Part shown: in pieces, positions 1-64,000 of the stretch
Layout of the letters: each line of letters starts with the position of its first letter
How positions within the stretch are numbered: position 1 is the stretch's first letter
Origin: Actinomycetota bacterium
Lineage (GTDB): Bacteria; Actinomycetota; Actinomycetes; Propionibacteriales; Propionibacteriaceae
DNA length: 64,000 nt
Direction of reading: 5' to 3'
NCBI GenBank assembly: GCA_020161795.1
Contig: JAIUOR010000062.1
Location: 1-64,000 of the forward strand
The notes under the pieces: model-generated
Told to the model about the DNA's origin: nothing
Database searches by the model: none
What the model saw: only the letters and a program-made list of their open reading frames with translations
Position numbers and translations under genes: made by a program

Positions 1-1
1 G

Positions 2-142
2 AGCCGCCAGACTGTGAGCGTCCGGTGGCGCGGCCGAGTGCAGTGGCAACTGGAGGATCTGGAGAAGCTCGCCGGGGCCATGGGCATCCCGGTCGCCCGG
101 TTCTTTGCGCGCTCGGAGGGATTCGAACCCCCAACCTTCTGA
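2..142 (+). CDS. C-terminal fragment of an XRE-type helix-turn-helix regulator (5' end outside the window)
   Basis: The reading frame enters from the left edge and encodes about 46 residues. It begins SRQTVSVRWRGRVQWQLEDL and continues with a leucine-rich helix ending GIPVARFF. The order 'SRQTVS-x-R-x-G...L-x-DLEKLAGAMGIPV' is the second half of a Cro/CI-type HTH (recognition helix, then the last two helices). The frame then runs straight into the tRNA-Arg gene on the other strand and stops at a TGA inside it, so the last ten codons (ending GFEPPTF) are antisense tRNA sequence. This suggests a gene truncated or fused at a tRNA, as happens beside phage or element attachment sites. The HTH assignment rests on a short match; the protein's target is unknown. 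Confidence 0.55.
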   Translation, partial: SRQTVSVRWRGRVQWQLEDLEKLAGAMGIPVARFFARSEGFEPPTF

Positions 143-180
143 TCCGTAGTCAGATGCTCTATCCGTTGAGCCACGAGCGC
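108..180 (-). tRNA. tRNA-Arg (anticodon ACG)
   Basis: The reverse complement folds as a complete 73-nt cloverleaf. The 7-bp acceptor stem is GCGCTCG/CGAGCGC. The anticodon stem TCTGA/TCAGA holds the loop CTACGGA, giving anticodon ACG, and the T-loop contains GGTTCGAATCC. The discriminator base is G and CCA is not encoded (the next bases read CAA). ACG, read as ICG after deamination, is the main tRNA for CGU, CGC and CGA codons. An HTH gene fragment ends inside it on the opposite strand and a second copy of its anticodon arm lies at 286-306. Confidence 0.95.
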
Positions 181-285
181 AGGTGCCGTAAGGCGTCGTC
201 CAGCTTACTCGACCTCCTGCGAGGGCGTCCAACCGAGCGATCGCGCGCGAGTCCGCCGCTGCCCACCGAAGCCTCCCTGCGCCCG

Positions 286-306
286 AACCTTCTGATCGGT
301 AGTCAG
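286..306. repeat. Duplicate of the tRNA-Arg anticodon arm (candidate att-site scar)
   Basis: Twenty of these 21 bases match positions 133-153 inside the tRNA-Arg gene; the only difference is G at 298 against C at 145. The copied piece is the anticodon stem-loop plus part of the variable region, and no other part of a tRNA surrounds it. Actinobacterial tyrosine integrases often use the anticodon arm as core site, so an isolated arm near the intact gene is what excision or deletion of an element would leave. That origin is inferred; no integrase gene is visible. The rest of the 274-bp gap 181-454 shows no convincing gene; the pckG promoter is expected in it, with a CATAAT box near 405. Confidence 0.6.
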
Positions 307-454
307 CAGCCCACCCACCGCGAGGTCACCACTCTCGGACTCACCAACATTCACTCATCAGCTGATGGAATCCCCGCCCAGCGCCCTCTTCGGGCCGAAC
401 TGAGGCATAATGGAAGTACAGGCGCAACGACGCGAACTGAGGAGTTGAGTCATC

Positions 455-2293
455 ATGAGCCTGGCCACGATCAATCTCGACGCTGCCCCAGCGGGGCTCC
501 CTGAAGAGGTGGTGGCCTGGGTCTCCTCGGTCGCCGAACTCACCCAACCGGAGGCGATCCACTTCTGCGATGGGTCCACCGAAGAGCGCGACCGGCTGAA
601 CGCTCAGATGATCGCCAGCGGCACCTTCATCGAACTCAACCAGGCCAAGCGGCCGGGCTGCTACCTCGCTCGCTCCAACCCCTCGGATGTGGCGCGGGTC
701 GAGGCCCGCACCTTCATCTGCTCCGAGCACCCCGAGGATGCCGGCCCCACCAACAACTGGGCCGATCCCGACGACATGCGGCTGACCCTGCAACGGGTCT
801 TCGCCGGCTCGATGCGCGGCCGCACCATGTACGTCATCCCGTTCTCCATGGGTCCGCTCGGCGGTCCGATCTCGAAACTGGGCATCGAGATCACCGACAG
901 TCCCTATGTCGTGGCCAACATGCGCATCATGACCCGCATGGGCGACGCCGCCCTGGAACACATCAAGAACGGCGAGTACTGGGTGCCCGCGGTGCATTCG
1001 GTCGGCTACCCGCTGATCGACGACGCGGGCGAGCCACGAGAAGACATCCCCTGGCCGTGCAACGACGAGAAATACATCTGCCACTTCCCCGAGACCCGCG
1101 AGATCTGGTCCTACGGCTCCGGCTACGGCGGCAACGCCCTACTGGGCAAGAAGTGCTACGCGCTGCGGATCGCGTCCGTGCTGGCCCGGGACGAGGGGTG
1201 GCTGGCCGAGCACATGCTGATCCTGCGCATCACCCGCCAATCGGACGGACGCCGCTTCCACCTCACCGCGGCCTTCCCGTCGGCCTGCGGCAAGACCAAC
1301 CTGGCCATGCTGCGTCCGACCATCCCGGGTTGGAAGGTCGAGACGATCGGCGACGACATCGCCTGGATGCGCCCCGGACCGGCCGGACGGCTCCACGCCA
1401 TCAACCCCGAGGCCGGCTTCTTCGGCGTCGCCCCCGGCACCTCCGAGGAGACCAACCCGACCGCGCTGCACGCCCTCGACCACGACACGATCTTCACCAA
1501 TGTCGGGCTGACCGACGACGGCGATGTCTGGTGGGAGGGCCTGACCGACGAGCCGCCCGCCCACCTGATCGACTGGCAGGGCCATGACTGGACCCCCGAC
1601 TGCGGACGCAAGGCCGCCCACCCCAACAGCCGGTTCACGGTCCGCGCCTCGCAGGCCGAATCGATCTCGCCCGACTGGGAGGATCCCGCCGGCGTTCCGG
1701 TCGACGTCATCCTGTTCGGCGGACGCCGTGCCCACAACGTCCCGCTCATCAGCGAGTCCTACGACTGGAACCACGGCGTCTTCGTCGGCGCCACCGTCTC
1801 CTCCGAACAGACCGCCGCCGCGGAAGGGACGGTCGGCGCACTGCGCCGCGACCCGTTCGCCATGCTGCCCTTCTGCGGCTACAACATGGCCGACTACTGG
1901 GGTCACTGGCTACGACTGGGCGCCCAGCTGGGCGCGAAGGCGCCCCGGATCTTCCAGGTCAACTGGTTCCGGAAGGCCGACGACGGCCACTTCCTGTGGC
2001 CCGGCTTCGGTGACAACTCCCGTCCGATCGAATGGGCGCTGCGCCGAGTCGCCGGCGAGGTGGAGGCCGTCGACGCGATCTCGGGACGGCTGCCCGCCCT
2101 GGACGACCTGAACACCGACGGGCTGGACATCACCGACGCCGACCTGGAGCACCTCTTCGAACTCGACCCGGACGCCTGGGCCACCGAGGCCGATCTCACC
2201 GAGGAGTACTTCGCCCAGTTCGCAGACCGGCTGCCGGCCGAACTCCAAGGCCAGCTGACAGCCCTGCGCAACCGGATCGCAGCAGCCCGGTAG
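455..2293 (+). CDS. pckG: Phosphoenolpyruvate carboxykinase (GTP)
   Basis: A 612-residue protein with the usual size of GTP-dependent PEPCK, the enzyme that interconverts oxaloacetate + GTP and phosphoenolpyruvate + GDP + CO2 in gluconeogenesis and, in propionic acid bacteria, in anaplerosis. The kinase-1 P-loop [12 protein letters not shown] lies at residues 274-285 and the metal-binding kinase-2 motif GDDIAWM at 299-305; [12 protein letters not shown] follows. The sequence [11 protein letters not shown]-type 'GGRR' stretch and the C-terminal helical region are intact. The start codon ATG is preceded by GAGGAG at good spacing. It is monocistronic: a tRNA lies upstream and the next gene is on the opposite strand 23 bp beyond its stop. 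The sequence leaves little doubt about the assignment. Confidence 0.98.
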
Positions 2294-2316
2294 GCCGGGC
2301 CGCCAGACTGAGCGGA

Positions 2317-2625
2317 CTATCCCACCTGGTCGCCGACCAGGAACTGCAGCTGCGAGCCGCCCTGCGTCAAGGACGCCAGGCGCGCGTTCAGCTCGGCGTT
2401 GGCCGGATCGGCGATGTGGGCCGCGAAGCCGGCGTCGTCGCGGTAGCGCTCCAGCACCACGATGCGGTCGGAGTCGTCCCGATCGACGTACACCTCGAAG
2501 CGGTCGCACCCGGGATCGGCGTTGACGTGCACGGCATACTCACGCAGCAGACCCAGCACCTCCGCGCCCCGTCCCTCGCGGCACGGGATGACGGCGATGA
2601 GATCGACCGGGTGGCTCGGGTTCAT
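2317..2625 (-). CDS. Small antibiotic-biosynthesis-monooxygenase (ABM) fold protein
   Basis: A 102-residue protein with the ferredoxin-like ABM pattern: an N-terminal strand 'VDLIAVIPCREGRGAEVLGLL', then the characteristic 'DPGCDRFEVYVDRDDSDRIVVLERYRD' and a helix with HI. Family members are dimeric cofactor-free quinol or polyketide monooxygenases, or simply small-molecule-binding proteins; the substrate cannot be read from sequence. The frame is open further upstream, but ATG at 2625 is preferred because GGAGAAG sits 3-9 nt before it. It is convergent with pckG and followed on its own strand by nothing obvious. It is separate from the OYE gene behind it, whose stop is 76 bp upstream of this start. 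Confidence 0.75.
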   Translation of the reverse strand: MNPSHPVDLIAVIPCREGRGAEVLGLLREYAVHVNADPGCDRFEVYVDRDDSDRIVVLERYRDDAGFAAHIADPANAELNARLASLTQGGSQLQFLVGDQVG

Positions 2626-2700
2626 GTCTTCTCCTTGTCCGATGTCGCGGAGGTCCCTCCGCTCGGCCGGGTCGCTGCCCGTCATGGTGCCACGGATCGG

Positions 2701-3801
2701 TCAGCCCCGCTCGGGCTGCACGACGACCTCCGGCCAGCGGCCGCGCAGGTAGGCGTCGGGGTAGCGGGCCTGGCTCGGATCGCCGAGCTCGGCCGCGGCG
2801 CGCTGCGGCCAGGCCGGCTCACGCAGCGCCACCCGGCCCAGCATCACCGCGTCCGCGCGGCCCTCGTCGAGGATCGCCTGGGCCTGCGCCGGATCGGTGA
2901 TCCGCCCGACCGCGCTGACCGGCACTCCCGCCGTCCGCACCGCCTCGGCCAGTGGCACCTGATAGCCGGGGTCGGTGGGGATCTTGGCCAGCACGTTCCC
3001 GGCGCTGGAGACGTCGACCAGGTCGACGCCGTGCTCGGCCAGCAACCCGGCCAGCCGGACGGAGTCGTCGACGCTCCAGCCGCCGTCGAGCCACTCGGTG
3101 GCGGAGAGCCGGACGAACAGCGGCTTGCCCGCGGGCCACACCGCGCGCACCGCGTCGACCACCTCGAGCAGCAGCCGCGTGCGGCCCGCGAAGTCGCCGC
3201 CGTACTCGTCGGTGCGCTGATTGCTGAAGGGCGAGAGGAACTCGAAGAGCAGGTAGCCGTGCGCGGCATGGAGGTCGATCACGTCGAACCCCGCCTCGTC
3301 CGCCCTCACGGCAGCCCGAGCGAAGGCCGCCACGACGCCGGCGATCTCGTCCGTGGTCAGCGCGTGCGGTTCGGCCAGCCCGGGGAAGGCGAGCGCCGAA
3401 GGGGCGACCGCCTGCCAGCCGCCGTCCTCGACCGGGACGGAGCCACGCGGGCCGGGATGGTCGCGGTAGACCGAGGCCTTCCGTCCGGCATGGGCGAGCT
3501 GGACGCCGATCGCCGCCCCCTGGGCGTGACAGAAGTCGACGATCCGCGCCCAGGCGTCCCGCTGCGCGTCGTTCCACAGCCCGGTGTCCTCCGGGGAGAT
3601 CCGTCCCTCCGGAACAATGGCGGTGGCCTCGGCCACGATCAACCCGAACCCCCCGGTGGCCCGTGCTCCCAGGTGCACCAGGTGCCAGTCCGTCGGCACT
3701 CCGTCACGAGCCTCGCACATGTACTGGCACATCGGGGAGAGGAACATCCGATTCGGAATCGTCAGGTCGCGCAGCACCAGCGGAGCGAAGAGGGAGGTCA
3801 T
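2701..3801 (-). CDS. Old Yellow Enzyme family NADH:flavin oxidoreductase (YqjM class)
   Basis: A 366-residue FMN-dependent TIM-barrel ene-reductase that would reduce activated C=C bonds of enals, enones or quinones with NAD(P)H. The YqjM-class signature is clear: SPMCQYM at 22-28 with Cys25 tuning the flavin, QLAHAGRK at 101-108, and the substrate-anchoring His178/His181 pair in LHAAHGY. The C-terminal phosphate-binding 'VSAVGRI' and 'ADAVMLGR' segments are present. The start at 3801 is supported by a TACTGT box exactly 7 nt before the ATG, the leaderless-mRNA pattern seen repeatedly here; longer frames upstream are shadows of the ROK gene. The physiological substrate is unknown; a role in detoxifying electrophiles is typical. 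Confidence 0.93.
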   Translation of the reverse strand: MTSLFAPLVLRDLTIPNRMFLSPMCQYMCEARDGVPTDWHLVHLGARATGGFGLIVAEATAIVPEGRISPEDTGLWNDAQRDAWARIVDFCHAQGAAIGVQLAHAGRKASVYRDHPGPRGSVPVEDGGWQAVAPSALAFPGLAEPHALTTDEIAGVVAAFARAAVRADEAGFDVIDLHAAHGYLLFEFLSPFSNQRTDEYGGDFAGRTRLLLEVVDAVRAVWPAGKPLFVRLSATEWLDGGWSVDDSVRLAGLLAEHGVDLVDVSSAGNVLAKIPTDPGYQVPLAEAVRTAGVPVSAVGRITDPAQAQAILDEGRADAVMLGRVALREPAWPQRAAAELGDPSQARYPDAYLRGRWPEVVVQPERG

Positions 3802-3827
3802 GCCATCAACAGTATGGGGTCGCGCCC

Positions 3828-5069
3828 TCAGCCGTAGGTCGGTCGCGACAGAGCCACCGGCGACAACAGGTACTCGATCCCCAGCACCACCGCGCCGGCC
3901 ACCCCGGCGCGCTCCCCCAGCACGCTGAAGGCGACCTGCAGATTGCGGGTGGCGAGCGGCCGGGCCCGCTCGTACACCATCGATCGCAGCCCGGCCAGCA
4001 GATCGTCGGACGCCGAAGTGGCGATACCCGAGATCACCACTCGCGCCGGATTGAAGATGTTCACCATGTTGGCGATCGCCTCGCCGAGATAGGTCGCCGA
4101 TTCCCGAATGGCCATCGTCGCCGTCGGATCGCCGGAGCGGATCAGGTCGGCCAGCTCGAAGGCAGTCGTCGGCGTCGGCCCGCCCGGCTCGGAGAGCTCG
4201 ACGTAGCGACGCAACAGGGCCGGCACCGACGCCACGGCCTCCAGGCACGCGACACTGCCGCAGCGGCAGACCGCCGGAGGCGCCGAGCGCAGCCGCATGT
4301 GCCCCATCTCGCCGGATGCCCCGGCGCTGCCGTGGTGGATGACACCGGTCTCGGTCACCAGCCCCGCTCCGACGCCGGTACCGATCTTCACCGCCATCAA
4401 TGGCGACTGGTCCGGGGCCAGAGCGCGGGATTCGCCGAGCGCACGCAGGTTGGCGTCGTTCTCCAGGATGACGTGGCAGTCGAACTCGGCTCGCAACGGC
4501 TCGATGACGCGGAACCCATCCCACCCGGGCATGATCGGCGGACGCACCGGGACGCCCGCCTGGTAGTCGACCCGGGCCGGGAGCCCGATGACGACGCAGC
4601 GGCGCCGCTGGTTCGCCTGCGACTCCGCGAGCAACTCGTGCATCTGCCCCACCAGGATCTCCAGCGTGGCGGTCGGCCCGGTGTCGACGTTCAACTCGAT
4701 CGTGCGCTCGGCGAGCACTCGCTGTGCGAGATCGACCACCGCCAGGCGGGTGGAGCGCGCACCGCAGTCGAACAGCAGGATCGTTCCCGCCGCCGGGTCG
4801 ATCGCCAGCGACTCGGCCGGCCGGCCGCGGCCGGCATGGGGCATCGTGCCTTCGCGTTTCAGCACTCCGGCGCGCAGCAACCGGTCGACGACGCCGGTGA
4901 TCGTGGTGCGAGACAATCCCGTCGCCGCGCTCAACTCCGCTTTACTCGCGGCCATGCCGGAGGCGATCAGGCGCGTGACGGTCGACAGGGCGACGTCGCC
5001 CCCGCGTCGAAGGTCTGAATCCGGCGGCAGGAGCCGCAGGATGGGCAGTCGGTCGGGCTCACTCGACAT
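3828..5069 (-). CDS. ROK-family transcriptional regulator (NagC/XylR type), likely regulator of the allose operon
   Basis: A 413-residue protein with an N-terminal winged HTH (residues about 26-75, SKAELSAATGLSRTTITGVVDRL) joined to a ROK sugar-kinase-like domain. The zinc motif reads CRCGSVACLE, so the usual glycine before the third cysteine is alanine. Phosphate-binding elements such as LFDCGARSTRLAVVD and KIGTGVGAGLV are recognisable. The gene is divergent from alsB across 167 bp, the classic position for the regulator of the neighbouring sugar operon; D-allose or a phosphorylated derivative as inducer is inferred. E. coli uses an RpiR-type repressor (AlsR) for this job, so a ROK regulator is a different solution. 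Its own promoter region is AT-rich (about 5070-5110). Confidence 0.9.
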   Translation of the reverse strand: MSSEPDRLPILRLLPPDSDLRRGGDVALSTVTRLIASGMAASKAELSAATGLSRTTITGVVDRLLRAGVLKREGTMPHAGRGRPAESLAIDPAAGTILLFDCGARSTRLAVVDLAQRVLAERTIELNVDTGPTATLEILVGQMHELLAESQANQRRRCVVIGLPARVDYQAGVPVRPPIMPGWDGFRVIEPLRAEFDCHVILENDANLRALGESRALAPDQSPLMAVKIGTGVGAGLVTETGVIHHGSAGASGEMGHMRLRSAPPAVCRCGSVACLEAVASVPALLRRYVELSEPGGPTPTTAFELADLIRSGDPTATMAIRESATYLGEAIANMVNIFNPARVVISGIATSASDDLLAGLRSMVYERARPLATRNLQVAFSVLGERAGVAGAVVLGIEYLLSPVALSRPTYG

Positions 5070-5115
5070 GGCTAAATCATGGTCTATAACGACTTAATAA
5101 TGCAAAAATCGGACG

Positions 5116-5145
5116 TTGTAACGCAACCACTGTGCGGAATAAGGT
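5116..5145 (+). promoter_or_regulatory. Probable promoter of the allose operon
   Basis: TTGTAA at 5116-5121 and TAAGGT at 5140-5145 are separated by 18 bp, a fair match to a vegetative actinobacterial promoter, with the alsB start 91 bp downstream. The AT-rich stretch just upstream (5073-5110) stands out from the GC-rich surroundings and is a likely binding area for the divergent ROK regulator, but I found no clean palindrome there. Inferred from pattern only. Confidence 0.4.
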
Positions 5146-5236
5146 ATGGCCAATAGGCAACGGCGCCCTTGGCGATCGGATGCCCCTCGATGCAGAGCGC
5201 GGCTGTCCCGGCCGACGCCAAAGGAAAGGTAAACCA

Positions 5237-6220
5237 ATGCGCAGATCCGTCAAGGTGATGACTGCAGCTGCCGCAGCGACGGCGCTGATGTCTCTCGCCG
5301 CTTGTAGCGGCAACGCGACTCCCGCCCCGACCGGTGGCGATACCGCCGCTCCCAGCGGCGACGCCAAGTACGCGGTCGTCCTGAAGGTTCTCTCGTCCGA
5401 GTTCTGGCAGAAGATGGAAGCCGGCGTCAAGGACAAGGCCAAGGAGCTCGGCGTGCAGGTTGACGTCTACGCCGCCAACTCCGAGGACGACGTCGAGGGC
5501 CAGGTGGCGCTCGCCGAGAACCTGCTCGACCAGAACTACGCGGGTATCGGCGTCGCGCCGCTGACCGCCGACAACCTGGTCAACGTGGTGGCCAAGGCGA
5601 CCGCCAATGGCACCCCCGTGATCAACCTCGACGAGAAGATCAACTCAGAAGCCCTGTCCGCGGCCGGTGGCGCCCTGATCGGCTTCATCACCACCGACAA
5701 CGTCTCGGTCGGCTCAATGGGCGCCGGCTTCATCGTCGACCAGCTGGGTGGCAGCGGTGGCCAGGTTGCCATCATCGAGGGCAAGGCCGGCACGGCTTCG
5801 GGCGAGGCCCGCAAGCAGGGCGCGACCGAGGCCTTCAGCGCCGCGGCCGGCGTTGAGTTGGTCGACTCCCAGCCCGCTGACTGGGACCGCACCCGCGCCT
5901 TCGACCTGGCGACCAACTACATCGCGAAGTACCCGGATCTGAAGGGCATCTACTGCGCGAACGACACCATGGCGATGGGCGCCCAGGAAGCCGTTGAGAA
6001 GTCGGGCCGCGACATCATCGTGGTCGGCACCGACGGCAACGCCGACGCGATCGAGTCGGTGAAGGCCGGCAAGCTCGGCGCCACCGTGGCGCAGGACAGC
6101 GCCGGCATCGGCGCCGCCGGTATCGAGCAGCTGGTCGAGTTCGTGAAGTCGGGTCAGAAGTTCGACTCCTCAGTGCAGTCGACTGAGAAGTTCATCGATG
6201 CCATCCTGATCACCAAGTAG
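5237..6220 (+). CDS. alsB: D-allose/ribose-type ABC substrate-binding lipoprotein
   Basis: A 327-residue periplasmic-binding-protein-like lipoprotein of the ribose/allose class (Peripla_BP_4). It has a short signal peptide with a lipobox LAAC, Cys23 being the lipidated residue, a Thr/Pro/Ala-rich linker, then the mature domain starting KYAVVLKVLSSEFWQKMEAG. 'GIGVAPLTADNL', 'VINLDEKIN' and 'GIYCANDTMAMGAQEAV' are typical of this family. ATG 5237 is chosen because AAAGGAAAGG precedes it and the signal peptide starts there. It is the first gene of the als operon and is followed by a strong 16-bp stem-loop. The allose assignment comes mainly from the downstream alsE, alsK and rpiB genes; ribose or another aldose is possible. 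Confidence 0.88.
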   Translation: MRRSVKVMTAAAAATALMSLAACSGNATPAPTGGDTAAPSGDAKYAVVLKVLSSEFWQKMEAGVKDKAKELGVQVDVYAANSEDDVEGQVALAENLLDQNYAGIGVAPLTADNLVNVVAKATANGTPVINLDEKINSEALSAAGGALIGFITTDNVSVGSMGAGFIVDQLGGSGGQVAIIEGKAGTASGEARKQGATEAFSAAAGVELVDSQPADWDRTRAFDLATNYIAKYPDLKGIYCANDTMAMGAQEAVEKSGRDIIVVGTDGNADAIESVKAGKLGATVAQDSAGIGAAGIEQLVEFVKSGQKFDSSVQSTEKFIDAILITK

Positions 6221-6236
6221 GCGTTCAGATTCCTCA

Positions 6237-6279
6237 GGCCGAGCCGGTCGAGGCAGCGCTCTGCTCGACCGGCTCGGCC
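6237..6279 (+). other. 16-bp intercistronic stem-loop between alsB and alsA
   Basis: GGCCGAGCCGGTCGAG at 6237-6252 is perfectly complementary to 6264-6279, leaving an 11-nt loop. No U-run follows, and the operon clearly continues 20 bp later. In binding-protein-dependent transporter operons such hairpins usually stabilise the upstream mRNA or partly terminate transcription, so that more binding protein than membrane components is made. That role is inferred. Confidence 0.7.
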
Positions 6280-6298
6280 CTATCCCAAGGTGGAAACG

Positions 6299-7837
6299 AT
6301 GCAACCGATTGTCGAAATGCGAGGCATCACCAAGCGGTTCCCGGGCGTCGTCGCACTGGACAACATCAACTTCGATGTTCTCCCTGGCGAAGTCCACGCC
6401 CTGCTCGGTGAGAACGGCGCGGGCAAGTCCACGCTGATGAAGATCCTGTCGGGTGCTTACGAGCCAACGGCCGGGACGGTCGTCATCGAAGGCGTCGAGC
6501 ATGACCGGCTGACGACGAAGCAGTCGTCCGAGGCAGGCATCTCGATCATCTACCAGGAACTCTCGGTGATCGAACAGCTGTCGATCATGGAGACGATCTT
6601 CGTCGGCAACCTGGCCACAACCAAGGTGGCCGGCATCCCGGTGGTCGATCACAAGGCGATGTACAAGCGCACCAAGGAGCTGCTCGAGCAGGTCGGCCTC
6701 AAGCGCGATCCGATGACCTCGGTGCGCGACCTGTCGATCTCGGAGAAGCAGATGGTCGAGATCGCCCGCGCGATCGCCTTCTCGGCCAAGGTGATCGTGA
6801 TGGACGAGCCGACCTCCTCCCTCACCGACGAGGAAGTGAATCAGCTCTTCGCGATCATCGCCCAGCTGAAGGCGGAGGGCCGTTCCGTCGTCTACATCTC
6901 CCACAAACTCAAAGAGATCACCGCCATGTGCGACCGGGTCACCGTGCTCAAGGACGGCACAGCGGTGGGCACCCGCGACGTCGCGGGAGTCACCGTCGAC
7001 CAGCTGGTCACGATGATGGTCGGGCGCGAACTGCAGGGCAAGTACAACGAGAAGCACGAGGGACACGTCGCCTCCACCACCCCGATCCTCGAGGTGAAGG
7101 GCATGACCCGCCGCGACGGCTACGTCAAGAACGCGGAGTTCACGCTCTACGAGGGCGAGATCCTGGGCTTCTCCGGGCTGGTCGGTTCGGGACGATCCGA
7201 GCTGATGGAAGTGATCTACGGTGCCGCCCCCCGGCGCGACGGCAGCGTCCTGCTGCACGGCAAGCCGCTCAGCATCAAGACCCCCTACGACGCCGTCAAG
7301 GCCGGCATCTGCATGCTCACCGAGGATCGCCGCTACACCGGCATCCTGGCGAACTTCTCGCTGCGGCGGAACTTCGCCATCGGCGAGCAGATCAAGAGCA
7401 GCTCGGGCGGCGGCCTGATCGGGCTGATCGACTTCGCCAGGGAGCTGGCGATCGCCAAGGAACAGGGCGTCGCGATGCAGGTGAAGATGCGGGACATCGA
7501 GCAGAACATCACCGAGCTGTCCGGCGGAAACCAGCAGAAGGTCCTGCTGGGTCGGCAGCTGGCCACCGACGCGAAGGTCATCATCTTCGATGAGCCGACT
7601 AAGGGCATCGACGTCGGGACCAAGGCCGAGTTCTACGCGATCATGCGGCGGCTCGCCAATGAGGGCGTCGGCGTCATCGTCGTCTCGTCCGAGATGCCAG
7701 AACTCCTCGCGGTCTGCGACCGCATCATCGTCTTCGCCGAAGGGAAGCAGCGTGCTGAGTTCCCGATCGAGGAGGCAACCGAAGAGAACCTCGTTAGGGC
7801 GGCGACGCACTACGGCAACGAAGAGGAAAACCAGTGA
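6299..7837 (+). CDS. alsA: Sugar ABC transporter ATP-binding protein (two-domain, ribose/allose type)
   Basis: A 512-residue ATPase made of two fused nucleotide-binding domains, the arrangement of RbsA/AlsA/XylG (CUT2) importers. The first domain has the P-loop GENGAGKST at about residues 40-48, a signature near 'VRDLSISEKQMVEIARA' and Walker B 'VIVMDEPTSSL'. The second has a degenerate P-loop (GLVGSGRSELM), the signature LSGGNQQKVLLGRQL and Walker B 'VIIFDEPTKGID'. ATG 6299 is preferred to an in-frame GTG at 6290 because AAGGTGG lies just before it. The stop overlaps the permease start (GTGA). Together with alsB and alsC it would power import of the sugar. Confidence 0.93.
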   Translation: MQPIVEMRGITKRFPGVVALDNINFDVLPGEVHALLGENGAGKSTLMKILSGAYEPTAGTVVIEGVEHDRLTTKQSSEAGISIIYQELSVIEQLSIMETIFVGNLATTKVAGIPVVDHKAMYKRTKELLEQVGLKRDPMTSVRDLSISEKQMVEIARAIAFSAKVIVMDEPTSSLTDEEVNQLFAIIAQLKAEGRSVVYISHKLKEITAMCDRVTVLKDGTAVGTRDVAGVTVDQLVTMMVGRELQGKYNEKHEGHVASTTPILEVKGMTRRDGYVKNAEFTLYEGEILGFSGLVGSGRSELMEVIYGAAPRRDGSVLLHGKPLSIKTPYDAVKAGICMLTEDRRYTGILANFSLRRNFAIGEQIKSSSGGGLIGLIDFARELAIAKEQGVAMQVKMRDIEQNITELSGGNQQKVLLGRQLATDAKVIIFDEPTKGIDVGTKAEFYAIMRRLANEGVGVIVVSSEMPELLAVCDRIIVFAEGKQRAEFPIEEATEENLVRAATHYGNEEENQ

Positions 7838-8805
7838 AAGAACAGTCGACCGCCATGGAGCGGTTCCAGGACATGTGGTCGAAGTACTCGACCCTCGCCA
7901 TTCTCGTGCTCATCCTGATCGTCTTCAGCGCACTGGCGCCGGGCTCGTTCCTCTCCGGGAACAACTTCCTGCGCATCCTGGAGCAGTCGTCGATCACGAT
8001 CCTGCTGGCAGTCGGTGAGTTCTTCGCGATCCTGCTCGCGGGCATCGACCTGTCGGTCGGCTCGGTCATGGCGCTGACCGGCGTGGTGGCCGCGCAGCTG
8101 ATGGTGATGGGCATCCCGTGGCCGATCGCCGTCCTGCTGGGCTGTCTGGTGCTGGGTGGCCTCATCGGCGCGCTCAACGGCGGTCTGATCAACCTGACCG
8201 GCCTGCCGCCGTTCGTCATCACCCTCGGCACGATGGCCATCTTCCGTGGCCTCACCTATGTCCTCTCCGACGCTCGCGCGGTCTCGGGGCTCCCGCCGGA
8301 GTTCAGCGCGGCCGTCGGTGGCCAGGTGCTCGGCTTCCTCGCGGTGCCGATCCTGGTGGCCCTGGCCATCTCTGCGCTGCTGGTCTTCTTCACGGTCAAG
8401 ACCAAGCCCGGCCGCAACCTGTACGCCATGGGCGGCAACCCCCAGGCCGCCTGGTTCGCCGGCATCAACCTGAAGCGCCACACCCTGCTCGCCTTCACCA
8501 TCTCGGGCGCGGCGGCCGGTCTGGCCGGCATGGTCAACGTCGCTCGCCTCGGCGCTGCCGAGCCCAATGCGGGCACCGGCTGGGAACTGTTCGCCATCGC
8601 GGCCGTGATCATCGGCGGCACGTCGTTCTTCGGCGGCGAAGGCGTGATCTGGAAGGTCGTCATCGGCGGCCTGATCATCGGCACCATCAACAACGGCCTG
8701 AACATGGTGGGCGTCTCGGCCTACTACCAGCAGATCGCGATGGGCGCCCTGATCGTGCTCGCGGTCACCCTCGACCGGTTCTTCGGATCGAGCAGCAAGC
8801 GCTAG
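7834..8805 (+). CDS. alsC: Sugar ABC transporter permease (ribose/allose type)
   Basis: A 323-residue BPD_transp_2 permease with about eight to ten hydrophobic segments, e.g. LAILVLILIVFSAL near the N-terminus. Family hallmarks are 'LAGIDLSVGSVMALTGVV', 'GLINLTGLPPFVITLGTMAIFRGLTYV' and 'YAMGGNPQAAWFAGI'. The start is GTG in a 4-bp overlap with alsA, indicating translational coupling. One permease gene is normal here because CUT2 importers use a homodimer. An 11-bp hairpin follows immediately after the stop, separating transport genes from the enzymes. Confidence 0.93.
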   Translation: MKEQSTAMERFQDMWSKYSTLAILVLILIVFSALAPGSFLSGNNFLRILEQSSITILLAVGEFFAILLAGIDLSVGSVMALTGVVAAQLMVMGIPWPIAVLLGCLVLGGLIGALNGGLINLTGLPPFVITLGTMAIFRGLTYVLSDARAVSGLPPEFSAAVGGQVLGFLAVPILVALAISALLVFFTVKTKPGRNLYAMGGNPQAAWFAGINLKRHTLLAFTISGAAAGLAGMVNVARLGAAEPNAGTGWELFAIAAVIIGGTSFFGGEGVIWKVVIGGLIIGTINNGLNMVGVSAYYQQIAMGALIVLAVTLDRFFGSSSKR

Positions 8806-8812
8806 ACCCGAA

Positions 8813-8841
8813 GCGGGGAGGGGTTCCAGGCCCCTCCCCGC
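8813..8841 (+). other. 11-bp GC-rich stem-loop between alsC and alsE
   Basis: GCGGGGAGGGG (8813-8823) pairs perfectly with CCCCTCCCCGC (8831-8841) around a 7-nt loop. It starts 8 nt after the alsC stop and is followed by no run of T, then by alsE 30 nt later. A partial terminator or an mRNA end-protecting structure that sets different levels of transporter and enzyme mRNA is the likely role (inference). Confidence 0.65.
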
Positions 8842-8870
8842 ACTCATCTTCCCTACTTAGGACACTCACT

Positions 8871-9563
8871 ATGACGAAGCGACCGACCTTCTCCCCCTCC
8901 CTGATGTGCATGGATCTGATGCACGCGTCCGCCGACGTTGACATCCTCAACCAGCGCGCGGACGCCTACCACGTCGATCTGATGGACGGCCATTTCGCGC
9001 CGAACATCACCATGTCGCCGGACTGGGTCAAGGCGCTCAATGCCCACGGCTCGCTACCGATGGACATCCACATGATGGTGACGACGCCCACGCAGTGGAT
9101 CGAACTGCTGGCCGAGAACGGCGCCACCTGGATCTCCCCGCACGCCGAGACGATCAACTCCAACGCCTTCCGGATCATGAACCAGGTCGAATCCCTGGGC
9201 ATGAAGACCGGTGTCGTGCTGAACCCGTCCACTCCGCTGGTGTGGGTGGAGCACTACCTGGAGCGGATCGACCTGCTCACCTTCATGACGGTCGACGTCG
9301 GCTTCGCCGGCCAGCCGTTCATCCCCCAGGTGCTGCCGAAGGTCCGCGCGGCCGTCGAGTTCCGCGAGCGGCACGGGCTGAACTACACGATTCAGATCGA
9401 CGGCTCCTGCAACAAGCGCACCTACCGCCAGCTGTGGGAGGCCGGGGCCGACCGGTTCATCGTCGGAACCTCGGGCCTGTGGAGCCAGGATGCTGATCTC
9501 AATCGGGCCTATGACCTGATGCTCGAAGACTTCTCCCAGGTGACGGGTCATGTCTTCGCCTGA
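8871..9563 (+). CDS. alsE: D-allulose-6-phosphate 3-epimerase
   Basis: A 230-residue TIM-barrel epimerase of the ribulose-phosphate 3-epimerase superfamily. It matches AlsE rather than Rpe: FSPSLMCMDL at the start, 'VDLMDGHFAPNITMSP', 'GMKTGVVLNPSTP', 'MTVDVGFAGQPFIPQ', and 'IDGSCNKRTY...AGADRFIVGTSGL'. The MCMDL and GSCN-x2-TY signatures are those I recall from E. coli AlsE. The reaction converts D-allulose 6-phosphate to D-fructose 6-phosphate, the last step that brings allose into glycolysis. ATG 8871 is the only start that keeps the FSPSL motif; the longer frame overlaps alsC. Its end overlaps alsK by 14 bp. Confidence 0.93.
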   Translation: MTKRPTFSPSLMCMDLMHASADVDILNQRADAYHVDLMDGHFAPNITMSPDWVKALNAHGSLPMDIHMMVTTPTQWIELLAENGATWISPHAETINSNAFRIMNQVESLGMKTGVVLNPSTPLVWVEHYLERIDLLTFMTVDVGFAGQPFIPQVLPKVRAAVEFRERHGLNYTIQIDGSCNKRTYRQLWEAGADRFIVGTSGLWSQDADLNRAYDLMLEDFSQVTGHVFA

Positions 9564-10461
9564 GGTAGTCATCGGGGTCGACATCGGCGGCACCAACCTG
9601 CGCACGGGCGTGGTCGACCGCACCGGGAACCTCAGCCAGTTCGCCATCACCTCGTCCCGCAAGAAGCTGGCCGGCTCGAAGTCCGCCGGCCGGCTGGTGG
9701 AGTACATCGGCGACTACATCGCGCAGGCGGGGGTGTCGCCGCGTGCCATCGCCATCGGGTTCCCGTCCACCGTCGACAACACTCGCCGCGTGGTGCTGTC
9801 GACCTCGAACATCCCCGGGTTCAACGGCATGCCGTTCGCCGATCTGTTCGAGGAGGCGCTCGGCATACCGACCTTCCTCAACCGCGACACCAACATGCTG
9901 CTGCTGCACGACATCAGGTCGGCGGGGCTCGAGGACAAGAAGGTGATCGTCGGCTGCTACCCGGGTACGGGCTTCGGCTCCGGGCTGTGGATCGGGGGAC
10001 GGCTGCACGTGGGGAAGACCGGCTGCGAAGGTGAGCTGGGGCACATCCCGGTCAAGGGATCCGAACGGGTCTGCGGCTGCGGCAACGTGGGCTGCGTCGA
10101 GGCGATCGCCTCAGGCAAGTATCTGGAATACCTGCTCGCCGAGCACTTCCCCGGGACCCCGATCGGCGAGGCCTTCACCCGCCACGCCGACACCGAGGTG
10201 CTGCGGGACTTCATCGACAACCTCTCGCTGCCGATCGCGAGCGCGATCAACATCCTGGATCCGGACGCGGTGATCGTCGGGGGCGGCGTGACGGCCATGC
10301 CCGGCTTCCCGCGCGACTACCTGGTCGAGCGGGTGCGGGCCCGGGCACGCAAGCCCGAACCGGAGGCGAGCCTAAACTTGGTATTCGCAGAACCGAGACA
10401 GGAGAACGGCGTCATCGGCGCCGGCATCTATGGATTCAGCCGACTGGAGGCATCAGCATGA
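9550..10461 (+). CDS. alsK: D-allose kinase (ROK family)
   Basis: A 303-residue ROK sugar kinase without a DNA-binding domain. The ATP site is GVDIGGTNLRTGVVD near the N-terminus, followed by 'GCYPGTGFGSGLWIGG', 'GCEGELGHIPVKG' with the catalytic region, and the canonical zinc motif CGCGNVGCVE. 'SINILDPDAVIVGGGV' and 'FPRDYLVERVR' resemble E. coli AlsK closely. It would phosphorylate D-allose at C6. It starts inside the end of alsE and overlaps rpiB by an ATGA, so the three enzymes are translationally coupled. Substrate is inferred from context and AlsK similarity; other aldohexoses are conceivable. Confidence 0.88.
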   Translation: MSSPEVVIGVDIGGTNLRTGVVDRTGNLSQFAITSSRKKLAGSKSAGRLVEYIGDYIAQAGVSPRAIAIGFPSTVDNTRRVVLSTSNIPGFNGMPFADLFEEALGIPTFLNRDTNMLLLHDIRSAGLEDKKVIVGCYPGTGFGSGLWIGGRLHVGKTGCEGELGHIPVKGSERVCGCGNVGCVEAIASGKYLEYLLAEHFPGTPIGEAFTRHADTEVLRDFIDNLSLPIASAINILDPDAVIVGGGVTAMPGFPRDYLVERVRARARKPEPEASLNLVFAEPRQENGVIGAGIYGFSRLEASA

Positions 10462-10934
10462 CTGTCGCAATCGCATGTGACCACACCGCGATCGAGCTCA
10501 AGCAGGCGATCATCAGCGTGATCGAGGAGGCGGGCCTGGAGTACCGCGACTTCGGGACGAACGACCCCGATCGCGCCGACTACCCGGTCTTCGGACGGCT
10601 GGCCGCCGAAGCGGTCGCGTCCGGCGAGTGCGACCGCGGGATCATCCTGTGCGGCTCGGGCATCGGCATCTCGATCACGGCCAACAAGGTGAAGGGCATT
10701 CGCTGCGTCGTGTGCTCGGAGCCCTACTCGGCGGTCATGTCGCGCAAGCACAACAACACCAACATGCTGTCGATGGGTGCTCGCGTGGTCGGCGTCGACC
10801 TGGCCAAGATGATCGCCAAGCTGTGGCTGGAGACCGAGTACGAGGGTGGGCGCCACCAACGCCGGGTGAACCAGATCGCGGCCACCGAAGCCGGCATCCC
10901 GATTGAGAACCAGGTCGATCCCGGAGCCTGCTGA
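10458..10934 (+). CDS. rpiB: Ribose-5-phosphate isomerase B / allose-6-phosphate isomerase
   Basis: A 158-residue RpiB/LacAB family isomerase. It has the start 'TVAIACDHTAIELKQ', the active-site region 'RGIILCGSGIGISITANKVKGIRC' and the tail 'HNNTNMLSMGARVVG...GGRHQRRVNQI'. RpiB interconverts ribose 5-phosphate and ribulose 5-phosphate and also allose 6-phosphate and allulose 6-phosphate; in E. coli it lies beside the als operon. Here it completes the route allose -> allose-6-P -> allulose-6-P -> fructose-6-P together with alsK and alsE. It is last in the operon and a terminator follows within 10 bp. Confidence 0.93.
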   Translation: MTVAIACDHTAIELKQAIISVIEEAGLEYRDFGTNDPDRADYPVFGRLAAEAVASGECDRGIILCGSGIGISITANKVKGIRCVVCSEPYSAVMSRKHNNTNMLSMGARVVGVDLAKMIAKLWLETEYEGGRHQRRVNQIAATEAGIPIENQVDPGAC

Positions 10935-10941
10935 GACGACG

Positions 10942-11000
10942 ACTGCCGGACAGTCGGGCTGGCCGCCACGGCTGGGCTCGACCGTCCGGCAGTTTTTCTT
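10942..11000 (+). terminator. Rho-independent terminator of the als operon
   Basis: ACTGCCGGAC (10942-10951) pairs with GTCCGGCAGT (10984-10993), and TTTTTCTTTT follows at once. It lies 8 nt after the rpiB stop. It is the only terminator in the window with a full classical U-tract. Confidence 0.9.
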
Positions 11001-11064
11001 TTCCGTGGCGACGACTCGGTCTGCCCGCGAGGGCATCCGGTCCGGCAGCGCTAACGTGACCTCC

Positions 11065-11988
11065 ATGACCGTAAGCCTGCGCAATGACCGCGTCGCTGTG
11101 GAGATCCTCCCGCTGGGAGCCACCCTGCATTCCTTCTCCGTCCGGCAACCGGACGGCAGCTGGCGCAATATCGTGCTGAGCCGTCCCGACATCACCGCCT
11201 TCGAGTCGTCCTATCTCGGCGCCACCGTCGGCCGGCTGGCTAACCGGGTCGGCGGGGCGCGGCTGCGCATAGCCGGCACCGAGTACCAACTGGAGCCCAA
11301 CGAAGGCGCCAACCAGCTGCACGGCGGCCCGGGCGGCTTCGCCGAGCAGGTCTGGGAGATCGCCAGCAGCAGTGACTCACAGGCCGTCCTGCGCCTGACC
11401 AGCCCCGACGGCGCCCAGGGCTATCCGGGGACCATGCGCGTGACGGCGGTCTTCTCGCTGCTACCCGACGGCGCCCAGGTGACCTACACCGCCACCACGG
11501 ATGCTCCGACGGTGGTCAACCTCACCACCCACCCGTACTTCATCCTGGGCGACGGCACCATCGAGGATCACGTGGTCACCGTGCCGGCCAGCACCTTCAC
11601 CCCCACCGACGACGCGCTCATCCCGACCGGGGAGATCCGGCCGACCGACGGCACCGCGCTCGATCTGAGGGACGGGCGGCTGCTGGGCGAGGCGATCGCC
11701 GCGGCGCGCGCGGAAGGCCTGGCCCGTCAGGGCGGCATCGACCAGAGCTTCGTGGTCGACGGCGAGGGGATGCGCGAACACGTCCGGCTCGCCGGACCGG
11801 CAGGCACCCTGGTGGTGCGCAGCGACGCACCCGCCGTGCAGCTGTACACCGCCGAGCACCTCGGCCGAACCGGCCTGGCCATCGAGCCGCAGGACTTCCC
11901 GGATGCGCCCAACCATCCGGACTTCCCGCCGGTCGACCTGCTCCCGGGCCAGACCTACACGACCACCACCCAGTGGCTGATCGACTGA
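11065..11988 (+). CDS. galM: Galactose mutarotase (aldose 1-epimerase)
   Basis: A 307-residue GalM-type beta-sandwich protein that would interconvert alpha and beta anomers of aldoses. Recognisable segments are 'SYLGATVGRLANRVGGAR' near residue 50, 'NEGANQLHGGPGGF', 'NLTTHPYFIL' with the conserved His, and 'TAEHLGRTGLAIEPQDFPDAPNHPDFP' with the catalytic Glu. The start is supported by TAACGT placed exactly 7 nt before the ATG, suggesting a leaderless mRNA independent of the als operon terminator just upstream. Its position beside a hexose operon fits a role in making the right anomer available, but it could serve galactose or glucose metabolism generally. Confidence 0.93.
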   Translation: MTVSLRNDRVAVEILPLGATLHSFSVRQPDGSWRNIVLSRPDITAFESSYLGATVGRLANRVGGARLRIAGTEYQLEPNEGANQLHGGPGGFAEQVWEIASSSDSQAVLRLTSPDGAQGYPGTMRVTAVFSLLPDGAQVTYTATTDAPTVVNLTTHPYFILGDGTIEDHVVTVPASTFTPTDDALIPTGEIRPTDGTALDLRDGRLLGEAIAAARAEGLARQGGIDQSFVVDGEGMREHVRLAGPAGTLVVRSDAPAVQLYTAEHLGRTGLAIEPQDFPDAPNHPDFPPVDLLPGQTYTTTTQWLID

Positions 11989-12363
11989 GCCCGAACATGA
12001 GCCAGGCCCCCGGAATGTATGAGATTCCGGGGGCCCAACCCGGCGCCGGAGCGATGATCCGCGCCTTCCGAAAGCCCTCCAACACGCCCACCGACCGCAT
12101 CACCGGTCCGATCCGACGGGCCTAGACCCACCGGGAAGCGTGGCTTCCTTCTCTCGGCTGCCGAGCCGCCGAAGCAACCCGATGGCTTATTTCTAGTCGC
12201 CCCACGGCAACCCCGGCAAGCCCCTTTTTCCGGCTCATTTCAGCCGCGTCATCGTTCTCGGCGTGTCGTCGGCGTGTCCTGTGACAGCCGTGACGAACGG
12301 GCTGATTGAGCCCAAAGATGCGTCTCATATATTGAGACTCGCTGGCGGTCCGAGGAAGAAGAG
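11989..12363. other. 375-bp gap without a recognisable gene; holds an orphan palindrome at 12322-12338
   Basis: The galM terminator occupies the first part. Short frames on both strands, such as a 68-residue one at 12122-12328 on the minus strand, show no family resemblance or ribosome-binding site, and I do not call them. At 12322-12338 lies GTCTCA-TATAT-TGAGAC, a 17-bp palindrome of typical repressor-operator form in locally AT-rich DNA. No gene begins next to it: marR ends 26 bp to the right on the other strand. The stretch may be what remains of a deleted gene and its control region. Confidence 0.5.
12005..12035 (+). terminator. Stem-loop after galM, likely terminator
   Basis: GGCCCCCGGAAT (12005-12016) pairs perfectly with ATTCCGGGGGCC (12024-12035) around a 7-nt loop, starting 17 nt after the galM stop. 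It lacks a T-run, as many actinobacterial terminators do. Confidence 0.65.
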
Positions 12364-12855
12364 TCAGCAGGCGCGGTCGGACAGGGCTGTCCTCACCGCA
12401 CGCAGCATGGCCTCGGTTCCGGCCTTGATCGCTTCCAGATCCTCGGTGGGGGTCGGCGGGATCACGGCGGCGAACAACCGGCCCATCGTGGCGTCCAGGC
12501 CACCCAGCACGCGGACCCCCTCCTCGGTGAGGCGCAGCCGGCGTACGCGGCGGTCGGCGGCGTCGTCCGTCCGCTCCAGCACGCCCTTCTCGACCAACCG
12601 GTCGATCAGGCCGCTGGCGGTCGGCGCGCTCACGCCCAGCCGGGCGCCCAACTCCTGTCCGGTGAGGCCCGGCTCCTGGGCGACCAGGCCGAGCACCCGC
12701 AACTGCTGCATGGTGAGATCGGGGGGCAACTCCAGCGGGCCGACGAGCTCGACCGACAGCGCGCGTATCTGGTCGTGCAGGACGAAGATTTCCGCCAGCA
12801 GCCGATCCCGCTGCGGATCACCCGTTGTCGGCAGCCCGCTGAACACCGAACCCAC
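12364..12855 (-). CDS. MarR-family transcriptional regulator of the adjacent RND exporter
   Basis: A 163-residue winged-helix protein. The DNA-binding core 'DLTMQQLRVLGLVAQEPGLTGQELGARLGVSAPTASGLIDRLVEKGVLERTDDAADRRVRRLRLTEEG' (described here in parts) covers residues about 47-115, with the D-x-R-D/DRR wing motif intact. Flanking helices form the dimer interface. It is divergent from the exporter gene, and two palindromes lie in the 98-bp interval, the first only 15 bp upstream of its start. The expected behaviour is repression of both genes, released by a transported compound; ligand unknown. Confidence 0.92.
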   Translation of the reverse strand: MGSVFSGLPTTGDPQRDRLLAEIFVLHDQIRALSVELVGPLELPPDLTMQQLRVLGLVAQEPGLTGQELGARLGVSAPTASGLIDRLVEKGVLERTDDAADRRVRRLRLTEEGVRVLGGLDATMGRLFAAVIPPTPTEDLEAIKAGTEAMLRAVRTALSDRAC

Positions 12856-12870
12856 CCCTCACTGCGACCA

Positions 12871-12916
12871 GTTAGCATCATGCTAACATTTCGCGTTGGT
12901 TAGTACGATGCTAACC
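12871..12916. promoter_or_regulatory. Paired palindromic operators between marR and the RND gene
   Basis: GTTAGCATCATGCTAAC at 12871-12887 is a perfect 17-bp palindrome. A second site at 12898-12916 has perfect outer arms GGTTAG/CTAACC and shares the GCTAAC half. Their centres are about 28 bp apart. The position between divergent genes, with one being a MarR protein, makes these its likely binding sites. Confidence 0.8.
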
Positions 12917-12953
12917 AGTTGTGCGCATCAGCGCCCGGGGAAAGAGAGAACGC

Positions 12954-15900
12954 GTGACCCGTCTGGCCAACCTGAGCCTCGCCCACCGCACGGTGGTGCT
13001 GCTGCTCGCACTGCTCACCATCGGGCTCGGCGTCTACTCCGCGACCGCGCTGAAGCAGGAGCTCATCCCCTCGATGGATCTGCCGCGCGGCACGGTGATC
13101 GCGGTCTACCCCGGCGCCAGCCCCGAGGTGGTGGAGACCGAGGTCGCCAAGCCGATCGAGTCGGTGGTCAAGGGCGTCTCCGGGGTCACCGAGGTGACCT
13201 CCACCAGCTCCAGCTCGATCGCCCAGATCACCTTCCAGTGGGAGTACGGAAACGACGCAGACAAGGTCGCCTCCGACATCGGCTCCGTGGTCGACTCGCT
13301 CAGCCTGCCCACCGGCGTCGATCCCCGGGTGATCACCGGCAGCTTCGACGACATCCCGGTGATGATGCTCGCGGTCTCCTCCGACGCCGACGCCGACACC
13401 CTCTCCCAGCAGGCCGAGGACGTCGTGCTGCCGCAGCTGAAGGCGCTGCCGGGGGTCCGGGACGTCACGCTGACCGGCCAGCAGGCCCACGAGATCGTGA
13501 TCACCTACGACGAGGCCAAGCTGCGCGAGGCCGGCGTAGACCCGTCACTGATCGGGCAGCTGTTCATGGCCAACGCGACGGCGATCCCGTCGGGGACGAT
13601 TCGCAGCGGCGACACCAACCTCGACGTCCAGACCGGTACCAGCTACTCCTCGGTCGAGGATCTGGAGAACCTGCTGCTGCAGGGCACCGACGGCCCGATC
13701 GCGCTGAAGGAGGTCGCCACCGTCGCCGAACAGCCGGTCGAGACCACCTCGATCTCGCGGGTGAACGGACGCCCCGCGCTCACCCTCTCCATCACCAAGA
13801 ACGCCGGTGCCAACACCGTCGCGGTGGCTCACGAGGTGCAGGCGGCGCTGGATCAGCTGACCACCCAGTTGGGCAACAACACCGACTTCGCGGTGGTCTT
13901 CGACCAGTCCCCGTATATCGAGCAGTCCATCCACGACCTGTCGGTGGAGGGCGGCATCGGCCTGGCGATGGCGGTGCTGGTGATCATGCTCTTCCTGGGC
14001 TCCATCCGTCCCACCCTGATCACCGCGGTCTCGATCCCGCTGGCGCTGCTGATCGCACTGGCGAGCCTCTGGGTCGGCGGCTACTCGCTCAACATCCTCA
14101 CCCTGGGCGCACTCACCGTGGCAATCGGACGGGTGGTGGACGACTCGATCGTGGTGATCGAGAACATCAAACGCCACCAGTCGATGGGGGAGTTCGGACG
14201 GGAATCCATCGTGCGGGCGGTCAAGGAGGTCGCCGGGGCGGTCACGGCCTCGACGCTGACGACGGTGGCCGTCTTCGTGCCGATCGGGCTGGTGGGCGGC
14301 CAGGCCGGCGAGATGTTCCGGCCGTTCGCGCTCACGATCACGGTCGCCCTGCTCGGCTCCCTGCTGGTGTCGCTGACGGTGATCCCCGTGCTGGCCTCCT
14401 GGTTCATGCGGCCCTCGGCTCGGCAGCTGGCCGATCCCCACGCCGAATCCCGCGAGACCAACACCTGGCTGCACAGGGTGTACCACCCCGTGCTGGGCTG
14501 GTCGCTGCGGCACCGCGTGCTCACCCTGCTGATCGCGATGGGCATCTTCGGCGGGACGATCGCCCTCACCCCGCACCTGAAGACCGACTTCATCGGCTCG
14601 ATGGGGCAGGAGTCGCTGCAGATCTCCCAGGAGCTCCCCACCGGCACCGGACTGGAGCAGACGGACTCCGCCACCCGCCGCGTCGAGGCCGTGCTCGCCG
14701 CCACCGACGAGGTGGAGACCTACCAGACCACGATCGGCGGTTCGAGCTCGATCTTCCTCGGCAGCCAGACCAGCACCAACCACGCGACCTTCACCGTCAC
14801 CCTGGCCAACGGCAGCGACTCTACAGCTGTAGCGGCAGGGCTGCGCGAGAAGCTGGCGGAGGCCGGCGACATCGGCGCCATCGAGGTCTCCCAGGGTTCG
14901 AACTCCCAGGCCAGCGAGATGGTGCTCTACGTGGAGAGCTCGGATTCCGAGGCGCTCGCCAAGGGCAGCGACCAGGTGCTGGCGATGCTGGACGGGATCG
15001 ACGATCTGGGCAACGCCTCCTCCGACCTGTCGGACGCGCAGAAGATGCTGACCGTGGATGTGGACGAGCAGCTCGCCGCCGACAAGGGCATGACCCAGGC
15101 CGGGATCGGCCAGGCGGTGGCGCGGGCCGTCCGTGGTCAGCTGCTCGGCAACCTCACCCGGGGTGACACCACGCTGGAGGTCTATCTGCGTTCGCAGGAG
15201 CCGGTGCAGGACATCGACGAGCTGCGGGCGATCAAGCTGCCGATCACCCAGAAGATGACCATGGACGTGCGCACCGACGCCGCCGAGAAGGTGAGCGACC
15301 GCCAGGAGAAGATGGCGGACGATGCCAAGGCGGAGGGCACCAAGGCCTACAACAAGCAGGTCTCGCAGCTGAAGAAGGCCCGGTCGGCGGCGAAGAAGGC
15401 CTCCGCGAAGGCCGAGAAACAGCTCAAGAAGGCGCAGAAGCAGCTCAAGCAACTGCAGGAGGCGCTCGGGCAGGCGAAGGGGGCGGCGGAGGCCGGGCTC
15501 GATCCGTCCACCGTCACGCAGAACGTGTTCGACCTCACCCAGGCGGTCAGCGGCGTCACCACCCAGGTGATCCAGCTCAGCCAGGGGGTGGCGGCCGCCC
15601 GTGGCCAGGTCTCGTCCATCGATTCCCAGCTGAAGGCGCTCTCCGAGCAGCGCGGGAAGTCGCTGGATTCGGCGGCCGAACAGCAGGAATTGGCCGACGA
15701 CGCCAAGGCCGCCCAGAAGCTCAACCCCAAGCCGGTGCGGCTGAAGGACGTCGCCGACGTCCACCTGGTCGAGGCGCCGGGGACGATCACCCGGGTGAAC
15801 GGGGTGCGGGCAGCGACCCTCACCGCGTCCGTCGAGGGCGGCGACCTGGGGACGACCACCACGGCGGTGATGACCGGGCTGGAGCAGCTCGATCTGCCCG

Positions 15901-16535
15901 ACGGCGTGACCGTCCGGATTGGCGGCGTCTCGGAGCAGCAGCAGGATGCCTTCGCCCAGCTCGGGCTGGCCATGGCGGTCGCGGTGGCCGTGGTCTACCT
16001 GATCATGGTCGCCACCTTCGGCTCCCTGCTGCAGCCGCTCATCCTGCTGGTGTCGATCCCGTTCGCCGCGACCGGCGCGCTGGGGCTCTCGCTGCTCACC
16101 GACACCCCGATCGGGGTGCCCTCGATGATCGGCCTGCTGATGCTGATCGGCATCGTGGTGACCAACGCGATCGTGCTGATCGACCTCATCAACAAGAAAC
16201 GCGCCGAGGGCCTCGGGGTTGACGAGTCGATCGAGCAGGGCGCCCGGCTGCGGCTGCGTCCGATCGTGATGACCGCGCTGGCGACCATCTTCGCGCTGAT
16301 CCCGATGGGGCTGGGCCTGACCGGCGGCGGGGTCTTCATCTCCAAGCCGCTGGCCATCGTGGTGATCGGCGGGCTGGTGTCGTCCACCCTGCTGACGCTG
16401 ATCCTGGTGCCGGTGCTCTACGACATCCTGGAGAAGTGGCGCGAGAACGGCGCCGCCAAGCGGGCGGCGCGCCGCGAGGCCCGCCAGGCCGAGGTTGCGG
16501 AGGACTCCGCTCAGGAGCAGCCGGCCGAGGCCTGA
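12954..16535 (+). CDS. RND-superfamily exporter (AcrB/HAE1-like) with a coiled-coil insertion
   Basis: A 1193-residue inner-membrane, proton-driven efflux pump. Residues about 10-30 form TM1, the porter domain follows ('PGASPEVVETEVAKPIESVVKGVSGV'), then TM2-6 with the proton-relay 'GRVVDDSIVVIENIKRH'. A second half repeats the pattern ('MVATFGSLLQPLILLVSIPFAATGAL', 'EGARLRLRPIVMT'-like). Residues about 778-923 are unusual: a long Lys/Ala/Gln-rich heptad region ('SQLKKARSAAKKASAKAEKQ') with two helical arms inserted in the second porter domain. No membrane-fusion protein or outer-membrane gene is adjacent, as expected for a monoderm. GTG 12954 is chosen because GGGGAAAGAGA precedes it; an upstream in-frame GTG at 12921 has no such site. 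MarR-controlled, so probably a drug or metabolite exporter. Confidence 0.9.
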   Translation: MTRLANLSLAHRTVVLLLALLTIGLGVYSATALKQELIPSMDLPRGTVIAVYPGASPEVVETEVAKPIESVVKGVSGVTEVTSTSSSSIAQITFQWEYGNDADKVASDIGSVVDSLSLPTGVDPRVITGSFDDIPVMMLAVSSDADADTLSQQAEDVVLPQLKALPGVRDVTLTGQQAHEIVITYDEAKLREAGVDPSLIGQLFMANATAIPSGTIRSGDTNLDVQTGTSYSSVEDLENLLLQGTDGPIALKEVATVAEQPVETTSISRVNGRPALTLSITKNAGANTVAVAHEVQAALDQLTTQLGNNTDFAVVFDQSPYIEQSIHDLSVEGGIGLAMAVLVIMLFLGSIRPTLITAVSIPLALLIALASLWVGGYSLNILTLGALTVAIGRVVDDSIVVIENIKRHQSMGEFGRESIVRAVKEVAGAVTASTLTTVAVFVPIGLVGGQAGEMFRPFALTITVALLGSLLVSLTVIPVLASWFMRPSARQLADPHAESRETNTWLHRVYHPVLGWSLRHRVLTLLIAMGIFGGTIALTPHLKTDFIGSMGQESLQISQELPTGTGLEQTDSATRRVEAVLAATDEVETYQTTIGGSSSIFLGSQTSTNHATFTVTLANGSDSTAVAAGLREKLAEAGDIGAIEVSQGSNSQASEMVLYVESSDSEALAKGSDQVLAMLDGIDDLGNASSDLSDAQKMLTVDVDEQLAADKGMTQAGIGQAVARAVRGQLLGNLTRGDTTLEVYLRSQEPVQDIDELRAIKLPITQKMTMDVRTDAAEKVSDRQEKMADDAKAEGTKAYNKQVSQLKKARSAAKKASAKAEKQLKKAQKQLKQLQEALGQAKGAAEAGLDPSTVTQNVFDLTQAVSGVTTQVIQLSQGVAAARGQVSSIDSQLKALSEQRGKSLDSAAEQQELADDAKAAQKLNPKPVRLKDVADVHLVEAPGTITRVNGVRAATLTASVEGGDLGTTTTAVMTGLEQLDLPDGVTVRIGGVSEQQQDAFAQLGLAMAVAVAVVYLIMVATFGSLLQPLILLVSIPFAATGALGLSLLTDTPIGVPSMIGLLMLIGIVVTNAIVLIDLINKKRAEGLGVDESIEQGARLRLRPIVMTALATIFALIPMGLGLTGGGVFISKPLAIVVIGGLVSSTLLTLILVPVLYDILEKWRENGAAKRAARREARQAEVAEDSAQEQPAEA

Positions 16536-16627
16536 GCCCCGAAACACTGCGTACTCGCGCCAGCCTGATGCGCCGGGCCGGGGGCTGCGAGCACAATGTC
16601 GACAGGTCCGGGCGCACGGTCGGAGAA

Positions 16628-16696
16628 CACAAACCGGGCGATTCGGGCCGGGCGCGTGGATAATCCACGCGGAAGGGCTGGATTGCCCGGATTGTG
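16628..16696. repeat. Dispersed 69-bp palindromic element, copy A
   Basis: This copy begins CACAAACCGGGC and ends GCCCGGATTGTG, arms that pair with one mismatch, and contains an inner perfect hairpin GCGTGGAT-A-ATCCACGC at 16654-16670. It lies between the RND exporter and the serine hydrolase. Copies of nearly equal length occur at 38813-38880 and 60291-60359. The 16560-16627 stretch beside it shares pieces such as GCCGGGGGCTGCG with copy B and may be a decayed second unit. No open frame is present, so it would be a non-autonomous REP- or MITE-like element. Confidence 0.75.
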
Positions 16697-16726
16697 CGGG
16701 GCAGCCGACGACTTGACGGAGGTTTC

Positions 16727-17731
16727 ATGAACACCGACGAACTCCTGGCGCGGGTTGACGAACTGGCACAGCGGGAATCGTTCACCGGCGTCGTCCGGGT
16801 CGACCTGGGCCGCACGACGGTGGTTTCGGAGGCGTACTCGCTGGCCGATCGCGCCTGGCGGATCCCGAACCGCCCGGACACCCGCTTCGGGATGGCCAGC
16901 GGCAGCAAGACCTTCACCGCACTCGCGATCGTGTCGCTGATCGTGGAGGGACGGCTGCGGCTCGACACCCCGGTGCGTAGCATCCTCGGCGACGACCTGC
17001 CGCTGATCGATGACCGGGTGACGATCGAGCACCTGCTCAGCCACACCTCCGGGATCGGCGACTACCTCGACGAGGACGAATGGTCGCCCACCGACCATGT
17101 CCTGCCGCAGCCGGTGCACACCTACCGGGTGAGCGAGGACTTCGTCCCGACCCTCGACGGGCACGCTCAACGAGCCGAGCCCGGCTCGGAGTTCGTCTAC
17201 TGCAACGGCGGCTACGTGGTGCTGTCGATCATTCTGGAACGGGTGCTCGGTCGGCCCCTGCCCGACATCATCGCGTCGCGGGTGTTCGAGCCCGCCGGGA
17301 TGCGCGAGACCACCTTCCTGGAGACGGATTCGCTACCGGGCGACGTCGCACGCGGCTACCTGGGTGCGGACGGGCTGCGCAGCAACGTCCTGATCCTGCC
17401 CGTCGTCGCGACCGGGGACGGCGGCGTCTACACCTCGGCTGCGGACATGGCCACGTTCTGGCGTGCACTGCACGCCGGGAGGATCGTCCCGGTGGAGTGG
17501 GTCGCCCGGATGACCGAGCCTCGGAACTGGGAGCCGGAGGAGGAGCTCCACTACGGGCTCGGGCTCTACACCAAGCCACCCGCCGCGGTGCTGGTCGGGA
17601 TGGACGCCGGGGTGTCGTTCTGGTCTCTCCATGACCCCACCCGCGACCTGACCTGCACCGTGCTCGGCAACACCGCCTACGCCGCCTGGCCGATGGCCGA
17701 GCTGCTGATGAACGAAGCCTTCCCGGATTAG
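16727..17731 (+). CDS. Serine hydrolase of the beta-lactamase / penicillin-binding-protein-like family
   Basis: A 334-residue class C beta-lactamase-fold protein. The catalytic SxxK tetrad is S58-G-S-K61 in 'FGMASGSKTFTA', the YxN motif is Y158-C-N160, and 'DRVTIEHLLSHTSGIGDY' is a family hallmark. No signal peptide or membrane anchor is visible, so it is probably cytoplasmic; such proteins are usually esterases or peptidases rather than resistance enzymes. ATG 16727 follows a perfect GGAGG 4 nt upstream, and longer starts are ignored. It sits alone between the repeat element and the ankyrin lipoprotein. Confidence 0.88.
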   Translation: MNTDELLARVDELAQRESFTGVVRVDLGRTTVVSEAYSLADRAWRIPNRPDTRFGMASGSKTFTALAIVSLIVEGRLRLDTPVRSILGDDLPLIDDRVTIEHLLSHTSGIGDYLDEDEWSPTDHVLPQPVHTYRVSEDFVPTLDGHAQRAEPGSEFVYCNGGYVVLSIILERVLGRPLPDIIASRVFEPAGMRETTFLETDSLPGDVARGYLGADGLRSNVLILPVVATGDGGVYTSAADMATFWRALHAGRIVPVEWVARMTEPRNWEPEEELHYGLGLYTKPPAAVLVGMDAGVSFWSLHDPTRDLTCTVLGNTAYAAWPMAELLMNEAFPD

Positions 17732-17811
17732 GGCGACGGCGATCGAGGCACCGCGACGGTCGCGCCGTACTCGGCGAGGGCGATCCAGGTCGGGTTTGTA
17801 GGGTGGAAGGC

Positions 17812-18555
17812 GTGAGCGCACGAAGCGGACGGGGCGGCCGCTCAGCACAGCTGCCTGGCTGGGCCCTGCTGCTTGCCGTGGCTGTGCTCGTGGTGGGATG
17901 CTCGGCGCCGAGCGACGGGCGCTCGACGGTCCCGTCCAGTTCCCAGGAGGCTGCCGTGCCCGACCCCACCACGCAACGGCTCTGGGACGCGATCGCGGCC
18001 GGCGATCGTGCCGCCGGTCTGGCAGCCATCGCCGATGGCGCCGCGTTGGAGGCCCGCGACGACACCGGCGCGACACCGCTGATCGCCGCCACGAAAGCCG
18101 AACAGACCGACCTGGCGCTCGCCCTGCTGGAAGCCGGTGCCGACCCGAACGCGAAGGACGACATCCAGGATTCGGCCTATCTGTACGCCGGTGCCCGGGG
18201 ACTGGACGAGATCCTGCTCGCCACCCTGGAACACGGCGCCGACGTCACCAGCACGAACCGCTACGGCGGCACCGCACTGATTCCCGCCAGCGAGCGCGGC
18301 CATGTGGAGACCGTGCGGATCCTGCTCGGCGCCGGCGTCGACGTGAACCACATCAACCGCCTCAACTGGACGGCCCTGCACGAGGCGATCGTGCTCGGCG
18401 ACGGCTCCGCCGAGCACATCGAGGTGGTCCGGCTGCTGCTCGACGGCGGAGCCGACCCCACCATCCCGGACGGGGACGGCGTGCTCCCCCGCGAACTGGC
18501 CGCGGACCGCGGCTACCACGCCATGGTCGCCCTGATCGACGAAGCCCGGGGCTGA
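17812..18555 (+). CDS. Ankyrin-repeat lipoprotein
   Basis: A 247-residue secreted lipoprotein. The N-terminal hydrophobic stretch WALLLAVAVLVVGC ends in a lipobox with Cys30 as the lipidated residue, followed by a Ser/Thr/Pro-rich linker. From about residue 55 there are five ankyrin repeats, visible as 'TGATPLIAATKAEQTDLALALLEAGADPNAK', 'GGTALIPASERGHVETVRILLGAGVDVNH' and 'NWTALHEAIVLG...VRLLLDGGADPT' (quoted in parts). It would be a protein-protein interaction module on the outer face of the membrane; partner unknown. GTG 17812 is chosen because a TAGGGT box lies 7 nt before it, the leaderless pattern; GTG 17803 would fall inside that box. Confidence 0.85.
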   Translation: MSARSGRGGRSAQLPGWALLLAVAVLVVGCSAPSDGRSTVPSSSQEAAVPDPTTQRLWDAIAAGDRAAGLAAIADGAALEARDDTGATPLIAATKAEQTDLALALLEAGADPNAKDDIQDSAYLYAGARGLDEILLATLEHGADVTSTNRYGGTALIPASERGHVETVRILLGAGVDVNHINRLNWTALHEAIVLGDGSAEHIEVVRLLLDGGADPTIPDGDGVLPRELAADRGYHAMVALIDEARG

Positions 18556-18617
18556 CCCCGCCGACGGTCGTCCGGCGCTACCGCCTGCCGGAGGGCGGCC
18601 AGCGCCTGCGCGACGCC
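18549..18617 (+). pseudogene. Remnant of an AraC-family regulator (HTH segment only)
   Basis: In one frame this stretch reads GLTPPTVVRRYRLPEGGQ followed by RLRDA. The intact AraC-type gene at 31894 reads GLTPLTMIRRYRLQEAAQ then RLRDD in the equivalent part of its DNA-binding domain, so 16 of 23 residues agree and about three quarters of the bases. The frame loses similarity right after. The fragment overlaps the last codons of the ankyrin gene and has no start. It is most simply the leftover of a deleted gene, meaning the sequence between the ankyrin gene and the catabolic cluster (to 18672) is a deletion junction. Confidence 0.6.
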
Positions 18618-18672
18618 ACTCCCCGCTTCGTGACGCATGGTGCAGTTCGGCAGACGAGTGCGACTCAGAAAG

Positions 18673-19839
18673 TCACGAGTCGAAGCGATGGACGAGGTCA
18701 GCCGAGCGCTGCGCTTCCCTCAGCCGACCGCTCGCGACATCCTCGACGTCAACCCAGCACCCGGCGAGCGCGGATTCCAGGATGGCCAGGCTCACGCAGA
18801 TGTCCGCGAGTCCCTCGCGAGCGGAGACGGCGGGCTCCCCGTCGCCCGTCACGGCGCGGACGAAGTGCAGCAATTGCCGCGCGTAGGGCCCCAGCTCGCC
18901 CGCCTCGCCGGGCCAGGTGAGGGCGCCAGGGGGAAGGCGATCGCCCAGATCGTCCGACCCGTCCAGTGAGGCCCGAGAACCCACGTAGCGCGGCAGTACG
19001 CGCTCGCCGTCGTCGAGCCAGGACAACGACAGGTGGCCCAGGGCTCCGTTGCGGAAGCGCAGGTGCGCGCTCACGTAGTCCTCGACGTCGGCACTCACCC
19101 GCATCGACCCGTCGTCCGAGCCTCGCTCGGCGCAGAACGTGTGGGCCACGGCCTGGACGCTGTCGATGTCGCCGACGGTGAACCGCAGCCAGTCGATCGA
19201 GTGGACGCCGTTGTCGAAGCCCGTTCCGCCGCCGGCCTGAGCCCGCTGGTGTCGCCACGGGGTGCCCGCGACCACACGGGAACGCGCCCACGGGCTGCCC
19301 AGCGACGGCCACTCGACCAGCCTGAGTTCTCCGATCCCACCGCTGGCCAGGATGTGTCGCTCCGCGCGCGGGCGATCCATGCAGCGGACCTGCTCGGCGA
19401 CCGCCAGGACCACGCCGGCTCGCTCCGCGGCCTCGACCATGGCCCGGCCGAGCGCGACCGAGACCGCCAGCGGCTTCTCGGTGAGCACGTGCAGCCCGGC
19501 CGCGATCGCATCCCGGGCGACCTCGTGGTGCCGGAACGGCGGGGTCAGATCCAGCAGGGCATCCACCTCGCCGGCCGCGACGAGCTCACGATGATCGGCA
19601 TGGACGGACGGGATCACCCCCGGCTGCACGTCGCTCAACCGCGGAATCGGCGGAGCCGCCGGCCGGTCCACGGCGTCGACGCCCTCGTCGTTCCCGAACA
19701 GGAGCCCCCGCAGGCGAGCGGGATCCCTGGTCGCGATGGCCGTGATCACCACGTCGTCACGGATCGTCCGCAGCTGCTGCAGGGCGGTCAGGTGCGCGCC
19801 GAGGATCCACCCGGTACCGACGACGCCGAGCCTGATCAT
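18673..19839 (-). CDS. Gfo/Idh/MocA-family NAD(P)-dependent oxidoreductase
   Basis: A 388-residue dehydrogenase. The N-terminal Rossmann motif is RLGVVGTGWILGAHL, and the conserved lysine appears in 'LHVLTEKPLAVS' (EKP motif). The C-terminal alpha/beta domain contains 'GGTGFDNGVHSIDWLRFTVGDI'. Members oxidise hydroxyls of sugars, inositols or sugar acids. Here it is the last gene of the minus-strand cluster, with its ATGA start overlapping the lactonase gene and GGAGGGGGG just upstream. An enzyme oxidising a sugar to a lactone directly coupled to a lactonase makes biochemical sense (inference). A dimeric or tetrameric cytosolic enzyme is expected. Confidence 0.9.
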   Translation of the reverse strand: MIRLGVVGTGWILGAHLTALQQLRTIRDDVVITAIATRDPARLRGLLFGNDEGVDAVDRPAAPPIPRLSDVQPGVIPSVHADHRELVAAGEVDALLDLTPPFRHHEVARDAIAAGLHVLTEKPLAVSVALGRAMVEAAERAGVVLAVAEQVRCMDRPRAERHILASGGIGELRLVEWPSLGSPWARSRVVAGTPWRHQRAQAGGGTGFDNGVHSIDWLRFTVGDIDSVQAVAHTFCAERGSDDGSMRVSADVEDYVSAHLRFRNGALGHLSLSWLDDGERVLPRYVGSRASLDGSDDLGDRLPPGALTWPGEAGELGPYARQLLHFVRAVTGDGEPAVSAREGLADICVSLAILESALAGCWVDVEDVASGRLREAQRSADLVHRFDS

Positions 19840-20828
19840 CGTCCCCCCTCCATCCTCCACGCCGGCCCTGGGGCCCAGCCGTCCGGCCAGGCGATCACGG
19901 AGGCCGGCGCCGTCACAGCCCAGGACGCCATGGGCTCGAGACCGGCTGCGGAGACCAGGTACTCCGTCACCAGGTCGTCCTTCTCGGCAGCGGCGAGGAT
20001 CCGGCCAGCGTCCGGCGCCAGGCCCCGCACCCCGCGCGGGGATGCCACCAGCCCGACGACCCCGTCCCGCCTGTCCACCACTCCCAGGACCTCCGTGCCA
20101 CGGACCGCGATCACGGCACGGTCGCCGGCCAGGACGGTCTCCGAAGGCTGGGCAGGTGGCGGCAGTTCCAGCGAGCTGACGGCGAGCCGCCAGCGGCCGT
20201 CCGCCCGTTCCAGCCACGCCACGCCCGGTTCGAGTTCCAAGGAGCAGGCCACCAGCGCGCCCGCCGCGGTCAGCGAACGCGGGCCGCTGCCCGGCGGCAG
20301 CCTCACGACCTCGGGTTCGTCCCCGAGTTCGCCGCCGGCGAGCGGATAGAACCGGATCTCGTCGGTGCCGAGATCGGCCACCGCCAGCTGGTCGCCGACG
20401 GCCAGGCTCGAATGAGGGTGGCTGCTCTCCTGACGCGGATGCGGTCCCGACCCGGTGGTGAAGTACACGCCCGGCTCACGCCGGCGGTCGAACGTACCCT
20501 CCGGGGTGAGCGCGAGACCGGTGACGGCACCTCCCATGTAGGAACACACGTAGAGCCAGCACCCGCCGGGGGCGACGGTGACATGGCAGGGGTTCGCCGG
20601 GAGACCCTGCCAGAGGTCGAGCACCCGTGGCTGCGCCGTGAAGTCGACCGCCGCCACCGCACCCGGGTCGGTCTCCAGCGTCACGTACCCGACCGGCCGG
20701 GACGGATGCGCCGCCAGGTGCGCGGGCGACTCCAGCCCCAGTTCGACGCCGACGACGGCGCCGTGGGCTCCGAGCAACGAGAGGGTCGGGCCCCGGCTGC
20801 TCGCCACGAGCGCCCGCGGCCTGCTCAT
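19836..20828 (-). CDS. Lactonase-like seven-bladed beta-propeller protein
   Basis: A 330-residue protein of the 6-phosphogluconolactonase / carboxymuconate cyclase (PF10282-like) type. The pattern of blades is visible as 'HLAAHPSRPVGYVTLE', 'NPCHVTVAPGGCWLYVCSYMGGAVTGLAL', 'GSGPHPRQESSHPHSSLAVGDQLAVADLGTDEIRFY' and 'PPGSGPRSLTAAGALVACSLE' (pieces). The His-rich 'RQESSHPHS' segment corresponds to the family's active-site loop. It would open a sugar-acid lactone. The ATGA overlaps with both neighbours show it is translated with RraA and the Gfo/Idh enzyme. ATG 20828 is used; the frame is open a little further upstream but inside the preceding gene. Confidence 0.8.
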   Translation of the reverse strand: MSRPRALVASSRGPTLSLLGAHGAVVGVELGLESPAHLAAHPSRPVGYVTLETDPGAVAAVDFTAQPRVLDLWQGLPANPCHVTVAPGGCWLYVCSYMGGAVTGLALTPEGTFDRRREPGVYFTTGSGPHPRQESSHPHSSLAVGDQLAVADLGTDEIRFYPLAGGELGDEPEVVRLPPGSGPRSLTAAGALVACSLELEPGVAWLERADGRWRLAVSSLELPPPAQPSETVLAGDRAVIAVRGTEVLGVVDRRDGVVGLVASPRGVRGLAPDAGRILAAAEKDDLVTEYLVSAAGLEPMASWAVTAPASVIAWPDGWAPGPAWRMEGGR

Positions 20829-21682
20829 GCCAACGAGTGCTGGTCGCCGACGAGCCCTTCCGCCGTGGTGCGCCACTGCTGGTAGTCGGTCTCGATCTCC
20901 TCCGGCCAGATCTCGAGATCCAGCTGGGCCGCCGCGTACCGGGCCTGCGAGAGCCGGACCTTGGTGAACACGTCCCGATCCGAGATCCGCCGCGCCATCG
21001 GCACGACCTCGGCCGCCAGGTGGGCGGGGATGAAGGTGGCGCCGCTCGGCGTGACGTGCGCGATGTCGCCGGGAAGCACCGTCACCTCGCCGATCATGAT
21101 CGGCCGGTTGATGGCGACCAGGCAGACCTCCTCGATCGGCGTCGGGTCGACCCCGCGGAAGTAGTAGTTCACCGGCTCCGGCGCGCGGCGCAGCCCGTCG
21201 AGATCCCGTACGCCGCCGTCGATGATCGCGCCCACCCCGGTCCGCGCTGCGATCGCGGTGCCGAGGTTGTCCCCGATCACGGTGCCTTCGCAGACCTTGC
21301 CGAAGATGTCGGCGACCATGATGTCTCCCGGCTGCAGCATGTCGACGACCCAGGCGTTCTCCTGGTCGCCGTAGAAGCCCTCCCGCGACTCACCGAACCG
21401 GAGGACGGCGGCGTCCAGATCGGCTCGCTTGGGGACGAACTGGGCCGTCACCACCCGGCCGACCGTCACCCGGTCGGGGAACGCGCTCTGCCATCCGCCG
21501 CAGAAGTGGTACTTGTATCCGGCGTGCGAAAGCACGTGCCACACCTGTTCGGAGGTGGACGCGCGCAACTCCGCCAGCACGTGATCCGGGACGTGCGGCC
21601 GGCCGTCGAGCAGGCGCTCTCCCTGCCACCCGCTGCTGAGCGCGCTGACTTCCGCCTTCGTCGCCTCTACCTGATACATCAC
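20825..21682 (-). CDS. RraA-family aldolase / decarboxylase
   Basis: A 285-residue RraA-like protein. The signature GDNLGTAIAARTGVGAIIDG continues to R159-D160 at residues 137-160, containing the Arg/Asp pair that binds substrate and metal in HMG/CHA aldolases and oxaloacetate decarboxylases. 'LQPGDIMVADIFGKVCEGT' precedes it. Compared with about 160-220 residues for bare RraA enzymes it has N- and C-terminal additions, like plant- and soil-type 4-hydroxy-2-oxoacid aldolases. It could cleave a 2-keto-3-deoxy sugar acid made by the cluster. It starts 29 bp after the IclR stop with a CAGGAG site. It is the first gene of the three-gene tail, and a TTGCGT half-site at 21702-21707 may mark separate control. 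Confidence 0.85.
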   Translation of the reverse strand: MMYQVEATKAEVSALSSGWQGERLLDGRPHVPDHVLAELRASTSEQVWHVLSHAGYKYHFCGGWQSAFPDRVTVGRVVTAQFVPKRADLDAAVLRFGESREGFYGDQENAWVVDMLQPGDIMVADIFGKVCEGTVIGDNLGTAIAARTGVGAIIDGGVRDLDGLRRAPEPVNYYFRGVDPTPIEEVCLVAINRPIMIGEVTVLPGDIAHVTPSGATFIPAHLAAEVVPMARRISDRDVFTKVRLSQARYAAAQLDLEIWPEEIETDYQQWRTTAEGLVGDQHSLA

Positions 21683-21710
21683 TCGACTCCTGTTCCTGCT
21701 CTTGCGTCCG

Positions 21711-22391
21711 CTAAATCCGGCTGACCCGATCCCGCGCCTCGAGAAGGTAGGTCCACGCCTTCTCGGCCTCCACCGGCTCCAGTTCCAATCCGATCGCCGC
21801 GACCGTACGACCGATCAGGTCGCGCACCGCGATGGCGATCGTGAGGGACGATCGGGTCGGCAGCGTGGCCAGACCGGTCCGCCTGATCTCCTCCAGAGCC
21901 TGGAGGGTGGCGGCGGCCTCGGCATTGGGCGATTCCGACCGGACGATGCTCGGCCAGGTCACGGGGTGCAGCGCGGCCAGGTGGACCCGGCCGGCGGCAG
22001 AACGGGAGAGCGGCAGCGTCGCGCCGAGCTCAACCCGGCTGGCCGCCCGGCGGCCGCTCCGCACCGACACCACGATCACTCCCGCATCGGTCAGCTTCGT
22101 CACATGGCCCGGGAAGCCCAGGTCCGCCACGAGCGCCTTCAGCGCCCTGTCCGCCGCCGCGATGTGGTCCTTCGACTGGATCGAGTACACCGCCAGGTCG
22201 GCTATGCGGCGGCCCAGCACATAGGTGTGCTCGCCGCGTCGCGCCACGAAATGGTGTTGTTCGAGGGTGGCCAGCATCCGCAGCACGGTGCTCTTGTGCA
22301 CCCCCAAGGACGCCGCCATCTCCGTCAGGGTCCGCCGGCCCGCGACGATCTCGTCCAGGATGCGCAGGCCGCGATCGAGGCTCTGGATCAC
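21711..22391 (-). CDS. IclR-family transcriptional regulator
   Basis: A 226-residue regulator. The N-terminal winged helix ('LRILDEIVAGRRTLTEMAASLGVHKSTVLRMLATLEQHHFV', in parts) covers residues about 7-60. The C-terminal effector domain carries 'GHVTKLTDAGVIVVSVRSG', 'LPLSRSAAGRVHLAAL' and a final 'TIAIAVRDLIGRTVAAIGLELEP'. The start is GTG in a GTGA overlap with the kinase gene, so the regulator is made as part of the operon it probably controls. Two TTGCGTAnnnCGCAA-type palindromes upstream of the first gene of the cluster (31177 and 31296) are the likely targets. The inducer would be the imported sugar acid or an intermediate. Confidence 0.9.
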   Translation of the reverse strand: MIQSLDRGLRILDEIVAGRRTLTEMAASLGVHKSTVLRMLATLEQHHFVARRGEHTYVLGRRIADLAVYSIQSKDHIAAADRALKALVADLGFPGHVTKLTDAGVIVVSVRSGRRAASRVELGATLPLSRSAAGRVHLAALHPVTWPSIVRSESPNAEAAATLQALEEIRRTGLATLPTRSSLTIAIAVRDLIGRTVAAIGLELEPVEAEKAWTYLLEARDRVSRI

Positions 22392-23470
22392 GATCCACCC
22401 CCGGCGAGCACGCGGTCGCCGAAATCGGCGACGTCGAGCAGTTCGGCATCCTCGATGCGCTTCGCGATCGTGTTCCCCTCGCGCGCCAGCGGCCCGCCCC
22501 GCTCGGCTCCGAAGCACGCCAGGGCGGCGCCGATCACCAGCGGTTTGTCGAACCTCAGGATGGTCGCGCCGGGCATTCGCGCGGCGATGCCCGCATCGAC
22601 CATCTCGTCCAGCCGAGTGAACCCGCTGGTCAGCACCCAGCCGCTCAGCACGATGTCGGCGCCGGTGGCCGGCAGCCGCACCCGGTGCGCGGCCGCCGTG
22701 ACCATGCCGACCACCTCGTCGGCGAGCCGATCGACCAGTCCACGGGCGAGGCCGTCGCCGGCCTCGTCGGCCACGAAGAGCCGTCGCGCCAGGGCCTCCA
22801 GCTGGGCATCCCGGGTGGAGCTGTGCCAGTACGCGACGACCGCGTCCCAGGTGGTGACCGTCTGGAAGTGGGCGGGCACGTCGTACTGCAGCCGGGTGTG
22901 GGGGCCGCGTCCGTCGGAGGAGCGCTGAGCCGCATAGAGTACCTCGCGGCCGAGTTCGAGCGCGCCGCCCCAGTCGCCCGAGACCCTGCCCAGCGCGAGG
23001 TACTCGGCCCTGGATCCCGTCGACGCCCGCGCGATCGCGTTGATGCCGGCACCACAGATCAGCGCCACGCCGGCGGGCCGCCGCATGCCGGCCCACAACA
23101 GCCCGTGGACGTCGTTCTCGACGATCAGGTCCGGCGTACGGAGCCGCTGCCCCAGGCCGCGCCGAACCTCGTCGCGTTCGTCCTGCAGGTCGACGTCGGC
23201 GACGATCGCCGCCACCCGATCGGGTGCGGAATCCGGCGCCACCCCGGCATGCTGCAGCGCCAGTTCGTACAGCGAGGCGATGGCCTCGATCGTGTTGCCG
23301 ACGCCGATTCTGCGCGGCGAGGCGCCCGGGCCGATCACCCGGGCGAGGACCTCCCCGGCAGCCGTGATGAGCACCGCCTCCGAGCGGAGGATCCCGACAT
23401 GGACGCCGAAGTAGCGCCGCGAGTCCGGCTGGATCGCGGCCCGCGGCACGGCTGTCTTCTCAGCGGTCAC
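22388..23470 (-). CDS. BadF/BadG/BcrA-type ATPase, N-acetylglucosamine-kinase-like
   Basis: A 360-residue protein of the ASKHA superfamily. It shows the phosphate-2-like 'VALICGAGINAIARAS' segment, 'GRVSGDWGGALELGREVLYAAQRSSDGRG' (the GGxxLG signature of GlcNAc kinases) and a C-terminal 'ADIVLSGWVLTSG...VIGAALACFGA'. The first phosphate loop (usually DGGGTKT near residue 15) is replaced by 'FGVHVGILRSEAVLITAAGEVLARV', lacking the usual DGG, which makes catalytic activity uncertain. It may phosphorylate an amino-sugar acid, or act as a sensor. It overlaps ridA by 11 bp and the IclR gene by 4 bp. Confidence 0.8.
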   Translation of the reverse strand: MTAEKTAVPRAAIQPDSRRYFGVHVGILRSEAVLITAAGEVLARVIGPGASPRRIGVGNTIEAIASLYELALQHAGVAPDSAPDRVAAIVADVDLQDERDEVRRGLGQRLRTPDLIVENDVHGLLWAGMRRPAGVALICGAGINAIARASTGSRAEYLALGRVSGDWGGALELGREVLYAAQRSSDGRGPHTRLQYDVPAHFQTVTTWDAVVAYWHSSTRDAQLEALARRLFVADEAGDGLARGLVDRLADEVVGMVTAAAHRVRLPATGADIVLSGWVLTSGFTRLDEMVDAGIAARMPGATILRFDKPLVIGAALACFGAERGGPLAREGNTIAKRIEDAELLDVADFGDRVLAGGGS

Positions 23471-23927
23471 GGACCTTCACGATCATCTCGATCTCGACCG
23501 GCTGGTTCAGCGGGAGAACGGAGGTTCCCATGGCCGAGCGGGCATGCTTGCCACGTTCGCCGAAGACCTCGATCAGCAGATCCGAGCAGCCATGGATGAC
23601 CGCCGGCTGATCGTAGAAGTCGAGCGCCGAGTTGACCAGCCCGAAGACCTTGATGACCCGCTCCACCCGTTCCAGGCTCCCCAGGTGATCGTGGACGGAC
23701 CGCAGCAGTTGGACGCCGGTCGCCCGCGCCGCCGCATAGCCGTCCTCGACGCTCAGGTCGCTGCCGACGCGACCCTTGAACAGCAGGTTCCCCTCGTTGT
23801 CCTCCGGGCCGTGGCCCGACACGTACAGGGTCGTCCCGTCCAGGACGCACGGCACCACACCCCCGCGCTTGTTGACCTTGGTGGGCAGGTCGTAGCCCAA
23901 CTCGCGCATGCGGTCGTCTGCATTCAT
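23460..23927 (-). CDS. RidA/YjgF-family enamine/imine deaminase-like protein
   Basis: A 155-residue RidA-superfamily protein. Family features are 'LYVSGHGPEDNEGNLLFKGRVGSDLSVEDGYAAARATGVQLLRSVHDHLGSLERVERVIKV' (parts) and a C-terminal strand 'VEIEMIVKVRD' preceded by 'SAMGTSVLPLNQPV'. The catalytic arginine that RidA proper has near position 105 is not obvious, so it belongs to a broader RidA subgroup. RidA proteins hydrolyse reactive enamines and imines released by PLP-dependent lyases. It is encoded beside a PLP enzyme, with an ATGA overlap with the amidohydrolase and GGAGG 7-11 nt upstream of its start, which fits such a clean-up role. Confidence 0.85.
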   Translation of the reverse strand: MNADDRMRELGYDLPTKVNKRGGVVPCVLDGTTLYVSGHGPEDNEGNLLFKGRVGSDLSVEDGYAAARATGVQLLRSVHDHLGSLERVERVIKVFGLVNSALDFYDQPAVIHGCSDLLIEVFGERGKHARSAMGTSVLPLNQPVEIEMIVKVRDR

Positions 23928-25135
23928 TTCTTTTCCTCCTCCTGTGGCGGCATTGCACCGAACCGGGTGAGCCAGGGGGACGGCCGGAACTCGTCCGGTC
24001 CGTCGGCCGGCGGAATCAACACGCCGTCGCGGTAGGCGCCGAGGCACTCCAGCCGCTGCGTGAAGGCGAGCGTATGGCCCGTCGAATCCTGCTTCTCGTA
24101 CTCGCCCTCCACCAGGCGCAGCACGGCGAGGTCGGCCGGGGAGCCCACCTCCAGCACGCCGAGATCGGGGCGGCCGATCATGCCCGCCGGCTTGGCGGTG
24201 GCCCGCTCCAGCACGTCGGTCAGGCTCAGCCCGAGCGCGAGGAACATCTCGACCACGGTCAGCTGGCTCCGGATCGGCCAGCCCACGTTCTCCGCGTGGA
24301 TGTCGGAGGAGAGCGAATCCGGCAGCACCCCCTGTTCCAGGCACTGCATCACGACCCGGTGCGAGATCGAGGCCACCCCGTGCCCGACATCGAGGCGGAC
24401 GCCGCGCTCGATCGCGTCCCGGACGCACGGCCGCACCCGGCCGTCGCGGTCGGTGATGCGCCCACCGGCGTGCGGATGGAAGCAGTGGGTCAGGATGTCG
24501 CCTTCGACCAGATGGCTGGTGACCTCTTCGATGGTCGGCGGGGACATCCCGATGTGCACCATCAGCGGGACGTCGAGTTCGTCGGCGATGAACCGTGCCT
24601 GCGGCAGCACCGAACTCGCATTGTCGGCGAGGGCGTTCGAACTCGCCCTGAGCTTGATCCCCTTGATCTCACCGGGGTTCTCCTCGTTCGCGCGCAGGAT
24701 CGCGCGGACATCGGCGTACGAGGCGTCCCAGAGCTCGCCCACCTCCCGGGTCATCAGCCCGGCATTGGCCAGGCCCATGAACGACAGGTTGATGAACGGA
24801 ACCACCCGCACCCGCGAGGTTTCCTTCACCTGCTGGATGAGGCCCTGGAACGCTCCCGCTCCGGCCGTGCCGGCATCGACCCAGGTGGTCGTGCCGCCGC
24901 GCGCCGCGATGCGATCGGCGCGGATCCCGAGCCGGAACGCGCCGTGGTAGACGTGGGTATGGGTGTCGATCAGGCCCGGCGACACGATGCAGTCGGTCGC
25001 GTCGACGACCTCGTCCGCCGGCTCACCGATCGATGGCCCGAGGCCGGCCACCACTCCGTCCCGGACGAGCACGTCGCTGCGGATCAGCTCTCCTTTGGTG
25101 TACGCCGTACCGCCGCGGAACAGCACGGTTGTCAT
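23924..25135 (-). CDS. Amidohydrolase / deacetylase-family metallohydrolase
   Basis: A 403-residue TIM-barrel metal hydrolase of the amidohydrolase superfamily. The strand-1 metal motif is 'SPGLIDTHTHVYHG' (HxH). A lysine in 'GEIKGIKLRAS' is the probable carboxylated ligand, histidines follow in 'PLMVHIGMSPPT' and 'ILTHCFHPHAGG', and 'LSSDIHAENVGW' gives the final Asp. This spacing resembles the EF0837/Atu3266 subgroup, some members of which hydrolyse N-acetyl or lactam bonds. These genes are commonly beside SelA/DgaE-like genes, as here. It overlaps both neighbours by 4 bp. Deacylation of an N-acyl amino-sugar acid is a reasonable guess; substrate not established. Confidence 0.85.
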   Translation of the reverse strand: MTTVLFRGGTAYTKGELIRSDVLVRDGVVAGLGPSIGEPADEVVDATDCIVSPGLIDTHTHVYHGAFRLGIRADRIAARGGTTTWVDAGTAGAGAFQGLIQQVKETSRVRVVPFINLSFMGLANAGLMTREVGELWDASYADVRAILRANEENPGEIKGIKLRASSNALADNASSVLPQARFIADELDVPLMVHIGMSPPTIEEVTSHLVEGDILTHCFHPHAGGRITDRDGRVRPCVRDAIERGVRLDVGHGVASISHRVVMQCLEQGVLPDSLSSDIHAENVGWPIRSQLTVVEMFLALGLSLTDVLERATAKPAGMIGRPDLGVLEVGSPADLAVLRLVEGEYEKQDSTGHTLAFTQRLECLGAYRDGVLIPPADGPDEFRPSPWLTRFGAMPPQEEEKK

Positions 25136-26268
25136 GCGAACCTCCTGCTCAGGACGTCCTCGACGGCCGAGACCAGATAGGCCTGCTCGTCGGCGAGAAC
25201 CGAGAACGGGTTGACGAAAATCTCGGACGCCGACGGACGATCCAGCCCGATCTCGACCGGTACGGCGAGTTGCCGGAAGTCGTCGGCCAGGTCGGCCGCG
25301 CTCAGCCCGGCGTGGTTCCACCTGATGTACAACCGCGGGCAGTCCTGACCCATCCGTCCGCGCCGGACCCGGTAGGTGGTCAGGCCCTCGGGGACGGCCT
25401 GTTCGACCGCGTCGAGGAGCGCCTCCCACCCAGCCCACGACTGCGCCGCGCCGGTAGCCAGGGCCTCGTCGATCGCGGTCACCAGGCCGATGATCATCTC
25501 CTTGCTCACCTTCGCCGCCCGGCCGACGTACTGGTGGGGGAAGGCCACGAGCCGACAGGCGGTGACCAGTTCCGCCTCGCCGACGACCAGTCCGCTGCCC
25601 TGCGGACCGCGCAGACCCTTGCCGCCGCTGAAGACGACCAGGTCGGCACCGCGATCGTGGTAGGCGCGGAGGTTGCCGAAGGGCGGCACCTGCGCCGCGG
25701 CATCCACGATCAGGGGCACGCCGGCCCGCCGGGCCGCGTCGGCCATGTCCTCCAGGCTGGGGGCGTTGCGTTCGAACTCGTCGCCGGCCAGCCAGATGAA
25801 CGCCGCCGTCCTCTCGTCCACCTCACCGGCCAGATCCCACGACGGCGGCGCGTCCGACTTCCCGATGTCGCGAATCCGCCCGCCGGTCAGCTCGATCGCG
25901 GCGTCATAGCCGGTGCGCTGGGACTTCAGCATCAGGAACTCGTGCGCAGCGGGCAGCCGGGTGGGCAGGTTCGCCGCCAGCGCCGCGTCGCCATGGGTCA
26001 TGCAGGCTGCGGCGCAGGCCGTGAGGCCCGCTGCCGCGCCGGCGACCGGGAGCGCCGCCGGAACCCCGATGGCCTCCGCCAGGTACGAACCAGCGGCGCC
26101 GATCAGCTCGGTGAGCGAGACATGGTGGCCGCTCGCCTCGGTGACGGCGGCGGCGACGCCCGGGCTCCAGCGACCTCCGCCGAGCGCGGTGTAGGTATCC
26201 GCGGCGTTGACCACGCGCCGCACGCCGAGCCGGGCATAGCACTCTGCGGTCACAACCGATTCAGACAA
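25132..26268 (-). CDS. SelA/DgaE-like PLP-dependent enzyme (D-glucosaminate ammonia-lyase family)
   Basis: A 378-residue fold-type-I PLP enzyme. The Schiff-base lysine is K217 in 'DLVVFSGGKGLRGPQGSG', the motif shared by selenocysteine synthase-like and D-glucosaminate-6-phosphate ammonia-lyase (DgaE) proteins. An upstream 'PLIVDAAAQVPP' provides the Asp that contacts the PLP nitrogen. The predicted reaction is loss of ammonia from a 2-amino sugar acid to give a 2-keto-3-deoxy acid. The start is probably TTG at 26268, since GGAAAGG lies 8 nt before it and the position overlaps the enolase stop by 8 bp; GTG 26253 is the alternative. Next to amidohydrolase and ridA genes, it fits a deacylation-deamination sequence. 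Confidence 0.82.
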   Translation of the reverse strand: MSESVVTAECYARLGVRRVVNAADTYTALGGGRWSPGVAAAVTEASGHHVSLTELIGAAGSYLAEAIGVPAALPVAGAAAGLTACAAACMTHGDAALAANLPTRLPAAHEFLMLKSQRTGYDAAIELTGGRIRDIGKSDAPPSWDLAGEVDERTAAFIWLAGDEFERNAPSLEDMADAARRAGVPLIVDAAAQVPPFGNLRAYHDRGADLVVFSGGKGLRGPQGSGLVVGEAELVTACRLVAFPHQYVGRAAKVSKEMIIGLVTAIDEALATGAAQSWAGWEALLDAVEQAVPEGLTTYRVRRGRMGQDCPRLYIRWNHAGLSAADLADDFRQLAVPVEIGLDRPSASEIFVNPFSVLADEQAYLVSAVEDVLSRRFA

Positions 26269-27379
26269 CGCGCAGCCTTTCCACCGCATCCAGGTCGACA
26301 TCGACTCCGATGCCGGGGCCGAGCGGAACGGCCATCTCGCCGTTCTCCGTGCTCAATCGTGTCACCAGCACATCGTCGAGATGCATGGCGTAGGTCGAAT
26401 CCGAGGCCAGCGAGAGCCCCGGCGTAGCCGCTGCGACCTGCAGCATCATGGCGGCCTTCACCCCCAGGTCCCACCCGCAGTGGTGCGCCACGGGGATGCC
26501 GAACTGCCTGCCGAGAGCGCCCAGTTCGACCAGGCCGCGCACGCCCATCGCGCCCTCGATGTCCACCACCGCAGCGTCGATGGCGCCGTGTTCGATGGCC
26601 CTGGCCATGCCGCCGGGCATGTAGGCGTCCTCGTTGATGGCGATCGGGACGGTCGTCCGATCCCGGAGGGTGCGACAGCCGACGAAGTCGCCCACCGGCA
26701 GGGGCTGCTCCACGTACTCGATCGGGTAGCCCTCCAGGGCGGGCAGCATTCTGAGCGCCGTCACCCGGTCGAGCGCCTGGTTGGCGTCCAGGCGCAGCTT
26801 CAGCCCGCCGCCGGTGGCCTCGGTGATCGCGCGCACGCGCTCGAGATCGCCGGCCAGGTCGATGCCGATCTTGGTCTTCAGGACGGTCCAGCCGGCGGCG
26901 AACGCGCGGGTGGCGATCGTCACCGCGGTGGGGACGTCGGTGAGGCCCATGCAGAACGCCACCGGTACCCGCTCCCGGATCCGTCCGCCGAGCAGGGTCG
27001 ACACCGGCACCCCGAGCGACCGGCCGAGAATGTCCCACAGCGCCATCTCGACGGCGCAGGCCAGGGCCCGTCTTCCCAGTTGCGGCCAGTAGGGCGCATC
27101 CAGCGCATCGATCACGCGGATGATGTCGCCCGCCTCCAGCCCGACGATGGTGGGCGCGATCCACTCGTCCACCAGTGCGCGATCCACGGCGAGCGGGAAT
27201 CCGGTGTTGATCTCTCCCCAGCCGTCGACGCCGTCGTCGGTGGACACCCGTATCAGCAGGCTCTGGGCGTGGCTGACCCCGGCCTTGTCCTGGCTGCCCG
27301 CGTAGGGAGCGATCCCCCCGTCCTCGATCAGCCGGACGCCGGTTCGGACGTGGTGGCCGGTGACGCTCGTGATTCTCAC
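26261..27379 (-). CDS. Enolase-superfamily enzyme (mandelate racemase / muconate lactonizing type)
   Basis: A 372-residue enzyme with the MR/MLE layout: N-terminal capping domain, then a barrel. The K-x-K acid/base motif is K168-T-K170. Metal ligands are D198 (in LRLDANQ), E224 (in YVEQPL) and E250 (in INEDAY), and a His pair occurs in 'PVAHHCGWDLG'. Members abstract a proton next to a carboxylate and act as sugar-acid dehydratases, racemases/epimerases or cycloisomerases. Here a dehydratase or epimerase on the imported acid is likely. GTG 27379 is used, with GAGGAG just upstream; longer frames lie in the SDR gene. It is separated by 8 bp from the SDR gene. Confidence 0.9.
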   Translation of the reverse strand: MRITSVTGHHVRTGVRLIEDGGIAPYAGSQDKAGVSHAQSLLIRVSTDDGVDGWGEINTGFPLAVDRALVDEWIAPTIVGLEAGDIIRVIDALDAPYWPQLGRRALACAVEMALWDILGRSLGVPVSTLLGGRIRERVPVAFCMGLTDVPTAVTIATRAFAAGWTVLKTKIGIDLAGDLERVRAITEATGGGLKLRLDANQALDRVTALRMLPALEGYPIEYVEQPLPVGDFVGCRTLRDRTTVPIAINEDAYMPGGMARAIEHGAIDAAVVDIEGAMGVRGLVELGALGRQFGIPVAHHCGWDLGVKAAMMLQVAAATPGLSLASDSTYAMHLDDVLVTRLSTENGEMAVPLGPGIGVDVDLDAVERLRVV

Positions 27380-27387
27380 CTTGCTCC

Positions 27388-28149
27388 TCAGTGGTTCGGT
27401 CGGTAGGAGGCTCGGGCGGTCAACCCGCCGTCGGCCTGGATGGTGGCTCCGGTCACGTAGCTGGAGGCCGGGCTGAGCAGCCACCAGACGATCTCGGCGA
27501 TCTCCGCCGGCTCGGCGGGGCGGCCGAGCGGGATCATGGCGCGGATGGAACTCTCCTCACCAGAGCGCGTCTCGTCGTCCAGTGGGTCCAGCCAGTCGCT
27601 CCACAGCCGGGTGCGGACGAATCCCGGGGCGACCGTGTTGGCCCGGACGCCGTACGGGGCCGCGTCGAGGGCCATCGCCCGGGTCATGCCCTCGACTCCG
27701 GACTTCGACGCCGAGTACGCGGCGAGCCCGGCCAGCGCCGCCCGGCCGTGGATCGACGAGACGTTGACGATCGCGCCGCCCGGCTTCCGCAGCCTCGGCC
27801 ACGCCGCCGCGGACACCACGAGCGGGGCGCGCAGGTTGACGCTGTGGAGTCGTTCCCACACCTCGAGCCCGGTCTCGAAGAAGGGCGCGCTCGCGCCGAT
27901 CCCGGCGTTGTTCACGATGCCGGCCAGATCGGCGTCGGCCGTCACCTCCCGCACCGCCGCGGCGGTGGCATCGGGATCGGCCAGATCGACCACCACGGGT
28001 ACGACGCCGTCGGCCCCTTCGTGGCGAGCCGGCAACTGCGGGTCGCTGTCCAGCGCCAGAACGGTGGTCCCGTGCTCCAGCGCGAGGCGGAGCACCGCCT
28101 CCCCGATGCCCGATGCGGCACCGGTGACCAGAATCGATGGTCGAGTCAT
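27388..28149 (-). CDS. Short-chain dehydrogenase/reductase (classical SDR)
   Basis: A 253-residue NAD(P)-dependent oxidoreductase. The cofactor motif TGAASGIG lies at about residues 9-16, NNAG in 'IVNNAGIGA', the catalytic Ser in 'VNVSSIHGRA', and the Y-x3-K pair in 'AAYSASKSGVEGMTRA'. The end 'SSYVTGATIQADGGL' is typical. The acidic residue after strand 2 ('LALDSDPQ') indicates NAD preference. It could oxidise a hydroxyl of the imported sugar or reduce a keto intermediate. The start overlaps the permease stop (ATGA), placing it directly after the transporter genes in the operon. Confidence 0.92.
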   Translation of the reverse strand: MTRPSILVTGAASGIGEAVLRLALEHGTTVLALDSDPQLPARHEGADGVVPVVVDLADPDATAAAVREVTADADLAGIVNNAGIGASAPFFETGLEVWERLHSVNLRAPLVVSAAAWPRLRKPGGAIVNVSSIHGRAALAGLAAYSASKSGVEGMTRAMALDAAPYGVRANTVAPGFVRTRLWSDWLDPLDDETRSGEESSIRAMIPLGRPAEPAEIAEIVWWLLSPASSYVTGATIQADGGLTARASYRPNH

Positions 28150-28994
28150 CCCTTCACCGCTCCTGACGCCAGGCCTTCGACAAAGAACCGCTGCACAATC
28201 ATGAATGCCACAACCATGGGCAGCGAGACAATGGTCGCAGCGGCCATGGTCGCGCCCCAGTCGGTGGAGAACTGGCCGGCGAAGTCGGTGAGCGCCACCG
28301 GCGCCGTCTTCGAGTTCGCCGACCGGCTGATCACCGAGGCGAAGATGAACTCGTTCCACGACTGGAGGAAGGCGAAGATCCCGACCGCCACCAGGCTCGG
28401 CGCCACGACCGGGAGCACGACGTTCCACACCGCGCGAGGCCGTCCACAGCCGTCGACCATCGCCGCTTCCTCCAGCTCGATCGGGGCTCCGGAGAAGGCC
28501 GTCGTGAGCATCCAGGTCACCAACGGCACCACCACGGTGAGGTGGGCCAACGCCACGCCGGGGATGGTGTCGATCAGCCCCAGCCGGGCGACCACCTGGA
28601 ACACCGGCAGCATCAGGACGGTGATGGGCAGCAATTGGCCCAGCAGCAGCGCTACCGAGAGCCCGGACGCACCCCGGAAGCGCAGCCGCGCGATCGCGTA
28701 CCCGGTGCCGCTGCCGATCAGGAGCGTCACGACGGCGACCAGCGCGGCGACAGCGGCCGACGTCGCGATCGCCCGCGGCATCGCGGAGTCGGTCAGCACG
28801 CCGATGTAGTGATCCAGCGTCGGACTGGACGGCAGGAACTCCGGCGGGATCCGGAAGATCTGGTCGGCTGGCTTGAACGAGGTGGTCACCATGACCACCA
28901 GCGGGAGGAAGCCGAACGCTCCCAGGAGCAGCAGGACCACCCACGCGATGACGACCGGCAGGGCCCGGCGGGCCTTCCCCTGTACACGCGTCAT
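28146..28994 (-). CDS. Carbohydrate ABC transporter permease (MalG type)
   Basis: A 282-residue CUT1 permease with six predicted membrane helices, the first being VVIAWVVLLLLGAFGFLPLVV. The cytoplasmic EAA loop reads 'IELEEAAMVDGCGRPRAVWNVVLPVVAPS', which docks to the shared ATPase, and the protein ends 'GLASGAVKG'. It overlaps by 4 bp with both the MalF-type permease and the SDR gene. No nucleotide-binding subunit is encoded anywhere in this cluster, so it must use an MsiK-like general ATPase. Confidence 0.92.
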   Translation of the reverse strand: MTRVQGKARRALPVVIAWVVLLLLGAFGFLPLVVMVTTSFKPADQIFRIPPEFLPSSPTLDHYIGVLTDSAMPRAIATSAAVAALVAVVTLLIGSGTGYAIARLRFRGASGLSVALLLGQLLPITVLMLPVFQVVARLGLIDTIPGVALAHLTVVVPLVTWMLTTAFSGAPIELEEAAMVDGCGRPRAVWNVVLPVVAPSLVAVGIFAFLQSWNEFIFASVISRSANSKTAPVALTDFAGQFSTDWGATMAAATIVSLPMVVAFMIVQRFFVEGLASGAVKG

Positions 28995-29905
28995 GCGTCG
29001 GCCCGCCTGGCTCGGCTGACGTAGAGGGCCGCCACTGCCATCGACAGCACGAGCTGGACGCCGGCGAGCGCCTCGAGGGCGGCTCGTTCGCCGGTCTGGA
29101 AGTACTGGTACAGCTGCACGGGAAGGATGTTGGTGGCGCCGGCCGGGCCGCCCTTGGTCATGATCCAGACCGGGAGGAACGAGTTGAGCGTCCACACCGT
29201 GACGATCAGCACCACGATGAAGACCACGTCGCGAATCCCCGGCAGGGTGATGTTCAGCATCGTCCGGATCGCGCCGGCGCCGTCCACCCGGGCGGCCTCG
29301 TAGCGCTCGGAGGGAATCGCCTGGAGGCCGGACGAGATCATCAGCATGACGAACGAGAACCGCCCCCAGACGTCGACCATGGCCACCGCGAAGAGCGCGA
29401 TGTCGGTATTCGTCAGCCACGAGACCGGCTCGTCGATGATGCCGAGGTTCTGCAGCAGCAGGTTGAGGATTCCGTAGTCACGGCTGTAGAACCACTTCCA
29501 GGCCGTGGCCGCGGCGACGGTCGGCGTGACCCAGGGGATGAGCAGCAGCGCGCGCCACATTCCCGAGAATCGCCGGCCGACCCGTTGCAGCGCGAGCGCG
29601 CCGGCGAACCCGAGGATCATCGACCCGAAGACGCCCACCAGCACCCACACCGTGGTGTTCCACAGGGTCTGCCGGAACAGCGGGGCCTGGCTGAGTTCGG
29701 CGAGCTTGGACAGGCCGGTCGGCGACACCGCTCCGACCAGGACGATGATCGTCGGCACGGCTGCCAGGCCGATCATCGTGAGCACGGCGGGGAAGGAGAG
29801 CAGCCAGCCCTGCAGATCACGCTTGGACAGCAGTGCCGGCCGCTTCTGCCGCGCCTGTGGCGGGGCGGCTGAGCCACCCCGCCACTGTGATTGCACGGCG
29901 CTCAA
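28991..29905 (-). CDS. Carbohydrate ABC transporter permease (MalF type)
   Basis: A 304-residue CUT1 permease with about six membrane helices after a charged 30-residue N-terminus. The EAA loop is 'IPSERYEAARVDGAGAIRTMLNITLPG', and 'PWVTPTVAAATAWKWFYSRDYGILN' is typical of the MalF class. The start is uncertain: TTG 29905 comes 1 nt after the binding-protein stop, while GTG 29896 is also in frame; neither has a strong ribosome-binding site, which suggests coupling to the upstream gene. Confidence 0.9.
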   Translation of the reverse strand: MSAVQSQWRGGSAAPPQARQKRPALLSKRDLQGWLLSFPAVLTMIGLAAVPTIIVLVGAVSPTGLSKLAELSQAPLFRQTLWNTTVWVLVGVFGSMILGFAGALALQRVGRRFSGMWRALLLIPWVTPTVAAATAWKWFYSRDYGILNLLLQNLGIIDEPVSWLTNTDIALFAVAMVDVWGRFSFVMLMISSGLQAIPSERYEAARVDGAGAIRTMLNITLPGIRDVVFIVVLIVTVWTLNSFLPVWIMTKGGPAGATNILPVQLYQYFQTGERAALEALAGVQLVLSMAVAALYVSRARRADA

Positions 29906-29906
29906 A

Positions 29907-31145
29907 CTACTTGCCGAGAGCCGTCTCGGCGTGGCTGACGATCGTCGCGTTGGCGTCAGCCGGCGTCGAGTCTCCGAGCGCCACGGACTGCGCGGCGGCG
30001 AAGATGGTCGGAATCATCTCCTCGTATCCGGCGAAGGACGGCACCGGGAAGGCGTAGTCGGTCTGCTGCTCGAGGAACGGCTGGAGCAGCGGATCGCTGA
30101 ACTTCTCGTTGCTGGCCGCCGAGATGCGCGCCGGGAAGGTGTCGGTCATCCGCGACTGGTTGTCCGGCGTGGAGAGGTACGACACGAACTGCTGGAGTTC
30201 GGGCGCCTCGGTCGCGCCGGCGGGCACCATCAGAGCGAAGCCGTCCGCCGACACCATCGCAGGGCCATCAGGCCCCGGCCACATGGCGGTTCCGACGTTG
30301 ATGCCGCCCTCCTTGATCGGCGCGATGGCGTAGGCGCCCTCGAAGTAGAACGCGATCTGCCCGTTGATCAGCAGGTTCTGGAGCTGGGTGTTGTCCGCCT
30401 CCAGCGAGGACGGCGTCACATAGCCCTCCTTGAACCCCTGCTCGATCAGTTCCAGCGAGGCCTGCGAGGCTTCCGCATTGAGGGTTCCGCCGCGCTCCAG
30501 CGTGCCGCCCATGGTGTAGTAGCCGTTCAGCCACCGGACCTGGGTGTTGCGGTCGTTGCCCAGCGGCCAGCCGTAGGCGTAGACGCCGGTCTTGTCGTGG
30601 ATCGTCTTGGACACGGCCTGGAGTTCGCTCCAGGTCTTCGGAACCTCGACGCCGGCCTTCTCGAAGAGATCCTTGTTGTAGACCATCGACCCGGCATCCC
30701 AGCGGAAGGGGACGCCGTACACGGTGCCGTCGACCGACACCGCGTCGACCGCGGACTTGGTGAAGTCGTCCATGGCCATGTCGCCGGTGTACCAGCTCGA
30801 CACATCCCGGAGCTGATCCTGCTCGGCGTAGAGCGGAACCCGCGAGATCAGTTCGGTGATGACGTCCGGGGTATCACCGGAATCCAACGCGACCTTGATC
30901 TGGTTCGCCATCGAATCCCAGGTCGTGATGACCAGCTTGACGGTGACGTTCGGATGGTCGTCGGTGAACTCCTTGACCATCTCGTTCGCTTCGGCCTCAT
31001 CCCAGTTGGGCGCCCACCATTCGATCTCGACCTGACCACCTGCCGAGGGGCTACCTGTCGTCTGAGGGTTCTCCCCTGCAGCGCAGGCCGTCAGGCCCAG
31101 TGCCGCGACCAGCGAGAACGCCACAAGTGCACGTTGTCTGTTCAT
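29907..31145 (-). CDS. Extracellular sugar-binding lipoprotein (family 1 solute-binding protein)
   Basis: A 412-residue lipoprotein. The signal peptide ends in a lipobox LTAC with Cys21, followed by a short Gly/Ser/Pro linker. The mature domain starts 'VEIEWWAPNWDEAEANEMVKEF' and contains 'DVITELISRVPLYAEQDQLRDVSSW', 'VDGTVYGVPFRWDAGSMVYNKDLFEKAGVE' and 'PFLEQQTDYAFPVPSF' (pieces), typical of CUT1 receptors. It is the first gene of the minus-strand catabolic operon, and its upstream region holds two palindromes that are probable IclR sites. It defines the substrate of the cluster, but specificity cannot be read from sequence. Confidence 0.9.
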   Translation of the reverse strand: MNRQRALVAFSLVAALGLTACAAGENPQTTGSPSAGGQVEIEWWAPNWDEAEANEMVKEFTDDHPNVTVKLVITTWDSMANQIKVALDSGDTPDVITELISRVPLYAEQDQLRDVSSWYTGDMAMDDFTKSAVDAVSVDGTVYGVPFRWDAGSMVYNKDLFEKAGVEVPKTWSELQAVSKTIHDKTGVYAYGWPLGNDRNTQVRWLNGYYTMGGTLERGGTLNAEASQASLELIEQGFKEGYVTPSSLEADNTQLQNLLINGQIAFYFEGAYAIAPIKEGGINVGTAMWPGPDGPAMVSADGFALMVPAGATEAPELQQFVSYLSTPDNQSRMTDTFPARISAASNEKFSDPLLQPFLEQQTDYAFPVPSFAGYEEMIPTIFAAAQSVALGDSTPADANATIVSHAETALGK

Positions 31146-31176
31146 TGATCCCCTATCTCCCTCTTGCGTTCGCTTC

Positions 31177-31193
31177 GTTGCGTACCACGCAAC
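31177..31193. promoter_or_regulatory. IclR-type operator 1, GTTGCGTACCACGCAAC
   Basis: A perfect 7-bp inverted repeat (GTTGCGT/ACGCAAC) with a 3-bp spacer lies 32 bp upstream of the binding-protein start. Size and form suit an IclR dimer. A second, related site lies 119 bp further upstream and a TTGCGT half-site occurs upstream of the RraA gene. Confidence 0.7.
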
Positions 31194-31295
31194 TCGTCTC
31201 AGACGGCTGCCTTAGTAGAAATCTCGCTAGCCGTAGCAGTCTAGGTCAAGGTTTTCCAGGCGTCATTGCACCCCTCGCACACACTTCTTGAGTGT

Positions 31296-31312
31296 GTTGC
31301 GTATAGCGCAAT
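31296..31312. promoter_or_regulatory. IclR-type operator 2, GTTGCGTATAGCGCAAT
   Basis: This copy of the same motif has arms (A/G)TTGCG/CGCAAT and the same 17-bp length. It ends at the stop codon of the VOC gene, far upstream of the operon start, so DNA looping or control of another promoter is possible. A small hairpin CACACT/AGTGTG (31279-31296) adjoins it. Confidence 0.6.
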
Positions 31313-31824
31313 CAGTCCTGCTGCAGGGAGGCGGCCCACTCCGCGACACGGCGGGCGCTCTCCGCCTCGGAGAGATCCTCGACGCGGGAGAGAATCGACC
31401 AGCGCACTCCGTAGGGGTCGCGAATGGAGGCGAAGCGGTCTCCGGAGACGAAGTTGCCGGGGGCTTCCCGAATGGTCGCGCCGGCCTCCACGGCAGCCAC
31501 GACGATCGCGTCCACGTCGGCGCAGTACAGGCCCATCGAGTAGCAGTCGTCCTCACCGACGGGTGGCGGGACGAGGCCGTACTCGGCGGTGGGCTCGCCC
31601 AGCTGCAGCCGGCCATTGCCGAAGTCGAGGTCGGCGTGCACCACCAGCCCGCCCAACTCGGTGACATCGACCACGCGGGCTCCGAACACAGACCGATAGA
31701 ACTCGATCGCGCCGGCGGCGTCCGCGATGGCGAGGAAAGGGGTGAGGCTGGTCGAGCCATGCGGAAGGCCGTTGGCCGTGTGCTGCCCAGAGACTCCGAG
31801 CCGGGGTTCATTCTGTTCGTTCAT
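31312..31824 (-). CDS. VOC-superfamily (glyoxalase/PhnB-like) protein
   Basis: A 170-residue protein with one vicinal-oxygen-chelate module. It reads 'LTPFLAIADAAGAIEFYRSVFGARVVDVTELGGLVVHADLDFGNGRLQLGEP' (parts) and ends 'FASIRDPYGVRWSILSR', with the C-terminal E/D-x-x-W-x-I pattern of PhnB-like proteins. A divalent metal site is plausible (His in VVHADL). The function is undefined: a lyase, dioxygenase or binding protein. A TAGCGT box lies exactly 7 nt before the ATG, the leaderless pattern. It is divergent from an AraC-type gene 69 bp away, which may regulate it. Confidence 0.85.
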   Translation of the reverse strand: MNEQNEPRLGVSGQHTANGLPHGSTSLTPFLAIADAAGAIEFYRSVFGARVVDVTELGGLVVHADLDFGNGRLQLGEPTAEYGLVPPPVGEDDCYSMGLYCADVDAIVVAAVEAGATIREAPGNFVSGDRFASIRDPYGVRWSILSRVEDLSEAESARRVAEWAASLQQD

Positions 31825-31893
31825 GATGGGGACGCTAGGCGCCCACCACCGGCGCCGGCTTGTAGATTCGCGACGATCCGGGAGGAGGTGCCC

Positions 31894-32676
31894 ATGGCCG
31901 AGGACGGACGCGGCATCCTCTACCCGACCCGGCTGCCCTCCTTCCACCGCGAGCCCGTGCCGGCGGAGCTGGACGGCCTGGTCCGGTGGTTCTGGATCCC
32001 ACGATGGAACCTCGCTCCCGGGCGCAGTTCCCGGCAGGAGTTGCTGCCGTTCCCGGCGTCCAACCTGGTCGTCCAGCCCGAGGGTGTGACCCTGGGCGGC
32101 CCGACCACCGGCGCCTCCCATCGCGACCTGCGCGGTAGCGGCTGGGCGGTCGGGGCACTGCTGCGTCCTGCGGGGCTGGCCTCGCTGTGCGACGAGCCGC
32201 GGCGCATCCGCAATGCCGAGGCACCCTTCGATGCGCCGGATCTCCACCGCGAGGTGGTCCTGGCGATGACCGAGGACGCGGCGGCCGGACGAGCCCGCGC
32301 GGTAGCCGCCTACTGCCGCTGGGCGGTCGAGCACCTGGCACCGGCCGACGCGAACGGCAGGCTGGCCAACGCGATGGAGGAGCTGATCGCCACCGACCCG
32401 AGCATCGTCCGCGTCGAACAGGTCGCCCAGCGACTCGGGCTCTCGATGCGCAGCGTCCAGCGGCTGGCGCGGCGCTACGTGGGGCTGACGCCACTGACGA
32501 TGATCCGGCGCTACCGCCTCCAGGAGGCCGCCCAACGGCTACGGGATGATCCCTCGGTGACCATCGCCCAGGTGGCAGCCGACCTCGGCTACGCCGATCA
32601 CGCCCACCTCACCACCGACTTCCGAACCGTCCTCGGCCTCACTCCGAACCGGTACCGTCACACGCCCACACCCTGA
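31894..32676 (+). CDS. AraC-family transcriptional regulator
   Basis: A 260-residue regulator with a DUF6597-like N-terminal domain ('FPASNLVVQPEG...GPTTGASHRDLRGSGWAVGALLRPAG') and a C-terminal double-HTH. The latter is 'RVEQVAQRLGLSMRSVQRLARRYVGLTPLTMIRRYRLQEAAQRL' (parts) then 'IAQVAADLGYADHAHLTTDFRTVLGLTPNRYR'. The N-terminal type usually senses small molecules not tied to sugars. GGGAGGAGG lies 5 nt before the ATG and a TAGATT -10 box at 31863. Control of the divergent VOC gene is inferred. A fragment of a related gene survives at 18549. Confidence 0.9.
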   Translation: MAEDGRGILYPTRLPSFHREPVPAELDGLVRWFWIPRWNLAPGRSSRQELLPFPASNLVVQPEGVTLGGPTTGASHRDLRGSGWAVGALLRPAGLASLCDEPRRIRNAEAPFDAPDLHREVVLAMTEDAAAGRARAVAAYCRWAVEHLAPADANGRLANAMEELIATDPSIVRVEQVAQRLGLSMRSVQRLARRYVGLTPLTMIRRYRLQEAAQRLRDDPSVTIAQVAADLGYADHAHLTTDFRTVLGLTPNRYRHTPTP

Positions 32677-32711
32677 GCTCGCGGAGTGCCCGGCTCTGGG
32701 GAAGAGTCCCC

Positions 32712-32739
32712 TTGACATATATATTTTGGACTATAAACT
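32712..32739 (+). promoter_or_regulatory. Promoter of the ROK-SBP-permease-GH1 locus
   Basis: TTGACA at 32712-32717 and TAAACT at 32734-32739, 16 bp apart, form the best vegetative promoter in the window, with the GTG start 24 nt downstream. The 40-bp AT-rich block between 32714 and 32754 contrasts sharply with the surroundings and is a likely autoregulatory site of the ROK protein. Confidence 0.65.
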
Positions 32740-32762
32740 AATGTCAGAATTAAGGAGCTGAG

Positions 32763-33962
32763 GTGGCGAAGAAGGCATCGGTGAGGGACGTCCGGCGCAG
32801 CAACCGGGCGCTGCTGTTGCGGCGTCTGGTGCTGGCCGGGGAGACCTCGCGCAGCGATCTGGGCGCCGCGACCGGCCTGTCGGCGGCCACGGTGACCAAT
32901 GTCGTCGCCGAGTTGATCGACGAGGGCACCGTGAACGAGACCGGCTTCCTCAATTCCGCCGGCGGACGACGACGCGTCCTGCTGCACGTCGATCCCGACG
33001 CGGCCTACGTCTTCGGCTCCGATGTCAGCGAGAGCCAGGTCACCACCTGCCTCTTCGGCCTCACGCTCACCCGGCTCGCCTCACGCGCCACCCGGTTCAC
33101 CGGCAGACGGATCGATCCGGCCAGGGTGGGCGAGATCGTAGCCGGCCAGGTCGCCGAACTGCTCGCCGAGGCCGCGGTGGATCCCGCCCGCGTGCTCGGG
33201 CTCGGGCTCGGGGTACCCGGCGTGGTGGAGCATCCGGCGACCCCGGACGCCGTGGTGCACGCCGACGTGATCGGTTGGGACACCGCCGGCTTCGGTTGGC
33301 TGGAAGCCGCGCTCGGCATCCCCGTGCTGGTGGACAACGGCGCGAAGACGACCACCCAGGCGGAGTCCTGGTACGGCTCGGCCCGCGGTGCCGAGCACGC
33401 GATCGTGGCGCTGATCGGCGACGGCGCCGGCGCCGGGATCATCACCAACGGCCGGCTGTACCGCGGGGCAAGCAGCGGCGCGGGCGAATGGGGCCACACC
33501 AAGATCAGTCTCACCGGCCCCGCCTGCCGCTGCGGCTCCTTCGGCTGCGTGGAGTCCATCGTGGGCGCCTCCGCCGTGCTGCGCAGTTGGAGGGGGGCCG
33601 ACGAGTTCGCCGGACGGGAGCCGCTGGGGGTCGAGGCACTGCTGGACGCCTACCGCAACGGCGACTCGGCGGCAGTCCGAGCCCTCGACGAAGCGACCCA
33701 GCACCTGGGGCTGGCGCTGGCGAACCTCGTCAACCTCTACAACCCGGAGAAGATCATCGTCGGCGGCTGGTTCGGCGACCTGATCGCCCGGGACCGTCCC
33801 GAGGAGCTGCGCGCCGCCGTGCGCCGCTTCTCCCTCAAGCAACCCGGCGAACAGGCCGTGGTGGAGCGATCGCAGCTGGGCATGGACGCCGTCACCCTCG
33901 GTGCCGCGACCCTGCCGGTGGATCGCTTCATCGAGACCGGGTTGATCCCGTCCACCGCTTGA
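32763..33962 (+). CDS. ROK-family transcriptional repressor of the beta-glucoside locus
   Basis: A 399-residue protein with an N-terminal HTH (residues about 10-60, 'LAGETSRSDLGAATGLSAATVTNVVAELIDEG') and a ROK domain. The zinc motif is canonical (CRCGSFGCVE) and 'IVALIGDGAGAGIITNG' is the phosphate/sugar loop. The start is GTG with AAGGAG 6 nt before. It is the first gene ahead of a binding protein, two permeases and a GH1 glucosidase on the same strand; the 128-bp space before the binding protein leaves room for a further promoter. The inducer is probably a glucoside or glucose. Confidence 0.92.
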   Translation: MAKKASVRDVRRSNRALLLRRLVLAGETSRSDLGAATGLSAATVTNVVAELIDEGTVNETGFLNSAGGRRRVLLHVDPDAAYVFGSDVSESQVTTCLFGLTLTRLASRATRFTGRRIDPARVGEIVAGQVAELLAEAAVDPARVLGLGLGVPGVVEHPATPDAVVHADVIGWDTAGFGWLEAALGIPVLVDNGAKTTTQAESWYGSARGAEHAIVALIGDGAGAGIITNGRLYRGASSGAGEWGHTKISLTGPACRCGSFGCVESIVGASAVLRSWRGADEFAGREPLGVEALLDAYRNGDSAAVRALDEATQHLGLALANLVNLYNPEKIIVGGWFGDLIARDRPEELRAAVRRFSLKQPGEQAVVERSQLGMDAVTLGAATLPVDRFIETGLIPSTA

Positions 33963-34090
33963 CACCAAGCCATCGCAGAGAGGAGTCGCACACCGCGACA
34001 CAGCACGTCCGGCAGGGCGTGCGCACCACTCCAGGGAAGCGGTCCGAACCGCACCCTGTCGTACAGAAAACTCGATGAGGAGAAACTCTC

Positions 34091-35425
34091 ATGAAACGAC
34101 GCCCGGTTACCCGGCCTGTGATCACGGCGATGGCAGCGACAGCGGTATCCGCTGCACTGCTCGCGGGTTGCTCGTCCGGCACGCCCGCACCCACTCAGAC
34201 CACTCCGACAGACTCCCCGAGCAGCACTGCTCCCAACAGCCCGGCACCCTCGGGCGAGGTCCGCGTGCTGGCGGTGGAGGGCCCGGAAACGGACGCCCTC
34301 GCCGCCGAAGCCGCCACGTTCACCCAGTCGTCCGGCATCACGGTGAAGGTCGACAAGGTGGCCCGCGATGTCTGGGGCCAGCGCAAGGTCGCCGAACTCG
34401 CCCAGGACGCCGGCACCTACGACGTCGTCTTCCTCGGCGGCGGTGACGACGCGGTCTGGATGCTGAAGCATGCCCACGCCAAGGATCTGACCCCGTACCT
34501 GGGGAAGGACGTGGTGAACGACATCGTGAACCACGAACTCTTCACGGCGGACTCCGGCGCCTTCCTCGGCGCTCCGCAGTACTACAACTTCCCGGTCACC
34601 TACTACCGCGCCGACCTGTTCAGCGATCCCGCCGAGCAGGCGGCCTTCAAGGAGAAGTACGGACGCGACCTGGCCGCGCCGACGACCTTCGACGAACTGG
34701 TCGACATCGCCACCTTCTTCAACCGGCCGGACGAGGGCCTGTACGGCACCTGCCTGGGCGGGGTGGACTGGTCGGTCTTCCTCGACAACACCTACTTCAC
34801 CTACGGTCAGGACTCCAACTACGGCGATCTGGCCACCGGCGAGCTCACGCTGAACACGCCGGAGCAGGTGAAGTCGCTGGAGTACATCAAGCAGCTGACC
34901 TCGCTGAGCGCGCCCGGCTGGGAGTCGCTGAGCTTCTTCGACTGCGACAACCAGATGCAGGCCGGATCCATTGCCATCTACCAGAACTGGCTGTACGCCT
35001 GGCGGACGCTGGGTGCGCAGATGGGCGACAAGTTGGCGATGGCCCCGCCCGCCGGGGTGAAGACCCATCTGGGCGCCATGCTCGCCACGATCCCCGAGAA
35101 GGCGCCCAACCCGGACGCGGCCGGCGCCTTCATCGCGTGGATGCTGAGCGACGACTTCCAGCTCGCCGAGGCCCAGCAGACCGGCAACCTGCCGGTGCTC
35201 CAGTCCCAGCAGGACGCACCGGCGTTCGCCGAGGCGCTGCCCGAACTCGAGATGCTGAAGTCGGTCGCCGGCCGGCTCACCTACCTGCACACCACCTGGT
35301 CAGGCGAACTCGGCTCGGGGGTCTCCGAAGCGATCGCGAAGGTCAACTCCGGGGAGCTGACCGCCCAGGACGCCGCGGCCTGGCTGCAGAACGAGAAGTT
35401 CGCCGGGCGCAAGGCGATCGAGTGA
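34091..35425 (+). CDS. Sugar ABC transporter substrate-binding lipoprotein
   Basis: A 444-residue family 1 solute-binding lipoprotein. The signal peptide ends LLAGC with Cys27 lipidated, followed by a long Thr/Ser/Pro linker to about residue 56. The mature part has 'TYDVVFLGGGDDAVWMLKHAHAKDLTPYLG', 'FLGAPQYYNFPVTYYRADLF' and 'AGAFIAWMLSDDFQLAEAQQTGNLPVLQS' (parts). ATG 34091 has GAGGAG upstream. Its stop overlaps the first permease start (GTGA). With the downstream GH1 enzyme a beta-glucoside such as cellobiose is a likely ligand (inference). Confidence 0.92.
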   Translation: MKRRPVTRPVITAMAATAVSAALLAGCSSGTPAPTQTTPTDSPSSTAPNSPAPSGEVRVLAVEGPETDALAAEAATFTQSSGITVKVDKVARDVWGQRKVAELAQDAGTYDVVFLGGGDDAVWMLKHAHAKDLTPYLGKDVVNDIVNHELFTADSGAFLGAPQYYNFPVTYYRADLFSDPAEQAAFKEKYGRDLAAPTTFDELVDIATFFNRPDEGLYGTCLGGVDWSVFLDNTYFTYGQDSNYGDLATGELTLNTPEQVKSLEYIKQLTSLSAPGWESLSFFDCDNQMQAGSIAIYQNWLYAWRTLGAQMGDKLAMAPPAGVKTHLGAMLATIPEKAPNPDAAGAFIAWMLSDDFQLAEAQQTGNLPVLQSQQDAPAFAEALPELEMLKSVAGRLTYLHTTWSGELGSGVSEAIAKVNSGELTAQDAAAWLQNEKFAGRKAIE

Positions 35426-36354
35426 GTCTGGTGACAACCTCGCATCGTGGGGAGGCGGCCACCGCCTCCCCACGATGGGGCCGGCGGCAGCGCATCGGAT
35501 TGGCCTTCACGGTGCCGTCGCTGGCATTCGTCGGCGCCGTGATGGCCTACCCGTTGTTCTATCTGGCCTACCTGTCCTTTCACACCTACCGTCCGCTGAC
35601 CTCCAACGACGTCACCTGGGCGGGGCTGGCCAACTATCTGAAGCTGTTCACGGATTCGGCGGTCGCCAAGTCGCTGGGGGTCACGCTGCAATTCACCATC
35701 GCGTCGGTCGCCATCGAGATCGTCGTCGGCACCGGCTGCGCGATCCTGCTGGCCAATGTGATGCTCGGTGCCCGCGGACCGTTCTCGCGGCTCGCCTCCC
35801 GGCTGCTCGGATCGGCCTACATCGTCCCGTTCGCGGTGCCGGCGGTGGCCGGAGCCTTCGCCTGGCGGATGCTGCTGGATGCCCAGTTCGGACCGCTGAA
35901 CGCAGCCCTCGGCACCACCACTGCCTGGCTGGTGGAGTACCCGATGGCATCGATCGTGATCATCGACGCCTGGAAGATGATGCCCTTCGTCACCTTCGTG
36001 ATGCTCGCCGCGGTGATGTCGATCGAACCCTCCCAGTACGAGGCGGCCGCGCTCGACGGCGCCGGCGCGCTACGGCAGCTGGTCTCCATCACCATCCCCT
36101 CGATCCTGCCGATCATGGTCATCACGGCGGCCTTCCGCGCGGTCGACGCCTTCACCAAGGTCTTCGACACCGTCTTCGCCACCACCGGCGGCGGTCCGGG
36201 CGACGACACCCGGGTGTTCCCGCTGCTGATCTGGCGGACGGCGTTCACCCACCTCGACTTCGGCGCCGCCTCCGCCCAGGCCGTCGCCGCGCTGGTCATC
36301 TCGCTCGGCTTCGGCGCCGCCCTGTTGCTGTCGCAGCGGAGGAATGCCGCATGA
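35422..36354 (+). CDS. Sugar ABC transporter permease (MalF type)
   Basis: A 310-residue CUT1 permease with about six membrane helices, the first LAFTVPSLAFVGAVMAYPLF. The EAA loop reads 'IEPSQYEAAALDGAGALRQLVSITIPSILP', and 'DTVFATTGGGPGDDTRVFPLLIWRTAF' is typical. GTG 35422 overlaps the binding-protein stop, and the end overlaps the next permease by ATGA. No ATPase gene is nearby. Confidence 0.92.
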   Translation: MSLVTTSHRGEAATASPRWGRRQRIGLAFTVPSLAFVGAVMAYPLFYLAYLSFHTYRPLTSNDVTWAGLANYLKLFTDSAVAKSLGVTLQFTIASVAIEIVVGTGCAILLANVMLGARGPFSRLASRLLGSAYIVPFAVPAVAGAFAWRMLLDAQFGPLNAALGTTTAWLVEYPMASIVIIDAWKMMPFVTFVMLAAVMSIEPSQYEAAALDGAGALRQLVSITIPSILPIMVITAAFRAVDAFTKVFDTVFATTGGGPGDDTRVFPLLIWRTAFTHLDFGAASAQAVAALVISLGFGAALLLSQRRNAA

Positions 36355-37202
36355 GCACCCTACGAATGAGCCTCTCCTACCCCGCACGCAAGCGGTGGGG
36401 GACGGCCATGTCGGCCGCCGCCCTCACCGCGATCGCCCTGGTGATGCTGACGCCCATGCTGTGGATGGCCTTCGCCTCGGTCAAGCTGGACGCCGACCTC
36501 TTCACCCGCACACCACTGCGCTGGCCCGACGAGCTCACTGGGGATCACTACGCGAACCTGTTCACCCAGTTCCATTTCGGCTCCTCCTTCGTCAACTCAC
36601 TGGTGATCGCGACGACCACCGTGCTGCTCAGCGTGGTGCTCGGCGGACTGGCCGCCTACGGGTTCGCCCGCTACCCCTGGCGGGGCAGCGGGACGGCCCT
36701 CGGCTTCCTGATGGTGGCGCGGATGGTGACGCCGGCCGCCCTGGTGGTGCCGCTGTACGTGATCATGCAGACCTTCGGGCTGCTGAACTCGGTCACCGGG
36801 GTGATCGTCGGGGTGACGGTGCTGAACCTGCCGTTCGTGATCTGGATCCTGAAGCCCTTCTTCGAGACGGTGCCGAAGGAGGTCGAGGAGGCCGCCGAGC
36901 TCGACGGGCTCTCGCCCTTCAGCGTGTTCTTCCGGATCGTCCTGCCGCTGGCCACGCCCGGCATCATGACCGCCGTGCTGTACAGCTTCCTGGCCGGCTG
37001 GACCGATCTGCTGTTCCCGATGACCTTCATCACCGACTCCGAGGTGATGCCGCTCACTTCGAGCCTGCTGCAGATGCAGACCGGCTACAAGATCTACTGG
37101 GGCGAGCTGATGGCGGGCGGCATCGTCCTCACCCTCCCAGCGGTCATCCTCTGCTTCGCGCTGCAGCGCTATCTGCTGCGCGGGCTCCGCACCGGTTACT
37201 GA
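36351..37202 (+). CDS. Sugar ABC transporter permease (MalG type)
   Basis: A 283-residue CUT1 permease with six membrane helices, the first LTAIALVMLTPMLWMAFASV. The EAA loop is 'VPKEVEEAAELDGLSPFSVFFRIVLPLATPG', and it ends 'RYLLRGLRTGY'. It pairs with the MalF-type permease just upstream and is followed after 31 bp by the GH1 gene, so uptake and hydrolysis are co-transcribed. Confidence 0.92.
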   Translation: MSTLRMSLSYPARKRWGTAMSAAALTAIALVMLTPMLWMAFASVKLDADLFTRTPLRWPDELTGDHYANLFTQFHFGSSFVNSLVIATTTVLLSVVLGGLAAYGFARYPWRGSGTALGFLMVARMVTPAALVVPLYVIMQTFGLLNSVTGVIVGVTVLNLPFVIWILKPFFETVPKEVEEAAELDGLSPFSVFFRIVLPLATPGIMTAVLYSFLAGWTDLLFPMTFITDSEVMPLTSSLLQMQTGYKIYWGELMAGGIVLTLPAVILCFALQRYLLRGLRTGY

Positions 37203-37233
37203 CAGCGGCGAAGACCGCGAAGGAGAGACACCC

Positions 37234-38610
37234 ATGAGTGAGATGCCCGAGATCCGCTGGGGCAGCGGCACGGCCGCCTACCAGATCGAGGGCGCGGTCG
37301 ACGAAGGGGGGCGCGTCCCCAGCATCTGGGACACCTTCGCCGACCGGCCCGGCGCCATCACCCGCGGCGACACCGGGACGGTCGCGAGCGGCATGTACCG
37401 CGACCCCGCTCCCCTGCTTGACGCCGTCGAGTGGCTGGGCACCGACAGCTACCGTCTCTCGGTGGCCTGGTGCCGGGTGATCGGTGGTCCGGACGGCCGG
37501 CCGAACCCGGAGGGAATCGCCTACTACCGCCGCGTCCTGCAGGAACTCCACCGCCGGGGGGTCACCCCCCTGGTCACCCTCTACCACTGGGATCTCCCCC
37601 AGTGGCTCCAGGACCGGGGTGGCTGGGCCAGCCTGGAGACCGTCTCGGCCTTCGTCGACTTCGTCACCGTCGCCGTCGGCGAACTGGGCGATCTGGTCGA
37701 TGAGTGGATCACCGTCAACGAACCCTTCTGCGCAGCCTTCCACGGTCATCTCAGCGGGGAGCACGCACCCGGCATCCGCGATGAGGCCACCGCTCTGCGG
37801 GCGGCCCTGATGCAGCTGCACGCCCACGGCGAAGCCGTCCGGACGATACGACGGCTGGCTCCGGGCGCCCGGACCGGGCTGGCCATGAACCTCTCCGATC
37901 TCGAACCCGCCGGCGATCTGCCAGCCGATCTGGAAGCCACGCGCCGCGCGGATCTGGTCGAGAACCGCCTCTTCCTGCACACCGTGCTGCGCGGCGAACT
38001 CCCGGAGGACACGGACGGGTACTTCGGCACCGCCACCGTCGCCGCCGCGCTGGAGGGCATCGATCTGGCCGGCATCGCCGAGCCGATCGACTTCATCGGC
38101 GTGAACTACTACGAGCACAACGTCGTCCGCGCCGCCGAGCCCGGCACCGATCCGATCGTCCGGGGGATCGACAAACTGCCCGTCCCCCAGCCCCGCAGCG
38201 GCAACGGCGTGGCCGTCCATCCGGCCGGCTTCGTCCGGGTGCTGCTGCGGGTGGCGGAGCTGGCCCCCGACCTGCCGATCCGGGTCACCGAGAACGGGAT
38301 CGGGCTGTGGGACTACCTGGATCCCTCGGGCAACTGCAACGACGTGGAACGGGTCGCCTTCCTGGACCGGTATCTCGCCGCCCTGCGCGAGGCCCGCTCG
38401 CGGGGCGCGCGCGTCGAGGCCTACTACCACTGGTCCCTGATCGACACCTTCGAGTGGTCCTACGGCTACCAGCTACGCTACGGGCTCTTCTACGTCGACT
38501 TCCCGACCCGCCGGCTCACCCCCAAAGCCAGCGCCGCGCGCTACCGGGAGATCATCGCCGGCGAGCGGGCGGCCGCTCTCGACCGGGAACCGATCGCCGC
38601 CGAGGCCTAG
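37234..38610 (+). CDS. GH1 family beta-glucosidase / beta-glycosidase
   Basis: A 458-residue cytoplasmic GH1 enzyme of standard length. The start 'WGSGTAAYQIEGAVDEGGRVPSIWDTF' is the family signature. The acid/base is E163 in 'WITVNEPFCAA', the nucleophile is E353 in 'IRVTENGIG', and 'YYHWSLIDTFEWSYGYQLRYGLFYVDF' closes the active site. It would hydrolyse imported beta-glucosides (perhaps also fucosides or galactosides) to monosaccharides. No signal peptide is present, in agreement with uptake first. It is last in the operon; a 16-bp stem-loop follows after 28 bp. Confidence 0.95.
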   Translation: MSEMPEIRWGSGTAAYQIEGAVDEGGRVPSIWDTFADRPGAITRGDTGTVASGMYRDPAPLLDAVEWLGTDSYRLSVAWCRVIGGPDGRPNPEGIAYYRRVLQELHRRGVTPLVTLYHWDLPQWLQDRGGWASLETVSAFVDFVTVAVGELGDLVDEWITVNEPFCAAFHGHLSGEHAPGIRDEATALRAALMQLHAHGEAVRTIRRLAPGARTGLAMNLSDLEPAGDLPADLEATRRADLVENRLFLHTVLRGELPEDTDGYFGTATVAAALEGIDLAGIAEPIDFIGVNYYEHNVVRAAEPGTDPIVRGIDKLPVPQPRSGNGVAVHPAGFVRVLLRVAELAPDLPIRVTENGIGLWDYLDPSGNCNDVERVAFLDRYLAALREARSRGARVEAYYHWSLIDTFEWSYGYQLRYGLFYVDFPTRRLTPKASAARYREIIAGERAAALDREPIAAEA

Positions 38611-38638
38611 CGCCGACGACAGCGGCAGACCCCCAGAC

Positions 38639-38676
38639 GCAAGGGACGCACCGAACGGCCTCGGTGCGTCCCTTGC
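38639..38676 (+). terminator. Stem-loop terminator after the GH1 gene
   Basis: A perfect 16-bp stem (GCAAGGGACGCACCGA paired with 38661-38676) encloses a 6-nt loop, 28 nt after the GH1 stop. It lacks a U-tract and could act for transcripts from either side, as the GH3 gene converges on it. The 284-bp gap 38611-38894 otherwise contains only repeat copy B and no credible gene. Confidence 0.75.
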
Positions 38677-38812
38677 TCGCCGACCCCTTGCACACCAACG
38701 GGCGGTCCGGCCAAGCCGTCGACACCCTCCAGCCAGCCGGCCCTCCCACCGCCCGGACCCTGCCGGAACTCCGTGCCACCTGGTACCTGGATTTCCTCAG
38801 CACCCACTCCGG

Positions 38813-38880
38813 CACAAACCGGGTGATGCCGGGGGCTGCGTGGATTGTCCGCGCAACAGGGCTGAACTGCCCGGTTTGTG
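38813..38880. repeat. Dispersed 68-bp palindromic element, copy B
   Basis: The element begins CACAAACCGGGT and ends GCCCGGTTTGTG, arms matching at 11 of 12 positions, with an inner imperfect hairpin TGCGTGGA/TCCGCGCA. It lies 14 bp from the stop of the GH3 gene, in the convergent space between the two glycosidase operons, where it could double as a terminator. Confidence 0.75.
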
Positions 38881-38894
38881 CGGATTCCGGGTGG

Positions 38895-41135
38895 TCAGGC
38901 GGTTACCCGGAAGCGCGCCCGGAGCTGCGATCGGGCGATCGAGGACGGCCCGACCCGGAGTTCGAACTCACCGGGCTCCACGATCCGGTGGCCCTCGGCA
39001 TCGACGATGGTGCAGTCGGCCACCGGGATCTCGAACCGGACGGTGACCTCCTCCCCCGGCGCCAGATCGACCTGGCGGTAGGCCTTCAGCTCCTGATCAG
39101 CCCAGCTCACCGAGGTGACCAGGTCGCTGACATAGGCCTGGACGGTCTCGCGGACCGGGCGCGCGCCGGTGTTGCTCAACCCCAAGTCGGCCACCAGGGT
39201 GTCGCCCTCGGTCAGCAGATCGGTGGCGATCCGCAGGTCTGCGTACTCCACGGTGGTGTAGGAAAGCCCCTCGCCGAAGGCGAAGGCCGGGGCCTGGGTG
39301 AGGTCGGCGTAGCGGTCGCCGTGCTGTCCGCGAATCTGGTTGTAGTAGGTGGGCTGCTGGCCGGCGTGCCGGGCGAAGGAGACCGGGAGCCGGCCGCTGG
39401 GCTCGATCAGCCCCAGCAACAGCTCGGCGATCGCCTGACCGCCGGCCATGCCCGGGTTCGCCGCCCAGACGAGCGCGGCAGCGTCCATCGCCGAGGGCGG
39501 CAGCACCAGCGGCTTGGACGCCAGCAGCACCACCGTCATCGGCGTCCCGGTCGCCGTCAGCGCGTCGAGCAGCGCGATCTGCCCGCCGATCAATTCCAGG
39601 GTGGCGGTCGACCGGCCCTCGCCGACCAGCGGAATGCAGTCGCCGAGCACCGCGACGACGTGGTCGGCGGCCTCCGCCTGAGCGACAGCGTCGGCGATCA
39701 GCTCGGGATCCGGAACCGCTGGAACGACGATCGGCATCCGGGGCTGCCCGTCGGGGCAGGTGGGACCGTCCGGGTGAGGAATCGACTCGGCGATCCCGGC
39801 ACCGGGCGCGTGGGTGATCGTCCAGTCCGTCGGTGCGTGCCGGCGCAGACCGTCCAGCACCGTCGTGATCAGTTCGCGCGGCTGGCCCTCCAGCCAGCCG
39901 GCCTGGCCCGAGCCGCCTGCCCAGTCGCCCAGCTGTTCCTGCGCATCGTCGGCGAGCGGACCGACCACCGCGATCGTCCTCGGTCCGCCGCCGGTCGGTA
40001 GCGGCAGCGTGCCGTCGTTGCGCAGCAGCACCAGCGACCGCCGGGCGATCTCCAGATTCACCGCCGCGTGGGCGGGCGTCCCGATCACCGTCTCGATCCG
40101 CTCGCGGTCCGGACGGCGGGGATTCTCGAACAGGCCCAGTTCGAACTTCAGGGTCAGGATGCGGGCCACAGCAGGATCCAGCTCCGCCTCGGCCAGCAGG
40201 CCGTCCCGGATCGCCTGCAACGCGCCGTCGTAGAAGCCGGGGGTGTTCATCACGACGTCGTTGCCGGCCTTCACCGCGGCCGCCGCGGCGTGGGCGTAGT
40301 CGGGTTGCACCTTCTGTTCCCAGACCATCCGGCCGACGTTGTCCCAGTCGGTGACCAGGGTGCCCGTGTAGCCCCACTCGCCGCGCAGCACCTCGTCCAG
40401 CAGCCAGGAGTTGAGCGTGATCGGCACCCCGTCCATCGTCTGGTAGCCGAGCATGAACGACCCGCAGCCTTCCCGCGCCACCCGTTCGAAGGGGGGCAGG
40501 AACCACGAGCGCAGCTTGCGGCGGGAGATGTCGGCCTCGCTGGCGTCGCGGCCGCCCTGGGTCTCGGAGTAGCCGGCGAAGTGCTTGGCGGTGGCCAGGA
40601 TCGCGGTCGGGTCGGTCAGCCCGGCGCCCTGGTAACCCCGTACCATCGCCGAGGCCAGCTCGCCGATCAGGAAGGGATCCTCGCCGAAGGTCTCGTCCAC
40701 CCGGCCCCAGCGCAGATCGCGCGCGATGCACAGCACCGGCGAGAAGGTCCAGTGGATGCCGGTGGCCGCGGCCTCTACAGCTGTAATGCGCGCAGCCTGT
40801 TCCACCAACCCGGGGTTCCAGGACGCCGCCATCCCCAGCTGGGTCGGGAAGATGGTCGCCCCCTTCCAGAAGGAGTGGCCATGGATGCAGTCCTCGCCGA
40901 CCAGCAGCGGAATCCGCAAGCGGGTCTGCTGCACCAGTCGGTGCGCCCGCATCACGCGTTCCGGTGAGGTGTGCAGGATCGACCCGACGTTCACCCGCAG
41001 CACCTGATCGTCCAGATCGTCGCGCGCGTCGAGCTGCAGCATCTGCCCGACCTTCTCCGCCGGCGTCATCCGGGCCAGCAGGTCGGCCACCCGACCGGGG
41101 ATCGGCAGCAACGGATCACGGAACGGTTCGGTCAC
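38895..41135 (-). CDS. GH3 family beta-glucosidase / beta-xylosidase
   Basis: A 746-residue GH3 enzyme. The N-terminal barrel has 'RVADLLARMTPAEKVGQM', 'GEDCIHG', 'ATAKHFAGYSETQGGRD' and the nucleophile D263 in 'TLVTDWDNVG'. The second alpha/beta domain and a C-terminal fibronectin-III-like domain ('NTGARPVRETVQAYVSD') follow. No signal peptide is seen, so it acts inside the cell. GTG 41135 is preferred because GAGGAG lies 9 nt upstream and it begins with the family-typical 'TEPFRDP'; an in-frame GTG 41165 overlaps the GH35 stop and is possible. Last gene of the minus-strand operon. Glucosidase versus xylosidase cannot be decided. Confidence 0.93.
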   Translation of the reverse strand: MTEPFRDPLLPIPGRVADLLARMTPAEKVGQMLQLDARDDLDDQVLRVNVGSILHTSPERVMRAHRLVQQTRLRIPLLVGEDCIHGHSFWKGATIFPTQLGMAASWNPGLVEQAARITAVEAAATGIHWTFSPVLCIARDLRWGRVDETFGEDPFLIGELASAMVRGYQGAGLTDPTAILATAKHFAGYSETQGGRDASEADISRRKLRSWFLPPFERVAREGCGSFMLGYQTMDGVPITLNSWLLDEVLRGEWGYTGTLVTDWDNVGRMVWEQKVQPDYAHAAAAAVKAGNDVVMNTPGFYDGALQAIRDGLLAEAELDPAVARILTLKFELGLFENPRRPDRERIETVIGTPAHAAVNLEIARRSLVLLRNDGTLPLPTGGGPRTIAVVGPLADDAQEQLGDWAGGSGQAGWLEGQPRELITTVLDGLRRHAPTDWTITHAPGAGIAESIPHPDGPTCPDGQPRMPIVVPAVPDPELIADAVAQAEAADHVVAVLGDCIPLVGEGRSTATLELIGGQIALLDALTATGTPMTVVLLASKPLVLPPSAMDAAALVWAANPGMAGGQAIAELLLGLIEPSGRLPVSFARHAGQQPTYYNQIRGQHGDRYADLTQAPAFAFGEGLSYTTVEYADLRIATDLLTEGDTLVADLGLSNTGARPVRETVQAYVSDLVTSVSWADQELKAYRQVDLAPGEEVTVRFEIPVADCTIVDAEGHRIVEPGEFELRVGPSSIARSQLRARFRVTA

Positions 41136-41161
41136 GATTGCTGTCTCCTCAAGTGAGCTTG

Positions 41162-43147
41162 TCACGCCATTTCCCGCCTCGTCCGATCGTCGCCGTACAT
41201 CGCCAGAACAGTGTGCCCGGGCCGCAGCCGGAACCCGCCGAGATCCGGCGGTTCCGCACCCGCGGCCCCCGCAGTCGGCGGATCCGCCTCCAAATCACCA
41301 ACCGGCGCTCGGGACGTGGAGGAGGGGCCCGCCTGGAGGTGGGTCTGTTCGGCAGTCAGGTCCACCCAGCCGGTGGACGGCCACGCGACAGGCAACACGC
41401 TGACCTCGCGTTCGGTACCCCAATTGACCAGGTGCAGATAGGTCGCCGCCTCCGATCGGGTGACGGCTGCCAGACACCGGTCGGCTCCGGGCAGTTCCAC
41501 CACCGGGCGGAGCACCGCCGCGGCGACCAGGTCGTCGATCCGCTCGCCCCGGGCCAGCCGCCGCACCTGCCACCCCAGGCCGGTCAGGCGATCGTCGTCC
41601 GCCGAACTCCAGGCCGGCACCAGCAGCAGGGCCGGCCCGCCGATCGGCCCGCCGGGAGCGGACGTGTCCACCAGGTCGTACGAGATTCCCGCGCGCAGCA
41701 GGTCGAACGCGGTCTCGTCCCAGGAGTCGTAGCCGCGGCGCGCGATCGGCTCGTCATGCACCGCCACGCCGCCGCGCGCAGTGCCTGTGACGCACCACGC
41801 GGCGACCGCGTCCGGCGGATGCCAGCCCAGAGCGACCTGGCCCACCGGTCGCGCGCGCAGCAGGTCCGGGTTCTGCCGGATCAGGCCGGCCAGCCGCCGC
41901 ACGGCGTCGAGGAAGGCGGCGCTGTCGTCCGCGTCATCGATCGGCGCGTACTCCCAGTTCTCCCGGTTGGCCAGCATGTAGAGGTTGAAACCCTGGTAGC
42001 CCAGGGCGAGCGCCGCGCCCCACCACGCTGCTTGCTCGGTGGCCGTCGGATCCGGATAGCCGACCTCCTCGCCGGGCGAACGCCAGATTCCGGCCATGAG
42101 CTCGGGTGCCCACACCAGCGGCTCATCCGCCAGCCTGGCAAAGGCCGCGGTCTTGGCCAACCGGTCGATGTCGGTGAGGTCGAGCGGTGGCACGTAGTAG
42201 TGATCGACCCCGGTCGCCGCCCCGGTCTGCGTTCGGACCCCTCCGTGCGCCAGTGGCGTCTCGAAGACGGGCGGGCTGATCAGGTTCACGGTCGGGAGCA
42301 GCTCGCCGGCGCCCAACTCGGCGTGCTGCTGCTGCAGGAAGCGCAGGTGGTCGGTGATCGTCTCCCCGCAGAAGCCGGCCCAGTCGGCCAGCCACTGGTT
42401 CACGCCGCCGCTCGCGGTGAGGACGCCCGGGAGGTCACCGGGCCGCGGCGGTTCCGCCCCGGCGATCGTGGCCGGCGCGGCCCAGGCCTCCCGCAGAGCG
42501 GCGTCGTCGCCGTACCGGGCGCCGAGCCAGACCCGGAAAGCCGCCGCTTGCAGCGGGTGATGGTCGGCGTAGTACAGGGCGTGGGAGAAGCAGTGGGACG
42601 GCTCGTTGTCGAGCTGGACGGCGACGATCGGCCCGTCTGGATGCCGCAGCTCGCCGAGTTCGTCCCACACCGCCGCCAGCCAGTTCCGGGCAGCGGACCG
42701 GTAGGCGGGGTGCCGGTAGCAGGGCACCCGATGGAGGAACGGCGGGTTGTAGCCGATCACGGGCCGGCCCCACCCGTCGAGGGCGGCCAGTTCGCCGTCG
42801 GCGAGCAGCCAGTCCGGGTACCCGCCACCCGGCTCCTCCGCGCAGATCCACGGACCCGGCTTCAGGTGGACGGCGAGACCCGCCTCGGCGCAAGCCTGCA
42901 CGAACGCCCTGGCGTTCAGCCGTGGATCGCGGGCACCCCACTCGAAGCCGCCCGGCGTGGGTTCGTGCCGCCGCCAGGAGAGATAGGTGGCCACCATGGT
43001 GAACCCCGCTCGCCGCGCGGAAGCGAGCGCCGGCCGCCAGGCGTCCGGGTTCATCCGCCAGAACTGGATCTCGCCGCTGAGCAGCGGGACCTCCTGCTCC
43101 CCCACCCGGAGCATGCCGTCCTGGGCGCGAATCTGCGGGGCCGTCAT
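41162..43147 (-). CDS. GH35-type beta-galactosidase
   Basis: A 661-residue glycosidase of clan GH-A. The N-terminus 'LLSGEIQFWRMNPDAWRPALASARRAGFTMVATYLSWRRHEP' is the GH35 signature. The acid/base is E182 in 'VAVQLDNEPSH' and the likely nucleophile E349 in 'LVWAPELMAG'. The C-terminal 250 residues form accessory beta domains. It has no signal peptide. The reaction would be removal of terminal beta-galactose (or a related sugar) from imported oligosaccharides. It overlaps the permease gene by ATGA and precedes the GH3 gene, so the two enzymes act together on a mixed-linkage substrate. Confidence 0.88.
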   Translation of the reverse strand: MTAPQIRAQDGMLRVGEQEVPLLSGEIQFWRMNPDAWRPALASARRAGFTMVATYLSWRRHEPTPGGFEWGARDPRLNARAFVQACAEAGLAVHLKPGPWICAEEPGGGYPDWLLADGELAALDGWGRPVIGYNPPFLHRVPCYRHPAYRSAARNWLAAVWDELGELRHPDGPIVAVQLDNEPSHCFSHALYYADHHPLQAAAFRVWLGARYGDDAALREAWAAPATIAGAEPPRPGDLPGVLTASGGVNQWLADWAGFCGETITDHLRFLQQQHAELGAGELLPTVNLISPPVFETPLAHGGVRTQTGAATGVDHYYVPPLDLTDIDRLAKTAAFARLADEPLVWAPELMAGIWRSPGEEVGYPDPTATEQAAWWGAALALGYQGFNLYMLANRENWEYAPIDDADDSAAFLDAVRRLAGLIRQNPDLLRARPVGQVALGWHPPDAVAAWCVTGTARGGVAVHDEPIARRGYDSWDETAFDLLRAGISYDLVDTSAPGGPIGGPALLLVPAWSSADDDRLTGLGWQVRRLARGERIDDLVAAAVLRPVVELPGADRCLAAVTRSEAATYLHLVNWGTEREVSVLPVAWPSTGWVDLTAEQTHLQAGPSSTSRAPVGDLEADPPTAGAAGAEPPDLGGFRLRPGHTVLAMYGDDRTRREMA

Positions 43148-44016
43148 CCCTTGACGCTTCCGGTGAGCGAGCCGGCGACCAGCCAGCGCTGGATCAGCGC
43201 GAACAACAGGATCGAGGGGATGGCGACCAGGATCGACATCGCCGCCATGTTGTTCCACGCGACCTCGTAGGCGGAGGAGAGCTGCGCCAGCCCGACCGGC
43301 AGGGTGCGTTTGGCGTCGCTGGAGGTGAAGGTGAGCGCGAACGTGAACTCCTCCCAGGAACCGATGAAGAGGAAGATCGCGGTGGCGACGATGCCCGGCC
43401 GCGCGGCCGGCAGGGCGCCGTGGAGCATGGCCCGCACCGGACCGCATCCGTCGATCATCGCGGCTTCGTCCAGCTCCTTGGGCACCTGGTCGAAGGCAGC
43501 CTTCATCAGCCAGACACCGAGCGGAGCGGCGGCCGAGACCTGCGCCAGGACGAGCGCCCAGGGGGTGTCGAGCAGTTGCAGGGCGGTGACGATCTGGAAC
43601 AGCGGGATGATCAGCAGCACCGAGGGGAACATCTGGGTGGCCAGCATCCCGATCAGCATGGTGCGGCGGCCCCGGAACTGGAACCGAGAGATGGCGTAGC
43701 CGGCGAACATGCCCAGCGCGAGGCCGATGAGCACCGAGCAGACGGCCACCAGGACGGAGTTGGCGAACCAGTTCGGGAACGCGCCCCGGCCGAGGATGTA
43801 GCCGAAGTTCTCCAGGGTGGGCTCCTGGGGCAGGACGGTCGGGGGGACGCGGTAGACCTCCGCGGTGGTCTTGAAAGCCGCGGACAGGATGCCGACCACC
43901 GGCAGCAGGGCGAACCCGCAGAACACCAGTGCCGCGAGCCACAGCAGGAGCTGCCGCCAGGAGATGCGCCCGCGACGCCGGCTCGCTGTCGGTGCGGCGG
44001 TGTTCTGGGCGCTCAC
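43144..44016 (-). CDS. Sugar ABC transporter permease (MalG type)
   Basis: A 290-residue CUT1 permease with six membrane helices, beginning LLLWLAALVFCGFALLPVV. The EAA loop is 'VPKELDEAAMIDGCGPVRAMLHGALPAARPG' and the end 'VAGSLTGSVKG'. It overlaps the MalF-type gene by GTGA and the GH35 gene by ATGA. As in the other two CUT1 systems in this window, no ATPase gene is present. Confidence 0.92.
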   Translation of the reverse strand: MSAQNTAAPTASRRRGRISWRQLLLWLAALVFCGFALLPVVGILSAAFKTTAEVYRVPPTVLPQEPTLENFGYILGRGAFPNWFANSVLVAVCSVLIGLALGMFAGYAISRFQFRGRRTMLIGMLATQMFPSVLLIIPLFQIVTALQLLDTPWALVLAQVSAAAPLGVWLMKAAFDQVPKELDEAAMIDGCGPVRAMLHGALPAARPGIVATAIFLFIGSWEEFTFALTFTSSDAKRTLPVGLAQLSSAYEVAWNNMAAMSILVAIPSILLFALIQRWLVAGSLTGSVKG

Positions 44017-44897
44017 GCCAGGGCCTCCTTCCCGAACGCGCGGATGTAGATGGCCGAGCCGACCGCGACGATGCCGAACAGCACCATCGACAGCGCCGAG
44101 GCGTAGCCGAAGTTGAACGAGGTGAACGCCTGTTTGTAGACGAAGGTGGTGAGGATGTCGGTGCTTCCGGCGGGGCCACCGCCGGTCATCACGTAGATGT
44201 TGGAGAAGGAGTTGAAGGTCCAGATCAGCGCCATCAGCGTCGAGGTGAGGATCGCCGGCTTCAGCAGCGGCAGGGTGATGAACCAGAAGGTGCGCACCGA
44301 ACCGGTGCCGTCCACGGCGGCCGCCTCGTAGAGCTCCTCGGGGATGGACACCATGCCGGAGATCAGCAGGATCATGATGAACGGGAAGCCTCGCCAGACA
44401 TTGGCGACGATCACCGCACCCATCGCGGTGTTGGGATCGGCCAGCCAGGCGTGGGCCAAGTGGCCGAGGCCGAGACCCTCCAGCACCTGGTTGAACAGCC
44501 CGTTGGGCTGGTAGATCAGCTTCCAGGCCAGCGCCCCGACGACCAGCGGAGTGGCCCAGGGCAGCACGAAGATCGCCCGCAGCCAGCGTCCGCCCACCAG
44601 GTTCTGCAGCAGGAGCGCCCCGGCCATCGCCACCAGGAACTGGAGCGCCACGCTGCCGATCGTCCACACCCCGGAGCGGCCCAGCACCGACCAGAGCTCC
44701 TCGTCGGCGAAGGCCTTGAGGTAGTTGTCGAAGCCGATGAAGTAGGCGCCCTCGTGTTTGGTGGGCCGGATGTCGAAGAAGGACTGCACCCCCACCCGCA
44801 GGATCGGGTAGACCACCATGGCCAGCACGGCGACGACGGCCGGTGCCATGAAGGCATAGGGCACCCAGCGCGCCTTCGAACGTGGGGTCACGGTCAC
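44013..44897 (-). CDS. Sugar ABC transporter permease (MalF type)
   Basis: A 294-residue CUT1 permease. Six helices follow a short basic N-terminus (first helix AFMAPAVVAVLAMVVYPIL); the EAA loop reads 'IPEELYEAAAVDGTGSVRTFWFITLPLLKP', then 'NIYVMTGGGPAGSTDILTTFVYKQAF'. The start is GTG in a GTGA overlap with the binding-protein stop. Confidence 0.92.
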   Translation of the reverse strand: MTVTPRSKARWVPYAFMAPAVVAVLAMVVYPILRVGVQSFFDIRPTKHEGAYFIGFDNYLKAFADEELWSVLGRSGVWTIGSVALQFLVAMAGALLLQNLVGGRWLRAIFVLPWATPLVVGALAWKLIYQPNGLFNQVLEGLGLGHLAHAWLADPNTAMGAVIVANVWRGFPFIMILLISGMVSIPEELYEAAAVDGTGSVRTFWFITLPLLKPAILTSTLMALIWTFNSFSNIYVMTGGGPAGSTDILTTFVYKQAFTSFNFGYASALSMVLFGIVAVGSAIYIRAFGKEALA

Positions 44898-46156
44898 TGC
44901 TGCAGGGCCTCGTTGGCCTTCGCGACGGCGGCGTCGAGCGCCTCCTGCGGGGTCGCCGTGCCGGCCAGCGCAGCCTGCACGGCCTCCCCGAGAGCAGCGT
45001 CGATATCCCCGGAGGCGGCAACCGTTGGGCGGGACTTCGCCTGCTCGAGCACCTCCTTGAAGGCAACCACGTTCGGATCCTCGGCGAAGGCCGGATCGGT
45101 GTACAGGGTGGACTTGACCGGCAGCCCGCCGATCGCCGCGTAGTACTGCTTCACGTTGTCATCCTGCATCAACCAGGCGAGGAAGGCCTTGGCCTGCTCG
45201 GGATGCTTCGAGTTCTTCAGCACCAGCAGATCCATGCCACCCAGGACGGTCGCGGCCTGCTTGCCGGCCGGCAGCGGCGCGATCGCCCACTTGCCGTCGA
45301 TTCCAGCCTCGCTCATCGCGGGGACCATCCAGGGGCCGGAGGTCAGCATCGCCAGACTTCCGGAGACGAAAGGACCCTTCAGGTCGTCCTCGGTCGCCGT
45401 CGCCATGCCGGGCGGCATCACGGTCTTCTGCAGATCCACCCAGTACTGAAGCGCGGCCACGGCTTCCGGGGAGTTGAAGATCGCTTCGGTCCCGTCAGCG
45501 TTCAGCATCTCGGCGCCGGCCTGCCACAACCACGGGTAGAACTCGAACGCTCCCCAGCCACCGAAAAGCCCGATGCCGTGGTTGCCGTCCTTGGTCAACT
45601 TGGTGGCCGCGTCAGTGAGTTCGTCCCAGGTCGCCGGAGCCTTGTCGTAGCCCACCGAGGCCAGCAGATCGGTGCGATAGAACAGCGCCAGGCCTTCGAC
45701 GTCCAGCGGGACGCCGTACAGCTTGCCGTCGGAGAGCACCGGTTCCAGCGCGGACGTGATGTAGCTGTCGACGTCGGTGATCACATCATCGACCGGCAGC
45801 GCCCAGCCTGCGGCGATGTATTGCGGTGACCGCACCGGCTCGATCCGTGCGAGGTCCGGGCCGGCGCCGCCGGTGATCTGGGTCACCAGCTTGTCGTAGT
45901 AGGACGAGTCGTTGTCCCTTAGCAGTTCGACCTTGATCTCGGGGTGCTCGGTCTCGAAGCTGGCCACCAGCGCTTCGATCGCGGCGTTCTGGGCATCATT
46001 GAACTGGTGCTGGAAGGTGATGGTCACCGGCTCGCCCGAGTCGCCTGGTGCACCGGAGTCGGACGGGGCGGGCGTGGGCGATGCCGTGCAGCCGACAAGA
46101 CTGGCGAAGAGGGTGGCCGCCAGGACTCCTGCGGTCGCCTTTGAGCGATGGAGCAT
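44894..46156 (-). CDS. Sugar ABC transporter substrate-binding lipoprotein
   Basis: A 420-residue lipoprotein with a signal peptide ending SLVGC (Cys23 lipidated) and a Ser/Gly/Pro linker. The mature protein begins 'PVTITFQHQFNDAQNAAIEALVASFETEHPEIKVELL' and shows 'LYGVPLDVEGLALFYRTDLLASVGYDKAPATWDEL' and 'AKAFLAWLMQDDNVKQYYAAIGGLPVKSTLY' (parts), as in CUT1 receptors. It heads the operon with two permeases, GH35 and GH3. It is divergent from a TetR-type gene, with paired operators in the 144-bp interval. The ligand is probably a galactose- or glucose-containing oligosaccharide. Confidence 0.92.
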   Translation of the reverse strand: MLHRSKATAGVLAATLFASLVGCTASPTPAPSDSGAPGDSGEPVTITFQHQFNDAQNAAIEALVASFETEHPEIKVELLRDNDSSYYDKLVTQITGGAGPDLARIEPVRSPQYIAAGWALPVDDVITDVDSYITSALEPVLSDGKLYGVPLDVEGLALFYRTDLLASVGYDKAPATWDELTDAATKLTKDGNHGIGLFGGWGAFEFYPWLWQAGAEMLNADGTEAIFNSPEAVAALQYWVDLQKTVMPPGMATATEDDLKGPFVSGSLAMLTSGPWMVPAMSEAGIDGKWAIAPLPAGKQAATVLGGMDLLVLKNSKHPEQAKAFLAWLMQDDNVKQYYAAIGGLPVKSTLYTDPAFAEDPNVVAFKEVLEQAKSRPTVAASGDIDAALGEAVQAALAGTATPQEALDAAVAKANEALQQ

Positions 46157-46228
46157 GGTCTTCCTTTCCGGGTCTGACCGAGGTCGCGCCTGGCAGATCC
46201 TGCTGGTTGGTGAAGTCACCGTATAACA

Positions 46229-46252
46229 GTTACTAACATGTTTGTTACTAAC
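46229..46252. promoter_or_regulatory. Tandem GTTACTAAC operators between the SBP and TetR genes
   Basis: GTTACTAAC occurs at 46229-46237 and again at 46244-46252, 15 bp apart; each copy is a 4-bp inverted repeat around a central C. The location between divergent genes, one a TetR protein, makes them probable binding sites. A start at 46238 for the TetR gene would fall inside them and is rejected. Confidence 0.65.
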
Positions 46253-46300
46253 TTGCGTAACGATTGCACAACGGCGCCAAGGTCGGGAAGATGTCGGACT

Positions 46301-47014
46301 ATGGATGAGGGCAAGCCGCAGGTGACGCCGCCACAGCCATCGGCCCGCCGAGGCGTGTCCAAACGGACCGAAGGCACCAGAGCGGCGAAGGCCAAGCGGC
46401 CCTACGCACGCACCCAGCGGCGCCGCGAGGAGATCGTGAAGGCGGCGTCCCGGATCTTCGCGACCCGCGGCTACCGAGGCAGTTCCCTCGTCGAGATCGC
46501 GGACGCTGTCGGCATGACCCACGCCGGGGTGCTGCACCACTTCGGCTCCAAGAACCAGCTCCTCATCGAAGTGCTCGCCGATCGGGACCAGAGCGACGTG
46601 GATCAACTCGAAGGCCATCACGCGCCGGCGGGCCGCGAGTTCCTCCTGCACCTGGTCGAGACCGTTCGACGCAACACCACACGCGTCGGGATCGTCCAGG
46701 CATACACGGCCCTGTCAGGGGAATCGGTCACGGACGACCATCCGGCAAGGCCATGGTTCGAATCCCGCTACGAGGGACTTCGCAGGATGGTGCGCGACGC
46801 GCTGGTCGAGATACTCCACGATCGGGAACTCCCGCCTGCCGCCGAGCTCGACGCAGCCACCGTCGCCATCATCGGCGCCATGGACGGACTTCAGCTTCAG
46901 TGGCTTCTCGAACCGGACGCGATCGACATGCCGTCGGCCGTCCACCTGGTCATCGAGTCCATCCTGCAACGCTGGGGAGTCGAGCTGGGTGGCGACAGCC
47001 CGAGCGGCGGGTAG
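46301..47014 (+). CDS. TetR-family transcriptional regulator
   Basis: A 237-residue regulator with a basic 40-residue N-terminal extension, then a TetR HTH at about residues 45-95 ('RREEIVKAASRIFATRGYRGSSLVEIADAVGMTHAGVLHHFGSKNQL', in parts). The rest is a helical ligand domain ('ATVAIIGAMDGLQLQWLLEPDAIDM'). ATG 46301 is chosen with GGGAAG about 10 nt upstream. It is divergent from the GH35/GH3 transport operon and most likely controls it. TetR regulators of glycosidase operons of this HTH type are frequent in actinobacteria. Confidence 0.9.
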   Translation: MDEGKPQVTPPQPSARRGVSKRTEGTRAAKAKRPYARTQRRREEIVKAASRIFATRGYRGSSLVEIADAVGMTHAGVLHHFGSKNQLLIEVLADRDQSDVDQLEGHHAPAGREFLLHLVETVRRNTTRVGIVQAYTALSGESVTDDHPARPWFESRYEGLRRMVRDALVEILHDRELPPAAELDAATVAIIGAMDGLQLQWLLEPDAIDMPSAVHLVIESILQRWGVELGGDSPSGG

Positions 47015-47031
47015 CAAGGGAGTTGGTCACA

Positions 47032-47135
47032 CTAGCCGCGCGGGCCTGATGGTGCGTCGATCAGCGCCTCGATGGGCATCAGCGCCGAACCGAGGGCGAC
47101 CATGTCGCCGCCTGGGCGTAGTTTGTTGCTCGACT
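47032..47135 (-). pseudogene. Possible C-terminal remnant of a ROK-type gene
   Basis: On the minus strand the codons before a TAG at 47032-47034 read KLRPGGDMVALGSALMPI followed by EALIDAP. This looks like the end of ROK regulators, where a 'GxxxxALGAAxLAL' segment closes the protein. Nothing upstream continues the similarity, and there is no ribosome-binding site. The call is tentative. Confidence 0.2.
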
Positions 47136-47162
47136 CGTGGCGGCCTGAGTAACACAAGTGAG

Positions 47163-47549
47163 TCAGGCACTCAGCACATCGGTTGCCGCGAAGTCCTCGC
47201 CCTTGTAAAGAAGTGCCTCTCCTCGGGCTGCCGCAAGGGCGTAGCCGAAGGTATCCCCGAAGTTGAGTGCTGCGGGATGACGTCCCTTGCCAAATCGCCG
47301 ATACGCGGCAGCAGCCAACTCAGCCTGGGTTTCGTCCACACTCACCACCTCGGCTTCCACCTCGGCCAGCAGGGCGGCCAGGTCGCTGGCCGCGTCGCGC
47401 CCCTGGCGTGCTTCGACCACGATCAGCGCCTCCGCCAGGGTGGCCGCCGAGACCATCAGCGACTCGGCGCCCGACATCGAACGGAGGTAGCCCTCGGCGT
47501 CCGGCTCACCGAGGATCACGGCCACCAGCGCGGACGTGTCAACAATCAC
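47163..47549 (-). CDS. vapC: VapC-type PIN-domain toxin ribonuclease
   Basis: A 128-residue PIN domain. The acidic metal-binding residues are D4 (MIVDTSA), E40 (TLAEALIV), D99 (LNFGDTFGYALA) and D119 (YKGEDFAATDV), the order seen in VapC toxins, with the N-x-G-D variant typical of the actinobacterial group. Such enzymes cleave tRNA or rRNA in a Mg-dependent way and are held inactive by VapB. GTG 47549 overlaps the vapB stop (GTGA), so toxin synthesis depends on antitoxin translation. It may stabilise this region. Confidence 0.92.
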   Translation of the reverse strand: MIVDTSALVAVILGEPDAEGYLRSMSGAESLMVSAATLAEALIVVEARQGRDAASDLAALLAEVEAEVVSVDETQAELAAAAYRRFGKGRHPAALNFGDTFGYALAAARGEALLYKGEDFAATDVLSA

Positions 47550-47800
47550 GCGGGCAGGCCGTTCTCGTCGTAGCCGAGGATCTCTTCCTCAGCCCGGTGG
47601 TCCAGCGTTGCGCGTCGACGTCCTCGATCGATGAACCGCTGCAGATCCGCGGCGCGCTGGGCGACCGTTGCCTGACGACGAAGCCGGGTCACGCGCTCAC
47701 TCATCGATATCCGGATCGCCTCGGTGATGCTCTCCCCGGTAAGGGCGCTCAGCTCGCGGGCCAGGGCGTCCGTGGCGGGATCCTTGATGTTCAGGGCCAT
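47546..47800 (-). CDS. vapB: VapB-type antitoxin
   Basis: An 84-residue antitoxin of the Rv0623-like/PSK type. The N-terminus 'ALNIKDPATDALARELSALTGESITEAIRISMSERV' is the conserved DNA-binding part and the C-terminus ('HRAEEEILGYDENGLPA') is the toxin-binding tail. A TATGCT box lies 6 nt before the ATG, suggesting a leaderless mRNA with the operator at the start site. The product should repress its own operon together with VapC. Confidence 0.9.
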   Translation of the reverse strand: MALNIKDPATDALARELSALTGESITEAIRISMSERVTRLRRQATVAQRAADLQRFIDRGRRRATLDHRAEEEILGYDENGLPA

Positions 47801-47890
47801 ACATCAAGCATACAAGGAAGAAATCTGTACCGATAGGAAGATCACCTTCTCCGCCGCCTGCTGTCAGAAGCAGGTGGCAGAGTTGTCGCC

Positions 47891-52786
<4,896 letters not shown>

Positions 52787-52795
52787 GGACAGACG

Positions 52796-53671
52796 ATGCC
52801 TGAGGGCGACTCGGTCTGGCGCACCGCGCACCGCCTGGACGACGCCCTCTCGGGACGGAGACTGCTGGCCGCCGATCTGCGCTGGCCCGGCATCTCTACC
52901 GCGAGGCTGGCCGGCATGACCGTCACCGAGACGGTCCCCCGCGGCAAGCACATCCTGACCCGGCTCGACAGCGGCTGGACGCTGCACTCCCACCTGCGTA
53001 TGGACGGCTCCTGGGTGATCCGGCAGACACGTCCGGGCCAACGCATCGGGCAGCGAGTATCCGGACGGCGACCCGAATCCATGGGCAGCGGCTTCGTCCG
53101 CGCGGCGCTGGTCGGGGAGAACTACACCGCCATCGGCGTCGACCTCGGGATGCTCGACCTGGTCCGCACCCGGGACGAGCACACCCTGGTCGGCCATCTC
53201 GGCCCCGACCTGCTCGACCCCGGTTTCGACGCCGACTCGGCGGTGGCCAACCTCGCCCGGGTCGAAGGGACGATCGGGGCCGCCCTGCTCGATCAGACGA
53301 ATCTCGCCGGCATCGGCACCATCTGGGCCAGCGAGACCCTGTTCGCCGAGCGGATCCCGCCGTGGCTCCCCGCGGCCGATCTCCCTGCCGCAGCCCTGGC
53401 GAGACTGGTCACTCGCGCGCAGCGATCACTGACGGCAAGCATCCAGCACGCGACCCCCAGCTCGACCGGGTTCACCCAGCGCGGCCGGAACACCTACGTC
53501 CACGGCCGCTCCGGCAGGCCCTGCCGCCGTTGCGGCGAGACGGTCCGGGTGGCGTCGATCGGTCCACCACTCCGGGAGCGTCCGATGTTCTACTGCCCCG
53601 GCTGCCAGGGCGGGCTCGGGCCGACCGATTCCGGGAACACCCCCGGGCCGCTCGGCTCCGGCCGGCGCTGA
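52796..53671 (+). CDS. nei: Endonuclease VIII-like DNA glycosylase/AP lyase (Nei2 type)
   Basis: A 291-residue Fpg/Nei protein. MPEGDS at the start supplies the catalytic Pro2 and Glu3. A conserved Lys appears in 'VPRGKHILTRLDSGWTLHSHLRMDG', the helix-two-turn-helix is 'GTIGAALLDQTNLAGIGTIWASETLF', and the zinc finger uses C243, C246, C267 and C270 (CRRC...CPGC). It removes oxidised pyrimidines and cleaves the abasic site. It starts 9 bp after lhr, so the two repair proteins are co-expressed. Its last 246 bp overlap the convergent EamA gene on the other strand. Confidence 0.93.
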   Translation: MPEGDSVWRTAHRLDDALSGRRLLAADLRWPGISTARLAGMTVTETVPRGKHILTRLDSGWTLHSHLRMDGSWVIRQTRPGQRIGQRVSGRRPESMGSGFVRAALVGENYTAIGVDLGMLDLVRTRDEHTLVGHLGPDLLDPGFDADSAVANLARVEGTIGAALLDQTNLAGIGTIWASETLFAERIPPWLPAADLPAAALARLVTRAQRSLTASIQHATPSSTGFTQRGRNTYVHGRSGRPCRRCGETVRVASIGPPLRERPMFYCPGCQGGLGPTDSGNTPGPLGSGRR

Positions 53672-54514
53672 GGCCCGCTGCCGGCCGAGCAGAATGCCGG
53701 CCAGCACCAGACCGACCCCGACGAACTGGGAGAGGGTCAACCGCTCCCCGGCCAGGCCCGCGCCGAGCAGCAGCCCGGTGACCGGGTTCAGCAGCCCCAC
53801 GATGCCCACGGTCCCGGCACTGAGCCGGGCCAGCCCGGTGAACCAGCAGACGAAGGCCAGGGCGGTCGCGAACAGGCTCAGGAAGGTGAAACCCACTACG
53901 GCCGGCAGGTCCAGCACCGGTGGCGCCCCTTCGACCACCACCGCTGCCAGCAGCAGCCCGAGCCCGCCGGCCAGGAGCTGCCACGCGGTGACCGCCAGCA
54001 CCGGGGTGTCGTCCTTCCAGCGTTTGGCGAGCACGTACCCGATCGACGACAGGACGAGCGCCGCCAGCGACGCCGCCACCCCGCGCCCATCGAAGTGACC
54101 TGCCCCGACGGTGACGATCAGCCACACCCCGACGATGCCGAGGCCCGCGCCGGCGAGCATGCGCGCGGCCGGCCGCTCCCCCACCAACAGCCAGGACATC
54201 CCCGCCAGCATCAGCGGCGAGATGGCCATGATCGACGCGGCGACGCCACTCGGCAGCAGCTGCGCGGCGAGATAGACCAGCACGAAGAACACGCCGACGT
54301 TCAGCAACCCCAGCACGATCGACCGCCAGATCCAGGCTCCGCGGGGCAATGCGCGAACCAGGGCGAGCAGGATCACGGCCGCGGGCAGCGCTCGCAGGGC
54401 CGAGCCCCATAGCGGAGCATCGAGCGGCAGCAACTGGCGGGTCACGTAGTAGGAGGCGCCCCAGGTGATCGGCGCGATCGCGGTGAGGGCCACCCATCGT
54501 CCATTAGCTTCCAT
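53426..54514 (-). CDS. EamA/DMT-superfamily transporter with an antisense-encoded C-terminal tail
   Basis: A 362-residue protein. Residues about 8-278 hold ten membrane helices in two EamA repeats ('PITWGASYYVTRQLLPLDAPLWGSALRALPAAVILLAL' in the first; 'CWFTGLARLSAGTVGIVGLLNPVTGLLLG' in the second), as in YedA/RhaT-like metabolite exporters. From residue 282 on, the frame continues for 81 residues that are the antisense of nei, hydrophilic and Pro/Gly-rich. ATG 54514 is preceded by TAAAGT 7 nt upstream. The start lies inside an operator palindrome shared with the divergent MarR gene, so it is probably repressed by that protein. Confidence 0.88.
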   Translation of the reverse strand: MEANGRWVALTAIAPITWGASYYVTRQLLPLDAPLWGSALRALPAAVILLALVRALPRGAWIWRSIVLGLLNVGVFFVLVYLAAQLLPSGVAASIMAISPLMLAGMSWLLVGERPAARMLAGAGLGIVGVWLIVTVGAGHFDGRGVAASLAALVLSSIGYVLAKRWKDDTPVLAVTAWQLLAGGLGLLLAAVVVEGAPPVLDLPAVVGFTFLSLFATALAFVCWFTGLARLSAGTVGIVGLLNPVTGLLLGAGLAGERLTLSQFVGVGLVLAGILLGRQRASAPAGAERPGGVPGIGRPEPALAAGAVEHRTLPEWWTDRRHPDRLAATAAGPAGAAVDVGVPAALGEPGRAGGRVLDACRQ

Positions 54515-54540
54515 GGAAGTTACTTTACCTTCCGTGGAAG
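54508..54540. promoter_or_regulatory. Twin palindromic operators in the eamA-marR divergent promoter
   Basis: CTTCCATGGAAG (54508-54519, perfect palindrome) and CTTCCGTGGAAG (54529-54540) are centred 21 bp apart, two turns of DNA. The flanking TAG and CTA extend the symmetry of the whole block. The -10-like boxes TAAAGT (minus) and TATTCT (plus, 54542-54547) lie between and beside them, so a bound MarR dimer pair would block both genes. Confidence 0.8.
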
Positions 54541-54553
54541 CTATTCTGCAAGG

Positions 54554-55045
54554 GTGAGCAGCGATCGGGTGGCGAGAGCCCATCAGCAATGGCTACGGGA
54601 ACGGCCGGAGGTGGACAGCACCCCGATGCTCGTCATCGCGCGGCTGCATCGGCTGGCGGCGCACCTGACCGCCGAACTCCTGCCGGTATACGCCCAGTTC
54701 GGCCTCGGCGAGGGCGAGTTCGACGTGCTGGCAACCCTGCGCCGCTCCGGCGCTCCCTACGAACTCGCGCCGGGCGAACTCGCCCGCTACACGATGGTCA
54801 CCACCGGAGCCGTCTCCAAGCGGCTCGACCGGCTCGAAGCGGCGGGCCTGATCTCCCGCCGCCCCAGCGAGGCGGACGGCAGGGGCCGGTACGTCGCCCT
54901 CACCACGGCCGGCCGCAAGCTGATCGACGAGGCGTACGCCGCGCACATGCGCAATGAGGCCCGCCTGGTCGGCGCCCTGTCGCCGGACGACCGCGCTTCG
55001 CTCGAACGGCTGCTCAGCACGTGGTTGGGGCAGTTCGAGAACTGA
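54554..55045 (+). CDS. MarR-family transcriptional regulator
   Basis: A 163-residue winged-helix regulator. 'LGEGEFDVLATLRRSGAPYELAPGELARYTMVTTGAVSKRLDRLEAAGLISRRPSEADGRGRYVALTTAG' (described in parts) is the MarR DNA-binding core, residues about 50-120. GTG 54554 follows TATTCT by 6 nt, so the mRNA is probably leaderless. It is divergent from the EamA transporter and shares two operators with it. It is followed after 23 bp by an aldo-keto reductase with its own TAGGTT box. Confidence 0.92.
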   Translation: MSSDRVARAHQQWLRERPEVDSTPMLVIARLHRLAAHLTAELLPVYAQFGLGEGEFDVLATLRRSGAPYELAPGELARYTMVTTGAVSKRLDRLEAAGLISRRPSEADGRGRYVALTTAGRKLIDEAYAAHMRNEARLVGALSPDDRASLERLLSTWLGQFEN

Positions 55046-55068
55046 GGCACCGGGTTAGGTTGGGTTCC

Positions 55069-55893
55069 ATGACGATCCCGACCATCACCCTCGCCCACGG
55101 CGCCGAGATCCCCGCGATCGGCCTGGGCACCTGGCCGCTGCAGGGCGCCGAGGGCGCCACCGCCGTCCGCACCGCCATCGAAGCCGGCTACCGGCTGATC
55201 GACACCGCCGAGAACTACCGCAACGAGGAGGCGGTGGGCCAGGGCGTGCGCGATGCGGGCATCCCGCGCGAGCAGATCTTCCTCACCAGCAAGTTCAACC
55301 GGCAGTGGCACAGCGTGGACGGCGCCCGGCAGGCGGCCGAGGCGTCCCTGCGGCGGCTCGGGGTCGACTACCTCGACCTGCTGCTGATCCACTGGCCCAA
55401 TCCCGACCAGGGCACCTACGTCCAGGCGTTCGAGGGCCTGCTGAAGCTGCTGGACGCGGGTGTCGTGCGGGCCGTCGGCACCTCGAACTTCAAGCCCGCC
55501 CACCTGCAGAACCTGATCGACGCGACCGGCACCGTCCCGGACGTGAACCAGATCAACCTCAACCCCTATGCCACCCGGGCCGCCACGGCCGCCTTCGACA
55601 ACGAGCACGGCATCGTCACCCAGTCATGGAGCCCGATCAAGTCGGCCGAGATGCGGGTCGACCCCGTCCTGGTCGGGATCGCCGAGGCCCACGGCCGGAG
55701 CACAGCCCAGATCATCCTGCGCTGGCATGTGCAGCACGGCTACATTCCGATCCCGAAGTCGGCCAATCCCCAGCGACAACTGGAGAACCTGGCCGTCTTC
55801 GACTTCGACCTCGCCGGCGACGAGGTCGCCACGATCGACGCCCTCGACCAGGGCGAGGCCAACGTCGCCGACTCCGACCAGATCGGCCACTGA
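55069..55893 (+). CDS. Aldo/keto reductase (2,5-diketo-D-gluconate-reductase-like)
   Basis: A 274-residue NADPH-dependent TIM-barrel reductase. The catalytic tetrad is D45 and Y50 (in LIDTAENY), K75 (in LTSKF) and H108 (in LLIHWPNP). 'GTSNFKPAHLQNLI', 'NQINLNPYA' and 'IPKSANPQRQLENLAVFDF' identify the AKR5-like group. It reduces aldehydes or ketones of sugars or carbonyl toxins. TAGGTT exactly 7 nt before the ATG supports this start. It converges with the ClbS-like gene, the stops being one base apart. Confidence 0.94.
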   Translation: MTIPTITLAHGAEIPAIGLGTWPLQGAEGATAVRTAIEAGYRLIDTAENYRNEEAVGQGVRDAGIPREQIFLTSKFNRQWHSVDGARQAAEASLRRLGVDYLDLLLIHWPNPDQGTYVQAFEGLLKLLDAGVVRAVGTSNFKPAHLQNLIDATGTVPDVNQINLNPYATRAATAAFDNEHGIVTQSWSPIKSAEMRVDPVLVGIAEAHGRSTAQIILRWHVQHGYIPIPKSANPQRQLENLAVFDFDLAGDEVATIDALDQGEANVADSDQIGH

Positions 55894-55894
55894 G

Positions 55895-56386
55895 TCAGCG
55901 GTGGCGGCGCAGCTTCTTCATTGCCCACTCGTAGTGGCTGGACGTGGCTGAGACGCAGTAGGCACCGAGGCTGGTGCTGCCCGTCCAGGTGAAGTACCGC
56001 TTGGTGAACAACTCCTCGTCGCTGAAACCCTCGATCAGCGCCATGACCCGCGCGTGGCTGGTCACCAGGTCGGCGTAGGCCTGCTCCAGCGGGACAGCCT
56101 GGGCCTGCTCCCAGAACCTGAGGTTCAGCTCCGGGTAGGTCTTCCAGGTGTAGCCGTCGGGGAAGAACGGCGCGGCACCCCTCCGATTCGCCTCGATCCA
56201 GTCGGCCAGCAGCCCATGCCAGGCGTGCAGATGGAACAGGACGTCCCGCACGGTACGGTCGCGATCCTCGAAAGCGAACTCGGCCAGCCGCCGCTCGGGA
56301 GTCAGTCCGTCGAGCAGGGTTGTCAGTCGCTCGAAACCGGTGCTCGCCTGTTCGAGCAGGACGGCCTTTGACGTCGGACGGGGCAT
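55895..56386 (-). CDS. ClbS/DfsB-family four-helix-bundle protein
   Basis: A 163-residue DinB-superfamily protein. 'RDRTVRDVLFHLHAWHGLLADWIEAN' holds conserved histidines and the tail 'YFTWTGSTSLGAYCVSATSSHYEWAMKKLR' is the signature of the ClbS/DfsB (former DUF1706/IRC4) family. ClbS itself inactivates colibactin by cyclopropane hydrolysis; most relatives are uncharacterised. ATG 56386 has AGGAG 7 nt upstream. It stands alone, divergent from the sulfur operon. Confidence 0.88.
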   Translation of the reverse strand: MPRPTSKAVLLEQASTGFERLTTLLDGLTPERRLAEFAFEDRDRTVRDVLFHLHAWHGLLADWIEANRRGAAPFFPDGYTWKTYPELNLRFWEQAQAVPLEQAYADLVTSHARVMALIEGFSDEELFTKRYFTWTGSTSLGAYCVSATSSHYEWAMKKLRRHR

Positions 56387-56546
56387 CGTTGCTCCTGCCT
56401 TGGTGCGATGGCGCTTCGAGCCTACGCGCCGGGGGCGGCGCACGTCAGGAGCAGGCAGAAAGACCAGCGGATTCATCGATTTCCCCGCCAGCCCAATACC
56501 CAACGGGGTACCGTATGAATAGCCACTCTCCGACTGGAGTTCAACG

Positions 56547-58031
56547 ATGAAACGACTGGTCATTCTCGGCGGCGGAACCGCCGGCACCATGGTCGCCAAC
56601 AAGCTGCGCGCCGCGCTGGGACGACACGAACTGCACATCACGGTCGTCGACCGCGACGACGCCCACCACTACCAGCCCGGCTACCTGTTCATGCCCTTCG
56701 GCATCTACAACACCCACGACATCGTCCGCTCGCGGCATCGGTTCATCGCCGACGGCATCGACCTGCTGCTGACCGAGATCGATCGGGTCGATCCGGCCTA
56801 CCGCATGGTCCACCTGGCCGACGGACGAACCCTGGGCTACGACTACCTGGTGATCGCCACCGGTGTCACCCCGCGCCCGGACGCCACCCCGGGCATGCAG
56901 GGTGCGCTGTGGGGCGACCGGGTCCACGAGTTCTACAGCCTCCCCGGCGCGCAGGCGCTGACCGAGGCGATGCGCCGGTTCCGTGGCGGACGACTGGTCG
57001 TCCACATCACCGAGATGCCGATCAAGTGCCCGGTGGCGCCGCTGGAGTTCACCTTCCTGGCCGACGACTGGCTGCGCAAGCACGGCATCCGCGAGCGGAC
57101 CGAACTGGTCTACGTCACGCCGCTGGACGGAGCCTTCACCAAGCCGGTCGCCTCCCGGGAGTTGAACACCGCCCTGACCGACCGCCAGATCGCGCTGGAG
57201 ACCGACTTCGCCGTCGAGCAGATCGACAACGACACCGCCGAGTTGGTCTCCTTCGACGGCCGGCGGATCGGCTTCGACCTGCTGGTCACCGTGCCGCTCA
57301 ACATGGGCGCCGACTACGTCGCCCGCTCGGGGATGGGCGACGAGCTCAACCTGGTGCCCTGCGACCAGCACACCATGGCCGCGCTCAACCATCCGGACGT
57401 GTACGTGCTGGGCGACGCCGGAACCCTGCAGACCTCCAAGGCCGGCTCGGTGGCCCACTTCGCCGCCGACGTCTTCGTCCACAACTTCCTGGACGAGTTC
57501 CAGGGCCGCCCGGCCACCCACAGCTTCGACGGGCACGCGAACTGCTTCATCGAATCCGGCAACCGCAAGGGCATGCTGCTGGACTTCAACTACACCACCG
57601 AGCCCTTCACGGGCTCCTTCCCCCTGCCCGGCGTGGGTCCGTTCCGGCTGCTGGCCGAGACCCACCTCAATCACGTCGGCAAGCTCGCCTTCCGCTGGAT
57701 CTACTGGAATCTGCTGCTCCCCGGGCGGCCGATCCCGTTCATTCCCACGACGATGAGCCTGGCCGGCAAGCGGGTTGAATCCGATGTCGGGCCGACCGCG
57801 ACCGGCCTGCCGGCGCCGGAGCAGCCCTCCAGCCCAGCACCGCCGCCGCGACCGGCCAAGCCCCGGCTGGAGACCAAACCGCTGGCGGCCCCGCGTCCCG
57901 CACCGGCTCCCGCTGCCGCTGCCGCGGCGCCCGCCATGGCGCCCTCGGGCGGCTACGTCAATCGTCCCGGCGTCGACTCAACCGCCGATCCCGCCACCGT
58001 CCTGCCCGACCCGATCGTCCCAAAGTTCTGA
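56547..58031 (+). CDS. Sulfide:quinone oxidoreductase-like FAD protein with a Pro/Ala-rich tail
   Basis: A 494-residue flavoprotein. The FAD site is 'LVILGGGTAGTMVANKLR' at the N-terminus and the second FAD-contact 'HPDVYVLGDAGTLQTSKAGSVAHFAADV'. Cysteines in SQR-like positions are C161 ('MPIKCPVAPLEF') and C333 ('ANCFIESGNRKGMLLDFNY'), so sulfide or a persulfide could be oxidised with electrons passed to quinone. Residues from about 415 to 490 are a Pro/Ala-rich extension unlike typical SQR. It is co-directional with dsrC (11-bp gap) and dsrE2, giving a sulfur-handling operon. True substrate (sulfide or a carrier-bound sulfur) is unproven. Confidence 0.88.
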   Translation: MKRLVILGGGTAGTMVANKLRAALGRHELHITVVDRDDAHHYQPGYLFMPFGIYNTHDIVRSRHRFIADGIDLLLTEIDRVDPAYRMVHLADGRTLGYDYLVIATGVTPRPDATPGMQGALWGDRVHEFYSLPGAQALTEAMRRFRGGRLVVHITEMPIKCPVAPLEFTFLADDWLRKHGIRERTELVYVTPLDGAFTKPVASRELNTALTDRQIALETDFAVEQIDNDTAELVSFDGRRIGFDLLVTVPLNMGADYVARSGMGDELNLVPCDQHTMAALNHPDVYVLGDAGTLQTSKAGSVAHFAADVFVHNFLDEFQGRPATHSFDGHANCFIESGNRKGMLLDFNYTTEPFTGSFPLPGVGPFRLLAETHLNHVGKLAFRWIYWNLLLPGRPIPFIPTTMSLAGKRVESDVGPTATGLPAPEQPSSPAPPPRPAKPRLETKPLAAPRPAPAPAAAAAAPAMAPSGGYVNRPGVDSTADPATVLPDPIVPKF

Positions 58032-58042
58032 AGGAGCCAGCC

Positions 58043-58357
58043 ATGCCCACCACCCTGATCGGCGGCCGTCCGATCGACGTCAACGACGAGGGCTTTCTGG
58101 TCGCCTACGACCAATGGGACGAGAAGCTGGGCGCGGAACTGGGCCGGCTGATCGGCCTGGAACTCACCGACCGGCACTGGGCCGTGCTGCGCTTCCTGCG
58201 GATGGACTACCCGGCCCGCGGCGAGACCGCCACGTTGCGCCGGGCCAGCACCGTCGGCGGTTTCCCGATCAAGGAGTTGTTCGCGCTGTTCCCCGGCAAG
58301 CCGGCCAAGAAGATGGCCTACGTCGCCGGGCTTCCCAAACCCAAGGGCTGTGTCTGA
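58043..58357 (+). CDS. DsrC/TusE-family sulfur-carrier protein with a single C-terminal cysteine
   Basis: A 104-residue DsrC-fold protein. 'DVNDEGFLVAYDQWDEKLGAELGRLIGLELTDRHWAVLRFLR' (parts) and the C-terminal arm 'AYVAGLPKPKGCV' are diagnostic. The penultimate Cys103 is present, but the second cysteine that true DsrC has 11 positions earlier is alanine (A92), so it cannot form the intramolecular DsrC trisulfide and is TusE-like. It should accept persulfide sulfur and hand it on. It lies between the SQR-like and DsrE2 genes with gaps of about 10 bp. Confidence 0.93.
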   Translation: MPTTLIGGRPIDVNDEGFLVAYDQWDEKLGAELGRLIGLELTDRHWAVLRFLRMDYPARGETATLRRASTVGGFPIKELFALFPGKPAKKMAYVAGLPKPKGCV

Positions 58358-58366
58358 GGAGGCATC

Positions 58367-58948
58367 ATGACCATCACCGAACCCACCGTCGGCGCCCCCA
58401 TCGTCCCCGACTTCGGCGGCGAGGACTGCCCGCTGCCCGCCGAGGCCGAGGCGTCCGAGACCCCGGCCGGCCGCAAGCTGGTGATCATCTGCTCCAAGGG
58501 CAACCTCGACATGGCCTACCCGGGCCTGATCCTGGCCAACGCCGCCCTGGGCGAGGGCATCGAGACCCACCTGTTCTTCACCTTCTGGGGCTTCGACATC
58601 ATCACCAAGTCGCGGATGGAGGACCTGAAGTTCACCATGCTCGGCAACACCGCGATGCACCTCACCCAGGCCCCCAAGCTGCCGATCCCCGCGCTGGCCG
58701 GCGCCATCCCCGGGATGACCAAGATGGCCACCTCGATGATGCGCAAGCAGATCGCCGACCTGGAGATCCCCACCGTCCCCGAACTCCTGGAGCAGATCGT
58801 CGAGATGGGCGGCCACCTGTGGGCCTGCCGGATGTCCTTCGACATGATGCAGCTCAACGAGGCCGACCTATTCGAAGGGGTGGACGCGGTGATCAGCGCC
58901 ACCGACTTCATGGATCTCTCCGAAGGGGCACAGATCATCTTCGTCTGA
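58367..58948 (+). CDS. DsrE2-type sulfurtransferase (DsrE/F/H-like)
   Basis: A 193-residue DsrE-family protein of the DsrE2 class. 'KLVIICSKGNLDMAYPGLILANAALGEG' with C42, 'THLFFTFWGFDIIT' and 'GGHLWACRMSFDMMQLNEADLFEGVDAVISATDFMDLS' with C154 (parts) are the usual conserved segments; hydrophobic residues suggest membrane association. DsrE2 proteins bind persulfide and exchange sulfur with TusA or rhodanese. Neither partner is encoded here, so exchange with the DsrC protein just upstream is likely. A cysteine in the N-terminal 'GEDCPLP' could be an extra sulfur site. Last gene of the operon. Confidence 0.92.
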   Translation: MTITEPTVGAPIVPDFGGEDCPLPAEAEASETPAGRKLVIICSKGNLDMAYPGLILANAALGEGIETHLFFTFWGFDIITKSRMEDLKFTMLGNTAMHLTQAPKLPIPALAGAIPGMTKMATSMMRKQIADLEIPTVPELLEQIVEMGGHLWACRMSFDMMQLNEADLFEGVDAVISATDFMDLSEGAQIIFV

Positions 58949-58955
58949 GACCTCT

Positions 58956-59163
58956 CTTCCGACCTGGGCCGGCTTCCGGATCGGAAGACTCCTGCCGCAC
59001 ATTGGGGGTGCGGATCCGTGGCCCTCGCGATGTCCGATTTCCGCTAGGAATCGTGAGGGCCACGGTGCAGGATTGTCACCATGAACGTCACGTCCGCCGA
59101 CCTCTCCGCTCGTCGGGAGCCGGCCTTACTGGCCGAGAGCCAGCCTTCCGGGCTGGCCCTCGG
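58956..59163. other. Series of strong stem-loops between dsrE2 and ada-alkA
   Basis: Four hairpins lie in 208 bp. They are CTTCCGA/TCGGAAG (58956-58987); CCGCAC/GTGCGG (58995-59013); a 16-bp stem with one G-U pair, arms 59016-59031 and 59050-59065; and CCGAG-A-GCCAGCC / GGCTGGC-C-CTCGG (59133-59163). None is followed by a U-run. They may terminate the sulfur operon, and the last could shape the leader of ada. No gene is recognisable in 58949-59182. Confidence 0.6.
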
Positions 59164-59182
59164 CTCCTAGGGCCGGCCCTCG

Positions 59183-60775
59183 ATGGGAAAGGTCATTCCC
59201 GACGCCGCGACCTGCTACAAGGCGGTGTCCTCGCGCGACCGTCGGTTCGACGGGGTGTTCTACACGGCGGTGGCCACCACCGGCATCTACTGCCGGCCGA
59301 GTTGTCCCGCCCGCACCCCGGCCTTGGCGAATGTCAGGTTCTACCCGACCGCGGCGGCCGCGCAGTCCGCGGGGTACCGGGCCTGCAAGCGGTGTATCCC
59401 CGACGCCACTCCGGGCAGCCCGCAGTGGGACGTCCAGGCCACCACCGCCGGGCGCGCCATGCGGCTGATCGCCGACGGGGTGGTCGACCGCGAGGGCGTA
59501 GGCGGGCTGGCGTCCCATCTCGGCTACACCCCGCGGCACCTCACCAGGGTGCTCACCACCGAACTCGGCGCCGGGCCGCTCGCCCTGGCGCGCGCCCGCC
59601 GCGCCCAGACCGCCCGCTCCCTGATCGATGCCACGCCACTGAGCTTCGCCGAGATCGCGTTCGCGGCCGGCTTCGACTCCGTCCGCCAGTTCAACGACAC
59701 CGTGCGCGCGGTCTACGGGACGACCCCGACCCAGCTTCGCGGCCGGCGCGGACGTCCCCCGACCACACCGGGAACGATCCGGCTGCGGGTCGCCGTCCGC
59801 ACCCCCTTCCACGGCAGCGGGCTGCTCCGCTTCCTCGGACCACGCACGGTGCCGGGGGTCGAGGCCGTCGGCGACGGCTGGTACGCCCGCACCCTACGGC
59901 TGCCGCACGGGCCCGGGACGATCCGCGTCGACCTGCCCGATCTGCCGGACCCCGGCTCCGCCACCATCGGGGTCGAACTCGCGCTGGGCGACCTGCGCGA
60001 CATCACGGCGGCCATCGAACGCGTCCGCCGGCTCCTGGATGCCGACTGCGATCCGGTGGCGGTCGCGGCCGTGCTCGGCCCCGACCCGATCCTCGGTCCG
60101 CTGCTGCGCCACTGGCCCGGGCAGCGCCTGCCGGGCCACGTGGACGGCGCCGAGGTGGCCGTCCGGGCGATCGTCGGCCAACAGATCTCGGTGGCCGGTG
60201 CCCGGACCGTCCTGACCCGCCTCGTCCACGAGCACGGCGAACCGTTGCCCGCCGACATCTTCGCCAGCGGCTCGTCAGCGGGGTGGAGAACAGAAACCGG
60301 GCAATCCGGCCCGGCTGCCGGCACTATCCAGGCAGCAGACCGGAATCACCCGGATTCTGCGGGGCTCACCCGCCTGTTCCCGTCGCCGGAAGCCCTGGCG
60401 GCCCTCGATCCGGCGGATCTGCCGATGCCTCGTGCCCGGGGACGGGCGCTGGTCGGGTTGTGCCGGGCTTTGGCCGACGGCGATCTCGCGCTCGATCGCG
60501 GCCCGGATCGCCACCAGACCCGGCACCACCTGCTCGCGCTCCCGGGCATCGGCGAGTGGACGGCCAGCTACCTGGCGATCCGTGCCCTCGGCGACCCGGA
60601 CGCCTTCATGCCCACCGACCTGGGCACGCGCCACGCGCTGGCCCGCCTGGGTCACGACCCCACCCGCGCCGCCACCCTCGCCGAAGCCTGGCGACCGTGG
60701 CGCTCCTACGCCCAAGCCCTGCTCTGGCAGACGCTGCTCGACCCGGAAGGATGCCCTGATGTGGCACGTGGTTGA
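59183..60775 (+). CDS. Ada-AlkA fusion: methylation-response regulator and 3-methyladenine DNA glycosylase II
   Basis: A 530-residue fusion. Residues 8-80 are the Ada zinc domain with C37, C41, C68 and C71 (GIYCRPSCPART...ACKRC); C37 is the methyl acceptor that turns Ada into an activator. Residues about 85-190 are an AraC-type double HTH. From about 200 the AlkA part follows, with 'AVRAIVGQQISVAGARTVLTRLV', the helix-hairpin-helix 'LPGIGEWTASYLAIRALGDPDAFMPTDLG' and its catalytic Asp. Residues 370-393 are encoded by dispersed repeat copy C and sit between the two AlkA lobes, where family members have a short loop. The end overlaps ogt by 17 bp. Confidence 0.93.
   Translation: MGKVIPDAATCYKAVSSRDRRFDGVFYTAVATTGIYCRPSCPARTPALANVRFYPTAAAAQSAGYRACKRCIPDATPGSPQWDVQATTAGRAMRLIADGVVDREGVGGLASHLGYTPRHLTRVLTTELGAGPLALARARRAQTARSLIDATPLSFAEIAFAAGFDSVRQFNDTVRAVYGTTPTQLRGRRGRPPTTPGTIRLRVAVRTPFHGSGLLRFLGPRTVPGVEAVGDGWYARTLRLPHGPGTIRVDLPDLPDPGSATIGVELALGDLRDITAAIERVRRLLDADCDPVAVAAVLGPDPILGPLLRHWPGQRLPGHVDGAEVAVRAIVGQQISVAGARTVLTRLVHEHGEPLPADIFASGSSAGWRTETGQSGPAAGTIQAADRNHPDSAGLTRLFPSPEALAALDPADLPMPRARGRALVGLCRALADGDLALDRGPDRHQTRHHLLALPGIGEWTASYLAIRALGDPDAFMPTDLGTRHALARLGHDPTRAATLAEAWRPWRSYAQALLWQTLLDPEGCPDVARG
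60291..60359. repeat. Dispersed 69-bp palindromic element, copy C, in frame inside ada-alkA
   Basis: This copy begins CAGAAACCGGG and ends CCCGGATTCTG (arms with one mismatch), with an inner GCTGCC/GGCAGC hairpin. It shares with copy A the preceding GGAGAACA and with A and B the trailing CTGCGG or GTGCGG. At 69 bp it is a multiple of three, has no stop in the ada-alkA frame and so adds about 23 residues without breaking the gene. Confidence 0.75.
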
Positions 60776-61229
60776 CACCCCGATCGGACCGCTACGGCTG
60801 GTCGCAGCAGGCGGCGCGCTGACCGCCATCGAGTTCTCGCCGTTCCGCGACCGCGCCACCGACGAGGTGACGGACGAGGAACCCGTCCTGCTGCAGGCCG
60901 CCGCCCAGCTGGCCCAGTACTTTGCCGGCGAACGCACCGAGTTCGATCTGCCGCTGGCACCGAAGGGCACCCCCTTCCAACAGCGGGTCTGGGCCGAACT
61001 GGTCAAGATCGGCTACGGCCAGACCGCCAGCTACGGCGATATCGCGCACCGGCTCGGCCTCACCAACGCCGCCTCGCGAGCGGTGGGCGCGGCCAACGGA
61101 CGCAATCCGATCCCGATCGTCGTCCCTTGTCATCGCGTGATCGGCGCCGACGGTACGCTCACCGGCTACGCCGGCGGCATCGAGCGCAAGCGGATCCTGC
61201 TCGACCTGGAGCGTCCCACGCTGGTGTGA
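60759..61229 (+). CDS. ogt: Methylated-DNA-protein cysteine methyltransferase
   Basis: A 156-residue suicide repair enzyme. The active site is PCHRV at 123-127 with acceptor C124. 'GTPFQQRVWAELVKIGYGQTASYGDIAHRLG' is the DNA-binding helix-turn-helix, and the arginine finger is in 'NAASRAVGAANGRNP'. It takes methyl groups from O6-methylguanine. ATG 60759 has GGAAGG 8-13 nt upstream and overlaps the end of ada-alkA by 17 bp, so both repair functions are co-expressed as an adaptive-response unit. Confidence 0.95.
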   Translation: MWHVVDTPIGPLRLVAAGGALTAIEFSPFRDRATDEVTDEEPVLLQAAAQLAQYFAGERTEFDLPLAPKGTPFQQRVWAELVKIGYGQTASYGDIAHRLGLTNAASRAVGAANGRNPIPIVVPCHRVIGADGTLTGYAGGIERKRILLDLERPTLV

Positions 61230-61248
61230 CCTGGCCAGCTCACACCAG
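61221..61248. terminator. Bidirectional terminator of ogt and the ABM gene
   Basis: CTGGTGTGA (61221-61229) pairs with TCACACCAG (61240-61248) around CCTGGCCAGC, itself largely palindromic, giving a near-perfect 28-bp palindrome. The stop codons of both convergent genes are part of the stem. Confidence 0.7.
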
Positions 61249-61548
61249 GAAGGTGGCCTCCGGGAAGACCTGGCTGTACTTCTGGGAGCGCCGGGGCTCG
61301 GCCATCATGTCGGCCACGGTGTCGCGCCAGAGCGCGTAGTGGGCGGTCTCCTTGTGCGCCAGGGCGGCCTCCGGGCTGCGGTAGACCTCGACCAGCACGA
61401 ACTGGGTGGGGTCGTCGGCGGACTGCAGCACGTCGAACCGGGAGATCCCCGGCTCATGGATCGAGTGGCGCGCGTTCTCGGCTGAGGCGGCCGCGAACTG
61501 GTCGACCTGATCGGCCTTGACGTGCACGAGGACATGGACGGTGATCAT
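61240..61548 (-). CDS. LsrG-like antibiotic-biosynthesis-monooxygenase domain protein
   Basis: A 102-residue ABM-fold protein. '[74 protein letters not shown]' (parts) matches the pattern of E. coli LsrG (SRFDVLQ...YxxxEAxxxHKxTxHY). LsrG acts on phosphorylated autoinducer-2, but no other lsr genes are present, so the substrate is open. ATG 61548 has GGCGGAG about 10 nt before. It is divergent from the MFS gene 130 bp away and convergent with ogt. Confidence 0.85.
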
Positions 61549-61678
61549 GCTCCAGTCTCCGCCAATCCAGCGCTGCGCGCACCCCGGGACCGGCCTCGAT
61601 TCCTCCGATTTGCACGCCGCGGGGCGCAGTGACAATCTGGAGGGCTGGCCTGGCCGGCTTCGTCACCGGAGAACTCCC

Positions 61679-62938
61679 ATGAACCTCCCCGCGTCCACGC
61701 GTGCCCTCGTCGCGAACCAACCGTTCGTGACGCTGCTGGCTGCCCGGACGATCTCGATGCTCGGCATGGCCTTCGCGCCGGTGGCATTGGCCTTCGGGGT
61801 GCTGCGGCTGCCGGGAGCGGACGCGGGCACGCTCTCGCTCGTCCTGGTCGCGCAGACCACCCCGCAGGTGCTGTTCATGCTGGCCGGCGGCGTGGTCGCC
61901 GACCGCTATCCGCGAGCGGTGGTGCTGCGCTGGGGCGAGTTCCTTACCGGCATCGCGCTGTCGGCGATCGGGCTCATGATGCTCTCTGGCCATACCCCGC
62001 TGTGGGCGCTCTGCGCGGCGGCGGCACTGGCCGGAACCGCCTCGGCCGCGGTCTACCCGGCGCTGACCGGCATCATCCCCGACCTCGTGCCGGCACCGCA
62101 GTTGCAGCAGGCCAACGCCTGGCTGAGCGGCGGCGCGTCCGCGGCCAGGCTGGCCGGCCTGGTGGCCGGTGGCGCGGTGGTGATCTGGCTGGGCGGCGGC
62201 TGGGCGATGGTCACGGCCGGCGCGTTCTACCTGGTCGCGGGGGTTCTGGTGCTCGGGCTGCCGAAGATCTCGGCCACCCTGGCCAGCACCGCGGAGAGCC
62301 CGGTGCGCCAACTCATCGACGGCTGGGGGGAGTTCCGTTCCCGGCAGTGGGTGTGGGTCGTCACGCTGCAGTTCTCGCTGATGATCATGGTGCTGCAGGC
62401 CGCGCACGGCGTCTTCGGCCCGGTGGTGGCCGAGACCGAACTGGGTGGCCCGGCGACCTGGACGACCTTCCTGGCTGCGGAGGCGGTCGGCGCCGTAGCC
62501 GGGGTCGCGCTGGCCTTCGTCTGGAAGCCCAGCCGGCCGATCCTGGTCGCCACCCTGCTGACCTTCTGCGCGGGCATCCCCGCGATCCTGCTGGGCGTCA
62601 GCGCACCGCTGTTGCCGCTGGTGCTCGCGGCCTTCGCGATGGGTGCCAGCTTCGAGCTCTTCGGGGTGTGGTGGATGACCGCCATGCAGAACGAGGTGCC
62701 GGCGGAGGCGCTCTCGCGAGTGGCCTCCTACGACGCGCTGGGATCGCTGATGCTCGGCCCGGTCGGGCTGATGCTGGCCGGGCCGGCCACCGTGCTGTTC
62801 GGCGTCCACACCGCGCTGATCGGTGCCGGCGTGGTCAGCCTGTTCACCACCGGGCTGGCCCTGCTCTCCCCCGAGGTGAGGCAGCTGCGGGCGCGCACCA
62901 CGGCGGTCGCCGATCCCGAGGTCGCCGCTACCGCCTGA
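61679..62938 (+). CDS. MFS transporter (enterobactin-exporter/macrolide-efflux-like)
   Basis: A 419-residue major-facilitator protein with twelve predicted helices. The N-terminus 'NQPFVTLLAARTISMLGMAFAPVALAFGVLRLPG', the loop 2-3 motif 'GGVVADRYPRAVVLRWGEFLTG' and 'AVYPALTGIIPDLVPAPQLQQANAW' place it in the DHA3 group with EntS and Mef-type exporters. The substrate is unknown. ATG 61679 has GGAGAA 6 nt upstream; longer frames run antisense to the LsrG-like gene. The intergenic space to the next convergent gene is only 11 bp. Confidence 0.92.
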   Translation: MNLPASTRALVANQPFVTLLAARTISMLGMAFAPVALAFGVLRLPGADAGTLSLVLVAQTTPQVLFMLAGGVVADRYPRAVVLRWGEFLTGIALSAIGLMMLSGHTPLWALCAAAALAGTASAAVYPALTGIIPDLVPAPQLQQANAWLSGGASAARLAGLVAGGAVVIWLGGGWAMVTAGAFYLVAGVLVLGLPKISATLASTAESPVRQLIDGWGEFRSRQWVWVVTLQFSLMIMVLQAAHGVFGPVVAETELGGPATWTTFLAAEAVGAVAGVALAFVWKPSRPILVATLLTFCAGIPAILLGVSAPLLPLVLAAFAMGASFELFGVWWMTAMQNEVPAEALSRVASYDALGSLMLGPVGLMLAGPATVLFGVHTALIGAGVVSLFTTGLALLSPEVRQLRARTTAVADPEVAATA

Positions 62939-62949
62939 GGACGCACCGC

Positions 62950-64000
62950 TCAGATCTCGGCCAGCGCCTCGGTGGGCGACGCCTTGGCGGCCCGCCGTCC
63001 AGGCAGCACGGAGGCCAGCGCGGCCGCCACCACCGCCACGGCCACCATCCCGAGGGTCTGCGCCAGATCGACGGCCAGGCGCGGCTCCGCCTCATCGGCC
63101 ATCGAGGTGAGCGCGACCGCGCCCAGCCAGCCGAAGAACACTCCGGCGGCGATCCCCACCAGCACCCCGACCCCGGCCAGCAACAGAGCCTCGATCAGCA
63201 GCATCGACCGCAGCGAGCGGGTCTGCAGGCCGAGGGCGCGCAGCAGCGCCGACTCCCGGGTGCGTTCCAGCACCGACAGGCCCAGGGTGTTGCTCACCCC
63301 GACCAGGGCGATCAGCACGGCCACCGCCAGCAGGGCGGTGGTGATGAGCAGCAGCAGGTTGAGGATCTCCTCGATCTGGGCGGCCTCGATCACGCCGCCG
63401 GTGACGCCGAACTCGCCCTCGCCGACCAGTTCCAGAATCTGGCCGACCGCGGAGATCGCCTGGCTGCGGTCGGGGATCGAGAGCCACAGCAGGGCGTCCG
63501 GGACGACCCCGCCGAGCTTCTGCAGAGTGGCCGAGGAGACCATCACGTCACCGAGTTCCAGTACCTGGGAACGGATGAGCGTGAGTTCGACACTGCCCTC
63601 CGAGCCGGTCAGGGTGACCCGCTGACCGTCCTTGGCCGCCTCCGATCGGCTGGAGACCAGGATCTCGTCATCGCCGACCGTCGCCGGCGCGCCGACGGCG
63701 ACCTCGGCGATGGCCGGGTCGAAGCCGATCACCGTCAGCTGCTCATAGACCTCCGTGCCGCGGGTGAAGTCCGCCGTCGTGAGGTCGAGCGGGACTGCGC
63801 CGTCCACACCCCGAACCCGGGCGAGTTGCTCCTGCAGTTCGGCGGGGACGGACTGGTCGTGTCCCCAGGCGAAGACCGCCGCATCCACCGGACGGCTCTG
63901 GTCGATCTGCTCCAGGATGGTGGCGCGGACGCTCGCCGTCCCGACCTGCAGGGTGACGATCAGACCGACCGCCAGCATCAGCGCGGTGGCGGTGGCAGAG
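62950..64000 (-). CDS. FtsX-like ABC transporter permease (5' end beyond the window)
   Basis: The 350 visible residues are the C-terminal part of a MacB/FtsX-type permease. A periplasmic domain ('DGAVPLDLTTADFTRGTEVYEQLTVIGFDP...VVPDALLWLSIP') is followed by three membrane helices ('LLLLITTALLAVAVLIALVGVSNTLGLSVLERTRESALLRALG', 'EALLLAGVGVLVGIAAGVFFGWLG', 'TLGMVAVAVVAAALASVLPGRRAAKASPTEALAEI', all in parts). The ending PTEALAEI is a hallmark. The frame remains open to 64000 (SATATALMLAVGL), so the ATG at 63978 is internal. Such proteins mechanically couple to an ATPase to move lipoproteins, peptides or drugs. Confidence 0.9.
   Translation of the reverse strand, partial: SATATALMLAVGLIVTLQVGTASVRATILEQIDQSRPVDAAVFAWGHDQSVPAELQEQLARVRGVDGAVPLDLTTADFTRGTEVYEQLTVIGFDPAIAEVAVGAPATVGDDEILVSSRSEAAKDGQRVTLTGSEGSVELTLIRSQVLELGDVMVSSATLQKLGGVVPDALLWLSIPDRSQAISAVGQILELVGEGEFGVTGGVIEAAQIEEILNLLLLITTALLAVAVLIALVGVSNTLGLSVLERTRESALLRALGLQTRSLRSMLLIEALLLAGVGVLVGIAAGVFFGWLGAVALTSMADEAEPRLAVDLAQTLGMVAVAVVAAALASVLPGRRAAKASPTEALAEI

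Follow-up and report, generated by a model that had tools for sequence, protein, structure and literature searches.

The window analysed here, a 64,000-nucleotide stretch of contig JAIUOR010000062.1 from an Actinomycetota bacterium (Propionibacteriaceae), harbors a cluster of thirteen genes that represents a conserved gene set and not an accidental grouping. With a probability slightly better than even, we assign it as an operon for the breakdown of an N-acylated amino-sugar acid (a 2-acetamido-2-deoxy-aldonate of the N-acetyl-glucosaminate type), or for an amino sugar or disaccharide yielding such an acid.

Layout and conservation of the cluster

All thirteen genes named in the sequence-only reading were located within 18673..31145 on the minus strand, each with an open frame, and in a Pfam search each of the 13 proteins scores above the cut-off for its named family (Table 1). 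The tight packing described there is borne out by the junctions, which in transcription order are +1, -4, -4, +8, -8, -4, -4, -11, -4, +31, -4 and -4 bp, so that three junctions have gaps (1, 8 and 31 bp) and the others overlap by 4–11 bp. Start codons were picked by spacing and homology and are hence predicted, the lyase start (TTG, 26268) being the least sure. The RraA, lactonase and Gfo/Idh genes do overlap each other as stated, but their description as a second block is weakened, as they lie only 31 bp from the first block and both may therefore form one transcript.

Table 1. Genes of the cluster in transcription order, with percent identities to counterparts in related loci.
Feature	Coordinates	Strand	Evidence
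CUT1-type extracellular solute-binding protein (SBP), 412 aa	29907..31145	-	Pfam SBP_bac_1, 146.8 bits; PDB sugar-binding proteins; 46-57% to L065, L183, L179
ABC permease (MalF type), 304 aa	28991..29905	-	Pfam BPD_transp_1; orthologs L065 50%, L183 58%, L087 38%
ABC permease (MalG type), 282 aa	28146..28994	-	Pfam BPD_transp_1; orthologs L065 61%, L183 64%, L087 47%
SDR dehydrogenase, 253 aa	27388..28149	-	family match; L065 46%, L183 46%, L087 30%
MR/MLE enolase-superfamily enzyme, 372 aa	26261..27379	-	K-x-K, D/E/E metal ligands, conserved D, H-H-C-G; L183 65%, L065 58%, L049 40%
DgaE/SelA-like fold-type I PLP lyase, 378 aa (start uncertain)	25132..26268	-	Lys217 = Schiff-base lysine
cog3964/EF_0837-type amidohydrolase (predicted deacylase), 403 aa	23924..25135	-	H-x-H, K, H, H, D ligands; L183 60%, L065 55%
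RidA-type protein, 155 aa	23460..23927	-	Pfam PF14588; L183 77%, L190 74%, L065 64%, L053 62%
BadF/NagK-like ATPase (predicted sugar or sugar-acid kinase), 360 aa	22388..23470	-	45% to second BadF of L183
IclR-family regulator, 226 aa	21711..22391	-	44% to L183 IclR, likewise placed after BadF
RraA-like enzyme, long subfamily (predicted aldolase)	20825..21679	-	G-G-V-R-D motif; L183 52%, L179 52%, L087 40%, L167 42%
Seven-bladed lactonase, 330 aa	19836..20828	-	Pfam match (PF10282)
Gfo/Idh/MocA dehydrogenase, 388 aa	18673..19839	-	Pfam family match

Ten window genes are found in window order in a genome of another actinomycete order (G1048, loci L180/L183), interrupted by a GH4 and a second BadF gene and preceded by the RraA gene. 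Much of this arrangement recurs in G1026 (L179, L190), split over two contigs with both pieces ending at contig ends. Phytohabitans maris (L065) possesses nine window gene types, and the genes for SBP, two permeases, SDR, MR/MLE, lyase, deacylase and RidA have the same order and strand there and in G1048, the run in P. maris being interrupted by an inserted RraA-family gene of another, shorter kind than that of the window. Eight given genes fall into one particular order at random with a probability of 1/8! = 2.5e-5, so the grouping exceeds chance. In two Lachnospiraceae clusters (L087, and L167 of genome G854), the importer, SDR, lyase, deacylase and RraA genes are joined by a lactonase, a pair of RidA genes and an N-acylglucosamine-2-epimerase-like gene. 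What all six clusters (window, G1048, G1026, P. maris, L087 and L167) have in common is a lyase, an amidohydrolase, a RidA and a member of the RraA family. Co-conservation, on which the sequence-only reading had staked its interpretation, holds for five further genomes (G1048, G1026, P. maris, that of L087 and G854).

Searches of 29 other genomes of the genus did not recover the lyase, yielding only four matches with E values of 1.2e-4 to 4.4e-4 over about 100 residues, as might be the case for chance neighbours without a common pathway. However, the same gene order occurs in other orders and a rearranged set in another phylum, with lyases of one clade. A chance grouping, ruled out by these conserved clusters, was rejected and has a practically negligible probability.

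Not all genes are shared. Gfo/Idh was not found in any of the five related clusters (the G1026 pieces being cut by contig ends), and a lactonase occurs among them only in the Lachnospiraceae, namely as a PF10282-family gene in L087 and a 36% homolog of it at the same place in L167; with the window lactonase as tblastn query neither cluster gave a match. Opening of an aldose via its lactone, proposed before as part of the route, thus appears to be optional, although 9 of 106 other lyases have a Gfo-like gene within 10 kb, and such genes adjoin the lyases of L092, L168, L169 and L170. A tblastn search with the window BadF detected no kinase at L065 (P. maris), L087 or L167, though RraA-family genes are present, and phosphorylation before cleavage is therefore abandoned as a general step. 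Neither L087 nor L167 yielded an MR/MLE homolog; a partial match is located in the other locus of G854, L168.

The lyase and its neighboring enzymes

The lyase only just passes its Pfam cut-off (aminotransferase class V, 22.0 bits versus 21.5), and its relation to DgaE rests on NCBIfam and PDB matches, the NCBIfam scores being 157.8 bits for NF047797 (cut-off 600) and 180.1 bits for TIGR01437 (cut-off 385.3). The Schiff-base lysine (K217) is kept in 107 of 107 aligned lyases. Together with Arg301 of the proposed phosphate site and membership in the same enzyme superfamily, it is common to the window lyase and DGL of the dga system (PDB codes 7lc0/7lce). In contrast, both DGL histidines (H162, H163), present together in only 3 of the 107 lyases (L052, L061 and L062), are replaced by Asp163-Glu164, the further phosphate-site arginines R332 and R346 by Gly and Phe, and R226 of the proposed substrate-carboxylate site by Glu, a position with Arg or Lys in 93 of 107. 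The lyases of the conserved clusters fall in one clade, different from that of DGL, in which the window lyase forms a long branch (1.23 versus 0.11–0.45 for its clade); in conjunction with the Glu at the proposed carboxylate site, its substrate may thus differ. The dga system employs a PTS and a 6-phosphate, on which DGL acts (PMC9529869), whereas the window lyase adjoins an ABC importer, a deacylase and a RidA. In DGL lacking His163 a transient 293-nm species accumulates and stereospecific protonation is lost, while the H163A variant is fully active in steady state, with the enamine decaying by itself (PMC9529869).

The amidohydrolase scores just below the cut-off of PRK09237 (NF006689; 364.8 bits versus 371) and further below that of TIGR03583 (248.4 versus 432). 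On inspection of the sequence the metal-ligand motif of the superfamily (H-x-H, K, H, H, D) is completely present. The resemblance to the EF_0837 family extends to the adjoining DgaE-like gene, an arrangement found in EF0837-EF0839 of Enterococcus as well, but the window cluster is devoid of a DgaF-type aldolase gene and has RraA in its place. Characterised cog3964 enzymes hydrolyse acetyl esters, preferably of 2-hydroxy acids, better than they deacetylate, so N-deacylation by the window enzyme is a predicted activity. RidA and RraA clearly exceed their cut-offs (PF14588, 75.6 versus 35 bits; PF03737, 59.3 versus 24.5 bits). The R-D pair, which belongs to the catalytic motif of RraA-type aldolases, is kept in four of four aligned sequences, making the window RraA, whose long subfamily has 272–302 residues in relatives, a predicted aldolase. 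As a KDPG aldolase is present in all six genomes tested, including that of the window, RraA would be dispensable for KDPG. The K-x-K motif, three acidic metal ligands and Asp-His pair of the MR subgroup of the enolase superfamily, as read by eye, are likewise kept in four of four aligned MR/MLE sequences. The curated models closest to the SDR, among them those for butanediol dehydrogenase and glucose 1-dehydrogenase, give no match above cut-off in the 25 listed.

Among 107 lyase loci, a cog3964-like amidohydrolase lies near the lyase in 15 of 21 loci with a Rid within 10 kb versus 14 of 86 without (p 2e-6; all p values without correction for kinship). When the six clusters are left out, the counts are 9/15 and 14/86 (p 8e-4), and with a strict amidohydrolase cut-off 5/15 and 7/86 (p 0.016), the association fading under these restrictions at 5 kb (3/14 versus 7/87, p 0.14). 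Whether a lyase has lost His163 does not correlate with a neighboring Rid (within 5 kb, 5 of 15 lyases keeping H163 have one, as do 15 of 92 lacking it, p 0.15). In loci such as L125 and L116, lyase, Rid and amidohydrolase occur together with little or nothing else of the window set found nearby.

A candidate route and its alternatives

In the proposed route, receptor and permeases would import an unphosphorylated sugar, and a shared ATPase must presumably serve the importer, as the cluster contains no ATPase gene. If an aldose is imported, Gfo/Idh or SDR would oxidise C1 and the lactonase would open the lactone, a step optional in relatives. The amidohydrolase would then take the acetyl group off the C2 nitrogen, as suggested by its pairing with the lyase, which in turn would eliminate water from the free 2-amino acid. 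Judging from the published H163A mutant, the window lyase, lacking the histidine that delivers the C3 proton in DGL, should release the enamine, and the dedicated RidA would speed ammonia release to a 2-keto-3-deoxy-aldonate. The latter could be cleaved by RraA to pyruvate and an aldehyde, or phosphorylated by BadF and passed to KDPG aldolase. MR/MLE might either epimerise the sugar acid at C2 or feed a second sugar acid, one without an amino group, into the same intermediate by dehydration. Of the catabolism suggested previously, the triad of deacylase, DgaE-like lyase and RidA fits, while the phosphorylation and lactone steps are not general. Arguments against the proposal include the lack of Gfo/Idh in the related clusters and of a clear step for MR/MLE, besides the long branch and the Glu of the window lyase, the acetyl-ester preference of characterised cog3964 enzymes, the fading of the Rid-amidohydrolase association at 5 kb and the lack of correlation between His163 loss and Rid.

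That MR/MLE is second only to RidA in identity between window and G1048 (65% versus 77%, the two closest genes), and that cog3964 enzymes hydrolyse acetylated 2-hydroxy acids, would also suit a non-amino sugar-acid pathway built around an MR/MLE dehydratase and RraA, with lyase, amidohydrolase and RidA in a side reaction such as O-acetyl removal or enamine clean-up. This is distinctly unlikely, since L087 and L167 keep lyase, amidohydrolase and two RidA genes with no MR/MLE homolog found, and the lyase retains its Schiff-base lysine.

The assignment to an amino-sugar acid has its closest counterpart in the ong cluster, the experimentally shown oxidative chitin pathway of Pseudoalteromonas prydzensis, which comprises importer, deacetylase, PLP deaminase, an essential RidA-family protein (OngD, its role left open by the authors) and a sugar-acid kinase for an unphosphorylated N-acetyl amino-sugar acid (PMC9537276). 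By family match alone, such a set is encoded together in the window. The two differ in several respects: OngC is of fold-type III and the window lyase of fold-type I (SelA/DgaE-like), OngB is D-aminoacylase-like and the window amidohydrolase cog3964-like, OngIT is a sodium symporter in place of an ABC importer, and RraA, MR/MLE, lactonase and Gfo/Idh are absent from the eight ong genes listed there (PMC9537276). Judged by family assignment, the window enzymes are not orthologs of OngB and OngC. The proposed route would thus parallel the ong logic with a lyase of another fold. In both known cases RidA is dispensable for turnover, because H163A DGL is fully active and OngC alone yielded KDG and ammonia in vitro (PMC9537276).

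OngC, which takes the place of the lyase in the ong pathway, also deaminates D-serine and D-threonine (PMC9537276), which, like the reduced gene sets of L125 and L116, would fit N-acyl-D-amino acids or beta-hydroxy-alpha-amino acids as substrates, deacylated by the amidohydrolase, deaminated to a 2-keto acid by lyase and RidA, and decarboxylated or cleaved by RraA. We regard this as quite unlikely, as the CUT1 importer, lactonase, MR/MLE, Gfo/Idh, NagK-like kinase, GH4 and 2-epimerase-like genes indicate sugars.

Amino-sugar context is found around several clusters, including the N-acylglucosamine-2-epimerase-like genes of both Lachnospiraceae clusters. The G1048 operon includes its GH4 gene together with a NagK-like kinase, and the window's own genome contains a 56% homolog of this GH4, with a BadF gene next to it and a GH20 hexosaminidase gene upstream. 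A chitinase locus on a haloarchaeal plasmid (Halosolutus, L049) combines DgaE-like lyase, Rid, lactonase, IclR and an MR/MLE relative (40%), as in the window, with a glucose dehydrogenase; it differs in its PIG-L/CE14 deacetylase, with deacetylation before oxidation, in the chitinase alongside and in a lyase of another clade. The pathway outlined for Natrarchaeobius, described as hypothetical by its authors, starts from a predicted amino-sugar substrate and is assumed to pass through a phosphorylated intermediate (PMC12343721).

The 2-epimerase-like genes of L087 and L167 are also compatible with a 2-acetamido-uronic acid from cell-wall or capsule polymers (N-acetyl-mannosaminuronate, N-acetyl-galactosaminuronate), which would be oxidised to an aminoglycarate, deacetylated and subjected to elimination, with RraA cleaving the keto-diacid. 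RraA-type aldolases are known for keto-diacid substrates, the NCBIfam relatives of RraA are dicarboxylic keto-acid aldolases (TIGR02798, below cut-off), and MR/MLE enzymes include glucarate and galactarate dehydratases (match below cut-off). Yet the genes identified in the six clusters include no uronate isomerase, uronate reductase or known uronidase, and the best match of the G1048 GH4 is a MelA-like alpha-galactosidase, below cut-off, leaving this explanation unlikely.

In line with the sequence-only reading, no publication on the exact gene set was found in the open-licence literature. We tentatively consider, at a rather low probability, that the cluster belongs to a so far undescribed route by which Actinomycetota and Bacillota, in a patchy distribution, break down N-acyl amino-sugar acids that carry no phosphate. 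Its fold-type I lyase would have lost its own proton donor and would pass the enamine of the sugar acid on to a Rid dedicated to it, and the last step would fall to an aldolase of the RraA family instead of KDPG aldolase. In this reading Rid would gain a committed step, a role left open for OngD of the ong pathway (PMC9537276).

Oxidised amino sugars arise during the degradation of chitin and cell-wall glycans. One route for such a compound is provided by the D-glucosaminate dehydratase of Pseudomonas. Few further routes have been worked out, namely ong (PMC9537276) and dga. If the assignment to an amino-sugar acid is true, the cluster would show that actinobacteria and Lachnospiraceae have a separate solution of their own. 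With a lyase naturally lacking His163 and RidA co-encoded in all six clusters, the role of Rid as a pathway enzyme becomes testable.

Gene content and order of the operon

All thirteen genes proposed as one catabolic cluster in the sequence-only reading are borne out as a tightly joined minus-strand run: three junctions are gaps of 1, 8 and 31 bp, and the remaining nine are overlaps of 4 to 11 bp. The 64-kb window (G+C about 69%) lies on a 108.8-kb contig of a 3.47-Mb genome assembled in 67 contigs. Read in the direction of transcription, the genes encode a solute-binding protein (SBP), two ABC permeases, an SDR, an MR/MLE enzyme, a DgaE/SelA-like PLP enzyme (hereafter the lyase), a cog3964-type amidohydrolase, a PF14588 RidA, a BadF kinase, an IclR regulator, RraA, a seven-bladed lactonase and a Gfo/Idh protein. 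No ABC ATPase gene is found among the thirteen.

In the window amidohydrolase the ligands H-x-H, K, H, H and D are all in place. The K-x-K motif, metal ligands and Asp/His of the MR/MLE enzyme are kept in 4/4 aligned sequences, as is the R-D pair of the RraA motif. The IclR protein comprises 226 residues, against 250 in the related cluster of genome G1048, and matches the effector domain partially (PF01614 positions 4-149 of 174).

Coordinates of the operon, its neighbours and further loci
Feature	Position	Strand	Remarks
Thirteen-gene operon	window 31145-18673	minus	
Lyase gene	window 25132-26268	minus	
IclR gene	window 21711-22391	minus	
Beta-lactamase-family (PF00144) protein	window 16694-17731	opposite to operon	downstream neighbour
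Ankyrin-repeat protein	window 17803-18555	opposite to operon	downstream neighbour
Second sugar uptake locus near the operon	window 32763-37202	opposite to operon	ROK protein, SBP and one permease (Pfam); further permease-like frame recognised by eye
Second amino-sugar-like locus, own genome	L195:10191-19698 and L196:82-747 (contig C50, ~48 to 59 kb)		GH20, family-5 SBP, permease, ROK, GH4, BadF
Fragments in G513 (family of Phytohabitans)	L163:10351-11300		lyase, amidohydrolase and RidA fragments in cluster order
Lyase-Rid pair in G059	L053:8802-10442		lyase (36%), then directly a 62% RidA

Related clusters and their distribution

The cluster is conserved beyond the window, namely in G1048, G1026, Phytohabitans maris and two Lachnospiraceae, although not in its own genus as searched. 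G1048, from another order of the same class, carries on one strand RraA, SBP, two permeases, SDR, MR/MLE, lyase, amidohydrolase, RidA, GH4, two BadF and IclR genes. Ten of these follow the window order, while RraA is moved to the front and GH4 and one BadF gene are inserted. Identities to the window proteins are 77% for RidA, 65% for MR/MLE, 64 and 58% for the permeases, 60% for the amidohydrolase, 56% for the SBP, 52% for RraA, 47% for the lyase, 46% for the SDR, 45% for the second BadF and 44% for IclR. In G1026, of the same family as G1048, one contig end holds RraA through the first half of MR/MLE and another contig the last part of MR/MLE through GH4 and the start of BadF; we infer that the two pieces join as one cluster.

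P. maris encodes SBP, two permeases, SDR, MR/MLE, a shorter RraA-family gene, lyase, amidohydrolase and RidA, with a LacI regulator adjoining. The order in both Lachnospiraceae (L087, and L167 of genome G854) is LacI, SDR, lyase, N-acylglucosamine-2-epimerase-like protein, SBP, two permeases, two RidA, lactonase, amidohydrolase and RraA. Because related clusters in other genomes include them, RraA and a lactonase are assigned by gene content to the same functional set as the rest of the operon, and not to a separate second block as the sequence-only reading had it. None of the five related clusters yielded a Gfo/Idh gene; Gfo-like genes occur within 10 kb of 9/106 other lyases, very near in L092, L168, L169 and L170. 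On a Trueperaceae contig (L141), genes for IclR, SBP, two permeases, MR/MLE and lyase occur together, and an amidohydrolase of 43% identity is encoded on the opposite strand. In G513 the cluster has apparently eroded, leaving the fragments listed above.

Genome searches indicate a scattered occurrence, the absences being soft because only some candidates per genome were scored. The lyase was found in 0/29 other genomes of the genus, where four matches covering about 100 residues had E values between 1.2e-4 and 4.4e-4. Within the order 2/245 genomes matched at E <= 1e-60, the own genome and G1462, and a search around the lyase of the latter detected none of the remaining query genes (E <= 1e-4). 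RraA searched class-wide matched 5/394 genomes at E <= 1e-25, the own one counted; of the other four, G1048 and G1026 possess the cluster and G315 and G1003 do not. In the family of Phytohabitans the lyase matched 5/250 genomes at E <= 1e-30. One of them holds a cluster and another an eroded remnant; the remaining three have different lyase loci, and amidohydrolase, SDR or Gfo-like genes lie close to some of these. Of 250 Lachnospiraceae genomes two matched at E <= 1e-60, both with a full-type cluster, and G854 harbors an additional, dissimilar lyase locus. A plasmid search with the lyase (238/238 records) gave only relatives below 60% identity, four neighbourhoods of which were examined, one in an unannotated stretch.

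The lyase active site and RidA

In a tree of 108 lyases, built by a quick method with midpoint root and SH-aLRT rather than bootstrap support, the cluster lyases of the four actinobacteria group as a single clade (99) and the Lachnospiraceae cluster lyases fall inside the same group of 11 (90). DGL, the 6-phosphate-acting relative (PDB code 7lc0), is placed in a separate group with L052 and L062. The end branch of the window lyase (1.23) is about 3 to 11 times that of its clade mates, and it alone among 107 lyases has Glu at the Arg226 site; selection on it may have been relaxed, or its substrate may have changed.

The Schiff-base lysine is kept in 107/107 lyases. The DGL study reports strict conservation of His162 and His163 in DGL and names H163 as the donor of the C3 proton; the H163A variant retains full steady-state activity, yet a 293-nm species accumulates and stereospecific protonation is lost, which its authors interpret as enamine release, and manual docking placed the phosphate via Arg301, 332 and 346 (PMC9529869). 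In the window lyase the two histidines are replaced by Asp and Glu, and the three arginine positions are occupied by Arg, Gly and Phe. The five related cluster lyases have likewise lost both histidines, keep R301 and have Gly for R332 in 5/5, with Tyr, Tyr, Phe, Leu and Leu at the R346 position (G1048, G1026, P. maris, L087 and L167). Given these replacements, a 6-phosphate is probably dispensable for the cluster-type lyases and the DGL proton donor probably missing from them. The former fits the ABC importer, since such importers deliver unphosphorylated sugar, and the latter is consistent with the co-encoded RidA.

A general rule that Rid goes with His163-less lyases is unsupported: a Rid gene lies within 5 kb of 5/15 lyases with H163 versus 15/92 without (p = 0.15, 107 lyases). 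In the known cases, in vitro turnover proceeds without RidA (PMC9529869, PMC9537276). In G059 a lyase-Rid pair stands alone, with no cog3964 match across the 20-kb locus, and its lyase has His at the H163 position.

Pathway logic and substrate

In the ong pathway, the oxidative chitin pathway of Pseudoalteromonas prydzensis, OngB removes the acetyl group from N-acetyl-glucosaminate, the fold-type III enzyme OngC deaminates the product to KDG, KdgK phosphorylates, and OngD, of the RidA family, is essential with a role unknown to the authors (PMC9537276). As an analogue, it proves that a logic of deacetylation, deamination, RidA-family protein and phosphorylation exists. For the operon we infer all catalytic steps, residue changes and gene conservation being what was observed. 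KDPG aldolase is present in 6/6 genomes tested, so phosphorylative and RraA endings would both be possible. The P. maris (L065), L087 and L167 loci yielded no BadF homolog when searched by tblastn with the window BadF, a query that an unrelated kinase could escape, and the RraA ending is therefore favoured there. The parts of the operon all come from known families and its logic is of a known kind; searches of open-licence full texts turned up no description of the particular combination, and subscription papers may hold one.

Regarding the substrate, among 107 lyase loci that are related, partly chosen (some were fetched for carrying the cluster) and often cut by contig ends, a cog3964-like amidohydrolase occurs at 15/21 with a Rid gene within 10 kb versus 14/86 without (p = 2e-6). 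These counts at E <= 1e-5 take in weak matches (L054, L091, L092 and L109, 1e-10 to 1e-12); a strict cut-off gives 11/21 versus 7/86. With the window cluster and its five relatives left out, the values are 9/15 versus 14/86 (p = 8e-4), 5/15 versus 7/86 with the strict cut-off (p = 0.016), and 3/14 versus 7/87 with the strict cut-off and 5 kb (p = 0.14). The contig-scan loci alone, the best 80 of at least 552 confirmed (at least 592 stretches) and not an unbiased sample, yield 9/12 versus 9/68 (p = 3e-5) and, strictly, 6/12 versus 5/68 (p = 1e-3).

Furthermore, the own genome contains on contig C50 a single homolog (56%) of the GH4 of the G1048 operon, beside ROK and BadF genes; a GH20 hexosaminidase and a peptide-type ABC importer are encoded upstream of it. 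The PDB matches of the window BadF kinase are only N-acetylglucosamine and N-acetylmuramic acid kinases, all weak (best E 1e-8 among three sequences). Against the N-acyl-D-glucosamine 2-epimerase model, the 2-epimerase-like protein of the Lachnospiraceae reaches 221 bits, short of the cut-off of 600. On a haloarchaeal plasmid (L049, Halosolutus), a GH18 chitinase is accompanied by lyase (34%), Rid, glucose dehydrogenase, lactonase, MR/MLE (40%), IclR and a PIG-L deacetylase; for Natrarchaeobius, a GlcNAc route via glucosaminate is predicted (PMC12343721). The Rid-amidohydrolase association and the GH4, BadF, 2-epimerase-like and haloarchaeal contexts combined, none of which is proof, make an N-acyl amino sugar or its acid the favoured candidate for the substrate of the operon. 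The C50 locus may feed the operon.
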